A DNA stretch of 64,000 nt, taken from Branchiostoma floridae (Eukaryota; Chordata; Leptocardii; Amphioxiformes; Branchiostomatidae). The stretch is taken from the NCBI RefSeq assembly GCF_000003815.2, contig NC_049996.1, positions 3,519,144 to 3,583,143 on the forward strand. Reading direction: 5' to 3'. Positions 1-64,000 of the stretch are shown in pieces (positions within the stretch are counted from its first letter, which is position 1; every line of letters starts with the position of its first letter). A model generated the notes under the pieces. It had not been told where the DNA came from, did no database searches, and saw only the letters and a program-made list of their open reading frames with translations. The translations under genes and the position numbers were made by a program.

Positions 1-160
1 GGTCTCTTTGCTAATGAAATCAATCTGCTGTGTATATCATTTACACTTGTTGACAGCTATGGTATAGTATTTAGCATGTAAGTTTTCCCGCCTGTTTTTC
101 GATACACCAATAAAATAGCAATTTTGTCGCCAAAATCCAACGTTTATTGGGATTTTATGT

Positions 161-373
161 TCAGATTATGAAATTATGGAACGGTTTGGTACTTAACATG
201 GTTCGGAAACCCCGCTGGTAAGAGATTTTGTAGAGCGCGTACGGAATGCAGAAACTGCCTAGGTACACAAAAAAGCACATCCAATCCGCGCCCATATACC
301 CCGTTAATAGATAGGCATGATACTCTAAGAATAACTTCGGTACATCCGAAATCTTTCCCGGTGCCGCAGCCAC
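161..373 (-). CDS. possible last exon of an unrecognised small membrane protein
   Basis: A minus-strand open frame of about 70 codons ends in TGA at 161-163. An AATAAA lies about 20 bases further downstream (about 143-148 on the minus strand). The frame opens with GTG rather than ATG, and an in-frame TAG lies just upstream, so if real it is a spliced exon with an acceptor (..GGGGTAG or ..GCGTTAG) near 373-380 after a pyrimidine-rich stretch. The peptide has two hydrophobic stretches around YHAYLLTGYMGADW and CFFVYLGSFCIPYALY. I do not recognise a family and found no upstream exon. It could be chance. Confidence 0.25.
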   Translation of the reverse strand: MAAAPGKISDVPKLFLEYHAYLLTGYMGADWMCFFVYLGSFCIPYALYKISYQRGFRTMLSTKPFHNFII

Positions 374-947
374 TAACGCCTACCCCTCCAACGAATTGAA
401 ACACTATTACAAGAAGTACAAGAAAGAAAAGATGTCGGCGGAAACTGCAATAAAGGGACTTAACCATGACTGCGTTTTTGCAGGGGCGAGGGGAAGAAGG
501 AAGTATTTCTGCCACGATGTGTACGTGTGTTTTCCCCCGGTTTATCATGGTGACGTGAAGCAGCCCCGTTTGCAGCAAGCCGGCAGCTATACCCCGAGTA
601 ACTATGCCGTAAGGTTGCACCAGAATAGACTGGAGGGCGTCAGGCGTAGGTAAGTAGCAAAAATGATATTCTCAATGTTGTACTACAATGTGAGGTAGCC
701 ATCTGAGTTATACCCCCTTTCTACTAAGACGGCGCTCTCGCCGCGCTCTCTCTGCGACCTATAATTTCGCAGATCGCTCAACGAATCGTATAGAAACGAA
801 ATAAATCTTTTTATACTTTGCGTCTTTTGTAGTCTTCTCTGGCACACTTTTACATTTTGTACTCCGTATGAAATCAAAGGTTGCACATGTTCTATTTAGG
901 TCGCAGTGAGAGCGCAGCGCGATCGCCGTCTAGTGGAAAGGGGACCT

Positions 948-1010
948 TAGGCCTATGTCACATTTCCAAGCAAACCGGGGCCCGGCCGGGCAGCTTTCGG
1001 GAACGAAAAG
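948..1010 (+). repeat. GC-rich dispersed repeat (copy 1)
   Basis: A short module reading roughly CACATTTCC..AACCGGGGCCCGGCCGGG..TTTCGGGAACGAAAAG. The same module recurs near 37893-38140 (three times, in alternating orientation) and at 58671-58722. It is non-coding and probably part of a mobile element. Confidence 0.6.
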
Positions 1011-1164
1011 TATGATATAAAAGACAACAAACTATACGCATAAGGATGGGAATTGTTTTTGTATATTTTTACGTTTTCGTTTCAACAAATGTGACGTTAG
1101 CCTACTCGAACACGGTACCGCTATTTTACACCCCTCCCTTCCGAATACATCTCCAAGCAGTATG

Positions 1165-1262
1165 CCCTAGCTTCACAGGATTCGAACCAAGGTCTCCAAG
1201 TTACCAACTAACTGGAACCAGAAGTACAACTGTGAACCGCTACCAGTTGAGCTACAGGGACA
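1165..1262 (-). repeat. tRNA-derived SINE head or tRNA pseudogene
   Basis: On the minus strand the sequence carries an A-box-like stretch (TAGCTCAACTGGTAG) and a B-box (GGTTCGAATCC) about 55 bases apart, with CCCTGTAG at the 5' end. The distance between the boxes and the lack of a closed cloverleaf argue against a working tRNA. A tRNA-derived SINE head or decayed tRNA gene fits best. Confidence 0.45.
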
Positions 1263-1834
1263 TATATACCCGATTCTTTAAATGCATGTGGGTCTCAGTT
1301 TGGATGCCTGTAGCAATATAACGTTATGTTTCTAAGCCTTGAAATATTTACTTGTAAACTTTTATCACGATTTAAACTCTGGAAACGTAAGATTCTCGAC
1401 TTTACGGGTCTGTGTACCCCTCTTAACCCCAGTAAAGATGAAAGTCTTAACATTTATAGTGTTTACATACCTATTATATTGATGTGACTTTACGAGTACA
1501 TATTACAGGGCCACCTACAGCATACTGTATAGTTTGGTACTTCGCTATATGGTATTTGATATACCGATGATGTAGCATGTGGAACGAAAACATCTAACAT
1601 TTTGGCACGGCAAAGTGAAACGTTCCTGTGAAACATTTTTGTTGAAGGCATATATATATATATTAGGAAATAGATATCATTTAGAAATAAAATTTCCTGG
1701 TATAGTTAGTTCTTACCAAGGTGAAAAACAAGTGATGATTTCAGATACATTTGATGTCGGAAAGAATCAATTTATCGACATCAAAAATTGGTAAAACCAC
1801 CCACAAAGTTTAGTGGATATCAAAGATTGCAGTT

Positions 1835-2170
1835 CAACAGAGAGAGAGACAGAGACAGGGACAGAGAGAGAGACAGAGTTAGGCAGAAAGAGATAGAGAC
1901 ATGCAGAGACAGAGAGAGAGAGAGAGGCGCAGAGAGACAGAGACACGTAGAGAGATAGAGAGAGATAGTTGTAGAGAGACACGCAGAGAAAGAGAGAGAG
2001 AGAGAGCTATAGGGAGACGGAGAGAGAAAGAGACTCAGAGAAAGAGACAAAGTCAGAAATAGGCAGAGAGAGAGAGAGACAGAGAGAGAGAGAGAGACAT
2101 GTAGAGAGAGAGCCAGCCAGCCAGCTAGCTGGACAGACAGATAGACAGACAGATAGACAGACAGAGTGAG
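1835..2170. repeat. (GA)n-type purine microsatellite with GACA/CAGC units
   Basis: About 300 bases of nearly pure GA/GACA purine tract, ending in short runs of CCAG and ACAGACAGATAG. The open frames seen on the opposite strand (Ser/Leu-rich) come from this repeat and are not genes. Confidence 0.9.
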
Positions 2171-2770
2171 GTAGAGTCAGAGATAGCGAGTGGGGAGGGG
2201 GATATGAACCTGTTCAGGACAGAAATAGCCCCTCCAGTTTATGGGGTTGTTTTGATGACATTTGATGAGGATCATTTACCTATATAGCTATATCTTGCTG
2301 CTATACAAGTTTTTATGTTCTCTAATCTTTTCCGTGCTTAACACCAATTTCGGCTTTAACATTTCATATTCTAATGTTGTATGTATTGGGCTAACTTTGT
2401 TAGATTGTGTTCAAACTGCAAGTTACCTTCGCCAGAAGGATATGTTTTCGGTTTTGCTATTGTGGTGTGGATACATTGTGGGTTTGATGTCAAGAGCATA
2501 ACTCAAGAAGCTGTAGATGGATGTTCATGAAATCTAGTAAATAAGTAGATGCTGGTAAGACGGGGGTAAACTAAGAGAATGAACCTCCTAGCGGCTTCCA
2601 ATGTCACTGCAGTGGAACTTCAATCTTTCAGTTCAATTTTCCGGAAGTATACTATTACATCGTGGTTTTTCCGTAACGGATAGCTTGTGACTAGCCTTTC
2701 TCCATCATAACATAGAAATGCAAAATGAAACATAAATTCAAGGTGCAAAAATTTGACGCACATTCAACCA
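2171..2770. other. no gene seen
   Basis: AT-rich sequence with only short unsupported open frames. I see no repeat structure or RNA gene here. Confidence 0.5.
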
Positions 2771-2778
2771 CTGTACTC

Positions 2779-3330
2779 CCCCATTCGTTGAACCGCTAAT
2801 TGTCATTACCTCATTGGTTGAACTGTTAATTGTGATTGACAGTCGAGACTGACAACCGACTGTCAGAATGGCTGCTAGAATAAGAATCTTGATTTGGTCA
2901 TGCTAGCTATACGTGCCCGGCAGAAACACATACGCATGTGTGCGATTATTTCAGCTGGTGTGGTAGTAAATTGTACCCAACCCCACCCGAAAAGGTCGCG
3001 CAATTTCCTATTTTGATTCCACCCTACTGAGTAAGTCCTATCTTCAAAGCATTGCAGACGATATCCGATCCACAACTTGCTATTTGTTAGCAGTGGTCCA
3101 TGACATTGAGTACATGATAGCCTCCACCGGGCCTTTCCGTGGGGTTATGAATAGTAAAATTCAGCAAAAATAGAGTGAATTATTGGCTAGTAGTCAGTAC
3201 GCAAGAAGGGTCAAACTCACCCCTCAGAAGAGCGCTGGCAATAGACGTCCATTCTGGCTGTCCATCTAAATTATCGGTTCAACCAATGACAGGTTGGCAA
3301 TTATCGGTTCAACCAATGAGAGACACTCTG
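2779..3330. repeat. inverted pair of short direct repeats (fold-back candidate)
   Basis: Near 2779-2840 a unit close to CATTGGTTGAAC.GTTAATTGT occurs twice in tandem. At 3269-3330 the reverse complement (AATTATCGGTTCAACCAATGA) also occurs twice, about 30 bases apart. The two pairs face each other across about 430 bases, like terminal inverted repeats of a small fold-back element. I could not define a target duplication. Confidence 0.5.
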
Positions 3331-3394
3331 TGAATTATTTGCATCTTTGTGTGTCATTGTGCATTTCTACTTTTTTTGATGGAGATGGTCGGGA

Positions 3395-3404
3395 CCGTAA
3401 ATGG
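3395..3404. repeat. target-site duplication, left copy
   Basis: CCGTAAATGG directly abuts the fold-back element and is repeated exactly at 4155-4164. Confidence 0.7.
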
Positions 3405-4154
3405 GTATCAGGACAGTTCGGCACATGGACACTTCGGCCCGGACACTTCGGCCCCAAGACCAGGACACTTCGGCCCCAAGTCCAGGACACTTCGGCCCCA
3501 AGTCCAGGACACTTCGGCCCCAAGTCCAGGACACTTCGGCCCTGCTAGTTCCTGTGTGCGTGGGCATGCTATGCAATGTACAAATTAATCTCTTAGCTCG
3601 CAGTTGTAAGGACATTGATTTCGATATTTACGATGAACAGTTAATGCCAGTCGGGTGTTTTGAGCAGTAGATTCATTTTTAAGCTGTACATGTAAGTTAC
3701 CTATGTTGTACATTAAAAAAAATATCCGTAACAGGTCGCGTTGTGGAGTACTTTATAGGACTGTTTAAGACGGCTAACTATACATCGCAGTAGGTAAGAC
3801 TTCAAGTAAGCTAGGGTCATCCAGAAAAAAGGGATCTTCATGCCCCGAAAACGCAAAAAAATTGTTATCACTAATGACTATTTCCTCGAGTAAACAGGAG
3901 AACACTATATAATATACTGTACAAGTAAAATCATACGTCCTAGAATTATACGTTATTTAGTCAACTAAGGCTACGTGTTAGATAAATATTGTGGAGTAGA
4001 CTCGGGGCCGAAGTGTCCTTGGCTTGGGGCCGAAGTGTCCTTGGCATGGGACCGAAGTGTCCTCGGCTTTGGGCCGAAGTGTCCTCGGCTTGGGGCCGAA
4101 ATGTCCTGATTGCCAGGGGGCCGAAGTGTCCATGTGCCGAAGTGTCCGACATTC
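3405..4154. mobile_element. fold-back element with 22-bp minisatellite arms and 10-bp target duplication
   Basis: The left arm (3405-3543) is built from 22-base units of the form GGACACTTCGGCCCCAAGTC. The right arm (about 4001-4150) carries the same units in reverse complement. Outer ends match over about 25 bases (..TTCGGCACATGGAC). The element is flanked by the direct repeat CCGTAAATGG at 3395-3404 and 4155-4164. A target duplication of 9-10 bp and minisatellite-like inverted repeats are typical of Foldback/Mutator-like elements. The middle (3544-4000) is AT-rich and non-coding. No transposase is present, so it is non-autonomous. Confidence 0.75.
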
Positions 4155-4399
4155 CCGTAAATGGATTGGTCTATTGTTACCTTCCAATGCACAATGGTCA
4201 GCCTCCCTTGGCGAATCCTTCTCATATAAATCTTTATATGTGGCTTAACAAGAACGTTCAATGCAAAGTGTCATTTGGTGATAACTACTCATCGGCGTAA
4301 AACAGAATTTGGGACAGAGAATGTAAGGTCAACTGTTATGCCTACAGGGTAAGGGATGGGTGACTTTAGGGGATACATCTGTATCGTATAACGGGATAC

Positions 4400-4890
4400 T
4401 GTAACATGATTCTGGTGGGCTGGACCTAGCTTCAGGGTCAAGGTCATATAATGGATGATAGGGATGGTACTGTCCTTTGTCACATTGTCACAGGGTCACA
4501 GGGTCATGGGCGGGGGGTGATATAGACTTCCTGAGTCTTTTGACCAATGACGTCACATCTTCGTAAAACCAAGATTCTGCTGTTGGGCCTATCCTCAGGG
4601 TCAGGTCATAATGGAGGATATGGATGGTACTGTCCATCATCTACATTATTTAAGGAGTGTCACAGGGTTATGGGCGGGGGGTGATATAGACTTCTTGACT
4701 CTTTTAACCAATGACGTCACGGGTCCGTAAAACGTGATTCTGGTTGAGTAGGCCTAGCTTCAGGGTCATAATGGACAGGAATGGCTGGCATACAAATGGT
4801 CGTTTGTGTGTGTGTGTGTGTATGTGTGTGTGTGTGTGTGTGTGGGGGGGTCGTATGGCCTTCCTGACACTTTTTACCAATGACGTCACT
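4400..4890. repeat. three-unit tandem array (about 165 bp period) with one TGACGTCA per unit
   Basis: Units begin near 4400, 4564 and 4727. Each contains a GATTCTG..GGCCTA..CAGGGTCA segment, GGGCGGGGGGTGATATAG (replaced in the third unit by a GT microsatellite at 4803-4843 and a G run) and ends CCAATGACGTCAC. The TGACGTCA octamers lie at 4548, 4712 and 4881. Confidence 0.85.
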
Positions 4891-5023
4891 TGATGTAGGC
4901 AATATAAGGTCACGTGATGAAGTCGACGTAATGTAGTCTTAAGTTTGCCTTTGTTCATCCCGTATTCTGGATCTGGACTTTTTGCTATGTTACACAAGAA
5001 TGTCTTCTTCGTGTATCGTTTCA

Positions 5024-5088
5024 GGCACGCACCGCTGAACGTTCGCAACTTCACCGTACCAGGGTCGCAAGTGAGTCTCCACTGATGA
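5024..5088 (+). CDS. very doubtful short exon-like segment
   Basis: After a good acceptor (..CGTGTATCGTTTCAG) the reading frame HAPLNVRNFTVPGSQVSLH runs to a TGA. It looks protein-like, but nothing upstream or downstream supports a gene and I recognise no family. Given only so that it can be checked against transcripts. Confidence 0.12.
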
Positions 5089-5337
5089 CGCCGTCGGAGG
5101 CCACGACACATCACACCGAAGAACAACCACCACACACACGAGACGGAGAAGACTGGGAAGAAAGAGAGAGAGAAGACTGAAGATCTGAAAAAGCAAGAAC
5201 ATGAAAGACACTGAGAAACAGAGATTATAAGAGAGAGACAGTTTCTTAAAGAGAGAATAAGGAAGTTCATGATACTAAGCTTAAGTGTACATGCGCAAGG
5301 TCAAGGGTGAAGGCCCCTGACACATAAACAAATCATT

Positions 5338-5424
5338 ATGCAAATGACCAATGGTTATGCAAATCTGCCGATGGTTATGCAAATTGAACGACATTTATGT
5401 AATTCGACCGATGGTTATGCAAAT
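5338..5424 (+). promoter_or_regulatory. cluster of phased ATGCAAAT octamers
   Basis: Exact ATGCAAAT octamers, the POU/Oct consensus, begin at 5338, 5357, 5377 and 5417, and a degenerate ATGTAATT lies at 5397. The spacing is 19-20 bases throughout, close to two helical turns. The units (TTATGCAAAT..ACCGATGG) form a 20-base tandem repeat, so this may be a minisatellite that happens to carry a factor site. No gene start is visible next to it. Confidence 0.5.
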
Positions 5425-5429
5425 CAACC

Positions 5430-7168
5430 GATGGGGGCTTTTACTTTTGATTTTGCGCATGCGTGCTTAACGTCGTGAACCACATTGTTGGAGAAGTGCG
5501 TTCGGGAAACGTCGGTCTTTTCCGTTGACGTTCCCGACGTTGTAACGATCCACGTTTGGTGGATCTCAAAAGCTTCTGTGACGTCATGCCAATCAAATGT
5601 ATAAGTATAACAGGAGGCAAATCTGATTGGCTAGCTCGAAATGATGAGATTAAAGTAAGATGCAGTCGCGAGGCACCACAGGATAAAAAGGTAGTGAAGA
5701 GTCTTTAAAAGTCAGAGATCTTGTAGACAAGACATATTGTAGAAATCATACAGCTACAGAACCTTATCATTTTTGTATACTTTTATTGCTGTAATTACTA
5801 AAGAGATGGTAGCATCATATCCAGCTCTTAAAGGGACTTTCCACGAATTCTAATTTTATGCTACATAGATGGTGGCCAATTGCATATTTAAATCGATACC
5901 GCATTGCATGTTGGGAAATATGTAAAACCACCATAACAATCTTGTCACTCCTTATAAGGAAACCAAAGATTACTGTCAACATTTGTTTACATCGATTTAT
6001 TCGATGCTTGTTTCAAAATAAACTACAACAGTAACTGCTTCGATCATGAATACCTAATTGCATATGAAAATAATTTCATCAGGTTGGTAGATCATAGGAC
6101 ATAGTTTTCTTTTACACTTCATTGCATATCTGCCATACTATCTAAACAAATGCCTGTCTAGCAAACTGCCCTTAAAATTGTTCACTGTGTAAAAACAGAT
6201 GTTGGTCCATCGTAGTTGATAAAAACTTTGACTGCCCTGGTGTATCTGGTATTTTCACGTGACGTCAGGCTGTGTTTGGACGTCAACCATGATGTTGGTG
6301 TCCTATTTGTGTTTCGATCGATCACCTGATTTGTGAGCACGTTATTTTAAAATCCAACCTTTGAGACGTTTTAGTCAAATCTTACTGTCACGTTTTATGC
6401 AGCTTGAGCTTACTGTCCAAAACTGGACTGTGTTTTGTTTAAAGGTTTACCAGTAATGCAAAACAAACAAAGAAATTATGGAACTGGAATGTAAGGGATG
6501 AAGAGATCATGGCAGAAATGTACAACTAACTCCTCCTAACAATTTGTAAACAACTTGAATAGAGGATCGCAAGTTTCACAACAAGATTCAATATTTCCTG
6601 ATACTCTGAAACATGAGCCTCAAAACAAAATGATTGGCATATACATGTATATCTCTGCAATGTCACTAATGTACCTTATTATGTTCAGTCCGGATCCGCT
6701 CTGCCCTTTTCAGCTTACACTGTTGAACAATTGAACTCCAATGCCAGTGGCACACAGAATACTAACAAGTTTCTTTGCTTCAATAAGTTTCTTTGCTGTT
6801 TCAGTTGGGTTTACGGAAAAGCCTGGGCCCAGCAGGCTAGCCTGCAGGCTAGCCAGGCCACCCTTTTTGGGCCCCAAGGCTATGGATGGGGTTTGGGCCC
6901 ATAATGGATTTTTTTTAAAGTTCAGGGTAACCGACAATTTCATTGCATGCAGGGTGCATTGGACAGAAGGCCACAGTTTGGTCATATCTATGGGGATTGG
7001 GTTTGGTTTACAATTATAATACAGCAATGAACAATCAACATCCAGTACAGTAACCCCCAGGCTTAGTGTATTTACTTTTCCTTCGACTATGATAACTGCC
7101 AGTCATTCCTACAATACTTATAGTGGCTATCAGTTATGGTCCTGCATGAGAGAAACAGATAACACAAA
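5430..7168. other. no gene seen; one diverged repeat at about 6800-6905
   Basis: Mostly AT-rich, with two isolated TGACGTCA sites (5579, 6260). A segment near 6800-6905 (TTTACGGAAAAGCCTGGGCCC and a palindromic CAGGCTAGCCTG) reappears inverted at about 18040-18130, on the other side of the Helentron-like cluster. I see no supported exon. Confidence 0.5.
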
Positions 7169-8399
7169 CTAGAAAGGCCGACATTTGCTTAAGAGCAAAT
7201 ACAGCATATTTCAGCCATACCCCTTCCCACGCAACATTGGACTGTTCCAAATCACCCCTGCGCAAAAATGGAACATCCTCTTAACAGTACATTATCCCCC
7301 AAAGTGGACTGGTATTGTGAATTGATTCCAGGTAAAAACAGAGCTTGCTTCTATTTTTCAGAAAATGACAATAATCACACCTTCCATTCAGAAAATTTTC
7401 ATCATGACTGAAAATTGTTGAATGACTTCATGTAATGTCATTAACAATTTTCAGTACGATAACTAGGTGTAAGTTTAAAAAAAGTATAAGCTCCTTGTGA
7501 TGTGGGTACATTTATTATTGCAATGAACTTTTTTTATTCAAGTAGGGCATACGATTTAATAATTATCAAGCAGGTGCAGGTACTGTAGGAGCGTTTGTTT
7601 TCTTCAAGCTGTAAAACTGTTAAACTGTTTTACTTTGTATGCAATCAGCCATCGAGCGTATTCTTATTTTAGTTTAACAACTTCCTGCCAGACCCGGAAG
7701 ATACGATTGAACCTTGTTCGAGGATTTATTTTCGTCTGTCTGGTCAGTCTGTTCATACCCTCGAGGCTGGCGCTGAGAGTGTTTTATTGGGCTGAAACTC
7801 TGGCAGTTTAAAGTTACTTACAATTTAAATGTTCAAAGTTTATGTCAAACAACAACAGCACTAGGAAATGTGGCCACTATAGACAGGTGGTCACTATAGA
7901 GAAAATGCTGATCTATTGACTAGGAGCCATACGTTACACATGATCATTAATCATATAAACATTGCACAGGTAAGCCAATTGTTTAGATGTACAATTAAGT
8001 TCAAATAATTCTGAAGAGAAATATTGATGAGAAAATAATCATTCTCGCCACTGTCTAACTTATAATTACGTATCAAAACTAAACGCAGATTTTCTAACTA
8101 ACGCACCTTTCGCCGACTTCATCAAAGGACCGCCGGCTATCAATCAAACACGGCTGTTGATTAGACTTAGAGTTTCAAACAGCCATGTGCTGTGTGCCAG
8201 TTGACAGCGAACTTCATGCTACGTGATGTTTTACATTGCTTGGACCTTCTTTCCTACAGCGGTGCTTCTACAAAATATTTAGACTGTAACACTGAGTCCC
8301 ACATGTTTTATGGAATAGAATTTGACGCAGAACAGCGTTTTTTGCTGGGTATTTTTCTTGAAACATGTTCGTGGGAATATCAGCGAGGCGGCGACGTAG

Positions 8400-9729
8400 G
8401 GATATCAGACCGTCAACAAAAGTCGCACGGCGGCTAACGGCGCATCGAAGATACTAGCGCTATAAATAAGCGCTTCAACTAAGGATGGCAACCCGTACAA
8501 CATTTTTGTATACTGTTGAGCTAAGTAAAGTTTGTTGTTTATGAGGTTTTAGTTGTCTTTGAAGCTTTGACCCGAAATATTTTAAAGTCAAATTGCTGAA
8601 GAGAAGTAAGTGACTGCTACGATTATCGTAGATATGGCCCAAAAAAACTGATAAAAGAAGCCTTCTCAATAGTCTAAAATGCAAGAGCTTCCGGGGGGGC
8701 TTCGCCCACCTGGGTCCCCCCCCCCCACAGTGGCCCTGCCCCTGGACCCCGCCAGGGACATTCGGCGGCCCCCGGACCCCTGTCCGACGCTTTGAAAAAA
8801 TCCTGGCGAGAAGTCTGTACGACCTGAGTCTTCAAGATAACGTATTGTGTGGTCCCGCTTATGAATATTAATTAGCCTTCGCTTTCCTCTTCGCTGATTG
8901 GCTGAACCATTAATTGAATTAACTCTTCCTGCCGGCTAGACGCAGGTGCAGATGTCGGCTCTGTGGGGTGAACGTCCGAAAGATCATGGCATGGAGAACG
9001 AAAGAAAACCAATTTCCCCTAAAAAAGTGCTGTAATTAAGCCTTTTACAGTACTTTATGCCAAAAATTTTACTTGGATCATTTTACCAACTATATTATGC
9101 CTATCCATACCAAATGTTACTCATACCAGGGTACAGGGGTGCAAAATATACCGTTATAAGACCGTCAACAACAGTCGCACGGAGCTAACAGCGCAGCGAA
9201 AATACCATCGCTAGCGTTTCAACTTCGGATAACAAGTTATAAGTACTGTTGAACTCAGTAACGTTAAAGTTTGTTTTTAGTTGCCTTTGACGGTTTGACC
9301 TGAAATAGTGTTACGCTAAACTCCTGAATAGAAGTTAAGTGACTGCTGCGATTATCATAGATATGCCCCTAAGAACTGATACAATATAAAGCCTTCTGAA
9401 TAGTGTAAAATGCGAGAGCCTTAGGCGGGCTTCGCTCCCCCTGGCGGGAACACTGCTATATACGGGATCATGAGGCCCCGCTTATGAATATTAATTAGCC
9501 TTTGGCCTCCTCTTCGCTGATTGGCTAGGTCTTTGATTCAATCAACTCTCCGGCTGACGCGCACAGGTGTGGCTCTGTGTGGGGTCACGGAAGGTCACGT
9601 CAGGAGGCCAAAAGAAAACAAATTTCCCCTCAGAAAAGTGCCAAAATTAATCATTTTAAAGTTGTTTATGTCAAAAATTTGACTTGAATCTTGTTACCAA
9701 GTATCCAGTGCCTATCTATACCAAATTTC
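8400..9729 (-). repeat. diverged internal direct duplication in element A
   Basis: Two blocks about 615 bases apart share the same order of landmarks. These are GACCGTCAACAA, a CTGTTGA/AGTAA region, a GACTGCT.CGATTATC.TAGATATG region, AGGCGGGCTTCGC-like GC-rich sequence, TTATGAATATTAATTAGCC (8864 and 9483) and CTTCGCTGATTGGCT. The same duplication is present in copies B and C. Confidence 0.75.
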
Positions 9730-10304
9730 NNNNNNNNNNNNNNNNNNNNNNNNNNNNNNNNNNNNNNNNNNNNNNNNNNNNNNNNNNNNNNNNNNNNNNN
9801 NNNNNNNNNNNNNNNNNNNNNNNNNNNNNNNNNNNNNNNNNNNNNNNNNNNNNNNNNNNNNNNNNNNNNNNNNNNNNNNNNNNNNNNNNNNNNNNNNNNN
9901 NNNNNNNNNNNNNNNNNNNNNNNNNNNNNNNNNNNNNNNNNNNNNNNNNNNNNNNNNNNNNNNNNNNNNNNNNNNNNNNNNNNNNNNNNNNNNNNNNNNN
10001 NNNNNNNNNNNNNNNNNNNNNNNNNNNNNNNNNNNNNNNNNNNNNNNNNNNNNNNNNNNNNNNNNNNNNNNNNNNNNNNNNNNNNNNNNNNNNNNNNNNN
10101 NNNNNNNNNNNNNNNNNNNNNNNNNNNNNNNNNNNNNNNNNNNNNNNNNNNNNNNNNNNNNNNNNNNNNNNNNNNNNNNNNNNNNNNNNNNNNNNNNNNN
10201 NNNNNNNNNNNNNNNNNNNNNNNNNNNNNNNNNNNNNNNNNNNNNNNNNNNNNNNNNNNNNNNNNNNNNNNNNNNNNNNNNNNNNNNNNNNNNNNNNNNN
10301 NNNN
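9730..10304. other. assembly gap (575 N)
   Basis: A run of N. By comparison with copies B and C the gap lies exactly on the 163-bp minisatellite of copy A. The frames running through it are artefacts. Confidence 0.98.
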
Positions 10305-10497
10305 TTAGAGGCAGATATGAAAAAAACTGAGAAAAAAGCATCAAGGTATTGGCCCATTCTACCCCTGTGCCAAATTTCAGGTCATTCGGTCCAGGAACGG
10401 CGGAGATGAATCACTTTGAAGATTTGACAGGAGAAAGAAGAAAGAAACATTACGAATACAATATATTTCACCATACTATGTATGGCTGAAATATAAC

Positions 10498-10891
10498 AAC
10501 AGTACACATCATATACAACCCCTTCCCCCTCAGTAGTGGCAAGGTGAGTGGCAAGGTATTGGACCTAGCTGAGCAGAGCATGGGGCATTAACAAACATAC
10601 AGGTTGACACATAAAAACATGTAACATACATTCATTCCTGCATCTTAATGCTAACTGACACTTGATGGTTGGGACATCTGTTTCAAATTTGATGTTTTGG
10701 CAAACAGCCCTCATCCTAGGGGACCAACTGTTGTCTTGGGTTAATGTTACCACTGACCCAGTTTTTCCACAATTAGCAAGGAAATTTCATAAGAGGCCCA
10801 ACAATCCTTTCTGTACTTATTAGGCCTGACTGGAAGTATAACCAAAGAGAACATACTGTGTTCATATGTCAAAGAACTGTGGATGCTGGTT
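10498..10891. other. spacer between inverted element copies A and B
   Basis: Unique-looking AT-rich sequence of about 390 bases. No gene or repeat is recognised. Confidence 0.5.
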
Positions 10892-10968
10892 GTTATATTT
10901 CAGCCATACATAGTATGGTGAAATATATTGTTATATTTCAGCCATACATAGTATGGTGAAATATATTG
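10892..10968. repeat. duplicated 38-bp palindromic 5' terminus
   Basis: Two tandem copies of a palindrome with arm ATATTTCAGCCATAC and its imperfect complement GTATGGTGAAATAT. Copy A has one such palindrome and copy C has none. Confidence 0.8.
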
Positions 10969-11162
10969 TATTCGTAATGTTTCTTTCTTTCTTTCTTTCT
11001 TTCTTTCTCCTGTCAAATCTTCAAAGTGATTCATCTCCGCCGTTCCTGGACCGAATGACCTGAAATTTGGCACAGGGGTAGAATGGGCCAATACCTTGAT
11101 GCTTTTTTCTCAGTTTTTTCATATCTGCCTCTAAAATGATTTTATTGAGATTTTTTGGTCAA

Positions 11163-12010
11163 TTTTAGACCAAAACTGTATATTTTGGCCCCTGTACCCT
11201 GGTATTACAACCAAATGAGCTGAAATTTGACAGAGATGTGCCTTGATAATGCTCCCATATAAATTCGATAACACTTTTGGTGTACAGTACAACAAAATGC
11301 TTATTTTTGCGATTTTTTGACCAATTTTTGACCAAAAAAGGACACTTTTGGCCCCTGTACCCTGGTATTACAACCAAATGAGCTGAAATTTGACAGAGAT
11401 GTGCCTTGATAATGCCCCCATATAAATTCAATAACACTTTTGGTGTGCAGTACAACAAAATGCTTATTTTTGCGATTTTTTGACCAATTTTTGACCAAAA
11501 AAGGACACTTTTGGCCCCTGTACCCTGGTATTACAACCAAATGAGCTGAAATTTGACAGAGATGTGCCTTGATAATGCTCCCATATAAATTCGATAACAC
11601 TTTTGGTGTACAGTACAACAAAATGCTTATTTTTGCGATTTTTTGACCAATTTTTGACCAAAAAAGGACACTTTTGGCCCCTGTACCCTGGTATTACAAC
11701 CAAATGAGCTGAAATTTGACAGAGATGTGCCTTGATAATGCTCCCATATAAATTCGATAACACTTTTGGTGTACAGTACAACAAAATGCTTATTTTTGCG
11801 ATTTTTTGACCAATTTTTGACCAAAAAAGGACACTTTTGGCCCCTGTACCCTGGTATTACAACCAAAATGAGCTGAAATTTGACAGAGATGTGCCTTGAT
11901 AATGCCCCCATATAAATTCAATAACACTTTTGGTGTACAGTACAACAAAATGCTTATTTTTGCGATTTTTTGACCAATTTTTGACCAAAAAAGGACACTT
12001 TTGGCTCCTG
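11163..12010. repeat. 163-bp minisatellite, about five units
   Basis: The unit runs from TTTTTGACCAAAAAAGGACA through CCCTGTACCCTGGTATTACA and GATGTGCCTTGATAATG to TGTACAGTACAACAAAATGC. Repeated open frames start at 163-base intervals. Units are nearly identical, which points to recent expansion or homogenisation. Confidence 0.95.
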
Positions 12011-14667
12011 TACCTTGGTATTGCAATCGAATGAGCTGAAATTTGGTATAGATAGGCATTAGATACTTGGTAACAAGATTCAAGTAAAATTTTTGACATA
12101 AACAGCTTTAAAATGATTAATTTTGGCACTTTTCTGAGGGGAAATTTGTTTTCTTTTGGCCTCCTGACGTGACCTTCCGTGACCCCGCACAGAGCCACAC
12201 CTGTGCGCGTCAGCCGGAGAGTTAATTGAATCAAAGACCTAGCCAATCAGCGAAGAGGAGGCCAAAGGCTAATTAATATTCATAAGCGGGGCCTCATGAT
12301 CCCGTATATAGCAGTGTTCCCGCCAGGGGGAGCGAAGCCCGCCTAAGGCTCTCGCATTTTAGACTATTCAGAAGGCTTTATATTGTATTAGTTCTTAGGG
12401 GCATATCTATGATAATCGCAGCAGTCACTTAACTTCTCTTCAGGAGTTTAGCGTAACACTATTTCAGGTCAAACCGTCAAAGGCAACTAAAAACAAACTT
12501 TAACGTTACTGAGTTCAACAGTACTTATAACTTGTTATCCGAAGTTGAAACGCTAGCGATGGTATTTTCGCTGCGCTGTTAGCTCCGTGCGACTGTTGTT
12601 GACGGTCTTATAACGGTATATTTTGCACCCCTGTACCCTGGTATGAGTAACATTTGGTATAGATAGGCATAAGATAGTTGGTAAAATGATCCAAGTAAAA
12701 TTTTTGGCATAAAGTACTGTAAAAGGCTTAATTACAGCACTTTTTTTAGGGGAAATTGGTTTTCTTTCGTTCTCCATGCCATGACCTTTCGGACGTTCAC
12801 CCCACAGAGCCGACATCTGCACCTGCGTCTATCCGGCAGGAAGAGTTAATTCAATTAATGGTTCAGCCAATCAGCGAAGAGGAAAGCGAAGGCTAATTAA
12901 TATTCATAAGCGGGACCACACAATACGTTTACTTGAAGACTCAGGCCGTACAGACTTCTCGCCAGGATTTTTTCAAAGCGTCGGACAGGGGTCCGGGGGC
13001 CGCCGAATGTCCCTGGCGGGGTCCAGGGGCAGGGCCACTGTGGGGGGGACCCAGGTGGGCGAAGCCCCCCCGGAAGCTCTTGCATTTTAGACTATTGAGA
13101 AGGCTTCTTTTATCAGTTTTTTTAGGGCCATATCTACGATAATCGTAGCAGTCACTTACTTCTCTTCAGCAGTTTGACTTTAAAATATTTCGGGTCAAAG
13201 CTTCAAAGACAACTAAAACCTCATAAACAACAAACTTTACTTAGCTCAACAGTATACAAAAATATTGTACGGGTTGCCATCCTTAGTTGAAGCGCTTATT
13301 TATAGCGCTAGTATCTTCGCTGCGCCGTTAGCCGCCGTGCGACTTTTGTTGACGGTCTGATATCCCTACGTCGCCGCCTCGCTGATATTCCCACGGACAT
13401 GTTTCAAGAAAAATACCCAGCAAAAAAACGCTGTTCTGCGTCAAATTCTATTCTATAAAACATGTGGGACTCAGTGTTCCAGTCTAAATATTTTGTAGAA
13501 GCACCGCTGTAGGAAAGAAGGTCCAAGCAATGTAAAACATCACGTAGCATGAAGATCGCTGTCAACTGGCACACAGCACATGACTGTTTGAAACTCTAAG
13601 TCTAATCAACAGCCGTGTTTGATTGATAGCCGGCGGTCCTTTGATGAAGTCGGCGAAAGGTGCGTTAGTTAGAAAATCTGCGTTTAGTTTTGATACGTAA
13701 TTATAAGTTAGACAGTGGCGAGAATGATTATTTTCTCATCAATATTTCTCTTCAGAATTATTTGAACTTAATTGTACATCTAAACAATTGGCTTACCTGT
13801 GCAATGTTTATATGATTAATGATCAGTGTACTGAAATCATGTGTAACGTATGGCTCCTAGTCAATAGATCAGCATTTTTCTCTATAGTGACCACCTGTCT
13901 ATAGTGGCCACATTTCTATCACTGGACTGGAACTTGCGAAAACTGCTGTATTTTCTCCAGAGCAAATGTATGTGTTCCTAGTGCTGTTGTTGTTTGACAT
14001 AAACTTTGAACATTTAAATTGTAAGTAACTTTAAACTGCCAGAGTTTCAGCCCAATAAAACACTCTCAGCGCCAGGGTATGAACAGACTGACCAGACAGA
14101 CGAAAGAAATCCTCGAACAAGGTTCAATCGTATCTTCCGGGTCTGGCAGGACTGAGTTGTTAAACTAAAATAAGAATAGGCTCAATGGCTGATTGCATAC
14201 AAAGTAAAACAGTTTAACAGTTTTACAGCTTGAAGAAAACAAACGCTCCTACAGTACCTGCACCTGCTTGATAATTATTAAATCGTATTCCCTACTTGAA
14301 TAAAAAAAGTTCACTGCAATAATAAATGTACCCACATCACAAGGAGCTTATACTTTTTTAAACTTACACCTAGTTATCGTACTGAAAATTGTTAATGACA
14401 TTACATGAAGTCATTCAACAATTTTCAGTCATGATGAAAATTTTCTGAATGGAAGGTGTGATTATTGTCATTTTCTGAAAAATAGAAGCAAGCTCTGTCT
14501 TTACCTGGAATCAATTCACAATACCAGTTCACTTTGGGGGATAATGTACTGTTAAGAGGATGTTCCATTTTTGCGCAGGGGTGATTTGGAACAGTCCAAT
14601 GTTGCGTGGGAAGGGGTATGGCTGAAATATGCTGTATTTGCTCTTAAGCAAATGTCGGCCTTTCTAG

Positions 14668-17600
14668 TATTCGTAATGTTTCTTTCTTTCTTTCTTTCTT
14701 TCTCCTGTCAAATCTTCAAAGTGATTCATCTCCGCCGTTCCTGGACCGAATGACCTGAAATTTGGCACAGGGGTAGAATGGGCCAATACCTTGATGCTTT
14801 CTTCTCAGTTTTTTCATATCTGCCTCTAAAATGATTTTATTGAGATTTTTTGGTCAATTTTAGACCAAAACTGTATATTTTGGCCCCTGTGCCCTGGTAT
14901 TACAACCAAATGAGCTGAAATTTGACAGAGATGTGCCTTGATAATGCTCCCATATAAATTCGATAACACTTTTGGTGTACAGTACAACAAAATGCTTATT
15001 TTTGCGATTTTTTGACCAATTTTTGACCAAAAAAGGACACTTTTGGCCCCTGTACCCTGGTATTACAACCAAATGAGCTGAAATTTGACAGAGATGTGCC
15101 TTGATAATGCCCCCATATAAATTCAATAACACTTTTGGTGTACAGAACAACAAAATGCTTATTTTTGCGATTTTTTGACCAATTTTTGACCAAAAAAGGA
15201 CACTTTTGGCTCCTGTACCTTGGTATTGCAACCGAATGACCTGAAATTTGGTATAGATAGGCATTAGATACTTGGTAACAAGATTCAAGTAAAATTTTTT
15301 GACATAAACAACTTTAAAATGATTAATTTTGGCACTTTTCTGAGGGGAAATTTGTTTTCTTTTGGCCTCCTGACGTGACCTTCCGTGACCCCGCACAGAG
15401 CCACACCTGTGCGCGTCAGCCGGAGAGTTAATTGAATCAAAGACCTAGCCAATCAGCGAAGAGGAGGCCAAAGGCTAATTAATATTTATAAGCGGGGCCT
15501 CGTGATCCCGTATATAGCAGTGTTCCCGCCAGGGGGAGCGAAGCCCGCCTAAGGCTCTCGCATTTTAGACTATTCAGAAGGCTTTATATTGTATCAGTTC
15601 TTAGGGGCATATCTATGATAATCGCAGCAGTCACTTAACTTCTCTTCAGGAGTTTAGCGTAACACTAGTACTATTTCAGGTCAAACCGTCAAAGGCAACT
15701 AAAAACAAACTTTAACGTTACTGAGTTCAACAGCACTTATAACTTGTTATCCGAAGTTGAAACGCTAGCGATGGTATTTTCGCTGCGCTGTTAGCTCCGT
15801 GCGACTGTTGTTGACGGTCTTATAACGGTATATTTTGCACCCCTGTACCCTGGTATGAGTAACATTTGGTATAGATAGGCATAAGATAGTTGGTAAAATG
15901 ATCCAAGTAAAATTTTTGGCATAAAGTACTGTAAAAGGCTTAATTACAGCACTTTTTTTAGGGGAAATTGGTTTTCTTTCGTTCTCCATGCCGTGACCTT
16001 TCGGACGTTCACCCCACAGAGCCGACATCTGCACCTGCGTCTCGAGCCGGCAGGAAGAGTTAATTCAATTAATGGCTCAGCCAATCAGCGAAGAGGAAAG
16101 CGAAGGCTAATTAATATTCATAAGCGGGACCACACAATACGTTTACTTGAAGACTCAGGCCGTACAGACTTCTCGCCAGGATTTTTTCAAAGCGTCGGAC
16201 AGGGGTCCGGGGGCCGCCGAATGCCCCTGGCGGGGTCCAGGGGCAGGGCCACTGTGGGGGGGACCCAGGTGGGCGAAGCCCCCCCGGAAGCTCTTGCATT
16301 TTAGACTATTGAGAAGGCTTCTTTTATCAGTTTTTTTAGGGCCATATCTACGATAATCGTAGCAGTCACTTACTTCTCTTCAGCAGTTTGACTTTAAAAT
16401 ATTTCGGGTCAAAGCTTCAAAGACAACTAAAACCTCATAAACAACAAACTTTACTTAGCTCAACAGTATACAAAAATATTGTACGGGTTGCCATCCTTAG
16501 TTGAAGCGCTTATTTATAGCGCTAGTATCTTCGCTGCGCCGTTAGCCGCCGTGCGACTTTTGTTGACGGTCTGATATCCCTACGTCGCCGCCTCGCTGAT
16601 ATTCCCACGGACATGTTTCAAGAAAAATACCCAACAAAAAACGCTGTTCTGCGTCAAATTCTATTCTATAAAACATGTGGGACTCAGTGTTACAGTCTAA
16701 ATATTTTGTAGAAGCACCGCTGTAGGAAAGAAGGTCCAAGCAATGTAAAACATCACGTAGCATGAAGTTCGCTGTCAACTGGCACACAGCATATGACTGT
16801 TTGAAACTCTAAGTCTAATCAACAGCCGTGTTTGATTGATAGCCGGCGGTCCTTTGATGAAGTCGGCGAAAGGTGCGTTAGTTAGAAAATCTGCGTTTAG
16901 TTTTGATACGTAATTATAAGTTAGACAGTGGCGAGAATGATTATTTTCTCATCAATATTTCTCTTCAGAATTATTTGAACTTAATTGTACATCTAAACAA
17001 TTGGCTTACCTGTGCAATGTTTATATGATTAATGATCAGTGTACTGAAATCATGTGTAACGTATGGCTCCTAGTCCATAGATCAGCATTTTTCTCTATAG
17101 TGACCACCCGTCTATAGTGGCCACATTTCTATCACTGGACTGGAACTTGCGAAAACTGCTGTATTTTCTCCAGAGCAAATGTATGTGTTCCTAGTTGTTT
17201 GACATAAACTTTGAACATTTAAATTGTAAGTAACTTTAAACTGCCAGAGTTTCAGCCCAATAAAACACTCTCAGCGCCAGGGTATGAACAGACTGACCAT
17301 ACAGACGAAAATAAATCCTCGAACAAGGTTCAATCGTATCTTCCGGGTCTGGCAGGAAGTTGTTAAACTAAAATAAGAATAGGCTTGATGGCTGATTGCA
17401 TACAAAGTAAAACAGTTTAACAGTTTTACAGCTTGCAATTGAAGAAAACAAACGCTCCTACAGTACCTGCACCTGCTTGATAATTATTAAATCGTATGCC
17501 CTACTTGAATAAAAAAAGTTCACTGCAATAATAAATGTACCCACATCACGAGGAGCTTATACTTTTTTAAACTTACACCTAGTTATCGTACTGAAAATTG

Positions 17601-17876
17601 TTAATGACATTACATGAAGTCATTCAACAATTTTCAGTCATGATGAAAATTTTCTGAATGGAAGGTGTGATTATTGTCATTTTCTGAAAAATAGAAGCAA
17701 GCTCTGTCTTTACCTGGAATCAATTCACAATACCAGTCCACTTTGGGGGATAATGTACTGTTAAGAGGATGTTCCATTTTTGCGCAGGGGTGATTTGGAA
17801 CAGTCCAATGTTGCGTGGGAAGGGGTATAGCTGAAATATGCTGTATTTGCTCTTAAGCAAATGTCGGCCTTTCTAG
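14668..17876 (+). mobile_element. Helitron/Helentron-like element, copy C (tandem to B, 5' end missing)
   Basis: Follows the CTAG of copy B directly, starting at TATTCGTAATGTTTC and so lacking the palindromic 5' terminus. It has just over two units of the 163-bp array (14862-15215), the internal duplication, and the same 3' end (hairpin, CTAG at 17873-17876, followed by T). Head-to-tail joining without spacer is what rolling-circle elements can produce. Confidence 0.65.
14862..15215. repeat. 163-bp minisatellite, about two units
   Basis: Same unit as at 11163-12010. The interval between fixed flanks is 413 bases here and 903 in copy B, a difference of three units plus one inserted A. Confidence 0.9.
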
Positions 17877-18650
17877 TTGGAATTTAGTTTATGATTGTTT
17901 TCTTCCAGTCTTGGATGAGTTATTCTTTGCAAGCGGCCCCAGCAATATGATCAACTGTTACCTTTCCCCATCCCACCCACAGCTGGAATTGTCACTGACC
18001 CAGTTTTTACTAAGGAAAAACTTCAGCTACAGGCTAACCCCCATGCATAGCCTTGGGGCCCAGAAAAGGTAGTCTTTCAGGCTAGCCAGCCCAGCTCCTG
18101 GGCCCAGGCTTTTCCGTAAACCCGTTTCAGTTACATGGTATATAGTTACATGGAGGGTTTGCTTATAATTAAGCCCTTTGAATAACATGTTTGAGGCATC
18201 ATTTTACATCCCATCTGAAAAACCTGTGCAGCCCCAACCAAGATATCCTCACCTTGGATTGAACAGGGGTCTCCTAAAAACTACTCCCAGAACCAGGAGC
18301 TCAAAGTCTTTGGTTTGAACCTGCAACGTAATTAATGCAAAGCAAGCACCAGGCTAATTGCATTGGATGAATAAAAAAAGAAGTTAAAAATTTTTTCTAA
18401 TCACGTGCACCTTGGTTGAATTACATAAAATTTGGTTACAAACTCTCATCAAGTGTAGTAATATGTTAGCAGCAACACTATACAGTAGCAAATTAGATTC
18501 TTCTCTGTTCTTCCATAACAACTTGATGCACATCGATAAAACATTGAGCAGCATCACAGGTGAGACAGGTCCACCTCCTCCCAGAAAAATATGTTGTGGT
18601 GATTTATAAGCTAAAACCCTTGTGTACCGTTTCATTAATAGAGAAGTCAT
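17877..18650. other. no gene seen; contains inverted partner of the 6.8-kb repeat
   Basis: About 18040-18130 matches 6800-6905 in reverse complement (GGGCCCAGGCTTTTCCGTAAA). The rest shows nothing I can support. Confidence 0.5.
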
Positions 18651-18657
18651 TTTAGTC

Positions 18658-18808
18658 TACTGTAAATTCATTGAAGTTTGCGGGGATTTAACTTCACGGT
18701 AGCGGGAAAAAGGTCTTTTCACGGTGGTTTTAAGTTCGCGGTGAAGTGGCCACCGCGAAAAACCACGAACATTAAACCACCGCAAACATTTCTGCATTTA
18801 CAGTAACT
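18658..18808. mobile_element. MITE with TACTGTAAAT..TTGCGG inverted ends
   Basis: The ends TACTGTAAATTCATTGAAGT and ATTTCTGCATTTACAGTA form imperfect terminal inverted repeats of about 27 bases that continue into TTTGCGG/CCGCAAA. The GC-rich interior (CGCGGTGAAGTGGCC) is non-coding. This fits a widespread type of invertebrate MITE. Confidence 0.7.
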
Positions 18809-18968
18809 TGCCCCTCAATAGTTTCAGAGGTTCAAGATTTCAAAATGATCACGGGTAGGCTACCTATCCCTCCAAGAATTTCAAAATAATTTATCAGAAA
18901 TAACTCTAAAGGCCCCCCCCCCCCCCCAAGACTTTCTACTGCTGCCTTTGTTGATGACCCTTAGAATG

Positions 18969-19172
18969 TTACACTTTGAGCTGAAACACAGCTTTGAGTG
19001 AGAGATGGTCGGAAGGGAAGACCCTGTTGGGACAGCCGGTGAGTGGCGCAATGGCTGACTCCGGTACCGTGTCCAACACCTCTGTCACGCGTACGCTGTC
19101 CGAGCTGTACCAGATGTAGTCCAGGCACTCCACAAACGCACCATCGTAGTCTGTGAAGTCTGGTTCTTTTCC
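18969..19172 (-). CDS. EEP nuclease last exon
   Basis: 67 codons plus TAA, acceptor CTACCAG|GGA. It carries FTDYDGAFVECLDYIW and the terminal PSDHLSL with the catalytic Asp-His pair. Confidence 0.85.
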   Translation of the reverse strand, partial: GKEPDFTDYDGAFVECLDYIWYSSDSVRVTEVLDTVPESAIAPLTGCPNRVFPSDHLSLKAVFQLKV

Positions 19173-22100
19173 CTGGTAGAATTAAAACATTGTTAGATAT
19201 GGGCTATTGATTGTAGCGTCTTGTTGGCATAACTGTGAGTTAGGATGTTTGGCCCCAAAACCATCTACATGTAATTAGGTCCTGGGTTCAAATCCCATGA
19301 CATGCCACTGATGTTGTGCCTGAATGCCAAAGGAAAGGCACTTAGGCCAACTTTCCTCACTTCACCCAGGTATAAAAATGGGTACCTGACTTTAGTTGGG
19401 CAGTACAAGGCAGTGGAAGGAGAGGTTTGGGCTCCAATTACATACCCTAGACACAGTGGATATTAAAAAACCCACCTGTGGTCTCAAAAAGGCTATGGGA
19501 CCTTTACCGTTACCTTTTTATCTTATTGATGATTTTCAGAAGCAATGCTTTTAATAAGGGCCTCATTCAAGTGTAGCAATCCCTGAGTATAGAGACCAAA
19601 ATTGAATTTGTGTGATCCTCGGTTCCTTAATTGGCATATGATAAAATACATACTAATATGGCTTAAAAACAACAAAATGCTTAAAACACGCCAAAATTTG
19701 TCACATCTCTGGTCACAGGTTTTTGCCAGAGTTGGTTGCTGGGTAACTGAAACACAACATTTTGGTAGGTAGATATAGACTACAACACAGGATATTCTGT
19801 AATGCCTGAGGTACGGCCCAACCACATTACAATGCTACAAAATGCTCCAGTATTAAGAATGATTTTTAATGGCATTTTCAAACAACAGGAAAAGTGTTTA
19901 TATTTGTTGCAAATGTGTATGTGTATACTAGCTGAATAACACTGGCATTGTTGTGAAATATAAAAAGAAAATGTTCAAATTGCATTCATATGAACTTAAA
20001 CTAATCAAACTGAACGACTGTACCTTGACTTCAGCATAGGCACTCTTCAGAGACTTAGATGGATGTGAGAATACGCTGGATGGCAACAGTTCAATCAAAC
20101 ACTTACTCTGGAAGGAAGGAACAAAAAAAGAACAATTTCACAATTTCATTGACATCTACAATATCATGCAGCAGAAGGTAATAGTCGATGCGCATGAGCT
20201 TCATGTCTAAATCACTAGAGGGCACTGCTGCATGGTGTTTGGAGATATATAAAGCACTGTACTGATACATGTAAAGTGCACCTTTAGGTACAAATGGTGT
20301 TTTGAAAATGATAATAGCAGTGCCCCTAGTCTTTATTTCTCCAACGTTAGCAGTAGCTTTCAATGAGAGTTATCATTTTAGTATTTGATGAATCAATTAA
20401 AGAGGTGAGAATAGTCCGGCTAGAACCAAAAAACTGAAACAGTTTGATTTGTTGGTTCTAAGTTTCAAAATTAAATGCTCAACCAGAAAAACATAATGAA
20501 AACAAAGCCTGATGACAAGGTTTATGTCTTGATGCACAGAGTTTTATGGAGTGAATGCAGTCACATTAAAGTTTTCTCCCCTGCCATGATTGGTTAAAGA
20601 CCCCCAACTGTATTTTTTTAATCCATAACAGTGACCACTAAGTCCCTGATTCGCTACTGTGAAAGCCTGCTGACCAACTGTGGTGTGTTGTAGCTGGCTA
20701 CCTGGCTACCTGTGGTGTGAGTGGTCATCAATCCTAAGTTCTCCTCCCTCTGATCAAGGGCCTTGGAGAACCTTTCTACAAGCATCCTGCCATACCCCAA
20801 CACGAAAGATATTTGAGGTTGGGGTATGGTATCCAGGCTATCTGTTTTTCTGATGTCTGCTTGCTACGGGTACCTAACCTAACTTTTAAGTCCCCAAAAA
20901 ACAAGGAAATTGGCTGGTGTTGCCTAAAATACATGAAGTACATAGAACTGTGGGATTGTGTGGGGCAGGGTTGTAGCCAGCCTGAAATCATTTTCAGTCC
21001 CCTTGATTTTGAATGGGAATCCTATCGAGCACCAAAGGCATGGTGTGACGTTGCACGTCATTTCTAGGGGATCTGGGTCCCAGAAAATTTTTAAATCCAG
21101 ACCCTCTGAAACACTATTTCCTGCATTTTGAGGTGCAAATTTTGCTTGTAGACTAAGTTGTTCAATTATAGCATCTGTTTTGGTGAAGAAGAACACATGG
21201 GTTTCAGTTTTTTTTTTATATCTTTACATATCAATTTTTGTCTGTCCCAGAGGATGGAATGGGAAAAACTTTTTTCAGTCCCCAGCTGCAAAATTCCTTC
21301 AAAGGACTGAAGGACAGGTGCTGGCTACAACCCTGGTGTGGGGTAACTCCAGAACCCAGAAGCACAAAACATGAAACTTCACCCAGGGGTCAAAATGGGT
21401 ACACTTCAGTTGGGGAGGTAAAAGGTGATAGAAACAGAGGGATGGGCTCTGACTTCCAATACCGTACCCGAAACACAGTGGATAACAACTAACTGAGGCC
21501 CAACGTCCTCAAAAAGGCTATGGAACTGCCTTTAGGCCACAGCAAGTAAATTTTATGGATGACATCCGCGCTCATTAATTTTTGCCTGATTTCAGAAAAA
21601 AAAACAAGAATTTTTTTCTTCTTCAGGGAAGGCTGGATAGGCGAAAATGGGTAAAGGTTGTACCCTAATTATTGCATGTAGAATTGACACTAGAGACTCT
21701 GTAGCATTGACTGTAGTTGCAGAAGTGAAACTTGATAGATAGTTGTAAGAGTGGCACAACTATGGAAGCTATGAGTGTAGTTGCCAAGATGGTTAATGAT
21801 ACCAGTCTACCACACTAGTGTCACTTTAACTACACTGGTGCGCTTCTTAAATACAGGAATGAATGCCTTGTTGGCTGTGATGCCATATTTTGTCACATCA
21901 AGTCTTGTTACAACGTCTATTTTGAAAATATGCCATCTTGTTTTTTTTGCCCATCTTGTTTTTTTTTTGCCCTATCTCATTATTTTTGTAGTCTGCAGAG
22001 GATGTCATCCATAGAATTTACTTGCTGTGGCCTTAGTAACCATTCACCTTTACATGGACACAACCATATGAAAATCTGCTAACCCACCTGATTGTCGGAC

Positions 22101-23915
22101 ACCTTGAACGGCCGAAGAGCGCGGAACATCTCGTACCCTCCCCCGCCGAGGTATCCCCTGGTGAGGATCCCGTACGCTGGACTGAACGGGCTCGAGTTGA
22201 AGTCTCCGCACAGGATGTGCGGTTGGTCCACGCCTCCCGCAAACTTCACCAACTCGTTCATGGCCACAGAGATCTGTAGAAATTTTTTAACAAAAATGCT
22301 TCTGCTGTTCCAGAGAAAGCTGCTAGGGAGACGAAACATACACCACTTCTTCCTTACATCAAAGGCTATCAGCCCATTTAGACCATAGCATGTCCTGGAC
22401 AAAAGATACAAAAAACAGAATTTCTGCTGCAGTACCAAGGTCATAAACAGGGGGCCATAACTGGCCTTGACGTTCGTCTTTCCAAGACCTATCCAAATAC
22501 CAAATATTATGATCATAACCAATCCAGACTTAAGGTAAATTGGCATTTTGATCTTCCATTGTTTTCTTATTAATGAATTAAGAAAGAATTGAGCCGTAAC
22601 GAATATTGATAGATGGGCATGAAATATTTCTAAATCTAATTTTTGGGGAGCCAAATCGATGACGTCATCAGGTTTTATTGCCTCTAATATTATTTTTCTA
22701 TGACAAAATACAGCACTTTGGCACATAACACTGCAATGAAACTTCGTTTTTCGTTGCATAATGATGAAAGCTACAAACTCACGGTTGCGCAAATTGATAT
22801 CTAGTTATCTGTAGTAATTAGAAAATGTTTGTTTTCATATAATTAAAAAGATAATAATTCTTCATAACTACAGATCGTTAGTAGATATCAATTTGCGCAA
22901 CAGTGAGTTTGTAGCTTTCATCATTATACACATGAAAAACATAGTTTCATTGCACTGGTATGTACCAAAGTGCTGTATTTTGTCATAGAAAAAATAATAT
23001 TAGGGCAATAAAACCTGATGACGTCATCAATTTGGCTCCCAAAAAATCAGATTTAAATCTTTTTAATGCCCATCTATCAATATTCGTTACGGCTCAATTC
23101 TTTCTTAATTCATTAATGAGAAAACAATGCAAGGTCAAAATGCCAATTTAGCCAACCTAGATACCTTAATCTAGAATTATTCTGACCAAAATATGAAAAC
23201 ACAAACACACCAAAAACAATACCTCCATTCATGGACGTAATGATTACATTACATAATGTACTTTAGCCTGACATACCTGCAGAGACTGCACATCCACCTC
23301 CACATGCTGGGGGGCGCTTGGTATCAGTCCCATCCACCAGATCACATGTAAGGTCCCCACACTGACCTCACGACCCGTCTCCTTACAGCAAAGCTTACAC
23401 ATCATCATCACGCTAGACTTCTCCAAGTACTTGTAAACGTAAACTCTCTCCGATTCCGCCACATGACTCTTGATTAGTTCTTTGAACTTGGAGTTGAAGT
23501 CAAAGGAAGCAAAGTCCACGACACTAAACCTAGATGTCCGAAAAAACATTGCGACTCCTTCCGGAGTCCCAAGAACTTTCTCTTTGAATCTGTATCCATC
23601 GTAGCCTTGTTCTTGCATCATGGGTAAGAGGCTCTCGTTGTAGTAGGTTGTTCCAACTTCTTGTAGACAGACGATGTCGCCGTTAAGGTAGCGTAATTCC
23701 GCTTCTAGCTGTCGCTGGCGAGCGGACATCGGGAGGCATTCTTCGGGACAGTACGGGTACATTTGAGGCGTGACGTGACAGTCGGCTAGGATGTTGTAGG
23801 AAACGATGGAGAAGTTTTGGGACTGGTTTTCGACGGGGTCTTTGTCGTTGAGTGGACGGCGAAGAACTTTTCTGTTGAAGAATGCTTCAGAGCTAGTGTC
23901 TGTTGTTTGGTCCAT
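18969..23915 (-). CDS. EEP-family nuclease, PDE12/CCR4/Angel-like, four coding exons
   Basis: Joining exons 23915-23277, 22273-22088, 20107-20024 and 19172-18969 (all introns phase 0, GT-AG) gives 370 residues. All catalytic landmarks of the endonuclease/exonuclease/phosphatase fold are present in order: FSIVSYNILAD, DIVCLQEV (Mg-binding Glu), TLHV (the NTHL His), ILCGDFNSSP, CLDYIWY and FPSDHLSL. The closest resemblance I recognise is vertebrate 2',5'-phosphodiesterase 12, also in the segment before SDH. That enzyme degrades 2-5A and trims poly(A) in mitochondria, but Angel and nocturnin share the fold, so substrate is open. The protein lacks the long N-terminal region of PDE12 (about 600 aa in human). 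The start ATG (23915) follows an acceptor, and a non-coding first exon lies near 25272. Confidence 0.85.
19210..19510 (+). mobile_element. tRNA-derived SINE, family 1
   Basis: Carries a strong B-box (GGGTTCAAATCCC at about 19283), then a body with CTTCACCCAGGTATAAAAATG, GGGCTCCAATTACATACCC and GACACAGTGGAT. It ends CAAAAAGGCTATGGGACC. A more diverged body with the same ending lies at 21371-21530. It sits in the last intron of the nuclease gene. Confidence 0.65.
20024..20107 (-). CDS. EEP nuclease coding exon 3
   Basis: A 28-codon exon (SKCLIELLPSSVFSH..AYAEVK), acceptor CTTCCAG|AGT, donor GTCAAG|GTACAG. Its phase fits both neighbours. It encodes the linker between the GDFN and DYIW motifs. 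Confidence 0.75.
20966..21335. mobile_element. hAT-type MITE with exact 8-bp target duplication
   Basis: Ends CAGGGTTGTAGCCAGC and GCTGGCTACAACCCTG are perfect inverted repeats of 16 bases. The direct repeat GTGTGGGG flanks it on both sides (20958-20965 and 21336-21343). TIRs starting CAGGG and an 8-bp duplication are hallmarks of hAT elements. It is 370 bases, non-coding, and lies in intron 2 of the nuclease gene. Confidence 0.85.
21371..21530 (+). mobile_element. diverged SINE, family 1 (3' part)
   Basis: Shares ACTTCACCCAGG..GGGTAC, GATGGGCTCTGA..CCAATACCGTACCC, ACACAGTGGATA and CAAAAAGGCTATGG with the copy at 19210-19510. The tRNA-like head is not recognisable. Confidence 0.55.
22088..22273 (-). 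CDS. EEP nuclease coding exon 2
   Basis: 62 codons, acceptor TTTCTACAG|ATC, donor CAATCAG|GTGGGT. It contains HILCGDFNSSPFSPAYG, the Asp/Asn active-site segment. A glycine run (YLGGGGYE) follows. Confidence 0.85.
22505..23195. repeat. long palindromic element in the EEP nuclease intron 1
   Basis: Left arm about 22505-22812 and right arm about 22868-23195 are reverse complements with scattered differences. Shared landmarks are AATTGGCATTTTGA, GAATTAAGAAAGAATTGAGC, GATGACGTCATCA (22658 and 23017) and TTGCGCAAATTGATATCTA. The spacer is only about 50 bases. It behaves as a fold-back element and would form a long hairpin in the pre-mRNA. The long minus-strand open frame across the left arm is a by-product. 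Confidence 0.8.
23277..23915 (-). CDS. EEP nuclease coding exon 1
   Basis: 213 codons from ATG at 23915 to CTGCAG|GTATGT. The ATG lies 14 bases after a TTTTTAACAG acceptor, which is why I prefer it over the upstream in-frame ATG in the intron. It holds the VSYNILAD and CLQEV motifs and the TLHV histidine. Confidence 0.85.
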
Positions 23916-23994
23916 GTTGATTCTGTTAAAAAGATCCATACACAATTGAATAGTTTAAAGAGTTTAGTGCCAATGATACAACGAATGTACATGG

Positions 23995-24638
23995 CAGCCT
24001 TGTCAAAAACTTTTAGAGTAGTAGGAGCATAATATCTGAAAGTAGCAGGCAAGCCGCAAAGCGGGTTGCGGCTCGCCACGAAGTGGTGAGCAGGGGGTAG
24101 GTACGGGAAGGGGGTCGCTCCCCTCCTGTAGGGGGGTTTGGGGGGCCTCCCCCAGGAAAAATTTGTAAATTTTGACCCCGAAACATGGTTTTTGGTGTAT
24201 TCTGGGCAATTTTTCTTGTCAGCTTATATCTTTAATAGTTTACATCTTGGAATTAACCTCTACCATTTTGTGAAAGAATCCATCCACAATGAGGCATGTT
24301 GTGTTTCTAGTTATAGTCCAGAAAATAGTCACAGGCACACAGAGCTAGATATGTGCACTCAAAGGTCCAGATATTAGAACTCCGCCTCCTTGGAGGTGTG
24401 GTGGCAGTGCCTGCTGCAATCTCAGATAATATAAACAACAGAGAAAACCTAATACATGTGTGGGACATTCGTCAAAATGACAGTTTTCAGATCCCGGGAA
24501 GACCCAGTAAGCTATCAGAAAACTGCCAGAGGTTTATCAACACAAATTGCTGGGGGATTTTGTAACAAAAGTAGGCGGCTGAAAAATGTAAAGTAGGCGG
24601 GGAAAATAGCCGGCAGCCGGCTTGATTTGACAAGGCTG
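23995..24638. mobile_element. non-autonomous DNA transposon, TIR CAGCCTTGTCAAA, 5-bp target duplication
   Basis: Perfect 13-base terminal inverted repeats (CAGCCTTGTCAAA / TTTGACAAGGCTG) enclose 644 bases and are flanked by CATGG on both sides (23990-23994, 24639-24643). The interior has a GC-rich stretch (GGGGGTCGCTCCCC, GGGGGCCTCCCCC) and no coding frame. It lies in the 5' intron of the nuclease gene. Confidence 0.75.
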
Positions 24639-25271
24639 CATGGCCTTCAAGTGTGATTTAATGAATGTATATTGACAGAGCATTCAATTATTGAGTAACT
24701 TCTAGGCCATTTTGATTTGATTATAACTTATCATGATAAGGATGACATTTTCAGAGAACCCCAAAACAAATGCGACCATACGAAAAGAAAAGACTTTGGC
24801 AAAAAAAGTTGCCTTAAATGATATTATGAATTAGCTAAGTGGTCAGGAAGATTGAACAAATGCCTAACAAGCAGATAGGCATGCTGATAGGGCTCCCTTG
24901 GAAATCAGTTACTACGTTAACTGAAGGGACTACCCTAAAGATCAATAAATAAAAATAAATAGATAGGCAAATGCCTAACAAACAATGGTATTTGTTACCA
25001 ATCAACAATAATCAACAATAGATTAAGTTTTGTTCTTTTATGGTGCAATTTATAGTACAGCGTGACTGTATATAGAATTGTTCAAGTACAAGCTGAAAAA
25101 GTGTATTGAATTCGACGTGATCGTATGGACATACACGCCCCCCTCCCCAAAACTAAAATCAAAATGTCTTGACCGAAAAAAAGAAGTTTAGGAATTCTGA
25201 GTCGTGTTTTTGGGCTTCAAGAAGTATAGAAAGATCTTGTTCATGTTCAAGAACATAAAATCAAAGCATAC

Positions 25272-25350
25272 CTGCAGTCTGTAACTCCGTAAGTCCCGTT
25301 CAAAGTCCCGTCCAAAGTTCCCAACGGTTTATGACTTACCGCAGCAAAAA
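25272..25350 (-). other. probable non-coding first exon of the EEP nuclease
   Basis: A donor GACTGCAG|GTATGC lies at 25272/25271 on the minus strand, preceded by a moderately GC-rich segment with no clear open frame. The upstream end is estimated. The intron to coding exon 1 would be about 1.3 kb. Confidence 0.4.
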
Positions 25351-26229
25351 AGTCAAGACTTTACTTCCGGGTTAGGTCGTTGACCTCATTTGAGTCAAGG
25401 ACAAGAAAATCGCCTATGGGGATTTTTCATGGTTAAGGATTCCAACGTCAAATTGAGAAGCTTTGACGCTCAAAAATTTATAGAAATGTGTACGAGAAGG
25501 TTGCACAAATAGATTATGATTTATTTCGTGATACAATGAACATAATATGTAAAGATGGACTTGAAAAAGTACCGGGTCTTTCCTTTTCGTCGCCCTCTTT
25601 TATGGGACGCTCAGCGGAGATCATGTGAACTGCAGCCGGCGCATGGTCGTTGATGGTATAAAGTTGGTATCTCACTGCACTTGGGGCACAGGTACGGCAC
25701 TGCGGGGTTCGAAAGATGACTCAGCGAATTTTAGACATAAAGAACGAATTTTCTTACGTTTGTGTATTTTTTTTGTCTTTTAAGTCATACCTCTATGTAC
25801 TAAATGTCTACTTTAATTAACGTTATGTGTGTTATGTTTGAGATTCCTATCATTGAATGCTACGAAATGTTCACATTAAATTGTGCAAATAGCTTCTGAT
25901 TTGCCTAATTAGCATCTGATTACTTGCACTACTCGCAGTGCTCGAAAAATACGGACCTAGATAATTGGAAATCGCAAGAAAAACTGACGACTGAAGGACA
26001 AATATGATATCAATGAATGACTGGTTTATTTCAATAGGATCATATTCAATACCATAACAGTTATAATGAAGCTGAATTGAGGTATGACTCACAGTTCAGT
26101 TCACAACATTAAGAATATTAAAAATTTACAATTTTGCAGCCAAAGAAAAGCTCGGTATGAATACAAGTTAGTCAAGCAGCAGCAAGAGTGCAGTGAAGCA
26201 TAGGTCATCAGTAGCTTGTGAGGATATTC

Positions 26230-26895
26230 TTGTGTATATTTCGCAATTCATGTTACATTTTGTTATATATGTTATAACATAACAATACAATTTACAGGCA
26301 CAGCAATACTGTTTTTTTACATCTTTTCATACTTGTTTACGACAGTTATACATTGTACAGTTATTTTTTCAGGCCGAGAAGCCACTTTTAAGTAAAGAAA
26401 GAAAAGCGGCTTGGTTAATTGAAAAAAAAAGATTATCCAGGTCTAGATCTTTGCCAAAGCACAATTAAAATTTTCGTTAGATGGCGACATTACAGGTAAC
26501 GTAATTTCTATTGTCTATTTTAAACTTCTTGGCATTTCACCTTCTTGTTATAGCAAATACAAATGTGAAACCAAAACCTACAAAATGTTTTTTTTTCAGT
26601 TTATCTGTACTATGTACAAACCTTAGCGAAATAGACAAAATGATTGCCAAGCTTCATACTAAAAGACTCTGACATGTATCCACGAACAGTAAAATTAAAA
26701 ATTGAAAACATATCATTCAAAGTTACAACAAATACAGAGCAACTGTACAGCAATAGCATTTAAACAAATGCTATCATCAACTGCAGCGAACAACTAAGAT
26801 ATATAAAACAGTACACAGTTCATCATTGGAAATTGTTTCCTCAAAACCGTCTATTGAGAAGAATATGAATAGGTATGTAGTTTTGTAATTTAAAT
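26230..26895. other. no gene seen, downstream part of left duplication arm
   Basis: AT-rich sequence that pairs with about 55600-56560 of the right arm. Around 26290-26400 it gives the uninterrupted version of the site occupied by a retrotransposon fragment at about 56155-56545. Confidence 0.5.
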
Positions 26896-27166
26896 AAAAA
26901 CTAAAAAAGATAAGCAAATTGAACCAGTTTACATCTCCGAAAAACTTAGTAACACTATGTACAGTATGTACAGGTTCATTGCACGGGGGAAGTTCCCCTA
27001 GCTCTTTTCCACAAGCACAACAGACAGTTGACCACAGGTTAACGTCCTGTCCAAAGAACTGCAACCTTTTCCGGTAGTGTGCATGTCGGGTGAGCGACGA
27101 ATTCGGTGTTCCACCTTTTGGTTCAAATGCTGGATCACTAGCCACTGGACTACGTCCGCTACGCTA
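26880..27166 (-). mobile_element. tRNA-derived SINE, family 2 (intact head)
   Basis: Minus strand: TAGCGTAGCGGACGTAGTCC and AGTGGCTAGTGATCCAGC resemble an A-box region, and TTTGAACCAAAAGGTGG a decayed B-box. The body CTCACCCGACATGCACACTA..GCAGTTCTTTGGACAGGACG..AACTGGTTCAATTTGC follows. The same element lies on the plus strand at 54922-55610 in the matching place of the right arm, so it predates the duplication. Confidence 0.7.
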
Positions 27167-27400
27167 AAGCTAAGGGTACAAACGGCGCCGTACGTGCAAA
27201 TACGTGCTGTCTACGTGCCAAAACGTGGGCAATCTTTTGGGATCCGTAAGTGGTAAGTGCCGCCTGCTTACGAACTCGTAGGGAATCCGACGGATTTGGG
27301 AGCACGCAGACACGCCGTAGAACTTTACGTGCACCGGGCAAAACTTTGTGTGCCGTCGGGCTGCGGATTCGCCCCCCGGGTTAATTGTGCCCTTAGCCTT
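27167..27400. mobile_element. MITE with TA target duplication (TIR AAGSCTAAGGG..)
   Basis: Ends AAGCTAAGGGTACAA and TTGTGCCCTTAGCCTT are inverted repeats of about 15 bases, flanked by TA (27165-27166, 27401-27402). The paralogous right arm reads straight through (GCCTTAGCGTAGCG at 54921), giving the empty site with a single TA. A TA duplication suggests a Tc1/mariner-type transposase. The interior is GC-rich and non-coding. Confidence 0.8.
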
Positions 27401-27807
27401 TAAGACAATGTCAAGATGTCGCCACAAAGTGATTCTGATATAAGGTATCATAGACATCTGTTAGAGCTTATAGTAGCACACTGTTCAACGTAGTGTTGTA
27501 CCTTTGCCAGTCAAACTGTTACGTCGCACAAATCGGCTGCACCCAAACAAACTGAAATAATGTATACTATTTCATTTTACAACAAATATATGAATCTCAT
27601 ATAAAATATGTTGACATTTAATTCCTAAAATGAACATAAAAACTTGGTATATATTCTTTCTGTGAAACTTAGATAAGCAAATACTTAAAGACAAATATGA
27701 CAATTTACCACTCAATGAAATTAATGGCCACTGGTCAATTTGCAAACTATGTTATTCCTTTTCCAGTCAAATTGTTACGTTGCGCCTGAACAAACTGAAA
27801 AAGTAAA

Positions 27808-27811
<4 letters not shown>

Positions 27812-27880
<69 letters not shown>
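27812..27880. repeat. (TA)n microsatellite
   Basis: About 68 bases of uninterrupted TA, downstream of the left LRR gene. Confidence 0.95.
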
Positions 27881-27883
<3 letters not shown>

Positions 27884-27969
27884 GTAAATATAACAAATAG
27901 ATGAATATAATCCAAAAGATGATAATATGTAGTACTTAGAAATTGAAATAAAAACTTGTAAATATTCTG

Positions 27970-28445
27970 AAAGACTGATATTGACTGGCAATTACAGAAG
28001 CTGTATGTGTAGTGTTTGTGTTGGATTGAGTGAGGGCCTAAGACTACCTCTAGGTATACCCTGTATGATCATGACCGCTGGTCACTACAGCAACTGTTGT
28101 GTTTGTGCCATTGGATTAAGTGATGGTATGAGACTGTCTCATGGTTTTGTACAGAGAACTTTGCCTTGAGACAGTCTGCCCTGTGCCTTAAAATAGATTT
28201 CCAGCTTCAACCATAACGTGAGACTGACCATTTCCGGACTGATCATGGCCACTGGTCACTACAGCTGCTGCAACTATGGTGTTTGTGTTAGATTCAGTGA
28301 TGGCTTGAGACTGGCCCTGCCCTGACTGACTTTGACCACTGGTCACTAGAGCAGCTGTGGTGTTTGTGTTGGATTCAGTAATGGTCTGAGACTGCCCCAT
28401 TGCTTTGTACAGAGAACTTTGCATTGAGAAAGTCGGTCCTGAGCC
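27970..28445 (-). pseudogene. decayed 3' extension of the left LRR receptor tail
   Basis: Directly after the stop of the left LRR gene and in the same frame, the tail repeats go on (GSGPTFSMQSSLYKAMGQSQ.., then QAITESNTNTIVAAAVVTSG..). The next interruption is TAA at about 28188, at the same repeat position as the functional stop, where other units have the Tyr of SYGTGQT. Further units toward 27970 contain more stops. This is coding repeat sequence that has become untranslated. Confidence 0.75.
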
Positions 28446-31151
28446 TTAAGATAGATTTCCAGCTTCAATGATAGCTTGAGACTGACCATGTCCTGTCTGA
28501 TCATGATCGCTGGTCACTACAGCAGCTGTGGTGGAGGATTCAGTAATGGTCTGAGACTGCCCCATTGCTTTGTACAGAGAATTTTGCATTGAGCTAGTCT
28601 GCCCTGAGCCATAAGATGGATTTTCAGCTTCAATGATAGCCTGACACTGGCCCTGCCCTGTCTGATCATGAATACTGGTCACTGCAGCAGCTTCGGTGTT
28701 TGTGCTTAACTGGCTTTGAGGCAGTCCGTCCTGTGCTATAAGTGGGACTTCTAGCATCAATGATAGCTTAAGACTGGCCCTTCTCTGATCATGACCACTG
28801 GCGGTGTTTGTGTTGGATTCAGTGATGGTCTGAGACTGACCCTGCCCTGTCTGATCATGACCACTGGTCACCACAGCAGCTGTGGTGTTTAAGCTGGATT
28901 CAGTGATAGCCTGAGACTGACCCTGCCCTGTCTGATCATGACCACTGGTCACTACAGCAGCTGTGGTGTTTAAGCTGGATTCAGTGATAGCCTGACACTG
29001 GCTTTGCTCTGTCTGATCATGACCACTGGTCACTACAGCAGCTGTGGTGTTTAAGCTGGATTCAGTGATAGCCTGAGACTGACCCTGCCCTGTCTGACCC
29101 TGACCACTGGTCACTACAGCAGCTGTGGTGTTTAAGCTGGATTCAGTGATAGCCTGAGACTGACCCTGCCCTGTCTGATCATGACCACTGGTCACTACAG
29201 CAAATGTGATGTTAGTGTTGGAGCCAGTGATAGCCTGAGATTGGCTCTGTCCTGTCTGATTATGTTGGCTCATGTTTTCATACTGGTGATCTTGACCACT
29301 AGTTACTACAGTAGCCGTGGTCTTTGGATTGGACTCAGTGGTGGTCTGAGACTGACCCTTCCCTGTCTGATCATGACCACTGGTCAAAATAGTAACTGGG
29401 GGTTGGTAAAAGGCGTTCGACACAAATTTAGAACGTTTGATCGAAGGAGGATTTCTGCCTTTCTTCTTGCACCAAATCACGAGAAAGATGACAACAATGA
29501 GAGTTACCATGATTGAACCAATTACAGATGAAATGATAACAGCTAAGTTCAGACTAGTACCGGATCCATCTGAAGTACCTTTGGTAGTAATTACATCTGA
29601 ATTTGGTGCCATAACTGTTAGATTTGTCATCACATCATCTGACAGTCCGGCAAATATCGAGTCAACATTGCGTTTGAAGTACCAATGATAGCGAGGAGTG
29701 ACAGTGCCATTGTTACAGTTGACTGGTAGTGTGGTAAGGGTCAAAGAAGTACCTGGGTGATTTGCTGTTGGACTAGAATTGCTTTCAGTATTGCCAAATG
29801 AATATGTTGACACTACAGATGAGCTGACTGGGAGTATGACAAAGGCCATAGTTGAGCCCGGAACATTGGGTGTTGGGCTAGTACTACTTTCTGTAGTACC
29901 GAGTGAAGATTTTGTAGATGAGCTGATTGGGGCTTTGATAAAATCATCAGCTGCAGGCGTTGATTTGGTCCGGTATTTACAGATCAGATCTTTGGGATCA
30001 ACATCTTTGAGTTTTTGCCCTAAGAGTTTGGTAGGTTCAGCACATGTTATCCGTGTCATAAATGAGTCGATCTGTTTTTGCATAATTTGCAGCATTCTAC
30101 AGTCACATCGCCAGGGGTTGTCGGCAATATGCAAATCAGGAACGGATCCCAAAATTTCATAATGTAACTCAGGAAGGGAAGATATCTGGTTGGAGGACAA
30201 CTCTAAATATGCGAGCTTGGGTAGATTTGAGAGTGCATCGGCCGTGATGCTGGTTATATTGTTGGAATGCAGGAACAACCGTTGGAGCTGCGGTAGATTT
30301 GAGAATTCACCCGTCTGAATTCTTGTAACCCTGTTAAAGGAAAGATTTATAAAATCAAGCCGGGATTGATTTGAGAATGTACCTGACTGGATGTGAGTTA
30401 ACTGGTTGCGCGCCAGTTGCAAACAGTAGAGGCCGGGTAGCTTTGAGAATGTACCAGCATAAATACTGGTTATCTTGTTGGAGCTCATGTGCAACTCTTG
30501 GAGGTTGGGTAGATTCGAAAACGTCCCAGACTGGATATTAGGTATCTGGTTATTGCTCAGATGCAAAATTTGCAGCTGAGGTAAATTTGAGAATACACCA
30601 GCCTGAATTACAACTAACTTGTTGGATCTCACATCCAAAATGCTGAGATTGGGTAGATATAGATGGGAGAACGTATCGGCCTGAATATTACGTATGCTGT
30701 TGGAGTTTAGCTGCAACTGTTTGAGCCCAGGCAGATGTCCGAATGTACTCGATTGGATGTGAGTTAATTGGTTGTTGGATAGATGGAGGGATTCGAGAGC
30801 GGGCAGAGCTAAGAATGCATCGGCTTGAATACTGGTTATCTTGTTATAGTTCAGGTACAACCGTTGTAGCTCGGGTAGATTTGAGAATGTACCAGCTTGA
30901 ATACTGGCTATCTTGTTAATGTTCAGATACAATTTTTCGAGCTTGGGTAGATTTGAGAATGTATTGGACGGAATGCCCGTTATCTGATTACTGCTCAAAA
31001 ATATCTGATTGGTAGATGTTGGGATCTGTGGAATACTGGTGAGCCCCTTGCGGGAACATCTGCAGCATGTACAGCTAGCTTCTGGCGTGTTGTGCTCCTT
31101 CATGATGATGGTGATGAGGAAAATTAGTATGTGTTGTAGCTTTCGTCCCAT
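28446..31151 (-). CDS. LRR transmembrane receptor (left paralogue), 901 aa
   Basis: Signal peptide (MGRKLQHILIFLITIIM), Cys-rich LRR N-cap (CTCCRCSRKGLTSIP), twelve typical 24-residue LRRs (about 45-335) and an LRR C-cap (NPWRCDCRMLQIM..CAEP..DLIC). Then come a Ser/Thr/Pro stalk with two SPTPN-type repeats, a membrane segment (about 534-560, AVIISSVIGSIMVTLIVVIF) and a 340-residue cytoplasmic tail of 27-residue repeats (VVTSGHDQTGQGQSQAITES, then SLNTTAA). Five units at 28850-29200 are nearly identical. The tail has a YENM motif and SLYKAMG/SYGSGQT segments. The start is the ATG matching the paralogue. The acceptor TGGTGGTAG at 31162 places all coding sequence in one exon. Likely a cell-surface recognition receptor; ligand unknown. 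Differs from VLRs in having a membrane segment and long tail. Confidence 0.9.
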   Translation of the reverse strand: MGRKLQHILIFLITIIMKEHNTPEASCTCCRCSRKGLTSIPQIPTSTNQIFLSSNQITGIPSNTFSNLPKLEKLYLNINKIASIQAGTFSNLPELQRLYLNYNKITSIQADAFLALPALESLHLSNNQLTHIQSSTFGHLPGLKQLQLNSNSIRNIQADTFSHLYLPNLSILDVRSNKLVVIQAGVFSNLPQLQILHLSNNQIPNIQSGTFSNLPNLQELHMSSNKITSIYAGTFSKLPGLYCLQLARNQLTHIQSGTFSNQSRLDFINLSFNRVTRIQTGEFSNLPQLQRLFLHSNNITSITADALSNLPKLAYLELSSNQISSLPELHYEILGSVPDLHIADNPWRCDCRMLQIMQKQIDSFMTRITCAEPTKLLGQKLKDVDPKDLICKYRTKSTPAADDFIKAPISSSTKSSLGTTESSTSPTPNVPGSTMAFVILPVSSSVVSTYSFGNTESNSSPTANHPGTSLTLTTLPVNCNNGTVTPRYHWYFKRNVDSIFAGLSDDVMTNLTVMAPNSDVITTKGTSDGSGTSLNLAVIISSVIGSIMVTLIVVIFLVIWCKKKGRNPPSIKRSKFVSNAFYQPPVTILTSGHDQTGKGQSQTTTESNPKTTATVVTSGQDHQYENMSQHNQTGQSQSQAITGSNTNITFAVVTSGHDQTGQGQSQAITESSLNTTAAVVTSGQGQTGQGQSQAITESSLNTTAAVVTSGHDQTEQSQCQAITESSLNTTAAVVTSGHDQTGQGQSQAITESSLNTTAAVVTSGHDQTGQGQSQTITESNTNTASGHDQRRASLKLSLMLEVPLIAQDGLPQSQLSTNTEAAAVTSIHDQTGQGQCQAIIEAENPSYGSGQTSSMQNSLYKAMGQSQTITESSTTAAVVTSDHDQTGHGQSQAIIEAGNLS

Positions 31152-31199
31152 ATTGCCAACCCTACCACCAGAATGGAACAAGTATTAACAGGACTGAAA

Positions 31200-32834
31200 C
31201 TAGGCAATTTTTAAAAACCTTTTTTTTGCATATTTTACATGAGGTATTGTAATTCATGTGAACAAATAATGTTTGATCTCAAGAAACTGATCTATAGAAT
31301 TGAAAATAGCACCCCCACCCCTAAGTTTGACCGCATCTAATCACAACAGGAATTTCTTAATTTATTGTGAAAGGAAAAAAAAACGATACTGACATACCTC
31401 ATACCAAACCATCATGGCAAAATAGCAATTTGTCATGGAATTAAAATGGAAACAAAAAATGCCAGAGGAAGATACACTTTCTCCCCATTTTGTTTTATAC
31501 CTTGCTACAATTGATATTTTTAAAGGAAAAAAATCTTTGCACAAATCCTATTGCTTGCCATGATATGAGACACAGGGCAATATGAGTGCACCCGAAATTA
31601 AATGATACGAAATGGAACTAAATGAAATTAAATGAGCCAAAATGGAATTAAACGGAAATAAATGGAATTTACAGAAGATGCGAAATGGAACGAAATGTAC
31701 ATTCCATGTCGTTCATTTTCACACTTCAGCTTTCTGTACACCCCTTGAATGTATGTGTGTGTGTTTTGTAATGGCATAGAATTTTCTAATGACATAAGGC
31801 CACTATTACTATAGCAGTGATTTATTTGCCCCTGCATTACCCATAGAACCCCGCGTCTCCCAGCATGCGATAGGATCCGTCAAATGTCTATGATGACCAT
31901 TCCATAAATGTATGATAAGGCTGTACAAGCTCTGATCAGTTCTACCTTAAAATGTTTTCATACACTGCGTGACAAACAGTTCTAAATTAGTCTGAGTTTG
32001 GCCTATTTGCATATCAATATTGATCAATATGTATTTTTCACTCACTAGGCTCTGCGTTGCTTTTACATCAACAACACTAACCTCTAAACATCTTATCTAT
32101 TTATTCAGATATGTATTCACCCATAAACAAACTATGGGAAAGACAAAACAGGTGAAACTTCACCCGTTCAAGTTGTCTCCTACAAAATGATGGAAAAAAA
32201 TTGATGACAATACTGAAAACAATTCTAAACAAGAACAATAACTACTGATAATAGTGGTAAAGAATGATAATAATAATCATGATATCAACAACAACAGTTT
32301 ATTGGTTTTGCGCGATATACCGGTAATACCCAACTTCCGGTGACATGCCAAAAAAAACAAACAACCGAGCGTAATATGTAGAACCTTTCGGTTTTTACAG
32401 AAAAAATATTAGACTATGTGTTATCTGCTTCCATTCAGACAACCTCCAATGTTGGTGATACAATATAATTTTGAACCTGAATCGCTGATTTGAGCGCAAC
32501 ACAAGCTATATAGAAGGACACAAAATATTGCACGACAATTGTACATGGTACAATGTATGACAACAGCTAAACCAACGTGCAGCGTACATATTACTGTAAA
32601 TCATAGAATTTTCACACTGTTTTCAAATCCACCACGAACTTCTCACAACAGTGAACATGCGTTCTGTCTTGCAATGTGTTACTACATTATATAACTGTTT
32701 TACCTTCGAAGTCAAAGATACTGCACACTCTTGATTATTGCCATGTAAAGCGCCGCAGATCTAAATGAACTTTCAGTAATTTACAAGATATGCGATCTAG
32801 AAAATGAAGCATTGTTGAACAAAACGATACTTAC
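31200..32834 (-). other. intron 1 of left LRR gene
   Basis: Matches the right-arm intron in many places. Features are an (AAATGGAAT)-like simple repeat at 31600-31700, a GT-rich stretch near 31750 and, at about 32620-32650, the uninterrupted version of the site where a CR1-like element inserted in the right arm. Confidence 0.6.
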
Positions 32835-32855
32835 CTTGAGGTTATCTAAACTTAC

Positions 32856-32960
32856 CCATCAACCTAGTCGCTGTATCTTCAGTTCGTTCTTTCTTTACTA
32901 GCGAGTCAGAAAGGAGTTTCGTCGACGCGTCGGTCTTCTAGTGGCACTTGAGTCTGTAAA
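32856..32960 (-). other. non-coding first exon of left LRR gene
   Basis: Conserved with 45000-45120 of the right arm, including AAGTGCCACTAGAAGACC and the donor region. Two donors are possible in both copies: GATGG|GTAAGT at 32856/32855 and CTCAAG|GTAAGT at 32835/32834. The transcription start is not determined. Confidence 0.55.
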
Positions 32961-33100
32961 CTGCGAACTCTGGGTAGCATTTCCGTGAAAATGTGATAAA
33001 CAAGATTGCATTAGTCGTATACGAATAGGGTGGCCTTGATTGTCTGAACATACCTTCATGATTATTGAATTTATTACCTTAGCCAAGAAGGTTATGATTT

Positions 33101-33914
33101 CAGGTACGTGTATCTGTTGACATGGACATCATAACTTGAAAAGTCGCGAATGAAACTACATGATATTTGCTATGTTGTAATGTGACATAAGTTTAGGCCC
33201 TCTGGTAGATTTTTCTAGGAACTGCAGGTGCCTTTTAGTTGCAAACTTGCAAACCTTTTAGTTGCAAACCTTTTAGTTGATAAGCCAAGAAGGGAAAAAT
33301 GAGCGTTGATGATCTCTGACCTGTAGTTAATGTTGATGAAGACTTACGTAAATGTGTGTCGATTATGCAAATAAGGGCCTCAATTGCATAAAATGTGTAT
33401 GTCGATTGTGGTAAATGACAGCAACTTCATATTCACTACATGGTATGTAACGTTATGATTGTGATAATGTAAGTTTTACTTGTATCTCATGTTCTTTCTT
33501 TCTTTTCTTTCTTTATTGACAATGAAACAACTCATAACACGGGTCTGCCTAGGCAGCTTTGGGCTGGTAGCAGCAGACCCATACATATGCAGACGAACAT
33601 ACACAGAATTCATAACAATAAACATTATAGTATGATACAATATAAAATAATCAACAACTATGAAATGTGCCATGCATCGTAGATATCTATCTATCTATCT
33701 ATCGGTCGGCCGCGAGGCGGGCGACTGCAAGTCTCCACTGTTTCTTGTCGGCAGCCAGGGTTTTGATCTGCCCCGGTATCAGGGAAGATATCAGGTAGAT
33801 ATCAGGTAGATATCAGGGAAGTTGATCTATTTGTTTACCACCAACATGTAGTGCAGAAATTGAACAGCATGTACCTGAAAATTATCTTGTGCATTAATTA
33901 AAAAATGCAAGTAA
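33101..33914. other. no gene seen; simple repeats and a possible LINE 3' end
   Basis: TTTC microsatellite at 33487-33515 followed by TTTATTGACAATGAAACAAC. On the minus strand this reads like a 3' end with polyadenylation-type signal and A-rich tail. (CTAT)n lies at about 33683-33705. No coding frame. Confidence 0.4.
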
Positions 33915-36484
33915 CTAGAAAGGCCGGTATTTGCTTAGGAGCAAATTCAGCTATTTTCACTCCGCTCTCCCTTTTATGCAAAAATGGACTTTTCCAAAAT
34001 TGAACTTGAAAAATCCAATGTGAGTACTGTACGGTAATCAAACTTTTATTTCTTTATTACAACACGCACACAGCATGCTAATGTTTCACACATTAACAAA
34101 GCAAGCACCATTTTACTTCAAGAAAAAAAAATTATGTCACAAACGGAAATTTTCTACAGATGCAACACGTTATGTGACCCTAAACGTTGGCATTACGTAC
34201 CCACAGCAGACAATAGCGTGGTTATGATTAAAGTTTTCCTGCTTATTTACACAAGGCAAGGGCAATTACTGCACTTATTCAAGGTTGTCACAAGCATAAC
34301 TAATCTTCATACAAGCAGACCTCTCCAAACAAACTGCACTACACTTTTAACTCTTTACCAAGATATGCTTATTAGCCGTTTTTAGCGAAGTGCAATTTTA
34401 AAAAAAATCCAATTGGATATCATGGCTGCTCTGCAATTACATTATCATTACAAATACATATAAATGTATGCACATTGTATTCAGACAAAAAGGATCGCAC
34501 TCTGTTTTTATACTTAGAGTTAATCAGCTAATACAGTATATTGATGAACAAAGCTAATTAGCGACTGTATGTTTGCACGGAGTCTGTTTTGCATATCTAA
34601 ATGTTTTGCATGCTTTTTGTCTGAAAAAAGGATGCAGCAATTGCAGTTATTATACGTCTGTTATAAACTTAACGTCCCATTTATTTTCCACATAAACTAA
34701 TCAGTTTATGATTATCTAATTATTCTGATTAACTGTTTGTAGTACAGTGCATTACTAAATTACACAGCATATACCATGACGTGGTGTCTGAAAAGTCATA
34801 AAAACTTATTCATGTCTGTCATGAAATACAATGTTTGAACTCATGGTTGGTATAATAATATCTCTAATTGTCACTTAGTTTACTAGTTACAATATTGTCC
34901 CAAATAGCCTAATCATACATAAAGCTGGTGTTTCTGTCACAGTAACGCTTCTTGTACGTGACTTTGCTATCCTCTCCTTGGTGTCTGTTGATGCCACCTT
35001 TGTAGCCAGTTGACTATTGTGTTCTCTGACAGGCCAGACTTTGTGGCATTAGTTGAGTTCGAGCACCCGACCAATAATGAATTTAGCACTGTCAAATTGA
35101 CACCCTCTATCAAGGCACAACCCCACCTGTCTGCACAACAGTCCTGGTGGTGTATCCTCTTCCTCCAGTAGAAAATAGAATAGAATACAATAATTAGTAT
35201 TTCCTTTGTGTAATTTCATGTACTGCCACCCAGAGTAAAAGGAAGATCCTTTTTGTTTGTTGATTAGAAAAAAAGCCACACCTGATTACATATATTCTTG
35301 TACAACCAACCTGAATGGACAATTCACAACATAGTGTAACGTTTGTACTAGTAGATTTGCCCTTGAAAATCTGTACTATCATATAACGTTACTATGGAAG
35401 AGAACTACTGTACACTTTTCACTGATAATTAGTAGAATCATATCATAATGTTTAATTAGTAGAATTGTAAGATATACTCTGTATTCTTTCTTTTTTCGGT
35501 GCAGTTTAAAGTTGGCCATACAAAATTGACTGTCCTTTTTGTCGTGTCAATAAAGCTTGATGATACAATACTAACGTTAGTACTGTCTCATCAGTCACTG
35601 CAAAGCGCAACAATATTCCATGCATGCGCTCCCACTTACCGCGGCATTCTGACGCTACGGTATCGCTTATCCAGACACTCTAAACGTGGGTAAATCAAAC
35701 AAAAACTACACAATAACGACGACAAGTTACACAAATTTGTTACTGCGTTTGTGTATTGTTGCCAATTTTAAGATAAACAGTACAATTTTTCACTTACTTT
35801 TAACGGACTTCTTCCCGGCGACATATATGTACTCCCAGCCGCTAAGTTGAAAAACCCTTCCTCATTGGCTGTACCCGAGCTGACCAATCAGGTCATCGCT
35901 TCCGCTAAGTGTCGGGCGCATATTGGTTCCCTTCTAAATTCAATTAGCCACAATGCACAGCTGCAGGTAAACAGCTTACGTCACGCGCGGAAACGTCCAT
36001 AACCATATATGGTGCAACGGACGCACGTGCAAACGTGACCATATATGGTTACACGCGCGAAACGCGAGCTCGGTGAAAATATGCGTAGATACCCCACCAA
36101 ATTGGCTTTTAAATGATTTTGAAGTGACGATTGGCCAAAAATAATACCGGGGTCCTTTTAATAAGTATCTCACGCAGTATCATACCAACTTTCAAGTCAT
36201 CTGGACGTAATACCTGGGCACGGGAGACATGAATATACAGCCGGGCCAGAAAACGACCTTAAAACATCCCTAAAATCATTGTAAAGGTATCTATCAAGAA
36301 AATGAGAAAAACGGGTCTGGGTATTGGCCCACTGTACCCTTGCGCCAAATTTCAGGCCATTTGGTCCAGGAACGACGGAGAGGAATCACTTTAAAGGTCG
36401 CGACAGGAGAAAGAAAGAAAGAAGAAACCGTATGAAAACAATATTTTCACTCGAAGCGTACCTACGGTACGCGGAGTGAAAATA
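33915..36484 (-). mobile_element. Helitron/Helentron-like element, subfamily 2 (copy D)
   Basis: Minus-strand element with the same plan as copies A-C but different ends. The 5' palindrome (TATTTTCACTCCGCGTACC with its complement) lies at 36439-36484, then GAAA microsatellite. Next is the shared segment CTGGACCAAATGGCCTGAAA..GGGTACAGTGGGCCAA. At the far end are the inverted 5' arm (GCGGAGTGAAAATAG), a hairpin (ATTTGCTCCTAAGCAAAT) and CTAG at 33918-33915. The 163-bp minisatellite is absent. About 2.57 kb, with no Rep-helicase and no convincing coding frame. Confidence 0.6.
36003..36048. promoter_or_regulatory. pair of CArG-box sequences inside element D
   Basis: CCATATATGG, an exact SRF/CArG consensus and a palindrome, occurs at 36003-36012 and 36039-36048. 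Function is unproven. They lie within a mobile element. Confidence 0.35.
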
Positions 36485-36739
36485 ATTAAGTGTTTTGCGA
36501 GATACAATAGTAAATATGCGTGTGAAATGCATACGTTTTGTTTTGAGATTTTGTTGATTGTCTGGTCTCGATATTTTAATATTAACATTTTCACGTTGTT
36601 TACTCCACGTTGCCTTTGAATATTTTAATGCTATCATATGAGTTTTGCGGAAAAAAATCTTAGGGTATCATTCTATGTGGGGCCTGAATTTGTTTCAATC
36701 GCTCTTCTTGACACTGCGAAATAGGTTCATATACGCGTC

Positions 36740-36910
36740 ACATAGTTATTCATGCGTATCACATAAAGTCCGTACGTTTTTGCATTGCACGTGATTCGTG
36801 CGGTTTTCATAAGATTCGAGCGTTTTCGCATAGTGATTCGTGCGGTTTTCATAAGATACGAGCGTTTTTGCATAGTTATTCGTGCGCATCACATTAGATT
36901 GGTTACGAAT
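36740..36910. repeat. 42-bp minisatellite
   Basis: About three units of GTGATTCGTGCGGTTTTCAT..GAGCGTTTT.GCATA. The outer units are more diverged. Confidence 0.8.
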
Positions 36911-38201
36911 TGCATAAGATGCGTGCAAATGCTTAGGCACCCCTGAATAGTGCCTCCGGGCGTTAACAGAACAAGTTGGACGGGTTTCAAGGTTTGCGCG
37001 ACCTCACTTGTGCTGCCTACGTCACCTGTGACCTTTGACATTAAAGTTGTAGTGCAACTTTTCGAAAAGTGCATTATTATAGACAGAAGTGACTCCGTGA
37101 CAGGTCATCGCTACTATACGTTAAGATATGACCTTCAACGTTGTCGTCCATATTGTCTCAAAGGTGAGAGAATGTTAACAGTACAGATTCTAGATCTAGG
37201 AATGAAGGAAGTATTCTGCCACCGTTAAAAGGGTTGGAGAAGCTACTAGACAAAGAAAGTTCTTAATCATTATATATTATATTATTATAGCCAACACAAG
37301 TATTAGAGTAGAATATTATTCATAACTGTTCATTGTCACTTGTATATCTCCTATATTTATACCATGTACTTGTAATTTGCCCTCGGGCACAAACTTACAA
37401 ATAAACTTCTCTATTATAGAAAGCTTGCAGATTGGGTGTTATCGTATATCCTCCAGGGGCGCTGTAGAAACAAGAAGTGAAGGTAGAAAGCATGTGCTGA
37501 TAACTATCAATGCTGTGTAAGGCTTAGGTATACGTCCTAATGGAGAATAGGGGCACTGGGCTGTTTTGTGGTGCTGTAAATTTCGGACGTGATCCCTACG
37601 TGGCCCGTGGGACACTATTGAGGCTCTTATGGTATTTTTGGGGCCGGCCGGGCACCGAGTAGAATTTAAGTCGGACTTAAAATCAACACGGGACCCGGTA
37701 ACAAATAGACGCCGTGACCTACCTGTGGGGAACACCGAGCCCCCCCCCCCCCACACGGGACAAATTTCTTATGTTTGTGAAAAGGAAAAAAAAATTACGT
37801 AAAAATATACATAAAATACATGTGATGCCTATTACTATTACATTATTACTATCCTTTTACGTCTTGTGTAGTTTGTGTCTTCTATATCAGACTTTTCGTT
37901 CCCGAAAGCTGCCCGGCCGGGCCCCGGTTTGGAAATGTGAAGTAGGCCTAAGGCTAACGTCACATATCCAAAACGGGGCCCGGCCGGGGATGTTTAAGAA
38001 AAGAAAAATTGAAATTTATACGTAAAAATATACAATTGTAATGTCCAAGACTATTCTCTTAACGTATTGTGTAGTGTGGTGTCTTCTTCGTTCCCGAAAG
38101 CTGTCCGGTCGGGCCCCGGTTTGGAAATGTGACGTAGGCCTAAGTAGTTGTAAATCTTCTATTCTATCTAGATTACAGTATCGACATATCCGTTGTTAGC
38201 A
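36911..38201. other. upstream region of the NXPE gene, no other gene seen
   Basis: Contains a C run (37740-37753) and three copies of the dispersed GC-rich module. No open frame is credible. A non-coding first exon for NXPE could lie here but I cannot place it. Confidence 0.4.
37893..38140. repeat. GC-rich dispersed repeat, three copies in alternating orientation
   Basis: TTCCCGAAAGCTGCCCGGCC..CCGGTTTGGAAATGTGA (minus), then CAAAACGGGGCCCGGCCGGG..GATGTTTAAG (plus), then TTCCCGAAAGCTGTCCGGTC.. (minus), at about 70-100 base spacing. Same module as at 948-1010 and 58671-58722. Confidence 0.7.
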
Positions 38202-38267
38202 ATGAGAGCCATAACTTGGAGGAGGACTGTATCTGCAACCGGTGTGCTGATCATGATTTCCATGACG
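38202..38267 (+). CDS. NXPE exon 1 (signal anchor)
   Basis: ATG at 38202; 22 codons ending ATGACG|GTATGT, phase 0. It encodes the first half of the membrane anchor. An upstream in-frame start was not found. Confidence 0.7.
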
Positions 38268-41200
38268 GTATGTTTATTTTCACGTTGCTATGGCTGCGTC
38301 TTAACTTTTTATTCCATGCAGTCTCGTAGAAGGCGTTTTTACTTCACAAAGAGCATGACATACTAGTATCATCATGACCTATGGTATGTAGATATTTTGT
38401 ATATGTTAAATTTGATACAATCAAGTTCTTTTTTCCTTGAGCAGAATACATGCAATTTACATACCTACCTACCTGCCTAGTCCCTTGACCTAACATAATC
38501 AAGAAGAAAATTGTCTAAACCCTCTAACGTTACGTTCAATGGTAGGACTCTCAAACATGTGACATGTGTAACTGAGAAAGCAAAAACGTCGATGCTAGAA
38601 TGACCATTTTGTCATGATAAGACTTTCATTGGAAAACTTCTGTGATTTGGATGGAAAATATGATCCACTGATATCATTCGTGCAAATGAGGACATACTTA
38701 GTAATTTGCATAATCAATATGTAGCCTTTGTGATACGTCAGTCGTAAAGGCCTACATCATTTGGCAAAGCCGTGAGGTCGAGGAAATGGGAACATACAGA
38801 AGTAACTGAATCACGATCATACAAGTATATCAAGTAATGGTACTGTATCGTTCTTGTAACGTTATGTCCTACAGGCGTGGTGGATTTTCTATCTACGATT
38901 TAAGCCCTGGGGCCAATACACTACATACTATCAGGGTGTTCTAAATCCACTGTTGTCGAAACGTCGCCTCGTCATGGAGCCACCAGTTCAACCTTGCCTC
39001 CTCAACCAGTCTCTTCACTTCGACCAGACCACATACCCAACCTACACGGAGGTTTTCGTCTTAAACAGGGACCGCCTGTATCGCAAAGGAGACGTCCTTA
39101 CCGTCAAGGTGGTGGCAAGAGATAAAGAAGGAAGGCCGAAGACGTACGGAGGAGACTTTTTCCGTGTCAGACTGGTCAGCAGTGACCGTTCGCTACAGGC
39201 CAGTAGTGCCGGTCACGTCACTGACCACTGTAACGGCACCTACACCGTGCAGTTCCCACTCTACTGGGTAGGGGGCGTTTCGGTGAGTCCAAATCACGGT
39301 GTTCTATGATGGAAAAGTGCATGTGGTTGCTTTTATTTCACCTTCGCCTAGAAGGTTGTGTTTTCGTGTGTGTGTGTTCGTTTGCTTGTCTGCTCTTGAT
39401 GATATTTGTTGGTAAGGGGTTAGCAACTTTACCAATAGCGGCTTTCTTGTGAACTGCAGCAGAACTTCTGGCCTTGATGTCTCGTTTTCTGCTTGTTAGT
39501 TACATCTTTCCTGGCCACCGGTAATGCATTTTTGGCGACGACTCAATGGCGAGCCTAATAGTATAGTGTGCGTCCGCTTGACAAGAATTCCCAAAAATCC
39601 GTAGGCATGTGTGGAATTTTCCCCCGCATGCGTAGTAGTATAATCTAAATATTCCCCTGGAAATTTGTTTTGATGACGTTTTCTTTGCCATTGTCCCTCC
39701 CCGAATTTGAGTATTTGAGAATGTATTTTGCATTTGCTGCACAGATAGATGGCTTAATATGTGTTCTTTTGCGACGCATATGCTGCTGTCGTCAAATACT
39801 TCTTTTCCTGACCTTATATTACAATTGTAAGACCATATATATATCCGTGCACAAAATAAAGCGCTTACCAACAAGCTTTCGATCAGTCCTCTGATCCTTC
39901 TCAAGTTGAAATGACCCAGAGCCTAAGTCGCACATCCGGAACGGAAGCGTGACGTCAGTAAAGGGTCAAAGGTGCTTGGCAGTCGGTATCGGCCCCCGTC
40001 ACTGTTGAGGGAAGGTGGATGTGCTCTGATGTAGATGGCCTCTTTTACTCCCCTGAGAAATTAATCAGAAAGTACTACTTTACCTGAACTTTTGATGTTT
40101 TTTGCTTTACAAATTTCTATGACAGGACCAATATGTAAAACGTTACAACTTTCTCTGTCTACTTCTCCTTCCTTTGACATAGTCTGCAATTCAAACAGTA
40201 TGCATCGCAAAAGCAAGCTTTTAAAAAAAAGGTACATGTTAAATTTCACACCAGATAAAGATCCAGCTTGTCCATCCTAGCGAGGCAGTGAAGGTTCTAC
40301 AGAGACTGCGACAAATTCCGAACAAGAGAGTCTTCTACTGCAAATTCGAGGATCAGAAGACCAATTCTAAATCTAAACAGCAATGCTTCAGCTCTAACAA
40401 CCCCAGCCTACCACCCCACCGACAGTGCGATTTCTCACAACCAGAGGCAAACGGAACCTGGATTTGTGAGAAACCGGAGAAACTACCGTGTTCCGCCATC
40501 ACAAAGTGCCAATGGTACTATAAGGGCATAACAAGGGTACTGGGATTCGTGTCTGAAGCGGAAAAGAAACTTTCCAAAAAGTAAGTTTTAAATTTTGTGA
40601 AGATTTCCACCAATAACTGTATAAATTTATCAGATAATTATCTCTTTGTAATGCTTATAAAAGTATATATTGTGTTTCCGATAGCAGTAGGTAAAACAGC
40701 TTACACATGGCCCAAGTATGAAGTTCGCATACTTTACCATTAAAGTACATTTACACATTCACTGTAGCTATGTAAATTAACCCATAATTTGCATATTTGT
40801 CGCCTGTATGCCCCACCTGTCACAAATGGTATACGTATCAGATGTGCTATTATGGAAAACAGTGGAATTATGTTTCTTCTCATTAATCATGTATGTCCAT
40901 TCTTAATTTGCATAATTTATTTACGTCTGGTCCAGCATCTGTTGAATGTTGTTATCTAGTAAATATTCACGGGAGCTTACATTGATTCTAACGTCTTGTG
41001 CCACACAGGCCATATCTTGAGACTGAACTTGACGTAGATCCCAAGGAGCCCATACGAGTCCTTGAGACAGAACTGCCCACACCAGAACACCTTCCAGCGT
41101 GTACCGGGAACACGCGTGAGTCCGGAGCTTCGCTGGGACATTGGTCAGGCAAGGTGTGGAAGTCAGCGGTCTGTAATGTCCGAGTCTTCACTAAGGAAGA

Positions 41201-43613
41201 CATCCGGCAATGCCTGGCTAACAAGACCGTGTACATGCAAGGTATATATCAGTAGTGTTCTAGTGGTCAGCAGTTCTAGAGTATCAATACTATTATAGCT
41301 ACTTGTAGATAGTTGGAAGTACGTGTAAAGTCTAGGGGTACCGGTACAATACCGTTTTTTCTTAATGGACCGGTCCAGGAAAACCGGACCTGAAAAATTC
41401 TGTGGACCGGATAATGAACCTATTGGAAAATGAACACATACTATGATCAGCCATTCACACGTTTCGGGGCTTACCGGTCGAGGACAATAACAAGAACGAA
41501 GTACTTAGAGTATATATATTGAAGTTTTACAGCCAATAATACAAAGGTAGTTGTCCTTGTAGGATTTTAAAACGCCAGTTGGAGTCGAATACTCAAAAAA
41601 GACTTCTTTGTTGCGAACTGGATCATTGTTTTGAGTATCGTCCCTTCACAACTTTTCACATGCTGAATCAGGTCCAGGTCCAGGTCCAAACTGGGACCTG
41701 ATCATCTGGACCTGAACCGGACCTGGACCTGAAGTTTCATTCTGTATCGGCACCTACCCCTAGCTAACGTTCACTGTGTTGACTTAACCTTCGCAGGGAA
41801 GATTCTATTGTCAGAGCTGTGTGATTGTATAACTCGGGAAGTCTTGGGTGGATGATATTCTGTACTAATATGCTCGTACGTGTTGACAAGGGTAACAAAC
41901 GCCCCCTAGTCTCTTTTAATACGGTGCTGCAGTGGAACTTCCGGTTTTGATATCTATCCATATTTGATGCCATCCATATAATCAAATAAGCATGGCCTAA
42001 CATATCGTATTCAAATTTTATAAATGTTCAACGGCAACATATTTTCATATATGTTTCAAACATGTTTCTATATCCTAGGTGACTCTACCATTAGGCAATG
42101 GTGCGAGCGTTTGCAGAAGGTTGTACCGCTGCACAACGACGACAGAACCATGGATTCTGATGGTTTGCCAATCTTTTCTTTAAGACTTACTAGGACTCTT
42201 TTGGTCAACAACACGTTTTCGAATAAGCAGCATGTACAACGGTGTCCTGGATACTTTCTTTTTCTGACAAAGCCAAAAAATTGACATTTAACCTTATCCA
42301 GACTGGGCTTTTTGGCATTCCCTTTCCTGGGTGGGGGTGGGGCTCATTTGCCCCCCCCCCCCTTTCGTAATTTCAAAACGGCTTACTGTACGATCATCAA
42401 ATTGACAGAAAGTGATGTGCTCATTAAGGTTTTTATTTCTGAAATTTTGATATCGTTATGACGTAGCATGACGTAATTATGACATCTTTGATTGACTTTA
42501 TTTGCTAAATCTGGGAATTCCCATAATACCAAAAGAAATCACACAAAATGTTAACACTAAAGGGTTTCTTATCAATAGTTAAGTCTTCTAAGACTTTTGT
42601 TGTGAAAGGCCAACTTCATGACGTCAAAATGACGTCATGAAATGACGTCATATGTGTTTCAGCTATCACTTTCAATCCGCCATCTTGGATCATCAACCTA
42701 AAATGTCTAAGTATTGATACATGTTTGTCAACATATATCCCCAAAGCCCCACAGAAATGGATCATGGATTGAAAAACGTTCCCATGAATGTTTTTTTTGT
42801 AAGAAAATACAAAATTATAGTAAAATCCGATCAAAAATAAGCTGATTATACTTCTTATCATGATACGGTCGGCCATCTTGGATTCTGACCGATTACGTCA
42901 TATCATTAGCATTAAATTCACCCCCGTGAACTACACGACAGGGCGTCTTTTCCAACTTGGGACCTAAGCCTAAACGGGAGGCTTAGATACATGCGACGAT
43001 CCAAAGAATGCCTTCAATTTTCAATCGTTTGATGAATGAGACAACGCTGTAAGGAAGATGACTAACCCGTAATTGGTACATTTTTGTTGCAGTTTTTCAA
43101 GTAAGTCACAACCTCCAGTGGAACATCTCTGTTCGCTTCCGGTTCCATCACCTTCCAGTACAATTACGAGCTTGGGTAAATTTTCATGGCTACCATTACA
43201 CTGTTGATGAGCTAGACGCCGCCCAAGGAGGCCCAAATATGGTGATAGTCCTAAGTTTGTGGTCCCACTTTACGAAAGAGCCACTGGACATGATTCGATC
43301 TCGTCTGTACGCCATACGGGGCGCCATACATCGTCTCCTGCGCAGGAGTCCCGGCACGCGAGTTTTCGTGAGAACTGGGACAACGCGACAACACAAGGGA
43401 GGACTGTTGGAGTACTACCTGCTAAATAGCGACTGGCTAGCTTACGAAATCACGGAGGCGATACGAGAAATATTCCGGGAGGATCCAGACGTGGTCGTGT
43501 TGGACACGTGGGACATGAGTGTTTGTCAGCCGGGGGAAGACAACGTTCACCCAGATCAAACAATGGTGGACAATCTACTTAACAGGCTGTTGTCTCATAT
43601 CTGCCCAAACTAA
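38202..43613 (+). CDS. NXPE-family protein (neurexophilin/PC-esterase), six exons, 541 aa
   Basis: Exons 38202-38267, 38875-39282, 40267-40580, 41009-41241, 42079-42162 and 43093-43613 sum to 1626 bases, exactly 542 codons with the stop, and all phases agree. The protein is a type II membrane protein with an N-terminal hydrophobic segment (VSATGVLIMISMTAWWIFYL). It has a neurexophilin-like domain (GDVLTVKVVARDKEGRPKTY..GGDFFRVRL, then LVHPSEAV, about 90-200) and a Cys-rich linker. A C-terminal PC-esterase domain holds G341-D-S-T and, near the end, DNVH (Asp518, His521), completing a Ser-Asp-His triad. NXPE proteins are Golgi/secretory; NXPE1 has been linked to sialic-acid O-acetylation, so glycan acyl transfer is a reasonable inference. 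Length matches the family (about 550). Polyadenylation signals follow at 43743. Confidence 0.88.
38875..39282 (+). CDS. NXPE exon 2
   Basis: Acceptor TCCTACAG|GCG, donor TTTCG|GTGAGT, 136 codons. It finishes the anchor (AWWIFYLRF) and encodes most of the neurexophilin-like domain. Confidence 0.85.
39830..40058 (-). mobile_element. Penelope-like element 3' fragment
   Basis: Minus strand: RGVKEAIYIRAHPPSLN and GGRYRLPSTFDPLL to a TAG at 39925-39923, the usual C-terminal end of a Penelope-like ORF after its GIY-YIG domain. The typical 3' trailer CTTGAGAAGGATCAGAGGAC..GAAAGCTTGTTGGTAAGCGC follows. It is strongly 5'-truncated and lies in intron 2 of the NXPE gene. Confidence 0.75.
40267..40580 (+). 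CDS. NXPE exon 3
   Basis: The acceptor at 40266 (GATCCAG|CTT) gives LVHPSEAVKVLQRLR in frame, a family signature. A later AG at 40284 would lose those residues. Donor CAAAAA|GTAAGT, phase 2. It contains the cysteine-rich linker (CDFSQPEANGTWICEKP). Confidence 0.8.
41009..41241 (+). CDS. NXPE exon 4
   Basis: Acceptor CCACACAG|GCC, donor TGCAAG|GTATAT, phase 1. It encodes GHWSGKVWKSAVCNVRVFTK, the lead-in to the esterase domain. Confidence 0.85.
41331..41761. mobile_element. non-autonomous DNA element with CTAGGGGTA ends
   Basis: Ends CTAGGGGTACCGGTAC and GTATCGGCACCTACCCCTAG are imperfect inverted repeats. Near the right end are several GGTCCAGGTCCAGG/CCGGACCTG units in both orientations. 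No coding capacity. In intron 4 of the NXPE gene. Confidence 0.6.
42079..42162 (+). CDS. NXPE exon 5 (nucleophile exon)
   Basis: Acceptor TATCCTAG|GTG; begins with the GDSTIRQW nucleophile motif. I place the donor at GATG|GTTTGC (42163) because it alone gives the phase needed by exon 6 and the expected spacing to NLQW. The open frame itself continues further, so this donor is the least certain junction. Confidence 0.65.
42619..42650. promoter_or_regulatory. three TGACGTCA sites in 32 bases
   Basis: Exact TGACGTCA (CRE/ATF consensus) at 42619, 42630 and 42643, in intron 5 of the NXPE gene. It could be an enhancer or a remnant of a TGACGTCA-bearing mobile element. Confidence 0.4.
43093..43613 (+). 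CDS. NXPE exon 6 (C-terminal esterase segment)
   Basis: Acceptor TTGTTGCAG|TTTTTC, ends in TAA. It encodes LQWNISVRF, GGPNMVIVLSLWSHFTKEP, a LLRRSPGTRVFVRTGT strand and the terminal WDMSVCQPGEDNVHPDQ with the Asp-His pair. Confidence 0.85.
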
Positions 43614-43742
43614 GAGGTTTGGGCAGGTGTATGGCTATTATGATTTGCATCTTTAGTATATTTTGATGTATGTCGAAACCCATTTCATGATTTCCCCCTG
43701 TTTATGGACTCATACCGGACTTATGCTGTCCCATGTATTTGA

Positions 43743-43764
43743 AATAAATAAAAAATCCAATAAA
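43743..43764 (+). terminator. polyadenylation signals of the NXPE gene
   Basis: Three AATAAA hexamers at 43743, 43747 and 43759, about 130-150 bases after the stop codon. Confidence 0.6.
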
Positions 43765-43879
43765 GAAACAGTTCTGCTGGAGATGTTTTATTTTATATTG
43801 CAAGAGAATTGTTATGCTACCACGTACACGTACAGTACGTACCTTAGAATATATGCATTAGAATTCGAATCTTGAAAAA

Positions 43880-44880
43880 TGAAAATAAACAATTGTTTTG
43901 GGAGGTACAATAGTAATAAATACGGACGTGGCTTACAAAAAGCGTACGGAAAAAAGTGGTTGTCGCAGAGGAACAATTGAAGCAAATACACAACTTTGGA
44001 GAAATTTGCTCGTTCATCTTGGACGGTGCTCGATGCTGCAAATATTGTCTGATTCCTAAAGTTGCATAGTGATTGAGGGTAAAACGGCCATGTTGTTGCC
44101 AAAAATGCAATCTCAGAACTGTTTCCTTATTCATTGTCAATGACATTTAGGCAGAACTGATTAAGCTCTACAAATTCGGTGTGTCTATCAACCTATTTCT
44201 TGGTGTCCAGAGGTGACAATAAAAGCAAATGCACAAATTCAGGACCAAGGATGCTATGAACACGCGAGTTCAGAAGACAACATGGAGTAAACAACCTGGA
44301 AAATGTAAATATTCAAATAGGCAAATTCAAACAAGAAAACCTTCTCTCATAAAGTAAGACACAATCAACGTATTTATTAATATTGTACCTAACAAAACAC
44401 TTGGTTGATCACAGTTTGAGATTAGAATTTCCATGCATAGATTTTAGGCTCATACTGTTTAGGGTCTAAACCCCATACATGTTGTCGCAGAGCAATTCAG
44501 AGCCTAACATTTTGAAAAACAAGTCGTATTAACATTATCACAATTATACCAAAGTACATAAGTAGCGAGTATAAAGTGTCTGTCATTTAGAAAACCGTGA
44601 TATTCTCTTAATCAACTATGCAGATGAAGTCCTTATTTGCTAGTCAACAAAAGATTACGTTGGTCTTCAACAACGTTACGTACAGAAATCATCAACGTTC
44701 GTTACTGCCTTCTTGAATTATCCTGTGTCAAAGTTTGCAACTAAAAGGCCCCTGCAGTTCCAACAGAAAGCTGCTAGAGGGCCCAAGCGTATGTCACTTC
44801 ACAGCATATCAAATATCAATAGCATATCAAATATCCACGACTTTTTACCTATGATGCCCATGGTTACAGATACACGTACC
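43880..44880. other. no gene seen between NXPE and the right duplication arm
   Basis: AT-rich; only short, overlapping open frames on either strand without family resemblance or splice context. Confidence 0.5.
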
Positions 44881-44999
44881 CGAAACCATAACCTTTTTGT
44901 AGAAGGTAATAAATTTCCATAATCATGAAGCTTTGCTCAGACAATTAACCCCACCCTATACGTATATGACTAATCCAATCTTGTTTGTCACATTTTGAC

Positions 45000-45120
45000 G
45001 GAAAATCTACCCAACGTTCGCAGCTGACAGACACAAGTGCCACTAGAAGACCAAAACCTTCTTTCTGACTTGCCAGCCCGGAAAGGACGAACTGAAGCTA
45101 TTAAGACTAGCTTAAAAGGT
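45000..45120 (+). other. non-coding first exon of right LRR gene
   Basis: Homologous to 32856-32960. Donor CTTAAAAG|GTAAGT at 45120/45121, with an alternative AAAG|GTGAGT twelve bases later, the same twin-donor arrangement as in the left copy. The 5' end is estimated. Confidence 0.55.
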
Positions 45121-45316
45121 AAGTTTAAAGGTGAGTATAGTTTTGTTCAGCCATACTTCATTTTCTAAATTGCGTATCTTGTAACTTACTGTAAGTCAAT
45201 GTAGGTCTGTGGCGCTTGACATGGCAAAAATCAGGAGTGTGCAGTATATTTGAGTTTGAAGCTGAAAACAATCATATAATCTAGTAACACATTGGAAGAC
45301 AGAACGCATGTTCATT

Positions 45317-46627
45317 TTTATTTATTTATTTATTTATTCACATATATTTTGCGAGTATGAGGCGGAAAGCACAAATTGCTTATATTAAGCCTTCTACTCA
45401 AGAAACATACGCATAAAACAAGAATAGTAAACGACATTACATACATAAGTACAAAATGGATAACAGAAAAATAAATTTAAACAAGACAAGTTGGTGCTGA
45501 ATCAATTAGGAGAACCTGCCTGTACAATGGATATAGGTAATGACAAGATCAAAAATGTTACAGTTCTGTTGATGTGAGAGAGATGTTGATCCTGATAACA
45601 GTAAAGTACATAAAGTAGTGTCGTTGAGGTGCTTTAGGTCTACTATAATATTTGAGACAGCCGATAACAAAGAACTTCTTTGGCTAGTATAGAGTGTGCA
45701 GTGTAGTAGATAATGTTCGGTTGTTTCACAATGATAGCCGCATTTACATGTAGGATAATCAATACAATGGTGTTGAAATAGATGGTAGTTTAACTGACTG
45801 AAGTTTAGACGGAGCCTTGTAAGATGAACTGCGGAACGACCTTGGCCATGAGAGAAATGGGAGTATTTTGTCGACTTGTTGAATAGTGAGTCCAGCTCTT
45901 TTTTGAAAGTGTTGATCGAAAGGACGGCTTTAGCATTCGTAGGCAGTTCATTCCACAAGTGAACAGTTGAAGGTAGGAAGGATCTTTTATACTTTTCAGT
46001 TTTACAGGCAATGGAAGTAAGGTTTTGGTTTGCGCGAAGGTTGTAAGGGACCGTATCACAGATACGTGGAGGGATAATATTATGTAAGTACAGTGGTGCG
46101 AGACCATTCATAATTTTCCAAAACTGAATCAACTGATGCTTTTTCCTTCTGTCCGCTAGTGTGTCCCATGCAACCTCGGCTAACAAGCTCTCATGTTTAG
46201 TGCCTCTCATGGCTCCGGTACAAACTCGTGCCGCGGCCATCTGGACAGACTCAAGAAGATCACAATCTTTGCCGAGAAGGCCACACCAAACAATGTCAGC
46301 ATATTCAAGTAATGGACGAATCATAGTGACATACAGAGTTTCTAATGTTCCCCGAGGAACAAAATATGATATCCTCTTCAGAAGATTGATTCGCTTCATT
46401 GCCTTGGTAATCAATGTAGACACGTGATATGACCAGGACAAGTCACGTTTCAAGTTTAAGCCCAAATGCTTGTGAGAGTCAACTTCCTTAAGCACAACTC
46501 CTTTAAACACTAATGGTGGGTGATAGACTTTGACCCTTTTCATGGAGAATGTCATCAGTTCAGTTTTAAGGGGATTAAAAGTTACCAGCCACTGGTCCGA
46601 CCATTCACCCACCATTCTAAGATCATG
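45317..46627 (-). mobile_element. 5'-truncated non-LTR retrotransposon (CR1/L2-like), 11-bp target duplication
   Basis: The minus-strand frame 46615-45506 (369 codons) is the C-terminal part of a non-LTR reverse transcriptase: TFNPLKTELMTFS, HKHLGLNL..DLSWSYHV, RPLLEYADIVW. A thumb-like helical region and a terminal zinc-type motif (CKCGYHCETTEHYLLHC) follow. The 3' end has an A-rich (AAATAAAT)n tail at 45317-45340. GCATGTTCATT flanks it at 45306-45316 and 46628-46638. The left arm has the empty site at about 32630-32650. It lies antisense in intron 1 of the right LRR gene. The endonuclease and the front of the RT are missing, so it is dead. Confidence 0.9.
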
Positions 46628-46638
46628 GCATGTTCATT

Positions 46639-48639
46639 ATTGGGAGTAGTTCGTGGTGAATTTGAAATTCTACAATTTACAGTATTACATGTGCCCCACA
46701 AGTTGGATAAGGTAAAGATACATAGCTACAGTTCTATAAAGCTGATCTACTGAATACAAGGGCGCATAGTATGGGATGAAAATAAATTGCTTTGTGCTCA
46801 AATTGTCGATTCAGGTTCAAAATTAAGTTGGAACACCGGCATTGTTATTTGACTTAATCGAATTAGATAACACATAGTCTTGGTTGTTTGTTTTTTAAAT
46901 CGAAAGCTTCTACATATTGCACTCGGAAGGTTTTTGTATGCAAACGCAAGTTTGGTATTTTGCGAAAATCTGAACTAGATAAAGTTCCAGATACCTAAGT
47001 TCTGATGATAATTTGTTTTCACTCAAACTTTAGATGTACTGAAAATATCGATTTCATTATCCCAATGCTATAGAATTTGTTTTCAGTTTCATTCAAGATT
47101 GATGTCCACATTATCAAAAATGTGAAAGAACCCAAAAGTGCGTCAAAAAGCAATGCCAAATCTTTTTCTTTCGGTTTATGTCAGCAAATCGTAAGATTCT
47201 AAAAAAAAAGAAACACGTTACATGCAAAAGTATAATCTATCAGGGAGAAAAAGAATAACTTAAGATTGATATTCAAAAATTTCGAATCAGACAATTAGCC
47301 AGCCATCGTTTTTATCATCATCATTACTTATTGTTAATTATTACTATTATTTGGTAGGTAAGACTACTAGGAGAGGTGTTTTTTCACCAGTTTTGTCTTT
47401 CACACCATTTGATGTTGTTTGTTTATGGTTGAATACATAAATAAATAAATAAGTAGATAAAATGTTTACATGTTAGTGTTGTTGATGTAATAGCGAAGTA
47501 CGTGACAGCATCTACTGAGTGTGAAATACATATTGATCAATATTGGTATGCAAATAGGCCAAGCTCAGACTAATTTAGAACTGTTTGTCACGCAGTGTAT
47601 GAATAAATTTTAAGGTGTAAATGATCAGGGCTTGTACAGCCTTACCATACATTTATTGAATGGTCATCATAGACATTTGACGGACCCCATTGCATGCTGG
47701 GAGACGCTGTGTTCTATGGGTAATGCAGAGGGCAAATATATCATTACCATAATGTTCTTATATAATTACAAAACACACACACATATTACGTACATTCAAG
47801 GGGTGTACAGAAAGTGTGAAATGGAGCGAAGTGGAATGTAATTTTTTATTCCATTTCGAATCTTCTGTACATTCCATTTCGTTTCGTTTCATTCCATTTT
47901 GTGGGATTTTACGCCGAAGATGGCGTGTTACGTCGAAGGGTGGTTATAGGAGCTATATAGGTACAGATACAGATTCGATTTCAGTTCGTTCCATTTCGTC
48001 CCATTTCGTTCCCGTTCGTCCAATTTCTTAATTTCGGTCTACCAATCTCGGGTGCGCCCATATTTTCCTGTGTCTCCTAGCATGGCATGTAGTAGGATTG
48101 GTGAAAAGCTCTTTTTTCCCTTTAAAAGCATCAATTGTAACATGGTATAAAGCAAAATGGGGAGAGTTTGTCTTCCTCTGCCATTTTTTGTTTCCATTTC
48201 AATTCCATGACAAATTGCTTTTAAAAATTTGTGATAAGCTGATAAATATACCTTCATGCTATTTAGCCATGATGGCTCGGTATGAGATATGTCAGTATAA
48301 TTTATTTCCTTTTACAATAGATCAAGAAATTCTTGTTGTGATCAGATGCGGTCAAACTTTGAGGTTTCTATTTCCATATTTATATATCAGTTCCTTTTGA
48401 ATTCAAAGATATTTGTTTACATGAACTACAATTTGAAAGAACTCAGTGTAAAATATTCACACATTATATGTCTGTAGCCACGATACCAGCCATGCTACCT
48501 AGTGCTCATAGTGTATTGTCTTGTTACAACCTGAATAAAGTAAAGTAAAGTGTAAAATATGACCCCCCCCCACCCCCCAAAAAAGAGTACAAAATGCGTC
48601 CTTTCAGTACTGTTAATTCTTCTTCCATTTTGGTGGTAG
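46639..48639 (+). other. rest of intron 1 of right LRR gene
   Basis: Homologous to the left intron, including an ATTCCATTTCGTTTCGTTTC-type simple repeat near 47865-48030 and CA-rich sequence near 47770. No other gene. Confidence 0.55.
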
Positions 48640-48649
48640 GGTTGGCAAC

Positions 48650-51600
48650 ATGGGAAGAAGGCTACGACACAAGCTGATTTTCCTCCTCCTCATCGCCAGC
48701 ATGAAGCCCAACACGCCAGAAGCTAGCTGTGCATGTCGTACTTCATGTTGCAAATGTCCCCACAGAGGCCTTACCAGCATTCCACAGATCCCAACATCTA
48801 CCTATAAGATAGATTTGAGCAATAATCAGATAGCTGGCATTCCGTCCAATACATTCTCAAATCTACCCAAGCTCCAACAGTTGTGCCTGAACTATAACAA
48901 GATAACCAGTATTCAAGCTGGTACATTCTCAAATCTACCCGAGCTACAACGGTTGTACCTGAGCCTTAACAATATAACCGGTATTCAAGCCGGTGCATTC
49001 GTAGCTCTACCCACTCTCGAATTACTTCAGCTGTCCTATAACCAATTAACTCACATCCAATCGGGTACATTCGGATATCTGCCTGGGCTTGAACAGTTGC
49101 AGCTAAACTTTAACAACATAAGTAATATTCAGGTTGATACGTTCTCCAAACTACCCCATCTCCGCATTTTGGATTTGAGTTTAAACAAGCTGATTGTAAT
49201 TCAGGCTGGTGTATTCTCAAATTTACCAAAGCTGCAAACTTTGAAACTTAATATCAACCAGATAATTAACATCAAGCCTGGTACGTTTTCGAATCTACCC
49301 AACCTCGAACGCTTGTTCTTGAGCTCCAACAAGATACCCAGTATTTATGCTGGTACATTCTCAAACCTACCCAAGCTTAAAAATTTGCAACTACATTTAA
49401 CTCACATCCACTCTGGTATATTCTCAAATCAACCCCGACTTGAGATTATAAATCTTTCCTTTAACAATCTGACTAGAATTCAGACGGGAGAATTCTCAAA
49501 TCTACCCCAGCTAAAACGGTTGTTCCTGAATTCTAACAAGATAACCAGCATCCAAGCCGATGCATTATCAAATCTACCCAAGCTCGCATATTTAAAGCTG
49601 TCCTCCAACCAGATATCTGCCCTTCCCGAGCCATATTATGAAATATTGGGATCCATTTCTAGATTATATATCAACGAAAACCCCTGGCAATGTGATTGTA
49701 GAATGGTGGCCATTATGAAAAAACAGATCCACTCATTAATGACACAGATAACATGTGCCCAACCTGCTAGACTCTTGGGGAAAAAACTCCAAAATGTCGA
49801 TCCCAAGGATCTGATCTGCAATGACCGAACCAAATCAACTCCTACACCTATCCAAGCCCCAATCAGTACATCTACATTGTCAACATCTTCACTTGGTACT
49901 ACAGAAAGGAGAACTAGCCCAACACCTAATGTTCCGGGCTCAACTGTAGCCTTTGTCACACTACCAGTTAATATGAAAACCCCAGCCAGCGCATCTGTAG
50001 TAACAGCATCTTTGTTTAGCATATCAAATCCTCCAGACTCCGCAGTGTCCTTTGCCACACTACCAGTTGATATGAAATCCCCAATGTCATCTGTAATGTC
50101 AACATCTTCTCTTGACAAAGCAGAAAGTAAGACTAGCCCAATACCTAATTCCCCAGGTTCTATCGAGGCCTTTTCCACACCATCTGTTGATAGAAAAGCC
50201 TCTTCAGTGTCAAAATCTTCATTTGGCAATTCAAGCCCAACGCCAAATCTTACAGGCCCTCCTTTTGCATTTGCCACACGACCAGTCAATTGTCACAATG
50301 GCACTGTCAAATCTCACTATCATTGGTATTTCAAACGCAAAGTTGACTCGACACTCTCTGAAGATGTGCAGACAAACCTAATAGTTACGGCACCAAATTC
50401 AGACGTAATTGCTACCAAGGGTACCTCAGATGGATCCGGCACTAGTCCCATCTTTGTTGTTATCATTTCATCTGTCGTTGGTTCAGTCATAGTAACTCTC
50501 GCTGTTGTCATCCTTCTCGTGGTTTGGTACAAGAAGACAGGCAGAAATCCTCTTTCGCGCAAACGATTTAAATTTGTCTCCAACAACTTTTACAAATCCG
50601 CAGATACTGCAGTGACCAGTGGTCAGAAAGAAAAGGGTCAGTCCCAAGCCATCACTGAATCCAACACAAACACCCCAGCTGGTGTAGTGACCAGTGGTCA
50701 TGATCACCAGTATGAAGACATAGACCGACATACCAACCTAAGGCAGGGTCAGTCGCAGACAATCACTGAATCCGACACAAACACCACAGTTTCTATAGTG
50801 ACCAGTGGTCGTCATCAGACGGGTCAGGGCCAGGCTCAGGTCATCACTGGCTCCAACACAAACACCACATCTGCTGTAGTGACCAGTGGTAATTATCAGA
50901 CAAAGATGAGCCAGTCTCGTGCCATTGTTGAAACTGGAAATCTATCTTATGGTACAGGGCAGACTGCCTCAATGCAAAGTTCTCTGTACAAAGCAATGGG
51001 GCAGTCTAAGACCATTACTAAATCCACCACCACCACAGCTGCTGTAGTGACCAGTGGTCATGAGCAGTCAGGACATGGTCAGTCTCAAGCTGTCATTGAA
51101 ACTGGAAATCCATCTTATGGCACAGGGCAGACTGCCTTAGTACAAAGTTCTCTGTACAAACCCAGTGGTCATGATCAGGCAGAGCAGGGTCAGTCTCAGG
51201 CCATCACTGAATCCAACACAAACACCACAGCTACTGTAGTGACCAGTGTTCATGATCAGACGGGGCAGGGTCAGTCTCAGGCCCTCACTGAACCCAAGAC
51301 AAACACCACAGCTGCTGTAGTGACCAGTGGTCAGGGTCAGACAGAGCAGGGTCAGTCTCAGGCCATCACTGAATCCAACACAAACACCACAGCTACTGTA
51401 GTGACCAGTGTTCATGATCAGACGGGGCAGGGTCAGTCTCAGGCCATCACTGAACCCAAGACAAACACCACAGCTGCTGTAGTGACCAGTGGTCAGGGTC
51501 AGACAGAGCAGGGTCAGTCTCAGGCCATCACTGAATCCAACGCAAACACCACAGCTACAGCAATGACCATCACTAAATCTAACACAAACGCCACGGCGGC

Positions 51601-52012
51601 TCTAGTTACCAGTGGCCATAATCAGATAGTGCAGGGTCAGTCTCAGACCATCACTGAATCCAACACAAACACCGCCAGTGGTCATGATCAGAGAAGGGCC
51701 AGTCTTAAGCTATCATTGATGCTAGAAATCCCACTTATAACACAGGACGGACTGCCTCAAAGCCAGTTGAACACAAACACTGAAGCTGCCGTAGTGAATA
51801 GTAGTGGTCATGATGATCAGACAGGGCAGGGTCAGTCTCAGTCCATCACTGAATCTAACACAAACACCATAGTTGCAGCAGCTGTAGTGACCAGTGGTCA
51901 CGATCAGTCAGGACATGGTCAGTCTCACGCTATTGTTGAAGCTGAAAATGTATCTTATGGCACAGGGCAGACTGCCTCAAAGCAAAGTTCTCTGTACAAG
52001 CCAATGGGATAG
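48650..52012 (+). CDS. LRR transmembrane receptor (right paralogue), 1120 aa
   Basis: The exon begins at 48640 after TGGTGGTAG. Signal peptide (HKLIFLLLIASM), LRR N-cap, twelve LRRs, LRR C-cap (NPWQCDCRMVAIM) and an extended Ser/Thr/Pro stalk with four repeats of the SPTPNVPGSTVAFVTLPV type (two in the left paralogue). Then a conserved membrane-proximal NCHNGTV..YHWYFKR, a membrane segment (about 601-625) and a tail of about 490 residues with some 13 imperfect 27-residue repeats, a YEDI motif and SYGTGQTASMQSSLYK segments. LRR 9 is 3 residues short (LQLHLTHIHSGIF) and has lost its consensus Asn. The stop is TAG where sibling units have CAG (MGQS), so the tail was shortened by a nonsense change. 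Likely a surface recognition receptor; ligand unknown. Confidence 0.9.
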   Translation: MGRRLRHKLIFLLLIASMKPNTPEASCACRTSCCKCPHRGLTSIPQIPTSTYKIDLSNNQIAGIPSNTFSNLPKLQQLCLNYNKITSIQAGTFSNLPELQRLYLSLNNITGIQAGAFVALPTLELLQLSYNQLTHIQSGTFGYLPGLEQLQLNFNNISNIQVDTFSKLPHLRILDLSLNKLIVIQAGVFSNLPKLQTLKLNINQIINIKPGTFSNLPNLERLFLSSNKIPSIYAGTFSNLPKLKNLQLHLTHIHSGIFSNQPRLEIINLSFNNLTRIQTGEFSNLPQLKRLFLNSNKITSIQADALSNLPKLAYLKLSSNQISALPEPYYEILGSISRLYINENPWQCDCRMVAIMKKQIHSLMTQITCAQPARLLGKKLQNVDPKDLICNDRTKSTPTPIQAPISTSTLSTSSLGTTERRTSPTPNVPGSTVAFVTLPVNMKTPASASVVTASLFSISNPPDSAVSFATLPVDMKSPMSSVMSTSSLDKAESKTSPIPNSPGSIEAFSTPSVDRKASSVSKSSFGNSSPTPNLTGPPFAFATRPVNCHNGTVKSHYHWYFKRKVDSTLSEDVQTNLIVTAPNSDVIATKGTSDGSGTSPIFVVIISSVVGSVIVTLAVVILLVVWYKKTGRNPLSRKRFKFVSNNFYKSADTAVTSGQKEKGQSQAITESNTNTPAGVVTSGHDHQYEDIDRHTNLRQGQSQTITESDTNTTVSIVTSGRHQTGQGQAQVITGSNTNTTSAVVTSGNYQTKMSQSRAIVETGNLSYGTGQTASMQSSLYKAMGQSKTITKSTTTTAAVVTSGHEQSGHGQSQAVIETGNPSYGTGQTALVQSSLYKPSGHDQAEQGQSQAITESNTNTTATVVTSVHDQTGQGQSQALTEPKTNTTAAVVTSGQGQTEQGQSQAITESNTNTTATVVTSVHDQTGQGQSQAITEPKTNTTAAVVTSGQGQTEQGQSQAITESNANTTATAMTITKSNTNATAALVTSGHNQIVQGQSQTITESNTNTASGHDQRRASLKLSLMLEIPLITQDGLPQSQLNTNTEAAVVNSSGHDDQTGQGQSQSITESNTNTIVAAAVVTSGHDQSGHGQSHAIVEAENVSYGTGQTASKQSSLYKPMG
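51218..51545 (+). repeat. 162-bp higher-order repeat in the receptor tail
   Basis: Two 81-base units (..TSVHDQTGQGQSQ.. and ..TSGQGQTEQGQSQ..) form a dimer that is itself repeated almost exactly, so the coding array grew recently by dimers. Confidence 0.8.
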
Positions 52013-52330
52013 TCTCAGGCCATCACTGAATCCACTGATCAGACAGGGCTGGCCTCCGTTGCTCCGTTCCAGTCTTCGAACGGGGCTGTTTTTTCATTGG
52101 GGGGGGGGGGCAGGTTCTCTTGTGCCGAGAAAGTTTTCCAAGTTTACCGAGGAAGAGATTTTGCCAAGGAAGCGAGTTTACTGTGGAAGGGAGTTTGCAG
52201 TGGAAGGGAGTTTCACCACGAACACAAACACAATAAAAACCAGCCACGCTCTGGACTGCAAAAGAGGCTAAGACGGGGCTGGGTCAGGGTCAGACCATCA
52301 CTGAATCCAATAAAATATGTACCTCTTCTG
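52013..52330 (+). pseudogene. decayed 3' extension of the right LRR tail
   Basis: Past the TAG the same frame reads SQAITESTDQTG before drifting into a G run (52098-52110) and unrelated sequence. Later fragments (GGTCAGACCATCACTGAATC at about 52285, AGTCATGGTCAGGGC at about 52344) are out of frame. An AATAAA at 52309 arises inside such a fragment and may serve as the poly(A) signal. Confidence 0.65.
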
Positions 52331-52484
52331 TAATTGTCAGTAGTCATGGTCAGGGCAAGTATGAGATAAATTTGTCTCAACTTGAAAGTTCAACTGTGTT
52401 GGAAAAAATCAGTATGAATAGGGTTAAACTGTAATTTTCAACACAGCAATATTGGACTTTTCCAAATTTTTGACTGATCGACTC

Positions 52485-52735
52485 CAGCCTTTTTTAAGGA
52501 AAGGACAATCCACTGCTTCAGTGACGTCACGTTATGAAGGTAGCACACGTGACTCCTTGAGCAGTGGATCAAACAAGCCATCTACATTGGATATTTATAA
52601 CCATCAGAAAGTGGAGACGGAGGGCGCCATAGGCTTCTGCAACTTATGACCCACTACTCGGGGAGTCCCGTGTGCTATCTACATAATGTGACGTCATTGA
52701 AGAAGTTAATTGTCCATTCTTTGACAAAGTCCATC
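52485..52735. mobile_element. fold-back MITE with about 55-bp inverted repeats
   Basis: 52503-52556 and 52664-52718 are reverse complements, each holding a TGACGTCA (52522, 52689) and GTAGCACACGTGACTCC / GGGAGTCCCGTGTGCTATC. About 105 bases lie between. The left duplication arm has no counterpart. Confidence 0.75.
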
Positions 52736-52772
52736 AGTCCAATATCTTGTGTTTGAAATTGCGGTTTAACTC

Positions 52773-52978
52773 TACAGTCAAACGTGTCTATAGCGACCAC
52801 TCAAGGGACTGGTCAAAATTGGCCACTATAGAGAGATGGTCACTATAGAGAAAATGCTGATTAATTGGCCGCTAAGCCTATTTCTTAATCATTAAGAATC
52901 CAAGGGACGGACAAAAAATGGCCACTATGGCCAGGTGGCCGGTATGCAAAGGTGGCCGCTAATACAGGTTTGACTGTA
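52773..52978. mobile_element. MITE with TACAGTCAAAC ends
   Basis: TIR TACAGTCAAACGTGT / ACAGGTTTGACTGTA, interior with GGCCACTATAGAGAGATGGT and related units. A similar interior stretch (CACTATAGAGAAAATGCTGA) occurs inside Helentron-like copies A-C near 7890, 13880 and 17095, suggesting capture of part of such a MITE. Confidence 0.75.
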
Positions 52979-53598
52979 TTCAGAACAAATTTAACTCTGA
53001 ACAAGCTCCTCCAGCAAAACATCTGTGTAACAGCTGTGTCTATAGATATGATGGCTGTTTCTTGGTGTCCGAAGATCAATGGGAGGCAGACAAGTTTGAT
53101 TAGACGACCAGTCTACCTGGCCTGCACGTGACTTTTTAAGGTGAAGGAGGGGTGTGCACTCCCTTCTCCACCCTCTCGTCTACTGGCGCACTAAGTCCTA
53201 CAGGGACAGAACTGTTTGCCACATAAGACGGCCCCAGCAGATGCAGGTTTATTATTTGGAGTTTCCGTCTCCTAGGAGGACTTCCGACCAAGGATGCAAG
53301 GGATTCCTCCTACCCCTGACTCGTGTGTCATGGCGGGTGCGTCATGCCCGAACATGCCCCTAAGGCCTACCACTGCCACAAAGGCATGTCACTGCCACTA
53401 CTACAAGAGTTACAACAACCAGTAACGCCTGTCAAAATGAAGGCCCTAAAGTATATGTTACTTATAAGCCTCTTCTATTTCTCACTTTTCGTAAAAGTCA
53501 GACAAACATTGCTGCTTAGTTGAAAAACAAGCACATGGCCACCAGAACAAACACATACGTTTATGTACTGTATAGGTATGGACTTGAGCCTGAACATA

Positions 53599-53966
53599 CA
53601 GGGTTCTCCCCAGAATTTTTTAGTATAGTGGAAAAAACCCCGAACTAACGCACTGCGCTTTCGTGAAAACGGGTTCATTTTGCAATGATAGAGGGCGTCA
53701 AATACTACAAGTATAATATATTATAGTGATTCCTTTGTTGTTAAGTGGCAAAACGACTATTGTTTTGATTAATGCCCATTCACAAGTTTTTGCAGACAAT
53801 GCCGACTGGAAAAGTGATGCTACTTGGCATAAAAATCTGTGAATTTTCATGAATTTTAGTAAAACTAACCAAGAAAATAGGGAATATTTTCTAAAGTAGT
53901 ATAGTGGAGCTGGGCCAGGAGTATAGTGGAGGGCCTCTGTTATTCCGTCCTCTGGGGAGGACGCTG
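53599..53966. mobile_element. hAT-like MITE, CAGGGTTCTCCCCAGA ends
   Basis: Left end CAGGGTTCTCCCCAGA, right end TCTGGGGAGGACGCTG, with AGTATAGTGGA motifs in both subterminal regions. Flanks are similar but not an exact 8-bp duplication. Confidence 0.6.
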
Positions 53967-54473
53967 ACATACATATTGTCAAAAAGTTTAGCCAATTATT
54001 TGAAAGTTGTTAACACTTACTAAAGCCAACTGTATGTCTTATTAAGTGGCTGATACTCATGTTGTTTTACGTATCTTAGTCTCGAAAAAAGAACATCTAC
54101 AAGTTTTTATGTTACTTTCTAAGTACTGAATATGATTATCTTTGAGATTGTACTCACCTAATTGTTGTATTATGGTATACATAGCATTCATTATTTCAGT
54201 TTGCTGAGGTGCATGCTACTGCTGCAACATAACAATCTCACGGGCAAAGGAACAACAACGTTTTCAAGTTGTACATATTTACTAAAAATAACTGTATGCC
54301 TTATTTTAAAGGTGGTAAATTGTCATTTTTGTTTACATATTTTATAAGTATTTACATACCTAAGTTTTGAAGCAAGAATATATATAAAGTTTTTAAAGTC
54401 ATTTTCAAGAACTAAATGTCAGCATCTTCTAGATGATTAGCATGAAAGTTCATCTGTACCGGTAAATGACATT

Positions 54474-54752
54474 GTGGAAAAGACTAAACTTAACGTAACC
54501 AACAACAAGTTAGATTGGGACTTACCCCAAATTTTCAGCCGACTCCGTCAGCCTTGTTCACGGAATGGACCCGTCTGCTGTAGCTTCCGGACGTGACGTC
54601 AGGGACACACGACGGCAGCAGAGGGACGTGAATACCAGATAACCTGTGTCGCCCCCCCCCCCCCCGCTGTCTCTGTTCAGCGAAAAGTTGGGGCAAGTCC
54701 CAATCTAACTTGGTGTTGGTTACGTAAAGTTAAGTCTTTTCCACAATATTCT
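54474..54752. mobile_element. MITE with about 70-bp inverted repeats
   Basis: TTGTGGAAAAGACTAAACTT..AACCAACA.CAAGTTAGATTGGGAC..CCCCAA on the left is mirrored at 54674-54752 on the right. The core holds TGACGTCA (54594) and a C run (54653-54666). Confidence 0.8.
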
Positions 54753-54934
54753 AGATGAGACTTATCTATTTGTTGTAAAAGAAAAGGGTATACACAATTC
54801 ATTTTTTTACAGTTACAGCCCTAAACTCTGCAGTGTGTGTTCCATCAAAGATAAATCAGAGAACAGTTGATGTTCATGATACCTTACATTAAAATCACTT
54901 TGTGGTCACATCTTGAGATTGCCTTAGCGTAGCG

Positions 54935-55122
54935 TGCTAGCCTCCTTCACCGGCGTCTCTAGGGCCTTGGCGAAAGTTTTTTTTGTCGATTAGCGATTTT
55001 TGTCCGGGAATACGACGGTAAAGGATGATATGCCGGGAAAGGAAAAATGCCGGGAGAGGAATATATACCGGGGGGCTTGCACCGGCCCAAGCACTAGGGT
55101 CGGTGAAGGAGGCTTAGAAGCG
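54935..55122. mobile_element. MITE 1 nested in SINE
   Basis: Ends TGCTAGCCTCCTTCACCGG and CGGTGAAGGAGGCTTAGAAG are inverted repeats. The interior has several CCGGGA.A/GCCGGGA units. It is flanked by GTAGCG / GAAGCG. Confidence 0.65.
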
Positions 55123-55147
55123 TACGTAGTACAGTGGTCAGTAATTC

Positions 55148-55328
55148 TAATCTCCAAGCAGATCCTATGGTAGCATAAGACAGTATGAAAAGCTGCCAGA
55201 GGAGTGAATCTGGCTTAGGAGTGTGTTTTGCTACCATCTACATGGCAAATGTACACCTCTTAGCTGACTACACTCCTTGGTCAGTTTGGTACTATCTTAT
55301 GCCATTGTAGGATCTGCTTGGAGATTAA
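55148..55328. mobile_element. MITE 2 nested in SINE
   Basis: Inverted ends TAATCTCCAAGCAGATCCTA and TAGGATCTGCTTGGAGATTA (about 37 bases in all, continuing CATAAGACAGTA / TACTATCTTATG). GTAATTC is present on both sides (55141-55147, 55329-55335). Confidence 0.85.
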
Positions 55329-56154
55329 GTAATTCAGCCTCTGAACCTAGAGGTCGTGAGTTCGAATCCCGGCTGTGTCGCTCACCCGACATGCACACTA
55401 CTGGAAAAAGTTGCAGTTCTTTGGACGGAACGTTAACCTGTGGTCCACTGTTTGTTGTACTAGTGGGAGCTTCCCCCGTGCAGTGAGCCTGTAAATACTG
55501 TACATAGTGCTACTAAGTTTTTCGGACATCTTAACTGGTTCAATTTCCTTGTCTGTATTAGTTTTTCCTTTTTTTTTTCTAATTTAAAAGGTGACAGCTT
55601 GTATACCTTTTCTATTCAAATTCTTCTCAATAGAAGGTCTTAAATAAACAAGTTTGAATTATGAACTTTGTAAAAGATGCGTAATGTTCTATATAATTAT
55701 CATAGTTTTTTTTTGCTGAAGTTTATGATACTATTTGTTTAATGCTGCTGTTGAAGTTGTTCTGTAATTGTTGTATTTCTGAACGAAAAGTCTCAGCAAA
55801 TATTATCGTTGTGGTGATACAGTCATAGTACTTCTGAACTATTTTGTATCTCTTAGGTCTGTATATAAGACAAATGCAAAAAAACTTTTTCCCAATCTCA
55901 TATTTTTTCCAAGTCCGTATATGCTACAAAAAGCAAGGAAGATAAGCGTAAATCAGGTCAGGAAGTATTTTTTCTGTTACCTGTAAAGTTGAAATCTAAT
56001 GAAACATTTAACTGGTTTTTTTTTTCAATCAACCATGTCGCTTTTCTTTCTTAATTACTAAAAACTAGCTTCTAGTACATTGTACAACTGTAGTAAACTA
56101 TTATGTAAAGATGTACAAAACAGTTTTGGAATCTGGGTCTACAAATTGTATTGT

Positions 56155-56545
56155 AAAAAACGACTTGAGAAAAAAACTTGTCGGCAATTACCCTAAGATG
56201 CTACGTGCGGCTCTAAACATCTCATGGAGAACACATCCTACAAAAAACCTGTTGTATGGAGATCTACCACCGTTATCTCAAGTCATACGGGAAAGAAGGC
56301 TGAGGTTTGCTGGTCACGCATGGCGCAGTAAAGATGAGATCATCAGTGACGTTCTGCTGTGGACACCCAAACAAGGTCATGCAAGCAGAGGTAGACCACG
56401 CAAAACATTTGTACATCAACTTTGTGAAGATACTGGTTGCTCGGCTGAAGAACTGCCCAAAGCTATGGAGGATAGGGAAGGCTGGAGGAAGAGAGTCGTG
56501 GCCATCCGTGTAACCAGCTCGCCCGGATGATGATGATGATATCAA
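56155..56545 (+). mobile_element. non-LTR retrotransposon 3' fragment (RTE/CR1-type C-terminus)
   Basis: The frame IRERRLRFAGHAWR, ISDVLLWTPKQGHASRGRPR, FVHQLCEDTG and MEDREGWRKRV is the familiar C-terminal end of a non-LTR reverse transcriptase polyprotein. It is followed by a (GAT)n tail at 56525-56540. Comparison with the left arm shows that host sequence runs up to about 56154 (AAATTGTATTGT) and resumes near 56545. The first 15 residues of the open frame are therefore flanking DNA and not element. Confidence 0.75.
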
Positions 56546-57254
56546 ACTGTGTCATCATGAGAGAATATAACAAGAATTGCGAAATATACAAAAGAATATC
56601 CTCACAAACTAAGTGAAGTACTAATGACATAGCTTTCACTACACTGTCACTGCTGCTGGACTAACTTGTATTTCATTATATCAGGCTTGAATTTTCATGC
56701 TGCAAGATTTTAAATTATTGATATTTATAATTTTGTGAGTCATACCTCAATTCAGTTGTATCATAACTACTATTGAGTGTGGTTTTATGGAAATAAACAA
56801 CCAGTCTTTTATTCATTCATATCTCGTCTGCAGTCCTCTTCTTTTCTGAGAATTCCGAGTTGCAGGTCGGTATTCTTTGAACGCTGCCTGTGGAGTAGGT
56901 AATTAGCTAATTATACAAATAATGGGAGCTAATTTCTTAAATCAATTTGGATGCTTCATAAACTCACTAAATTTCATGATAGGACTCTTACACATGTCAC
57001 ACATGTAACTCTGATACTGACATACATCATTTATGCAAATGAAGTCATAATTCTTTTAGGAATGACCTTCCTTGCTCAGATAATACTTTCATTTTTATGA
57101 AAAAATTGTATTGAGGAGAGGACCTTACTTTCATGATCAATAAAAACACGTTATGATACAAGTAAACATAAATATTTTTTAAAAAGGTATGAGGTCGTGC
57201 ATGGAGCTCTAGTTTTGAATGTTAATGCTAGTTCACCTTTATCCGTTGGGTAAC

Positions 57255-57415
57255 CTTTATCCGTTGTTTTATAAAAGAACAGGGCATTTCAAAATATCAA
57301 GTCGACGGACAGTGGTTTCAAAGTGCAGTATTTTGAAAATAAAGTTTTGCAATTTGAAACCATCGCCCGTCGACTTAACATCCCTAAATACCCTGTTTTA
57401 AGAACAACGTATAAC
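57255..57415. repeat. imperfect palindrome
   Basis: Arms around AAGTCGACGG..TGGTTTCAAA.TGCA and its complement (TTTGAAACCA..CCGTCGACTT), extending to AGAACAGGG / CCCTGTTTT, centred near 57335. It may be a small fold-back element. The short frames here are by-products. Confidence 0.6.
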
Positions 57416-57539
57416 TGGGGCCGCCCTAAGACGGTTCCCGTCGTAAGACGGAACGGATTTTTTGCTGATCTTATTATCCATAAGTACACCGTGTTTGTTG
57501 CCACTGACTATGCTGATTACAAAGGTAAATAAACCAAGT

Positions 57540-59040
57540 CCATGCACACAGCTTTAATTTGCATTCCAAGTATACTTTAACATATTTACTTCATGTTTTA
57601 AAAAAACACAGAATTCTAACAGTAATGTTGACAGTGCTGAATCACTGCGGTCACCAGCCTCTGCGTATTGGCGGCTCGTGTCGCTAACTATACGAACTCT
57701 TTCAAGCAGTCACACAACTGCCATGATACACATAAATAAATCTCCATAAAACACTATGAATATGGGTCTTCAAATGTCTGTTGAGTAGAAAAGCAACCAA
57801 AAGGAAGCGACATAAACATTGCCACCATTGTACTCCCAAGGGAGTGTGGCCGTGAAGGTGACAGACTAGAGAACGCTCCAAAGATTCATTTGACTGTAAC
57901 AAATGATTCGTGCTGTCTATGAAAATAAGACTTGATAGAGAGATGTAGATGATATTTTCATATAATCAGACCGAGTTTTGTTGATGTTAGCGGTGTCTTT
58001 TTTTCGTAATGGTTTTTTTAGTCGGGCATTCACAATCAGTGCATTCAGCCCATTGCCCGTAAAAACATGAGCTGGATTGTTCTAGGTACAGCCTTCCTCA
58101 TGTGAGACAAGAAGTACATACAGTCACGATTTTACTGTCAAAAGAAAGCTAAATTATCATATTATTAATTTTTTTCTGTGTACTTAAATTTACCACTTAC
58201 TTTTGAAGAGAGCAAAATGTAAAAAAAGCGTACCGAGTTAGGCACACTGTCCAGCGTAGCACAAAATTGGAAGGTTACATACACGAAATTGTCTCACAGT
58301 GTTTGCCGCTTGTAACATGCAGCGCGAAAGGTTCATGAACCACATGAATGCATTTCTTATTCAAGTATGTTGTTCAAATCCATATGTCTAAAAAATTCAG
58401 TCATCAAAATTTGACCACTCTCAGGCAACTAGCGATGGAGCGCCATGAGTTTGAGCGCAAGAAAAAGCGTACCGTGTTGGGGCACCTCCCGTTATAGGTT
58501 ACCCCGCGGAGATAAGTGAATTAGCGTTTCCTGGACACATACAGGTGTGTAGGGGAAAAGCGACCCCTAAACATCAATGGTTCATAACTAGTCTGTGATT
58601 GTTTGATGTGCAGTATGATATCACCTACACAAGACATTGCCATGGTAACACCCGCCATGGCCTCTCCCTGAGGTCACATTTCCAAACCGGGGCCCGTTCG
58701 GGATGTTTAAAGAAACGAAAAATTAATTCGGGGTTAGAACAACTCCTACTCACCTTTAATAGCACCAAACACCATGTTAATCTCTCCAGCGGTTCTTGAG
58801 ACATATTCCATACATTATCGTGACATAAAACAAAAATGAAGGTATTACCTGTTATTTAGTTAAGCGAAACAAAAAAATATCCAGAGTCTCAGAAAACGCT
58901 ACAAAAGACCCACAGAAGACCCCCACCATACATCTGCTTGAAGATTAATCGTTGTCGTCATCAACTCTCTGCGACCGGACAGACCGGTTTTCTGGCGATG
59001 ACGTACTTCCGGTGCTGACATATCCACTTGCTTCCTGTTG
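57540..59040. other. no gene seen; one dispersed GC-rich repeat
   Basis: Contains the fifth copy of the CACATTTCCAAACCGGGGCC module at 58671-58722. No credible exon. Confidence 0.5.
58671..58722 (+). repeat. GC-rich dispersed repeat
   Basis: CACATTTCCAAACCGGGGCC followed by CGTTCGGGATGTTTAAAGAA, matching 37960-38000. Confidence 0.6.
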
Positions 59041-59839
59041 ACCTAATTCACAAATACCTGTTAACAAAGGTAAATACACTGTTTTCTATGCAAAAGTAAG
59101 ATCTCCTCAAAGTCGTGTGCTTGTCGGGAACTTTGCTACAGAATTGGGTGTGCATTTGCTGATCAACCGGCCATTTATTTCAAATTTGTCTTGTAGTCAG
59201 ACAATATTTGACCCGGCTTGTTGTCGCCATAAGGCCATATCTTCCTCTGTGTGACCAACCTCCTTGGTGTGACATAGCGCTAATTAATTACTACTAATTA
59301 GTATGTACAAGGAACTCCAAACTGCACCTGCGTACCGAATTATAGTATCATTCTAGATCTGTGTAAAGCTTTGAACTATAACGTTATATCCTCGGCGAAA
59401 TTAAACTAGTAAATGCAGACTTGTCTAGAGCATAGTCGGGCTTCAAAATGGCGTCACCATTTTGAAGTGACGTCATGTATAACGTAACCCCGTTTTTGAT
59501 GACGTCACAGCTAGAGACCTGTTGTTATGCATAGTAAACGTCAGAGCGATGTACTTGGAGGTACAGTAATAAGGGAGGGGTGAAAAAAAACGTGAAAAGG
59601 TAATTTGCTGTTGTAAATTCTGTGACATATAGAACTATTGTAGAGTGGAATCCGTTGCCACAAAGTACTGTAGCGGAAACCTCTCAGCTCATTAGGTAGC
59701 TTTAGACAACGCTTACATGCAAAAGTTAGGTGTGACAGGTTGTTCGGTGCACTAGTCATATAACCAGCTTTTGCCTGCATATAATTGCTTTATCAAGTTA
59801 ATCTATGTCTTTATAACCCTTTTATTATGTCTTTTTCAG

Positions 59840-59952
59840 CTATAGAAATATGAATCCACGGTAGAAGATACTCTAACTACCATCTACCAACAAAGAACAA
59901 CTGAATTCTTGCTGAAATACTCGCAATGCATGTACTCCCATAAGGCATAAAT
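59840..59952 (+). promoter_or_regulatory. 5' UTR of the sulfotransferase with upstream ORFs
   Basis: After the acceptor, ATGAATCCACGGTAG and ATGCATGTACTCCCATAA are complete mini-ORFs ahead of the main ATG. They could lower translation. Context only, no further evidence. Confidence 0.4.
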
Positions 59953-61164
59953 ATGACAAGAAAGTCGCTATTTCGGAATCCTAGAACACTGTTACTTGCC
60001 ATTCTTCTGGTTGCATCTTCGGGTTACTTGTACTTTTCGCTGACTCTCTCATGCCTGGCATCGGAGCAAAATAAGATACGAGATTTGCCTGAACTTGTAG
60101 TAAGTCAACCCTTGGAAAAGAAGAAATCAGTAACACCAGCGCCTCTAGCAATTCGCAAGCGAACTGCAGTCATAATCATAGCTCCAATGCGAAGTGGCTC
60201 AACGTTCGTTGGCGAACTATTCAACCAACATCCCAACGCCTTTTACGTCTTCGAACCATTCTGGGCCCTTGAGAATTATGCAAACAAGACTTACGACATC
60301 ACTACGGAAACGAAACTCACATTCCTGGAGGGAATATCGTCATGCAAATTCCAGGGAATTCAGGGTGTTATGAGGTTCTATCTTACTACTAAAGGCATGG
60401 GGGTTTACAAAACATGTAAAGCGATAGAAAGTATGTGTGCTCGATACAGAAACCAAACGAAGGGAAAGATCACACTAGCACAAAGATGTCCTGTGCCACC
60501 TTCATCGCTACCAAGTGTTCTAAGATCAACTTGCGAGGCAAAACAATTCACCGCCATCAAGACGATACGTTTGGACGACCTGACGATTCTACAACCTCTC
60601 ACCCTTGTCGATGACCTTGACTTCAAGGTTATACAGCTTGTTAGAGACCCAAGGGCTGTCATCTCCTCAAGAATCGCGCTGGGTAGGAAAAACATTTCCC
60701 TCCTGTCATCTTTAAACACCAAAGTCGACAAGAAGGAAGTACGTCAACTCTGTGACCGAATGGTAAGAAATGCACAACCCTACAAAGACAACGCTAGCTG
60801 GCTACGCGAACGATACGCTTTAGTTCGCTACGAGGACGTTGGACTAAAACCTCTGGATATGATGCAGAAATTTTACAATTTCATCGGCGTTACTCCAAAT
60901 AAAAACGTCACTGATTGGATCAAAACACACACCAAGACAGCCAAAAGGAAGAAAGATAGGAACGATCCATTTGGAACTATCAAAGACCCACTTCAGGCTT
61001 GTAACCAATGGAGAACAAGACTCACATTCGATGAAGCCAAAGTGATACAGTCGGAGTGTAAAGAGGCGATGACCATATTTGGCTACGAATATGTCACTTC
61101 CGCCAAGCAGATGAGAAACAAATCTGTGGATCTTTACGATACGAGAGCGCCTATAGTGCTCTGA
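59953..61164 (+). CDS. Golgi carbohydrate sulfotransferase (GlcNAc/Gal 6-O type), 403 aa
   Basis: Type II membrane protein: short basic N-terminus and membrane segment (about 12-34, RTLLLAILLVASSGYLYFSL), then a lumenal catalytic domain. The PAPS-binding motifs are clear. The 5'-phosphosulfate loop PMRSGSTFVGELFNQHP is at 79-94, followed by FYVFEPFW. The 3'-phosphate motif KVIQLVRDPRAVISSRI lies at about 225-241, and RYEDVGLKPLDMM further on. Length and motif order match CHST1/CHST3/GlcNAc-6-sulfotransferases, which transfer sulfate from PAPS to C6 of Gal, GalNAc or GlcNAc; substrate cannot be told here. The coding sequence is in one exon. The acceptor TTTTTCAG at 59839 precedes a 5' UTR with two short upstream ORFs. 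The upstream donor is likely AACAAAG|GTAAAT near 59070. Confidence 0.92.
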   Translation: MTRKSLFRNPRTLLLAILLVASSGYLYFSLTLSCLASEQNKIRDLPELVVSQPLEKKKSVTPAPLAIRKRTAVIIIAPMRSGSTFVGELFNQHPNAFYVFEPFWALENYANKTYDITTETKLTFLEGISSCKFQGIQGVMRFYLTTKGMGVYKTCKAIESMCARYRNQTKGKITLAQRCPVPPSSLPSVLRSTCEAKQFTAIKTIRLDDLTILQPLTLVDDLDFKVIQLVRDPRAVISSRIALGRKNISLLSSLNTKVDKKEVRQLCDRMVRNAQPYKDNASWLRERYALVRYEDVGLKPLDMMQKFYNFIGVTPNKNVTDWIKTHTKTAKRKKDRNDPFGTIKDPLQACNQWRTRLTFDEAKVIQSECKEAMTIFGYEYVTSAKQMRNKSVDLYDTRAPIVL

Positions 61165-62030
61165 TTTCCATTGTTTATATTAGCTTGGTAACCATTCTAT
61201 CGGGAGGTCCGTGGTAGCTCTACGGTGCTGGCCATGGTTGCGTTGCCCGCCCACCCAGTTTATTAGTACAAGCCGGTGAATTTTCACGGGGTTGTTTTCA
61301 ATTAGTTAGCTTTATACCCAATGAATAATAACAAAAGTCCGACTCAAAAGATAGGTTGTCATAAAAAAGGACATTGCTTAGTTAGTAGGGCTTGTGCCTG
61401 TATGGAATGGTTACCAGGCAAGCACATGTATTCTTGAGGCTGTATATTTATTGAAAGACATTACAACATTAGATCAACTTTCGATATTCAACCATTTAAA
61501 AGGACTTGAAAAAAAATCCACATCATGCAAGACATGAATTCTGAAACCGGGAACTCAGAAAAGTGTGAACTAATTGTCTAGTTTTTCCACCCGGTATGAT
61601 GAGGATGAAAAATTGTAATTATAGATAAAAGTACCTATTCTCTCACAGACTCCCTAGGTCACTGTGAAAAAATATTAGAAACTGGCCTAGTGGACAGATA
61701 ACATACTAGAGGAGCTTAGCTGGCCTAGCAGTAGGTCGCAAACTGGAATCTTAGGCAGGCCAACTCCCTCTGGTGTGTTATCTGTCTATTTGGTTAATTT
61801 CCACTATTATTCCAGCGACCTGTGGAGTCTGTCAGAGAACAGAAACTACGAGTAGCTAGCTATGCTGGTGTGTTGGTCGCGGCCACAGCATGCTTTGTAA
61901 GACTACACGTGTATGTACAAATTTTCGTGATTTGTAGTTCACACCCAATTGCAATTTCTGATATGTTGATGTTATACACCTTTATTAACCGTTCTCTTCG
62001 CTTGTAATTGTTTGTACTGAATAGATATGG
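61165..62030. other. downstream of sulfotransferase, no gene seen
   Basis: Contains a weak inverted pair (GACAGATAACATACTAGAGG near 61693 and CTCTGGTGTGTTATCTGTC near 61768), perhaps a small MITE. No coding frame. Confidence 0.4.
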
Positions 62031-62031
62031 C

Positions 62032-62757
62032 AGAAGTCTGAAAACAAGACGTTTTACAGATGGGTTCTGTGATTACAATACATGACGGTGTCTAGTAACG
62101 TCTGTTTTGCTGGACCTTTTTTTCTGTTCGCCCTCCTGCATTAGTTTTGGGGTTCTCTAATTTTTCGTAGGTTTGGTCTGTCTTATGCCCACCTCTAGTA
62201 AGACTGCGAAAAGCAATCATCGTCAAAGCAATCATGTTTTTATTGCTATTCTTGTTGAAGAGATTCATTAGTCACGTATGTAAAACAGTTACTAGTCTAA
62301 GAGTTTTTCATCAATCAGTGACTGGTTTTGACAGGTAAAGTACACATGGCTCCAAATTTTCGATGACTGTCAGTCCATCATGTTCACGGAGGGACCTAGT
62401 TCTCGCGAGAGTTGCGAGAACTAGGTGGAGACTTGCATGGATCTTCTGTCACAGTCACTGATTGATGTAAAACTCTAGTAATTGCTATTCTTGTTTTAAG
62501 AGGGAAACAAGGGCGCTGTGGCCCCATGCCCTTGCCATGTGCCCCTACCCCTATCCTGGGAAGCAGATCCTCTAGCAAGCATAATTTTTTTGTTAACCAA
62601 GGATGCTATTTGGTCACATGTGGCCACAGTTTTTTTAGCGCTGATGTCATGCATAGAATTAAGCCAGTGTGGCCTTACAAAACAGACGTCAATAGGCACC
62701 ATCACACGTACTGTAATCAGAGAACTCATCTGTAAAACGTCTTGTTTTCAGACTTCT
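62032..62757. mobile_element. fold-back element with nested palindromes
   Basis: The outer arms 62032-62118 and 62668-62757 are reverse complements (AGAAGTCTGAAAACAAGACG / CGTCTTGTTTTCAGACTTCT). Inside, GAGTTTTTCATCAATCAGTG pairs with CACTGATTGATGTAAAACTC (about 62300 and 62455). At the centre CCTAGTTCTCGC..GCGAGAACTAGG (62395-62426) forms a perfect 12-bp hairpin. The whole element could fold into one long hairpin. Non-coding. Confidence 0.75.
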
Positions 62758-63254
62758 ACCAAGATTGGTTTTGAAGTGGAGGCGTATGTACGTAAGTAAA
62801 GTTCACATCGAAGGGAAAGAAAATCACATTGTCTGTACTTATGCTTATGACTATGTATATGTATATTTTTTTGCAAATCGTGTCCCTGTTGTTGAATTGA
62901 TCGTAGTTGTAAACAGTGTAAAGGCACAAACTTGAGAAACCTTTCTGATCTTGTAGCCAAATATTTGCTAACTGGCGGTATGAAATAATTGATCTTGTAA
63001 TCGTGTAGATAATACGAACTATTTCATTTCCATTTTTTTTCCATTCTAGAACCACAAAAGAACACACCAGCAAAACCAATATGTTTTCCCTACTAGAAAA
63101 ATGATGCAAAGTCATAACGATATGCATATTCATCGATGTGCCACCAAGATCGCTGCTTCAGACAGAAACCGTTTAATTTTACCGCAGCACCTACTGTTGT
63201 AGGGCGCTGTTCTGAACCAGTCTAAAACAACAACAGCAAACTTTAAAGGGTTTA

Positions 63255-64000
63255 TTAGTCTGTGACCAGACCCTCTGGTCGACAGACTTTTAGTTTTGTC
63301 ACGTTTACGCGCGTTCGCAGCTGTATCTGTATGTTCCCGTTGTCTGAATTCTATGTGGTTTGGCAGGTCCTTTGTACTGAGGTTGACGATGATGCACGTG
63401 AACTTTTTTTTGCGGCAGGTGGTTTTATTATGGATTTTATAAAAATAACACCCCTACAATTTGTTCGTCTTGCGGTGTTTTGGTCCAGATCCTCTGTATG
63501 TGGGTCATGGTGTCATTGGAATTTGTCAAGCAGATGCGTGGTGTTACCTGATCGTCAAAGTTATTCGCGTTCGCATCGGTATCTGCATGTTCCCGTTGTC
63601 GCATACGTACGTTGTTTGGCAGGTCATCTGCACTGATGTTGACGATGATGCACGTTGTTTTTGTTTTTTTGTTTTTGCGGCAGTTGGTTTTATTAGGGAC
63701 GCAATAAAAATAACACCCCTACAAAATGTTCATCTTTCGGTGTATTAGTCCAGATCCCCTGTATATGGGTCATGCTGTAATTGAGATATTGCAAGCAGAT
63801 GCGTGATGTTCTCTGGTCGTCAATGTAACGCGCGTTCGCATCTATATCTGCATGTTCCCGTTGTCGCATACGTTTGTGGTTTGGCGGGTTCTCTACACAT
63901 AGTTGGACGATGATGCAAGGTGTTTTATTTTTTCGGCAGCTGTTTTTATTATGTATGTAATAATTTCAGATATCACCCCTGCAAATTGTACGTTTCACAG
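63255..64000. repeat. tandem array, about 260-bp period, runs off the window
   Basis: GCGTTCGCA..T.T.TATCTGCATGTTCCC starts at 63311, 63567 and 63832 (periods 256 and 265). Shared landmarks are GTTGACGATGATGCA, GGTTTTATTA, AAAATAACACCCCTACAA and GTCCAGATCC. At least 2.8 diverged units; may be satellite DNA or a minisatellite of a larger element. Confidence 0.85.

Follow-up and report, generated by a model that had tools for sequence, protein, structure and literature searches.

Tyrosine cassettes and a tyrosine-less 27-residue unit in the tails of a lancelet LRR receptor family: candidate docking tails that evolve like in-frame minisatellites

Lancelets are basal chordates and are used to trace the origin of vertebrate immune receptors. 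The locus described here raises the question of what the cytoplasmic tails of two of their leucine-rich repeat (LRR) receptors, each containing an expanding coding repeat, might do, and whether a change in tail length could itself alter signalling. The window, that is the whole stretch of 64,000 nucleotides of Branchiostoma floridae that was analysed (NC_049996.1, positions 3,519,144 to 3,583,143), holds two such genes, for which an initial annotation had proposed single-pass LRR receptors with tails built of 81-base units.

Both open reading frames (ORFs) encode, in order, an LRR ectodomain, a stalk, one transmembrane helix and a tail, with the N-terminal LRR array and single helix followed by a tail that mark a type I single-pass protein:

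28446..31151, minus strand: left receptor coding sequence (P0001), 901 aa plus TAA stop, continuous ORF
30108..31007, minus strand: left LRR region (approximate), Pfam LRR_8 E 6.4e-67, 11 LxxLxLxxN repeats
29472..29561, minus strand: left transmembrane helix, hydropathy windows from residue 531, helix 535-563 in the model
28449..29471, minus strand: left cytoplasmic tail, 341 aa
48650..52012, plus strand: right receptor coding sequence (P0002), 1120 aa plus TAG stop, continuous ORF
48791..49690, plus strand: right LRR region (approximate), Pfam LRR_8 E 3.8e-81
50435..50527, plus strand: right transmembrane helix, hydropathy windows from residue 596
50528..52009, plus strand: right cytoplasmic tail, 494 aa
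52309..52314, plus strand: AATAAA polyadenylation signal candidate of the right gene (another AATAAA at 52232)
25825..33489, no strand: left arm of an inverted segmental duplication (discontinuous), from self-blastn
44513..57004, no strand: right arm of the same duplication (discontinuous), from self-blastn

Each protein has a single run of hydrophobic windows over the threshold, and the cap-type cysteines C349, C351, C370 and C391 are common to both; in Pfam an LRRCT match is weak in the left protein (E 0.075, below the cut-off) and is not listed for the right. With LRR_8 in both, one helix each and in-frame 27-mers in the tail, the proposed receptor type is supported. Variable lymphocyte receptors (VLRs) arise by somatic assembly of LRR cassettes; in the one genome assembly used here, both complete ORFs are encoded as they stand.

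The 81-bp, 27-residue coding unit is real, with five monomers on the left and two 162-bp dimers on the right, as resolved by TRF and in frame, but it makes up just part of each tail; the span 28446-29210, to which it had been assigned, is likewise the distal part of the left tail only, the whole of which runs from 29471 to 28449. TRF reports a period-81 array at 28803-29264 on the left, with 5.7 copies and 91% matches, and at 51162-51569 on the right it gives periods of 81 (5.0 copies) and 162 (2.5 copies). Within these arrays the units resolve as:

28809..29198, minus strand: blank (tyrosine-less) 27-aa monomers, four full and one 22-mer, the last; residues 652-781
51236..51559, plus strand: two blank dimers, each of 54 aa (162 bp); residues 863-970

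On the left, two of the monomers agree at 81 of 81 bases; on the right, identity between dimer partners is 99% and 98%, ranges that exclude an out-of-register right unit of 75 bases (R654, 39-55% alike to the others). As units 98-100% alike lie in paralogues that differ at dS 0.255, a change in copy number is indicated, and the claim that the two genes hold near-identical recent expansions in different parts of their tails stands. In all 139 arrays with a period of at least 60 the period was divisible by three, a result not counted as evidence since the scan covered open frames only and it therefore holds largely by construction. In sequence, the blank unit equals a second type of block, the YE cassette, minus a central tyrosine-bearing stretch of about 10 residues, and is on that comparison one of a larger set of cassettes, the one that lacks tyrosine.

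Besides the blank unit, the tails contain this YE cassette, NPxY/SLYK cassettes (one on the left, three on the right) and a frame-shifted cassette, and a second left NPxY/SLYK copy is cut off by the left stop:

29199..29309, minus strand: YE cassette, QYENM (left)
50684..50794, plus strand: YE cassette, QYEDI (right)
28521..28685, minus strand: NPSY...SLYKAM tyrosine cassette (left)
50876..51043, plus strand: NLSY...SLYKAM tyrosine cassette (right)
51044..51166, plus strand: NPSY...SLYKPS tyrosine cassette (right)
51884..52009, plus strand: NVSY...SLYKPM tyrosine cassette, C-terminal (right)
28686..28808, minus strand: frame-shifted tyrosine cassette, left, read as ...RASLKLSLMLEVPLIAQDGLPQSQL..., from DNA alignment with the tyrosine cassettes
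51668..51790, plus strand: frame-shifted tyrosine cassette, right copy, from the same alignment
28446..28448, minus strand: left stop TAA; the four translated tyrosine cassettes have Tyr TAT at this codon
28020..28445, minus strand: continuation of the left array beyond the stop, 85 codons open in frame (28191-28445)
52010..52012, plus strand: right stop TAG; other cassettes in the alignment read CAG (Gln) here

Aligned as DNA with the tyrosine cassettes, the frame-shifted cassette has a 4-base gap and then another gap, beyond which it is read in the usual frame again, and its left and right copies differ at 6 of 123 bases. The left continuation meets a second TAA after its 85 open codons, again at that tyrosine codon, and decaying array sequence is found beyond both stops, the right array being broken past its own. 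Both tails are, by alignment, terminated by point-mutation stops inside a longer array; we infer that the left receptor lost distal tyrosine cassettes to its stop, and that one shared tyrosine cassette lost its tyrosines to the frame shift.

The window's own 513-Mb genome was searched for further copies: a 255-base piece of the left tail had at least 157 matches there, and the right-tail protein at least 305. The 214 matches taken from these lists (66 from the upper part of the nucleotide list and 148 from the protein list, possibly not every listed match) form 81 clusters on 18 contigs, a family of at least about 81 loci with the tail, where clusters are cut at 4-kb gaps, a long gene may count twice and close neighbours once, and some clusters are maybe remnants. 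An LRR ORF is present at 36 of 36 fetched loci, a non-random set of mostly best matches out of the about 81; the tail lies within that ORF at 29, while at seven the LRR ORF lies upstream on the same strand. A search for the unit in other receptors, which had been suggested as a check, thus found it in many of the same genome, and an expectation of such tails on many unrelated ectodomains is not supported at these 36 loci. The two window genes, which lie in the inverted duplication, are on these matches members of a large LRR receptor family within a single genome. Family tails are arrays of QYED[IVM], NPMY and NPSY...SLYK cassettes plus the blank spacer; written in full, the tyrosine cassette types are QYED[IVM]D, LAALKPNPMYAGVG and N[PLV]SYGTG...SLYK/SPLYK, and the fourth type is the tyrosine-less 27-aa unit.

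Stops in place of a tyrosine codon, as on the left, an array broken past its stop, as on the right, and separate ORFs for LRR part and tail at seven of the 36 fetched loci are what would be expected of pseudogenes, or of a non-coding minisatellite that is open by chance. That explanation is scarcely credible given 901 and 1120 open codons and an ectodomain that has kept its frame: as far as the juxtamembrane region, all eight gaps between the paralogues have lengths divisible by three, compared with 9 of 46 gaps in five blocks of non-coding sequence within this duplication. The ectodomain dN/dS of the pair is 0.61 (Fisher p 7e-4 on rounded counts), by which measure the left and right ectodomains are under purifying selection. 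Diversifying selection on the LRR concave face was considered and is not claimed; 21 of 42 residues differ there between the pair compared with 52 of 253 elsewhere (p 1.5e-4), but synonymous change is also higher (0.49 vs 0.18) and dN/dS alike (0.70 vs 0.66).

Within the tails, the window pair alone gives no detectable selection by dN/dS, with wide intervals, on either kind of block: the blank units have a ratio of 0.96 (bootstrap 0.47-2.5) and differences spread evenly over the codon positions (26/24/25), and the four translated tyrosine cassettes have a ratio of 0.85. Between family loci, by contrast, dN/dS is 0.34 for the YE core (105 copies, 27 loci; tyrosine in 93 of 105, lost in 12), 0.28 for NPMY (41 copies, 25 loci; tyrosine in 39, as TAC in 23 and TAT in 16) and 0.39 for NPSY-SLYK (52 copies, 28 loci; both tyrosines in all 52), values that include the window genes and non-independent members of one array, and counts that favour conserved copies because they come from regular expressions anchored on flanking residues, the N of the NPxY columns being required by the pattern. 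At this level, dN/dS of 0.28-0.39, the tyrosine cassettes are, by these ratios, under purifying selection, which the window pair alone does not reveal. A separate estimate for the 'YE framework', from 14 copies only, was 1.11 (0.62-1.90), which runs against constraint there, and was left unused.

How such tails change is illustrated by two family members, L014 and L020. Their tails agree at 439 of 452 aligned residues, and two insertions set them apart, one of 68 aa with four tyrosines and one of 76 aa with two. Their DNA aligns in main pieces of 4452 and 1396 columns (5.8 kb) at 97.5% and 98.4% identity, with two further blast pieces in the repeat zone that are only 91% and 95% alike. Whether alleles or recent duplicates, the two differ, as aligned, by whole in-frame tyrosine cassettes, and it appears that tail blocks come and go as complete units. 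The ectodomain and tail of L020 are in different frames, so that this copy may be broken or misassembled.

The tyrosine contexts were counted in 47 tail ORFs. The commonest is YE[DN][IVM] (151 in 43 ORFs), which we take to be an acidic context of SH2 type; NPxY, a candidate PTB-type motif, occurs 73 times in 36, and once in each window tail; YxxPhi occurs in all 47. A strict ITAM (Yxx[IL] x6-12 Yxx[IL]) is found in none of the 47, and the ITIM pattern ([SIVL]xYxx[IVL]) in neither window tail, with 31 matches in 24 of the 47 family ORFs; the motif scan rules out an ITAM receptor and, for the window pair, an ITIM receptor. We consider it probable, from sequence evidence, that these are multivalent phosphotyrosine/PTB docking tails, built of cassettes and evolving like in-frame minisatellites. 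Ligand-driven clustering would lead to phosphorylation of the tail by kinases of the Src-family type, upon which SH2 proteins would dock at YEDI, YENM and YxxM contexts and PTB proteins at NPxY, so that the tail would serve as a multivalent platform in phagocytic or immune signalling. The blank units would be flexible spacers in it and would determine how far apart the docking sites lie. Unequal exchange or slippage would add and remove units, and the reading frame would survive each gain or loss because the units are multiples of three.

The same tyrosines could instead serve constitutive sorting in endocytosis or phagocytosis, through NPxY/PTB adaptors and YxxPhi/AP2, without phosphotyrosine signalling. 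This is rather doubtful, as the commonest context is YE[DN][IVM], of SH2 type, although YEDI and YEDM also fit YxxPhi; NPxY in 36 and YxxPhi in all 47 of the tail ORFs agree with it, as does the accessible part of a paper in which the NPxY of CED-1 may bind a PTB adaptor without phosphorylation (PMC8092387).

What, then, of tail length? As the expanded unit is tyrosine-less, the expansions in the window would alter spacing and not the number of docking sites, adding spacer only in the docking-tail scheme. The earlier idea that selection acts on length polymorphism itself, which would vary receptor signalling output, fits the recent expansions, differently placed in the two paralogues, and the long 81-bp arrays of other members (7.7 copies in L037, 7.2 in L038, 5.7 in L039 and 8.2 in L042), but with no tyrosine in the unit and no codon-position bias in its changes within the pair it is unsupported as stated and seems unlikely. 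The chances are about even that length change is neutral minisatellite turnover in a flexible tail in which the tyrosine cassettes alone matter, to which the even codon positions and the ratio of 0.96, the decaying array beyond both stops and the low confidence of the full-length model over the tail all point. Over 27 loci, however, the blank unit has a dN/dS of 0.56 (0.40-0.78), for copies picked for likeness to the consensus, so that it is partly constrained, which counts for selected length and against free turnover. Neutral turnover limits the docking-tail explanation without contradicting it.

A further alternative is that the array folds into a rod, beta-solenoid or amyloid-like, on which a signalling assembly would nucleate and whose length would depend on the number of repeats. 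Modelled by themselves in AlphaFold2, the five monomers gave a strand-rich structure (mean pLDDT 83.8). Its top Foldseek match, and the sole one with E <0.001, was FapC, a functional amyloid (E 1.3e-4, TMq 0.16); CsgA ranked third (E 0.023). These stacked-strand results were weighed against PMC11795689. The five models spread from pLDDT 83.8 to 49.7, TM-scores are low, the repeats score just about 45-61 in the full-length model and the PDB lists contain no amyloid chain among the matches to the tail sequences, which makes such a rod very improbable. Nor is the repeat a known domain: PDB sequence searches with the left and right tails returned nothing but matches of E >0.02, and all Pfam matches up to E 1 lie in the ectodomain of the two proteins and none in the tail, with no TIR among them, excluding a Toll-like receptor. 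Three tail strings had 0 matches in 5.39 million PMC texts, and no description of the tail was found in the literature searched, which mostly leaves out subscription papers. That the repeat seems not to be a described domain is thus in agreement with both searches.

To our knowledge, the VNTR of the dopamine receptor gene DRD4 contains no phosphotyrosine cassettes. This 48-bp coding repeat in the third intracellular loop is likewise an in-frame coding minisatellite in a cytoplasmic receptor part, but of a single receptor gene, unlike the multi-locus family here (PMC3164202). Closer in kind is BbLcLRR of Branchiostoma belcheri, an Lck-associated inhibitory LRR receptor, also single-pass with several tail tyrosines, which are Lck-dependent; it acts as a docking platform after Lck phosphorylation and associates with SHIP1 in transfected cells (PMC8211107). 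It differs in its length of 699 aa, its WSC domain and its tyrosines, three of which are reported, with ITIM or ITIM-like surroundings, and the accessible part of that paper mentions no cassette array, a separation from the window receptors by description and not by sequence (PMC8211107). For B. floridae 948 LRR-only gene models are cited. Amphioxus VLR-like proteins such as Bf66946 have an LRRNT-LRR-LRRCT ectodomain in the style of the window receptors, but are described, in the part of the source seen, as short, with a hydrophobic region at the end and no mention of a repeat tail (PMC4731796). The tails of CED-1, Draper and Megf10 similarly combine NPxY with a second tyrosine motif (YxxL/ITAM), whereas their ectodomains are of EMI/EGF type, the account available gives one ITAM or YxxL beside an NPxY and no array of cassettes, and Draper and Megf10 use an ITAM, which the window-family tails lack (PMC8092387).

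Taken more widely, and tentatively, the LRR units that sense and the phosphotyrosine/PTB cassettes that signal may both be tandem arrays with in-frame turnover at the at least about 81 loci. How many docking sites each receptor has, in what order and how far apart, would then be a heritable and fast-changing copy-number trait, a germ-line tyrosine code differing between alleles, with the 27-aa blank unit as a near-neutral tuner of spacing. If the tail is a phosphotyrosine platform, dozens of orphan receptors would be joined to one signalling route, and the family would provide a natural series of receptors differing by whole docking cassettes, in which site dose and spacing could be compared directly, L014/L020 and the two window genes being ready-made test pairs.

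The two LRR receptor paralogues of the window lie in opposite orientations, each as a single continuous ORF, within the arms of an inverted segmental duplication:

31151-28446, minus strand: left receptor ORF, 901 aa, continuous
48650-52012, plus strand: right receptor ORF, 1120 aa, continuous
25.8-33.5 kb and 44.5-57.0 kb: homologous pieces of the inverted segmental duplication, both paralogues inside
28686-28808 (left) and 51668-51790 (right): NPSY-SLYK cassette copy in a shifted frame, common to both genes

Both proteins have an LRR ectodomain (Pfam), a stalk, one hydrophobic helix and then a tail, of 341 residues in the left protein and 494 in the right. Up to the juxtamembrane region, all eight gaps between the paralogues have lengths divisible by three, whereas five non-coding blocks of this duplication show this for 9 of 46 gaps, and ectodomain dN/dS is 0.61 (513 codons; below 1 at p 7e-4); because the gaps keep frame and this ratio is below 1, the comparison indicates that the two ORFs are real genes rather than open noise. 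Between the duplication arms, ORFs at 38860-43610 that match Neurexophilin (27.1 bits, cut-off 27) and the NXPE4 C-terminal domain perhaps form a single multi-exon NXPE-type gene. The window also holds three copies (one inverted) of a ~2.6-kb element with 163-bp satellite arrays, 95-98% alike (7148-17878), which adjoin an assembly gap at 9730-10304, and a 615-bp self-inverted repeat, 87.8% self-complementary (22536-23150), beside an ORF (23247-23954) whose match to exo/endonuclease-phosphatase is borderline (24.4 bits, cut-off 24.5).

The initial annotation described tails built of a 27-residue coding unit, expanded as five monomers on the left and two dimers on the right. TRF and reading-frame analysis bear out the in-frame 81-bp unit (consensus VVTSGHDQTGQGQSQAITESNTNTTAA) and both right dimers; the left array comprises four full monomers and a fifth that is cut short. 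Two left monomers are identical across all 81 bases, and identity between the dimer partners on the right is 99% and 98%. Left-right pairs, with one out-of-register right unit omitted, are 75-93% alike. The expansions therefore postdate the duplication, for which ectodomain dS is 0.255, unless gene conversion has homogenised the units. Since one antisense frame of the unit lacks a stop, a 154-codon antisense open frame (51140-51601, minus strand) runs through the right array.

This unit carries no Tyr and is hereafter termed the blank unit. In addition, each tail has tyrosine cassettes absent from the initial annotation. One is of the YE type, with QYENM in the left tail and QYEDI in the right; there are also NPSY-SLYK cassettes, of which the right tail has three and the left has one, together with a further copy that its stop interrupts. 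The shifted-frame NPSY-SLYK copy shows an early 4-base gap and regains the normal frame after a later one, so that ~26 residues are translated in another frame. Left and right versions differ at 6 of 123 bases (binomial p 2e-4), fewer than in any of 509 overlapping 41-codon windows of the ectodomain and TM (minimum 8 differences, mean 19); gene conversion and constraint are both possible explanations, since similarity is also high over the adjoining 22 codons, with 7 differences in 66 bases. The left stop, TAA (at 28446), falls on a codon that reads TAT (Tyr) in the four translated cassettes. Beyond 85 open codons, that codon is again TAA (about 28190) in a later copy; either parallel mutation or local conversion could have produced these two stops in neighbouring copies. 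The right stop, TAG, reads CAG in the other aligned copies and is followed by repeat remnants. With stops inside the array and repeat sequence beyond them, both tails look like a longer array that has been shortened.

Searching the species' own genome (513,431,437 bases, 431 contigs), in which the window lies at C18:3519144-3583143, returned at least 157 matches for a 255-base query from the left tail and at least 305 for the right-tail protein; among the matches listed, none outside the window was a second, near-identical copy of the left-tail query over its full length. From these lower-bound sets, 214 match rows were grouped into 81 clusters on 18 contigs, and 36 clusters (20 + 8 + 8) were fetched as loci. 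An LRR ORF is present at all 36, containing the tail itself at 29 and lying upstream of it on the same strand at seven (L020, L026, L027, L031, L032, L036 and L037), and the tail therefore belongs, in this sample, to one large LRR receptor family. Whether the unit occurs in other receptors, a question raised initially, is answered by the cassette tails, blank unit included, found across the family's LRR genes in this genome. A literature search, with most subscription journals outside its coverage, found no description of the cassette tail.

Tail cassettes, defined from ORF translations of family genes
Cassette 1, YE: 37-38 aa, GHDHQYED[IVM]DKQHNQTGQGQSQAITQSN.NTTAAVVTS
Cassette 2, blank: 27 aa, cassette 1 lacking the Tyr-bearing stretch at its centre
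Cassette 3: NPSYGTGQIDSMQSPLYKAVGQSQAITES
Cassette 4: LKVENLSHDEVLAALKPNPMYAGVGAPPKDQTSTAMTSG

Arrays of 111/114 bp reach 12.6 copies (L041) and 81-bp arrays 8.2 (L042), in different genes. The shifted-frame cassette was found by pattern search in none of the 45 family tail ORFs other than the window pair. PPxLPP motifs occur in 3 of all 47; the tails of L037, L040 and L043 end in proline-rich PPxLPP-type stretches, alternating with YEDVD motifs in the latter two, and may constitute an SH3-plus-SH2 style variant of the family tail.

Compared between loci, the tyrosine cassettes have dN/dS ratios of 0.34 (YE core), 0.28 (NPMY) and 0.39 (NPSY-SLYK); the blank unit is looser at 0.56 (0.40-0.78), an interval overlapping that of LRR 22-mers taken as a yardstick (0.49; 0.29-0.78). 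Of 41 NPMY copies, 39 retain the Tyr even though synonymous changes are frequent (TAC 23, TAT 16); both NPSY-SLYK Tyr are retained in 52 of 52, and the YE Tyr in 93 of 105. For the window pair the ratios are 0.96 (blank units) and 0.85 (Tyr cassettes), both with wide intervals, so that the evidence of function comes from the family rather than from this pair.

Copy number appears to change in whole cassettes when L014 (contig C154) is compared with L020 (C7:17.84 Mb). The L020 ectodomain is not in frame with the tail, so this locus may be broken or wrongly assembled. The main DNA pieces of the two align at 97.5% over 4452 columns and 98.4% over 1396, with two further pieces in the repeat zone at only 91% and 95%. 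Of 452 aligned tail residues, 439 are identical; the two tails further differ by two insertions, one of 68 aa with four Tyr and one of 76 aa with two. The L014 tail has 20 Tyr and the L020 tail 14. As lancelet heterozygosity is put at 3.2-4.2% (PMC12862219), this divergence fits the allelic range, and the pair could be either alleles or recent duplicates. In a species of such diversity, polymorphism would be expected of units 0-2% apart, unless their apparent youth is a product of gene conversion.

Modelled alone with AlphaFold2, the monomer array gave a confident strand-rich structure that weakly resembles FapC and CsgA; we attach little weight to it because AlphaFold2 is reported to predict such folds wrongly for perfect repeats (PMC11795689).

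We propose that the tail would serve as a multivalent docking platform. SH2 domains would suit the YED[IVM] and YENM/YxxM contexts, and PTB domains the NPxY motif. One precedent for tyrosine-motif tails is CED-1/Draper/Megf10 (PMC8092387); another is an LRR receptor known from a lancelet, with tail tyrosines dependent on Lck and with SHIP1 as an associated protein in transfected cells (PMC8211107). Blank units would act as spacers between docking sites, the YENM and NPSY Tyr being 223 residues apart in the left protein and the SLYKPS and NVSY Tyr 267 apart in the right, and for that reason the recent expansions in the window would alter the spacing rather than the number of putative sites. The initial suggestion that polymorphic tail length tunes signalling output is possible, the unit concerned being the Tyr-less one. 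The original observation was right and understates its own interest, as it points to a receptor family spread across the genome whose tyrosine tails are modular.
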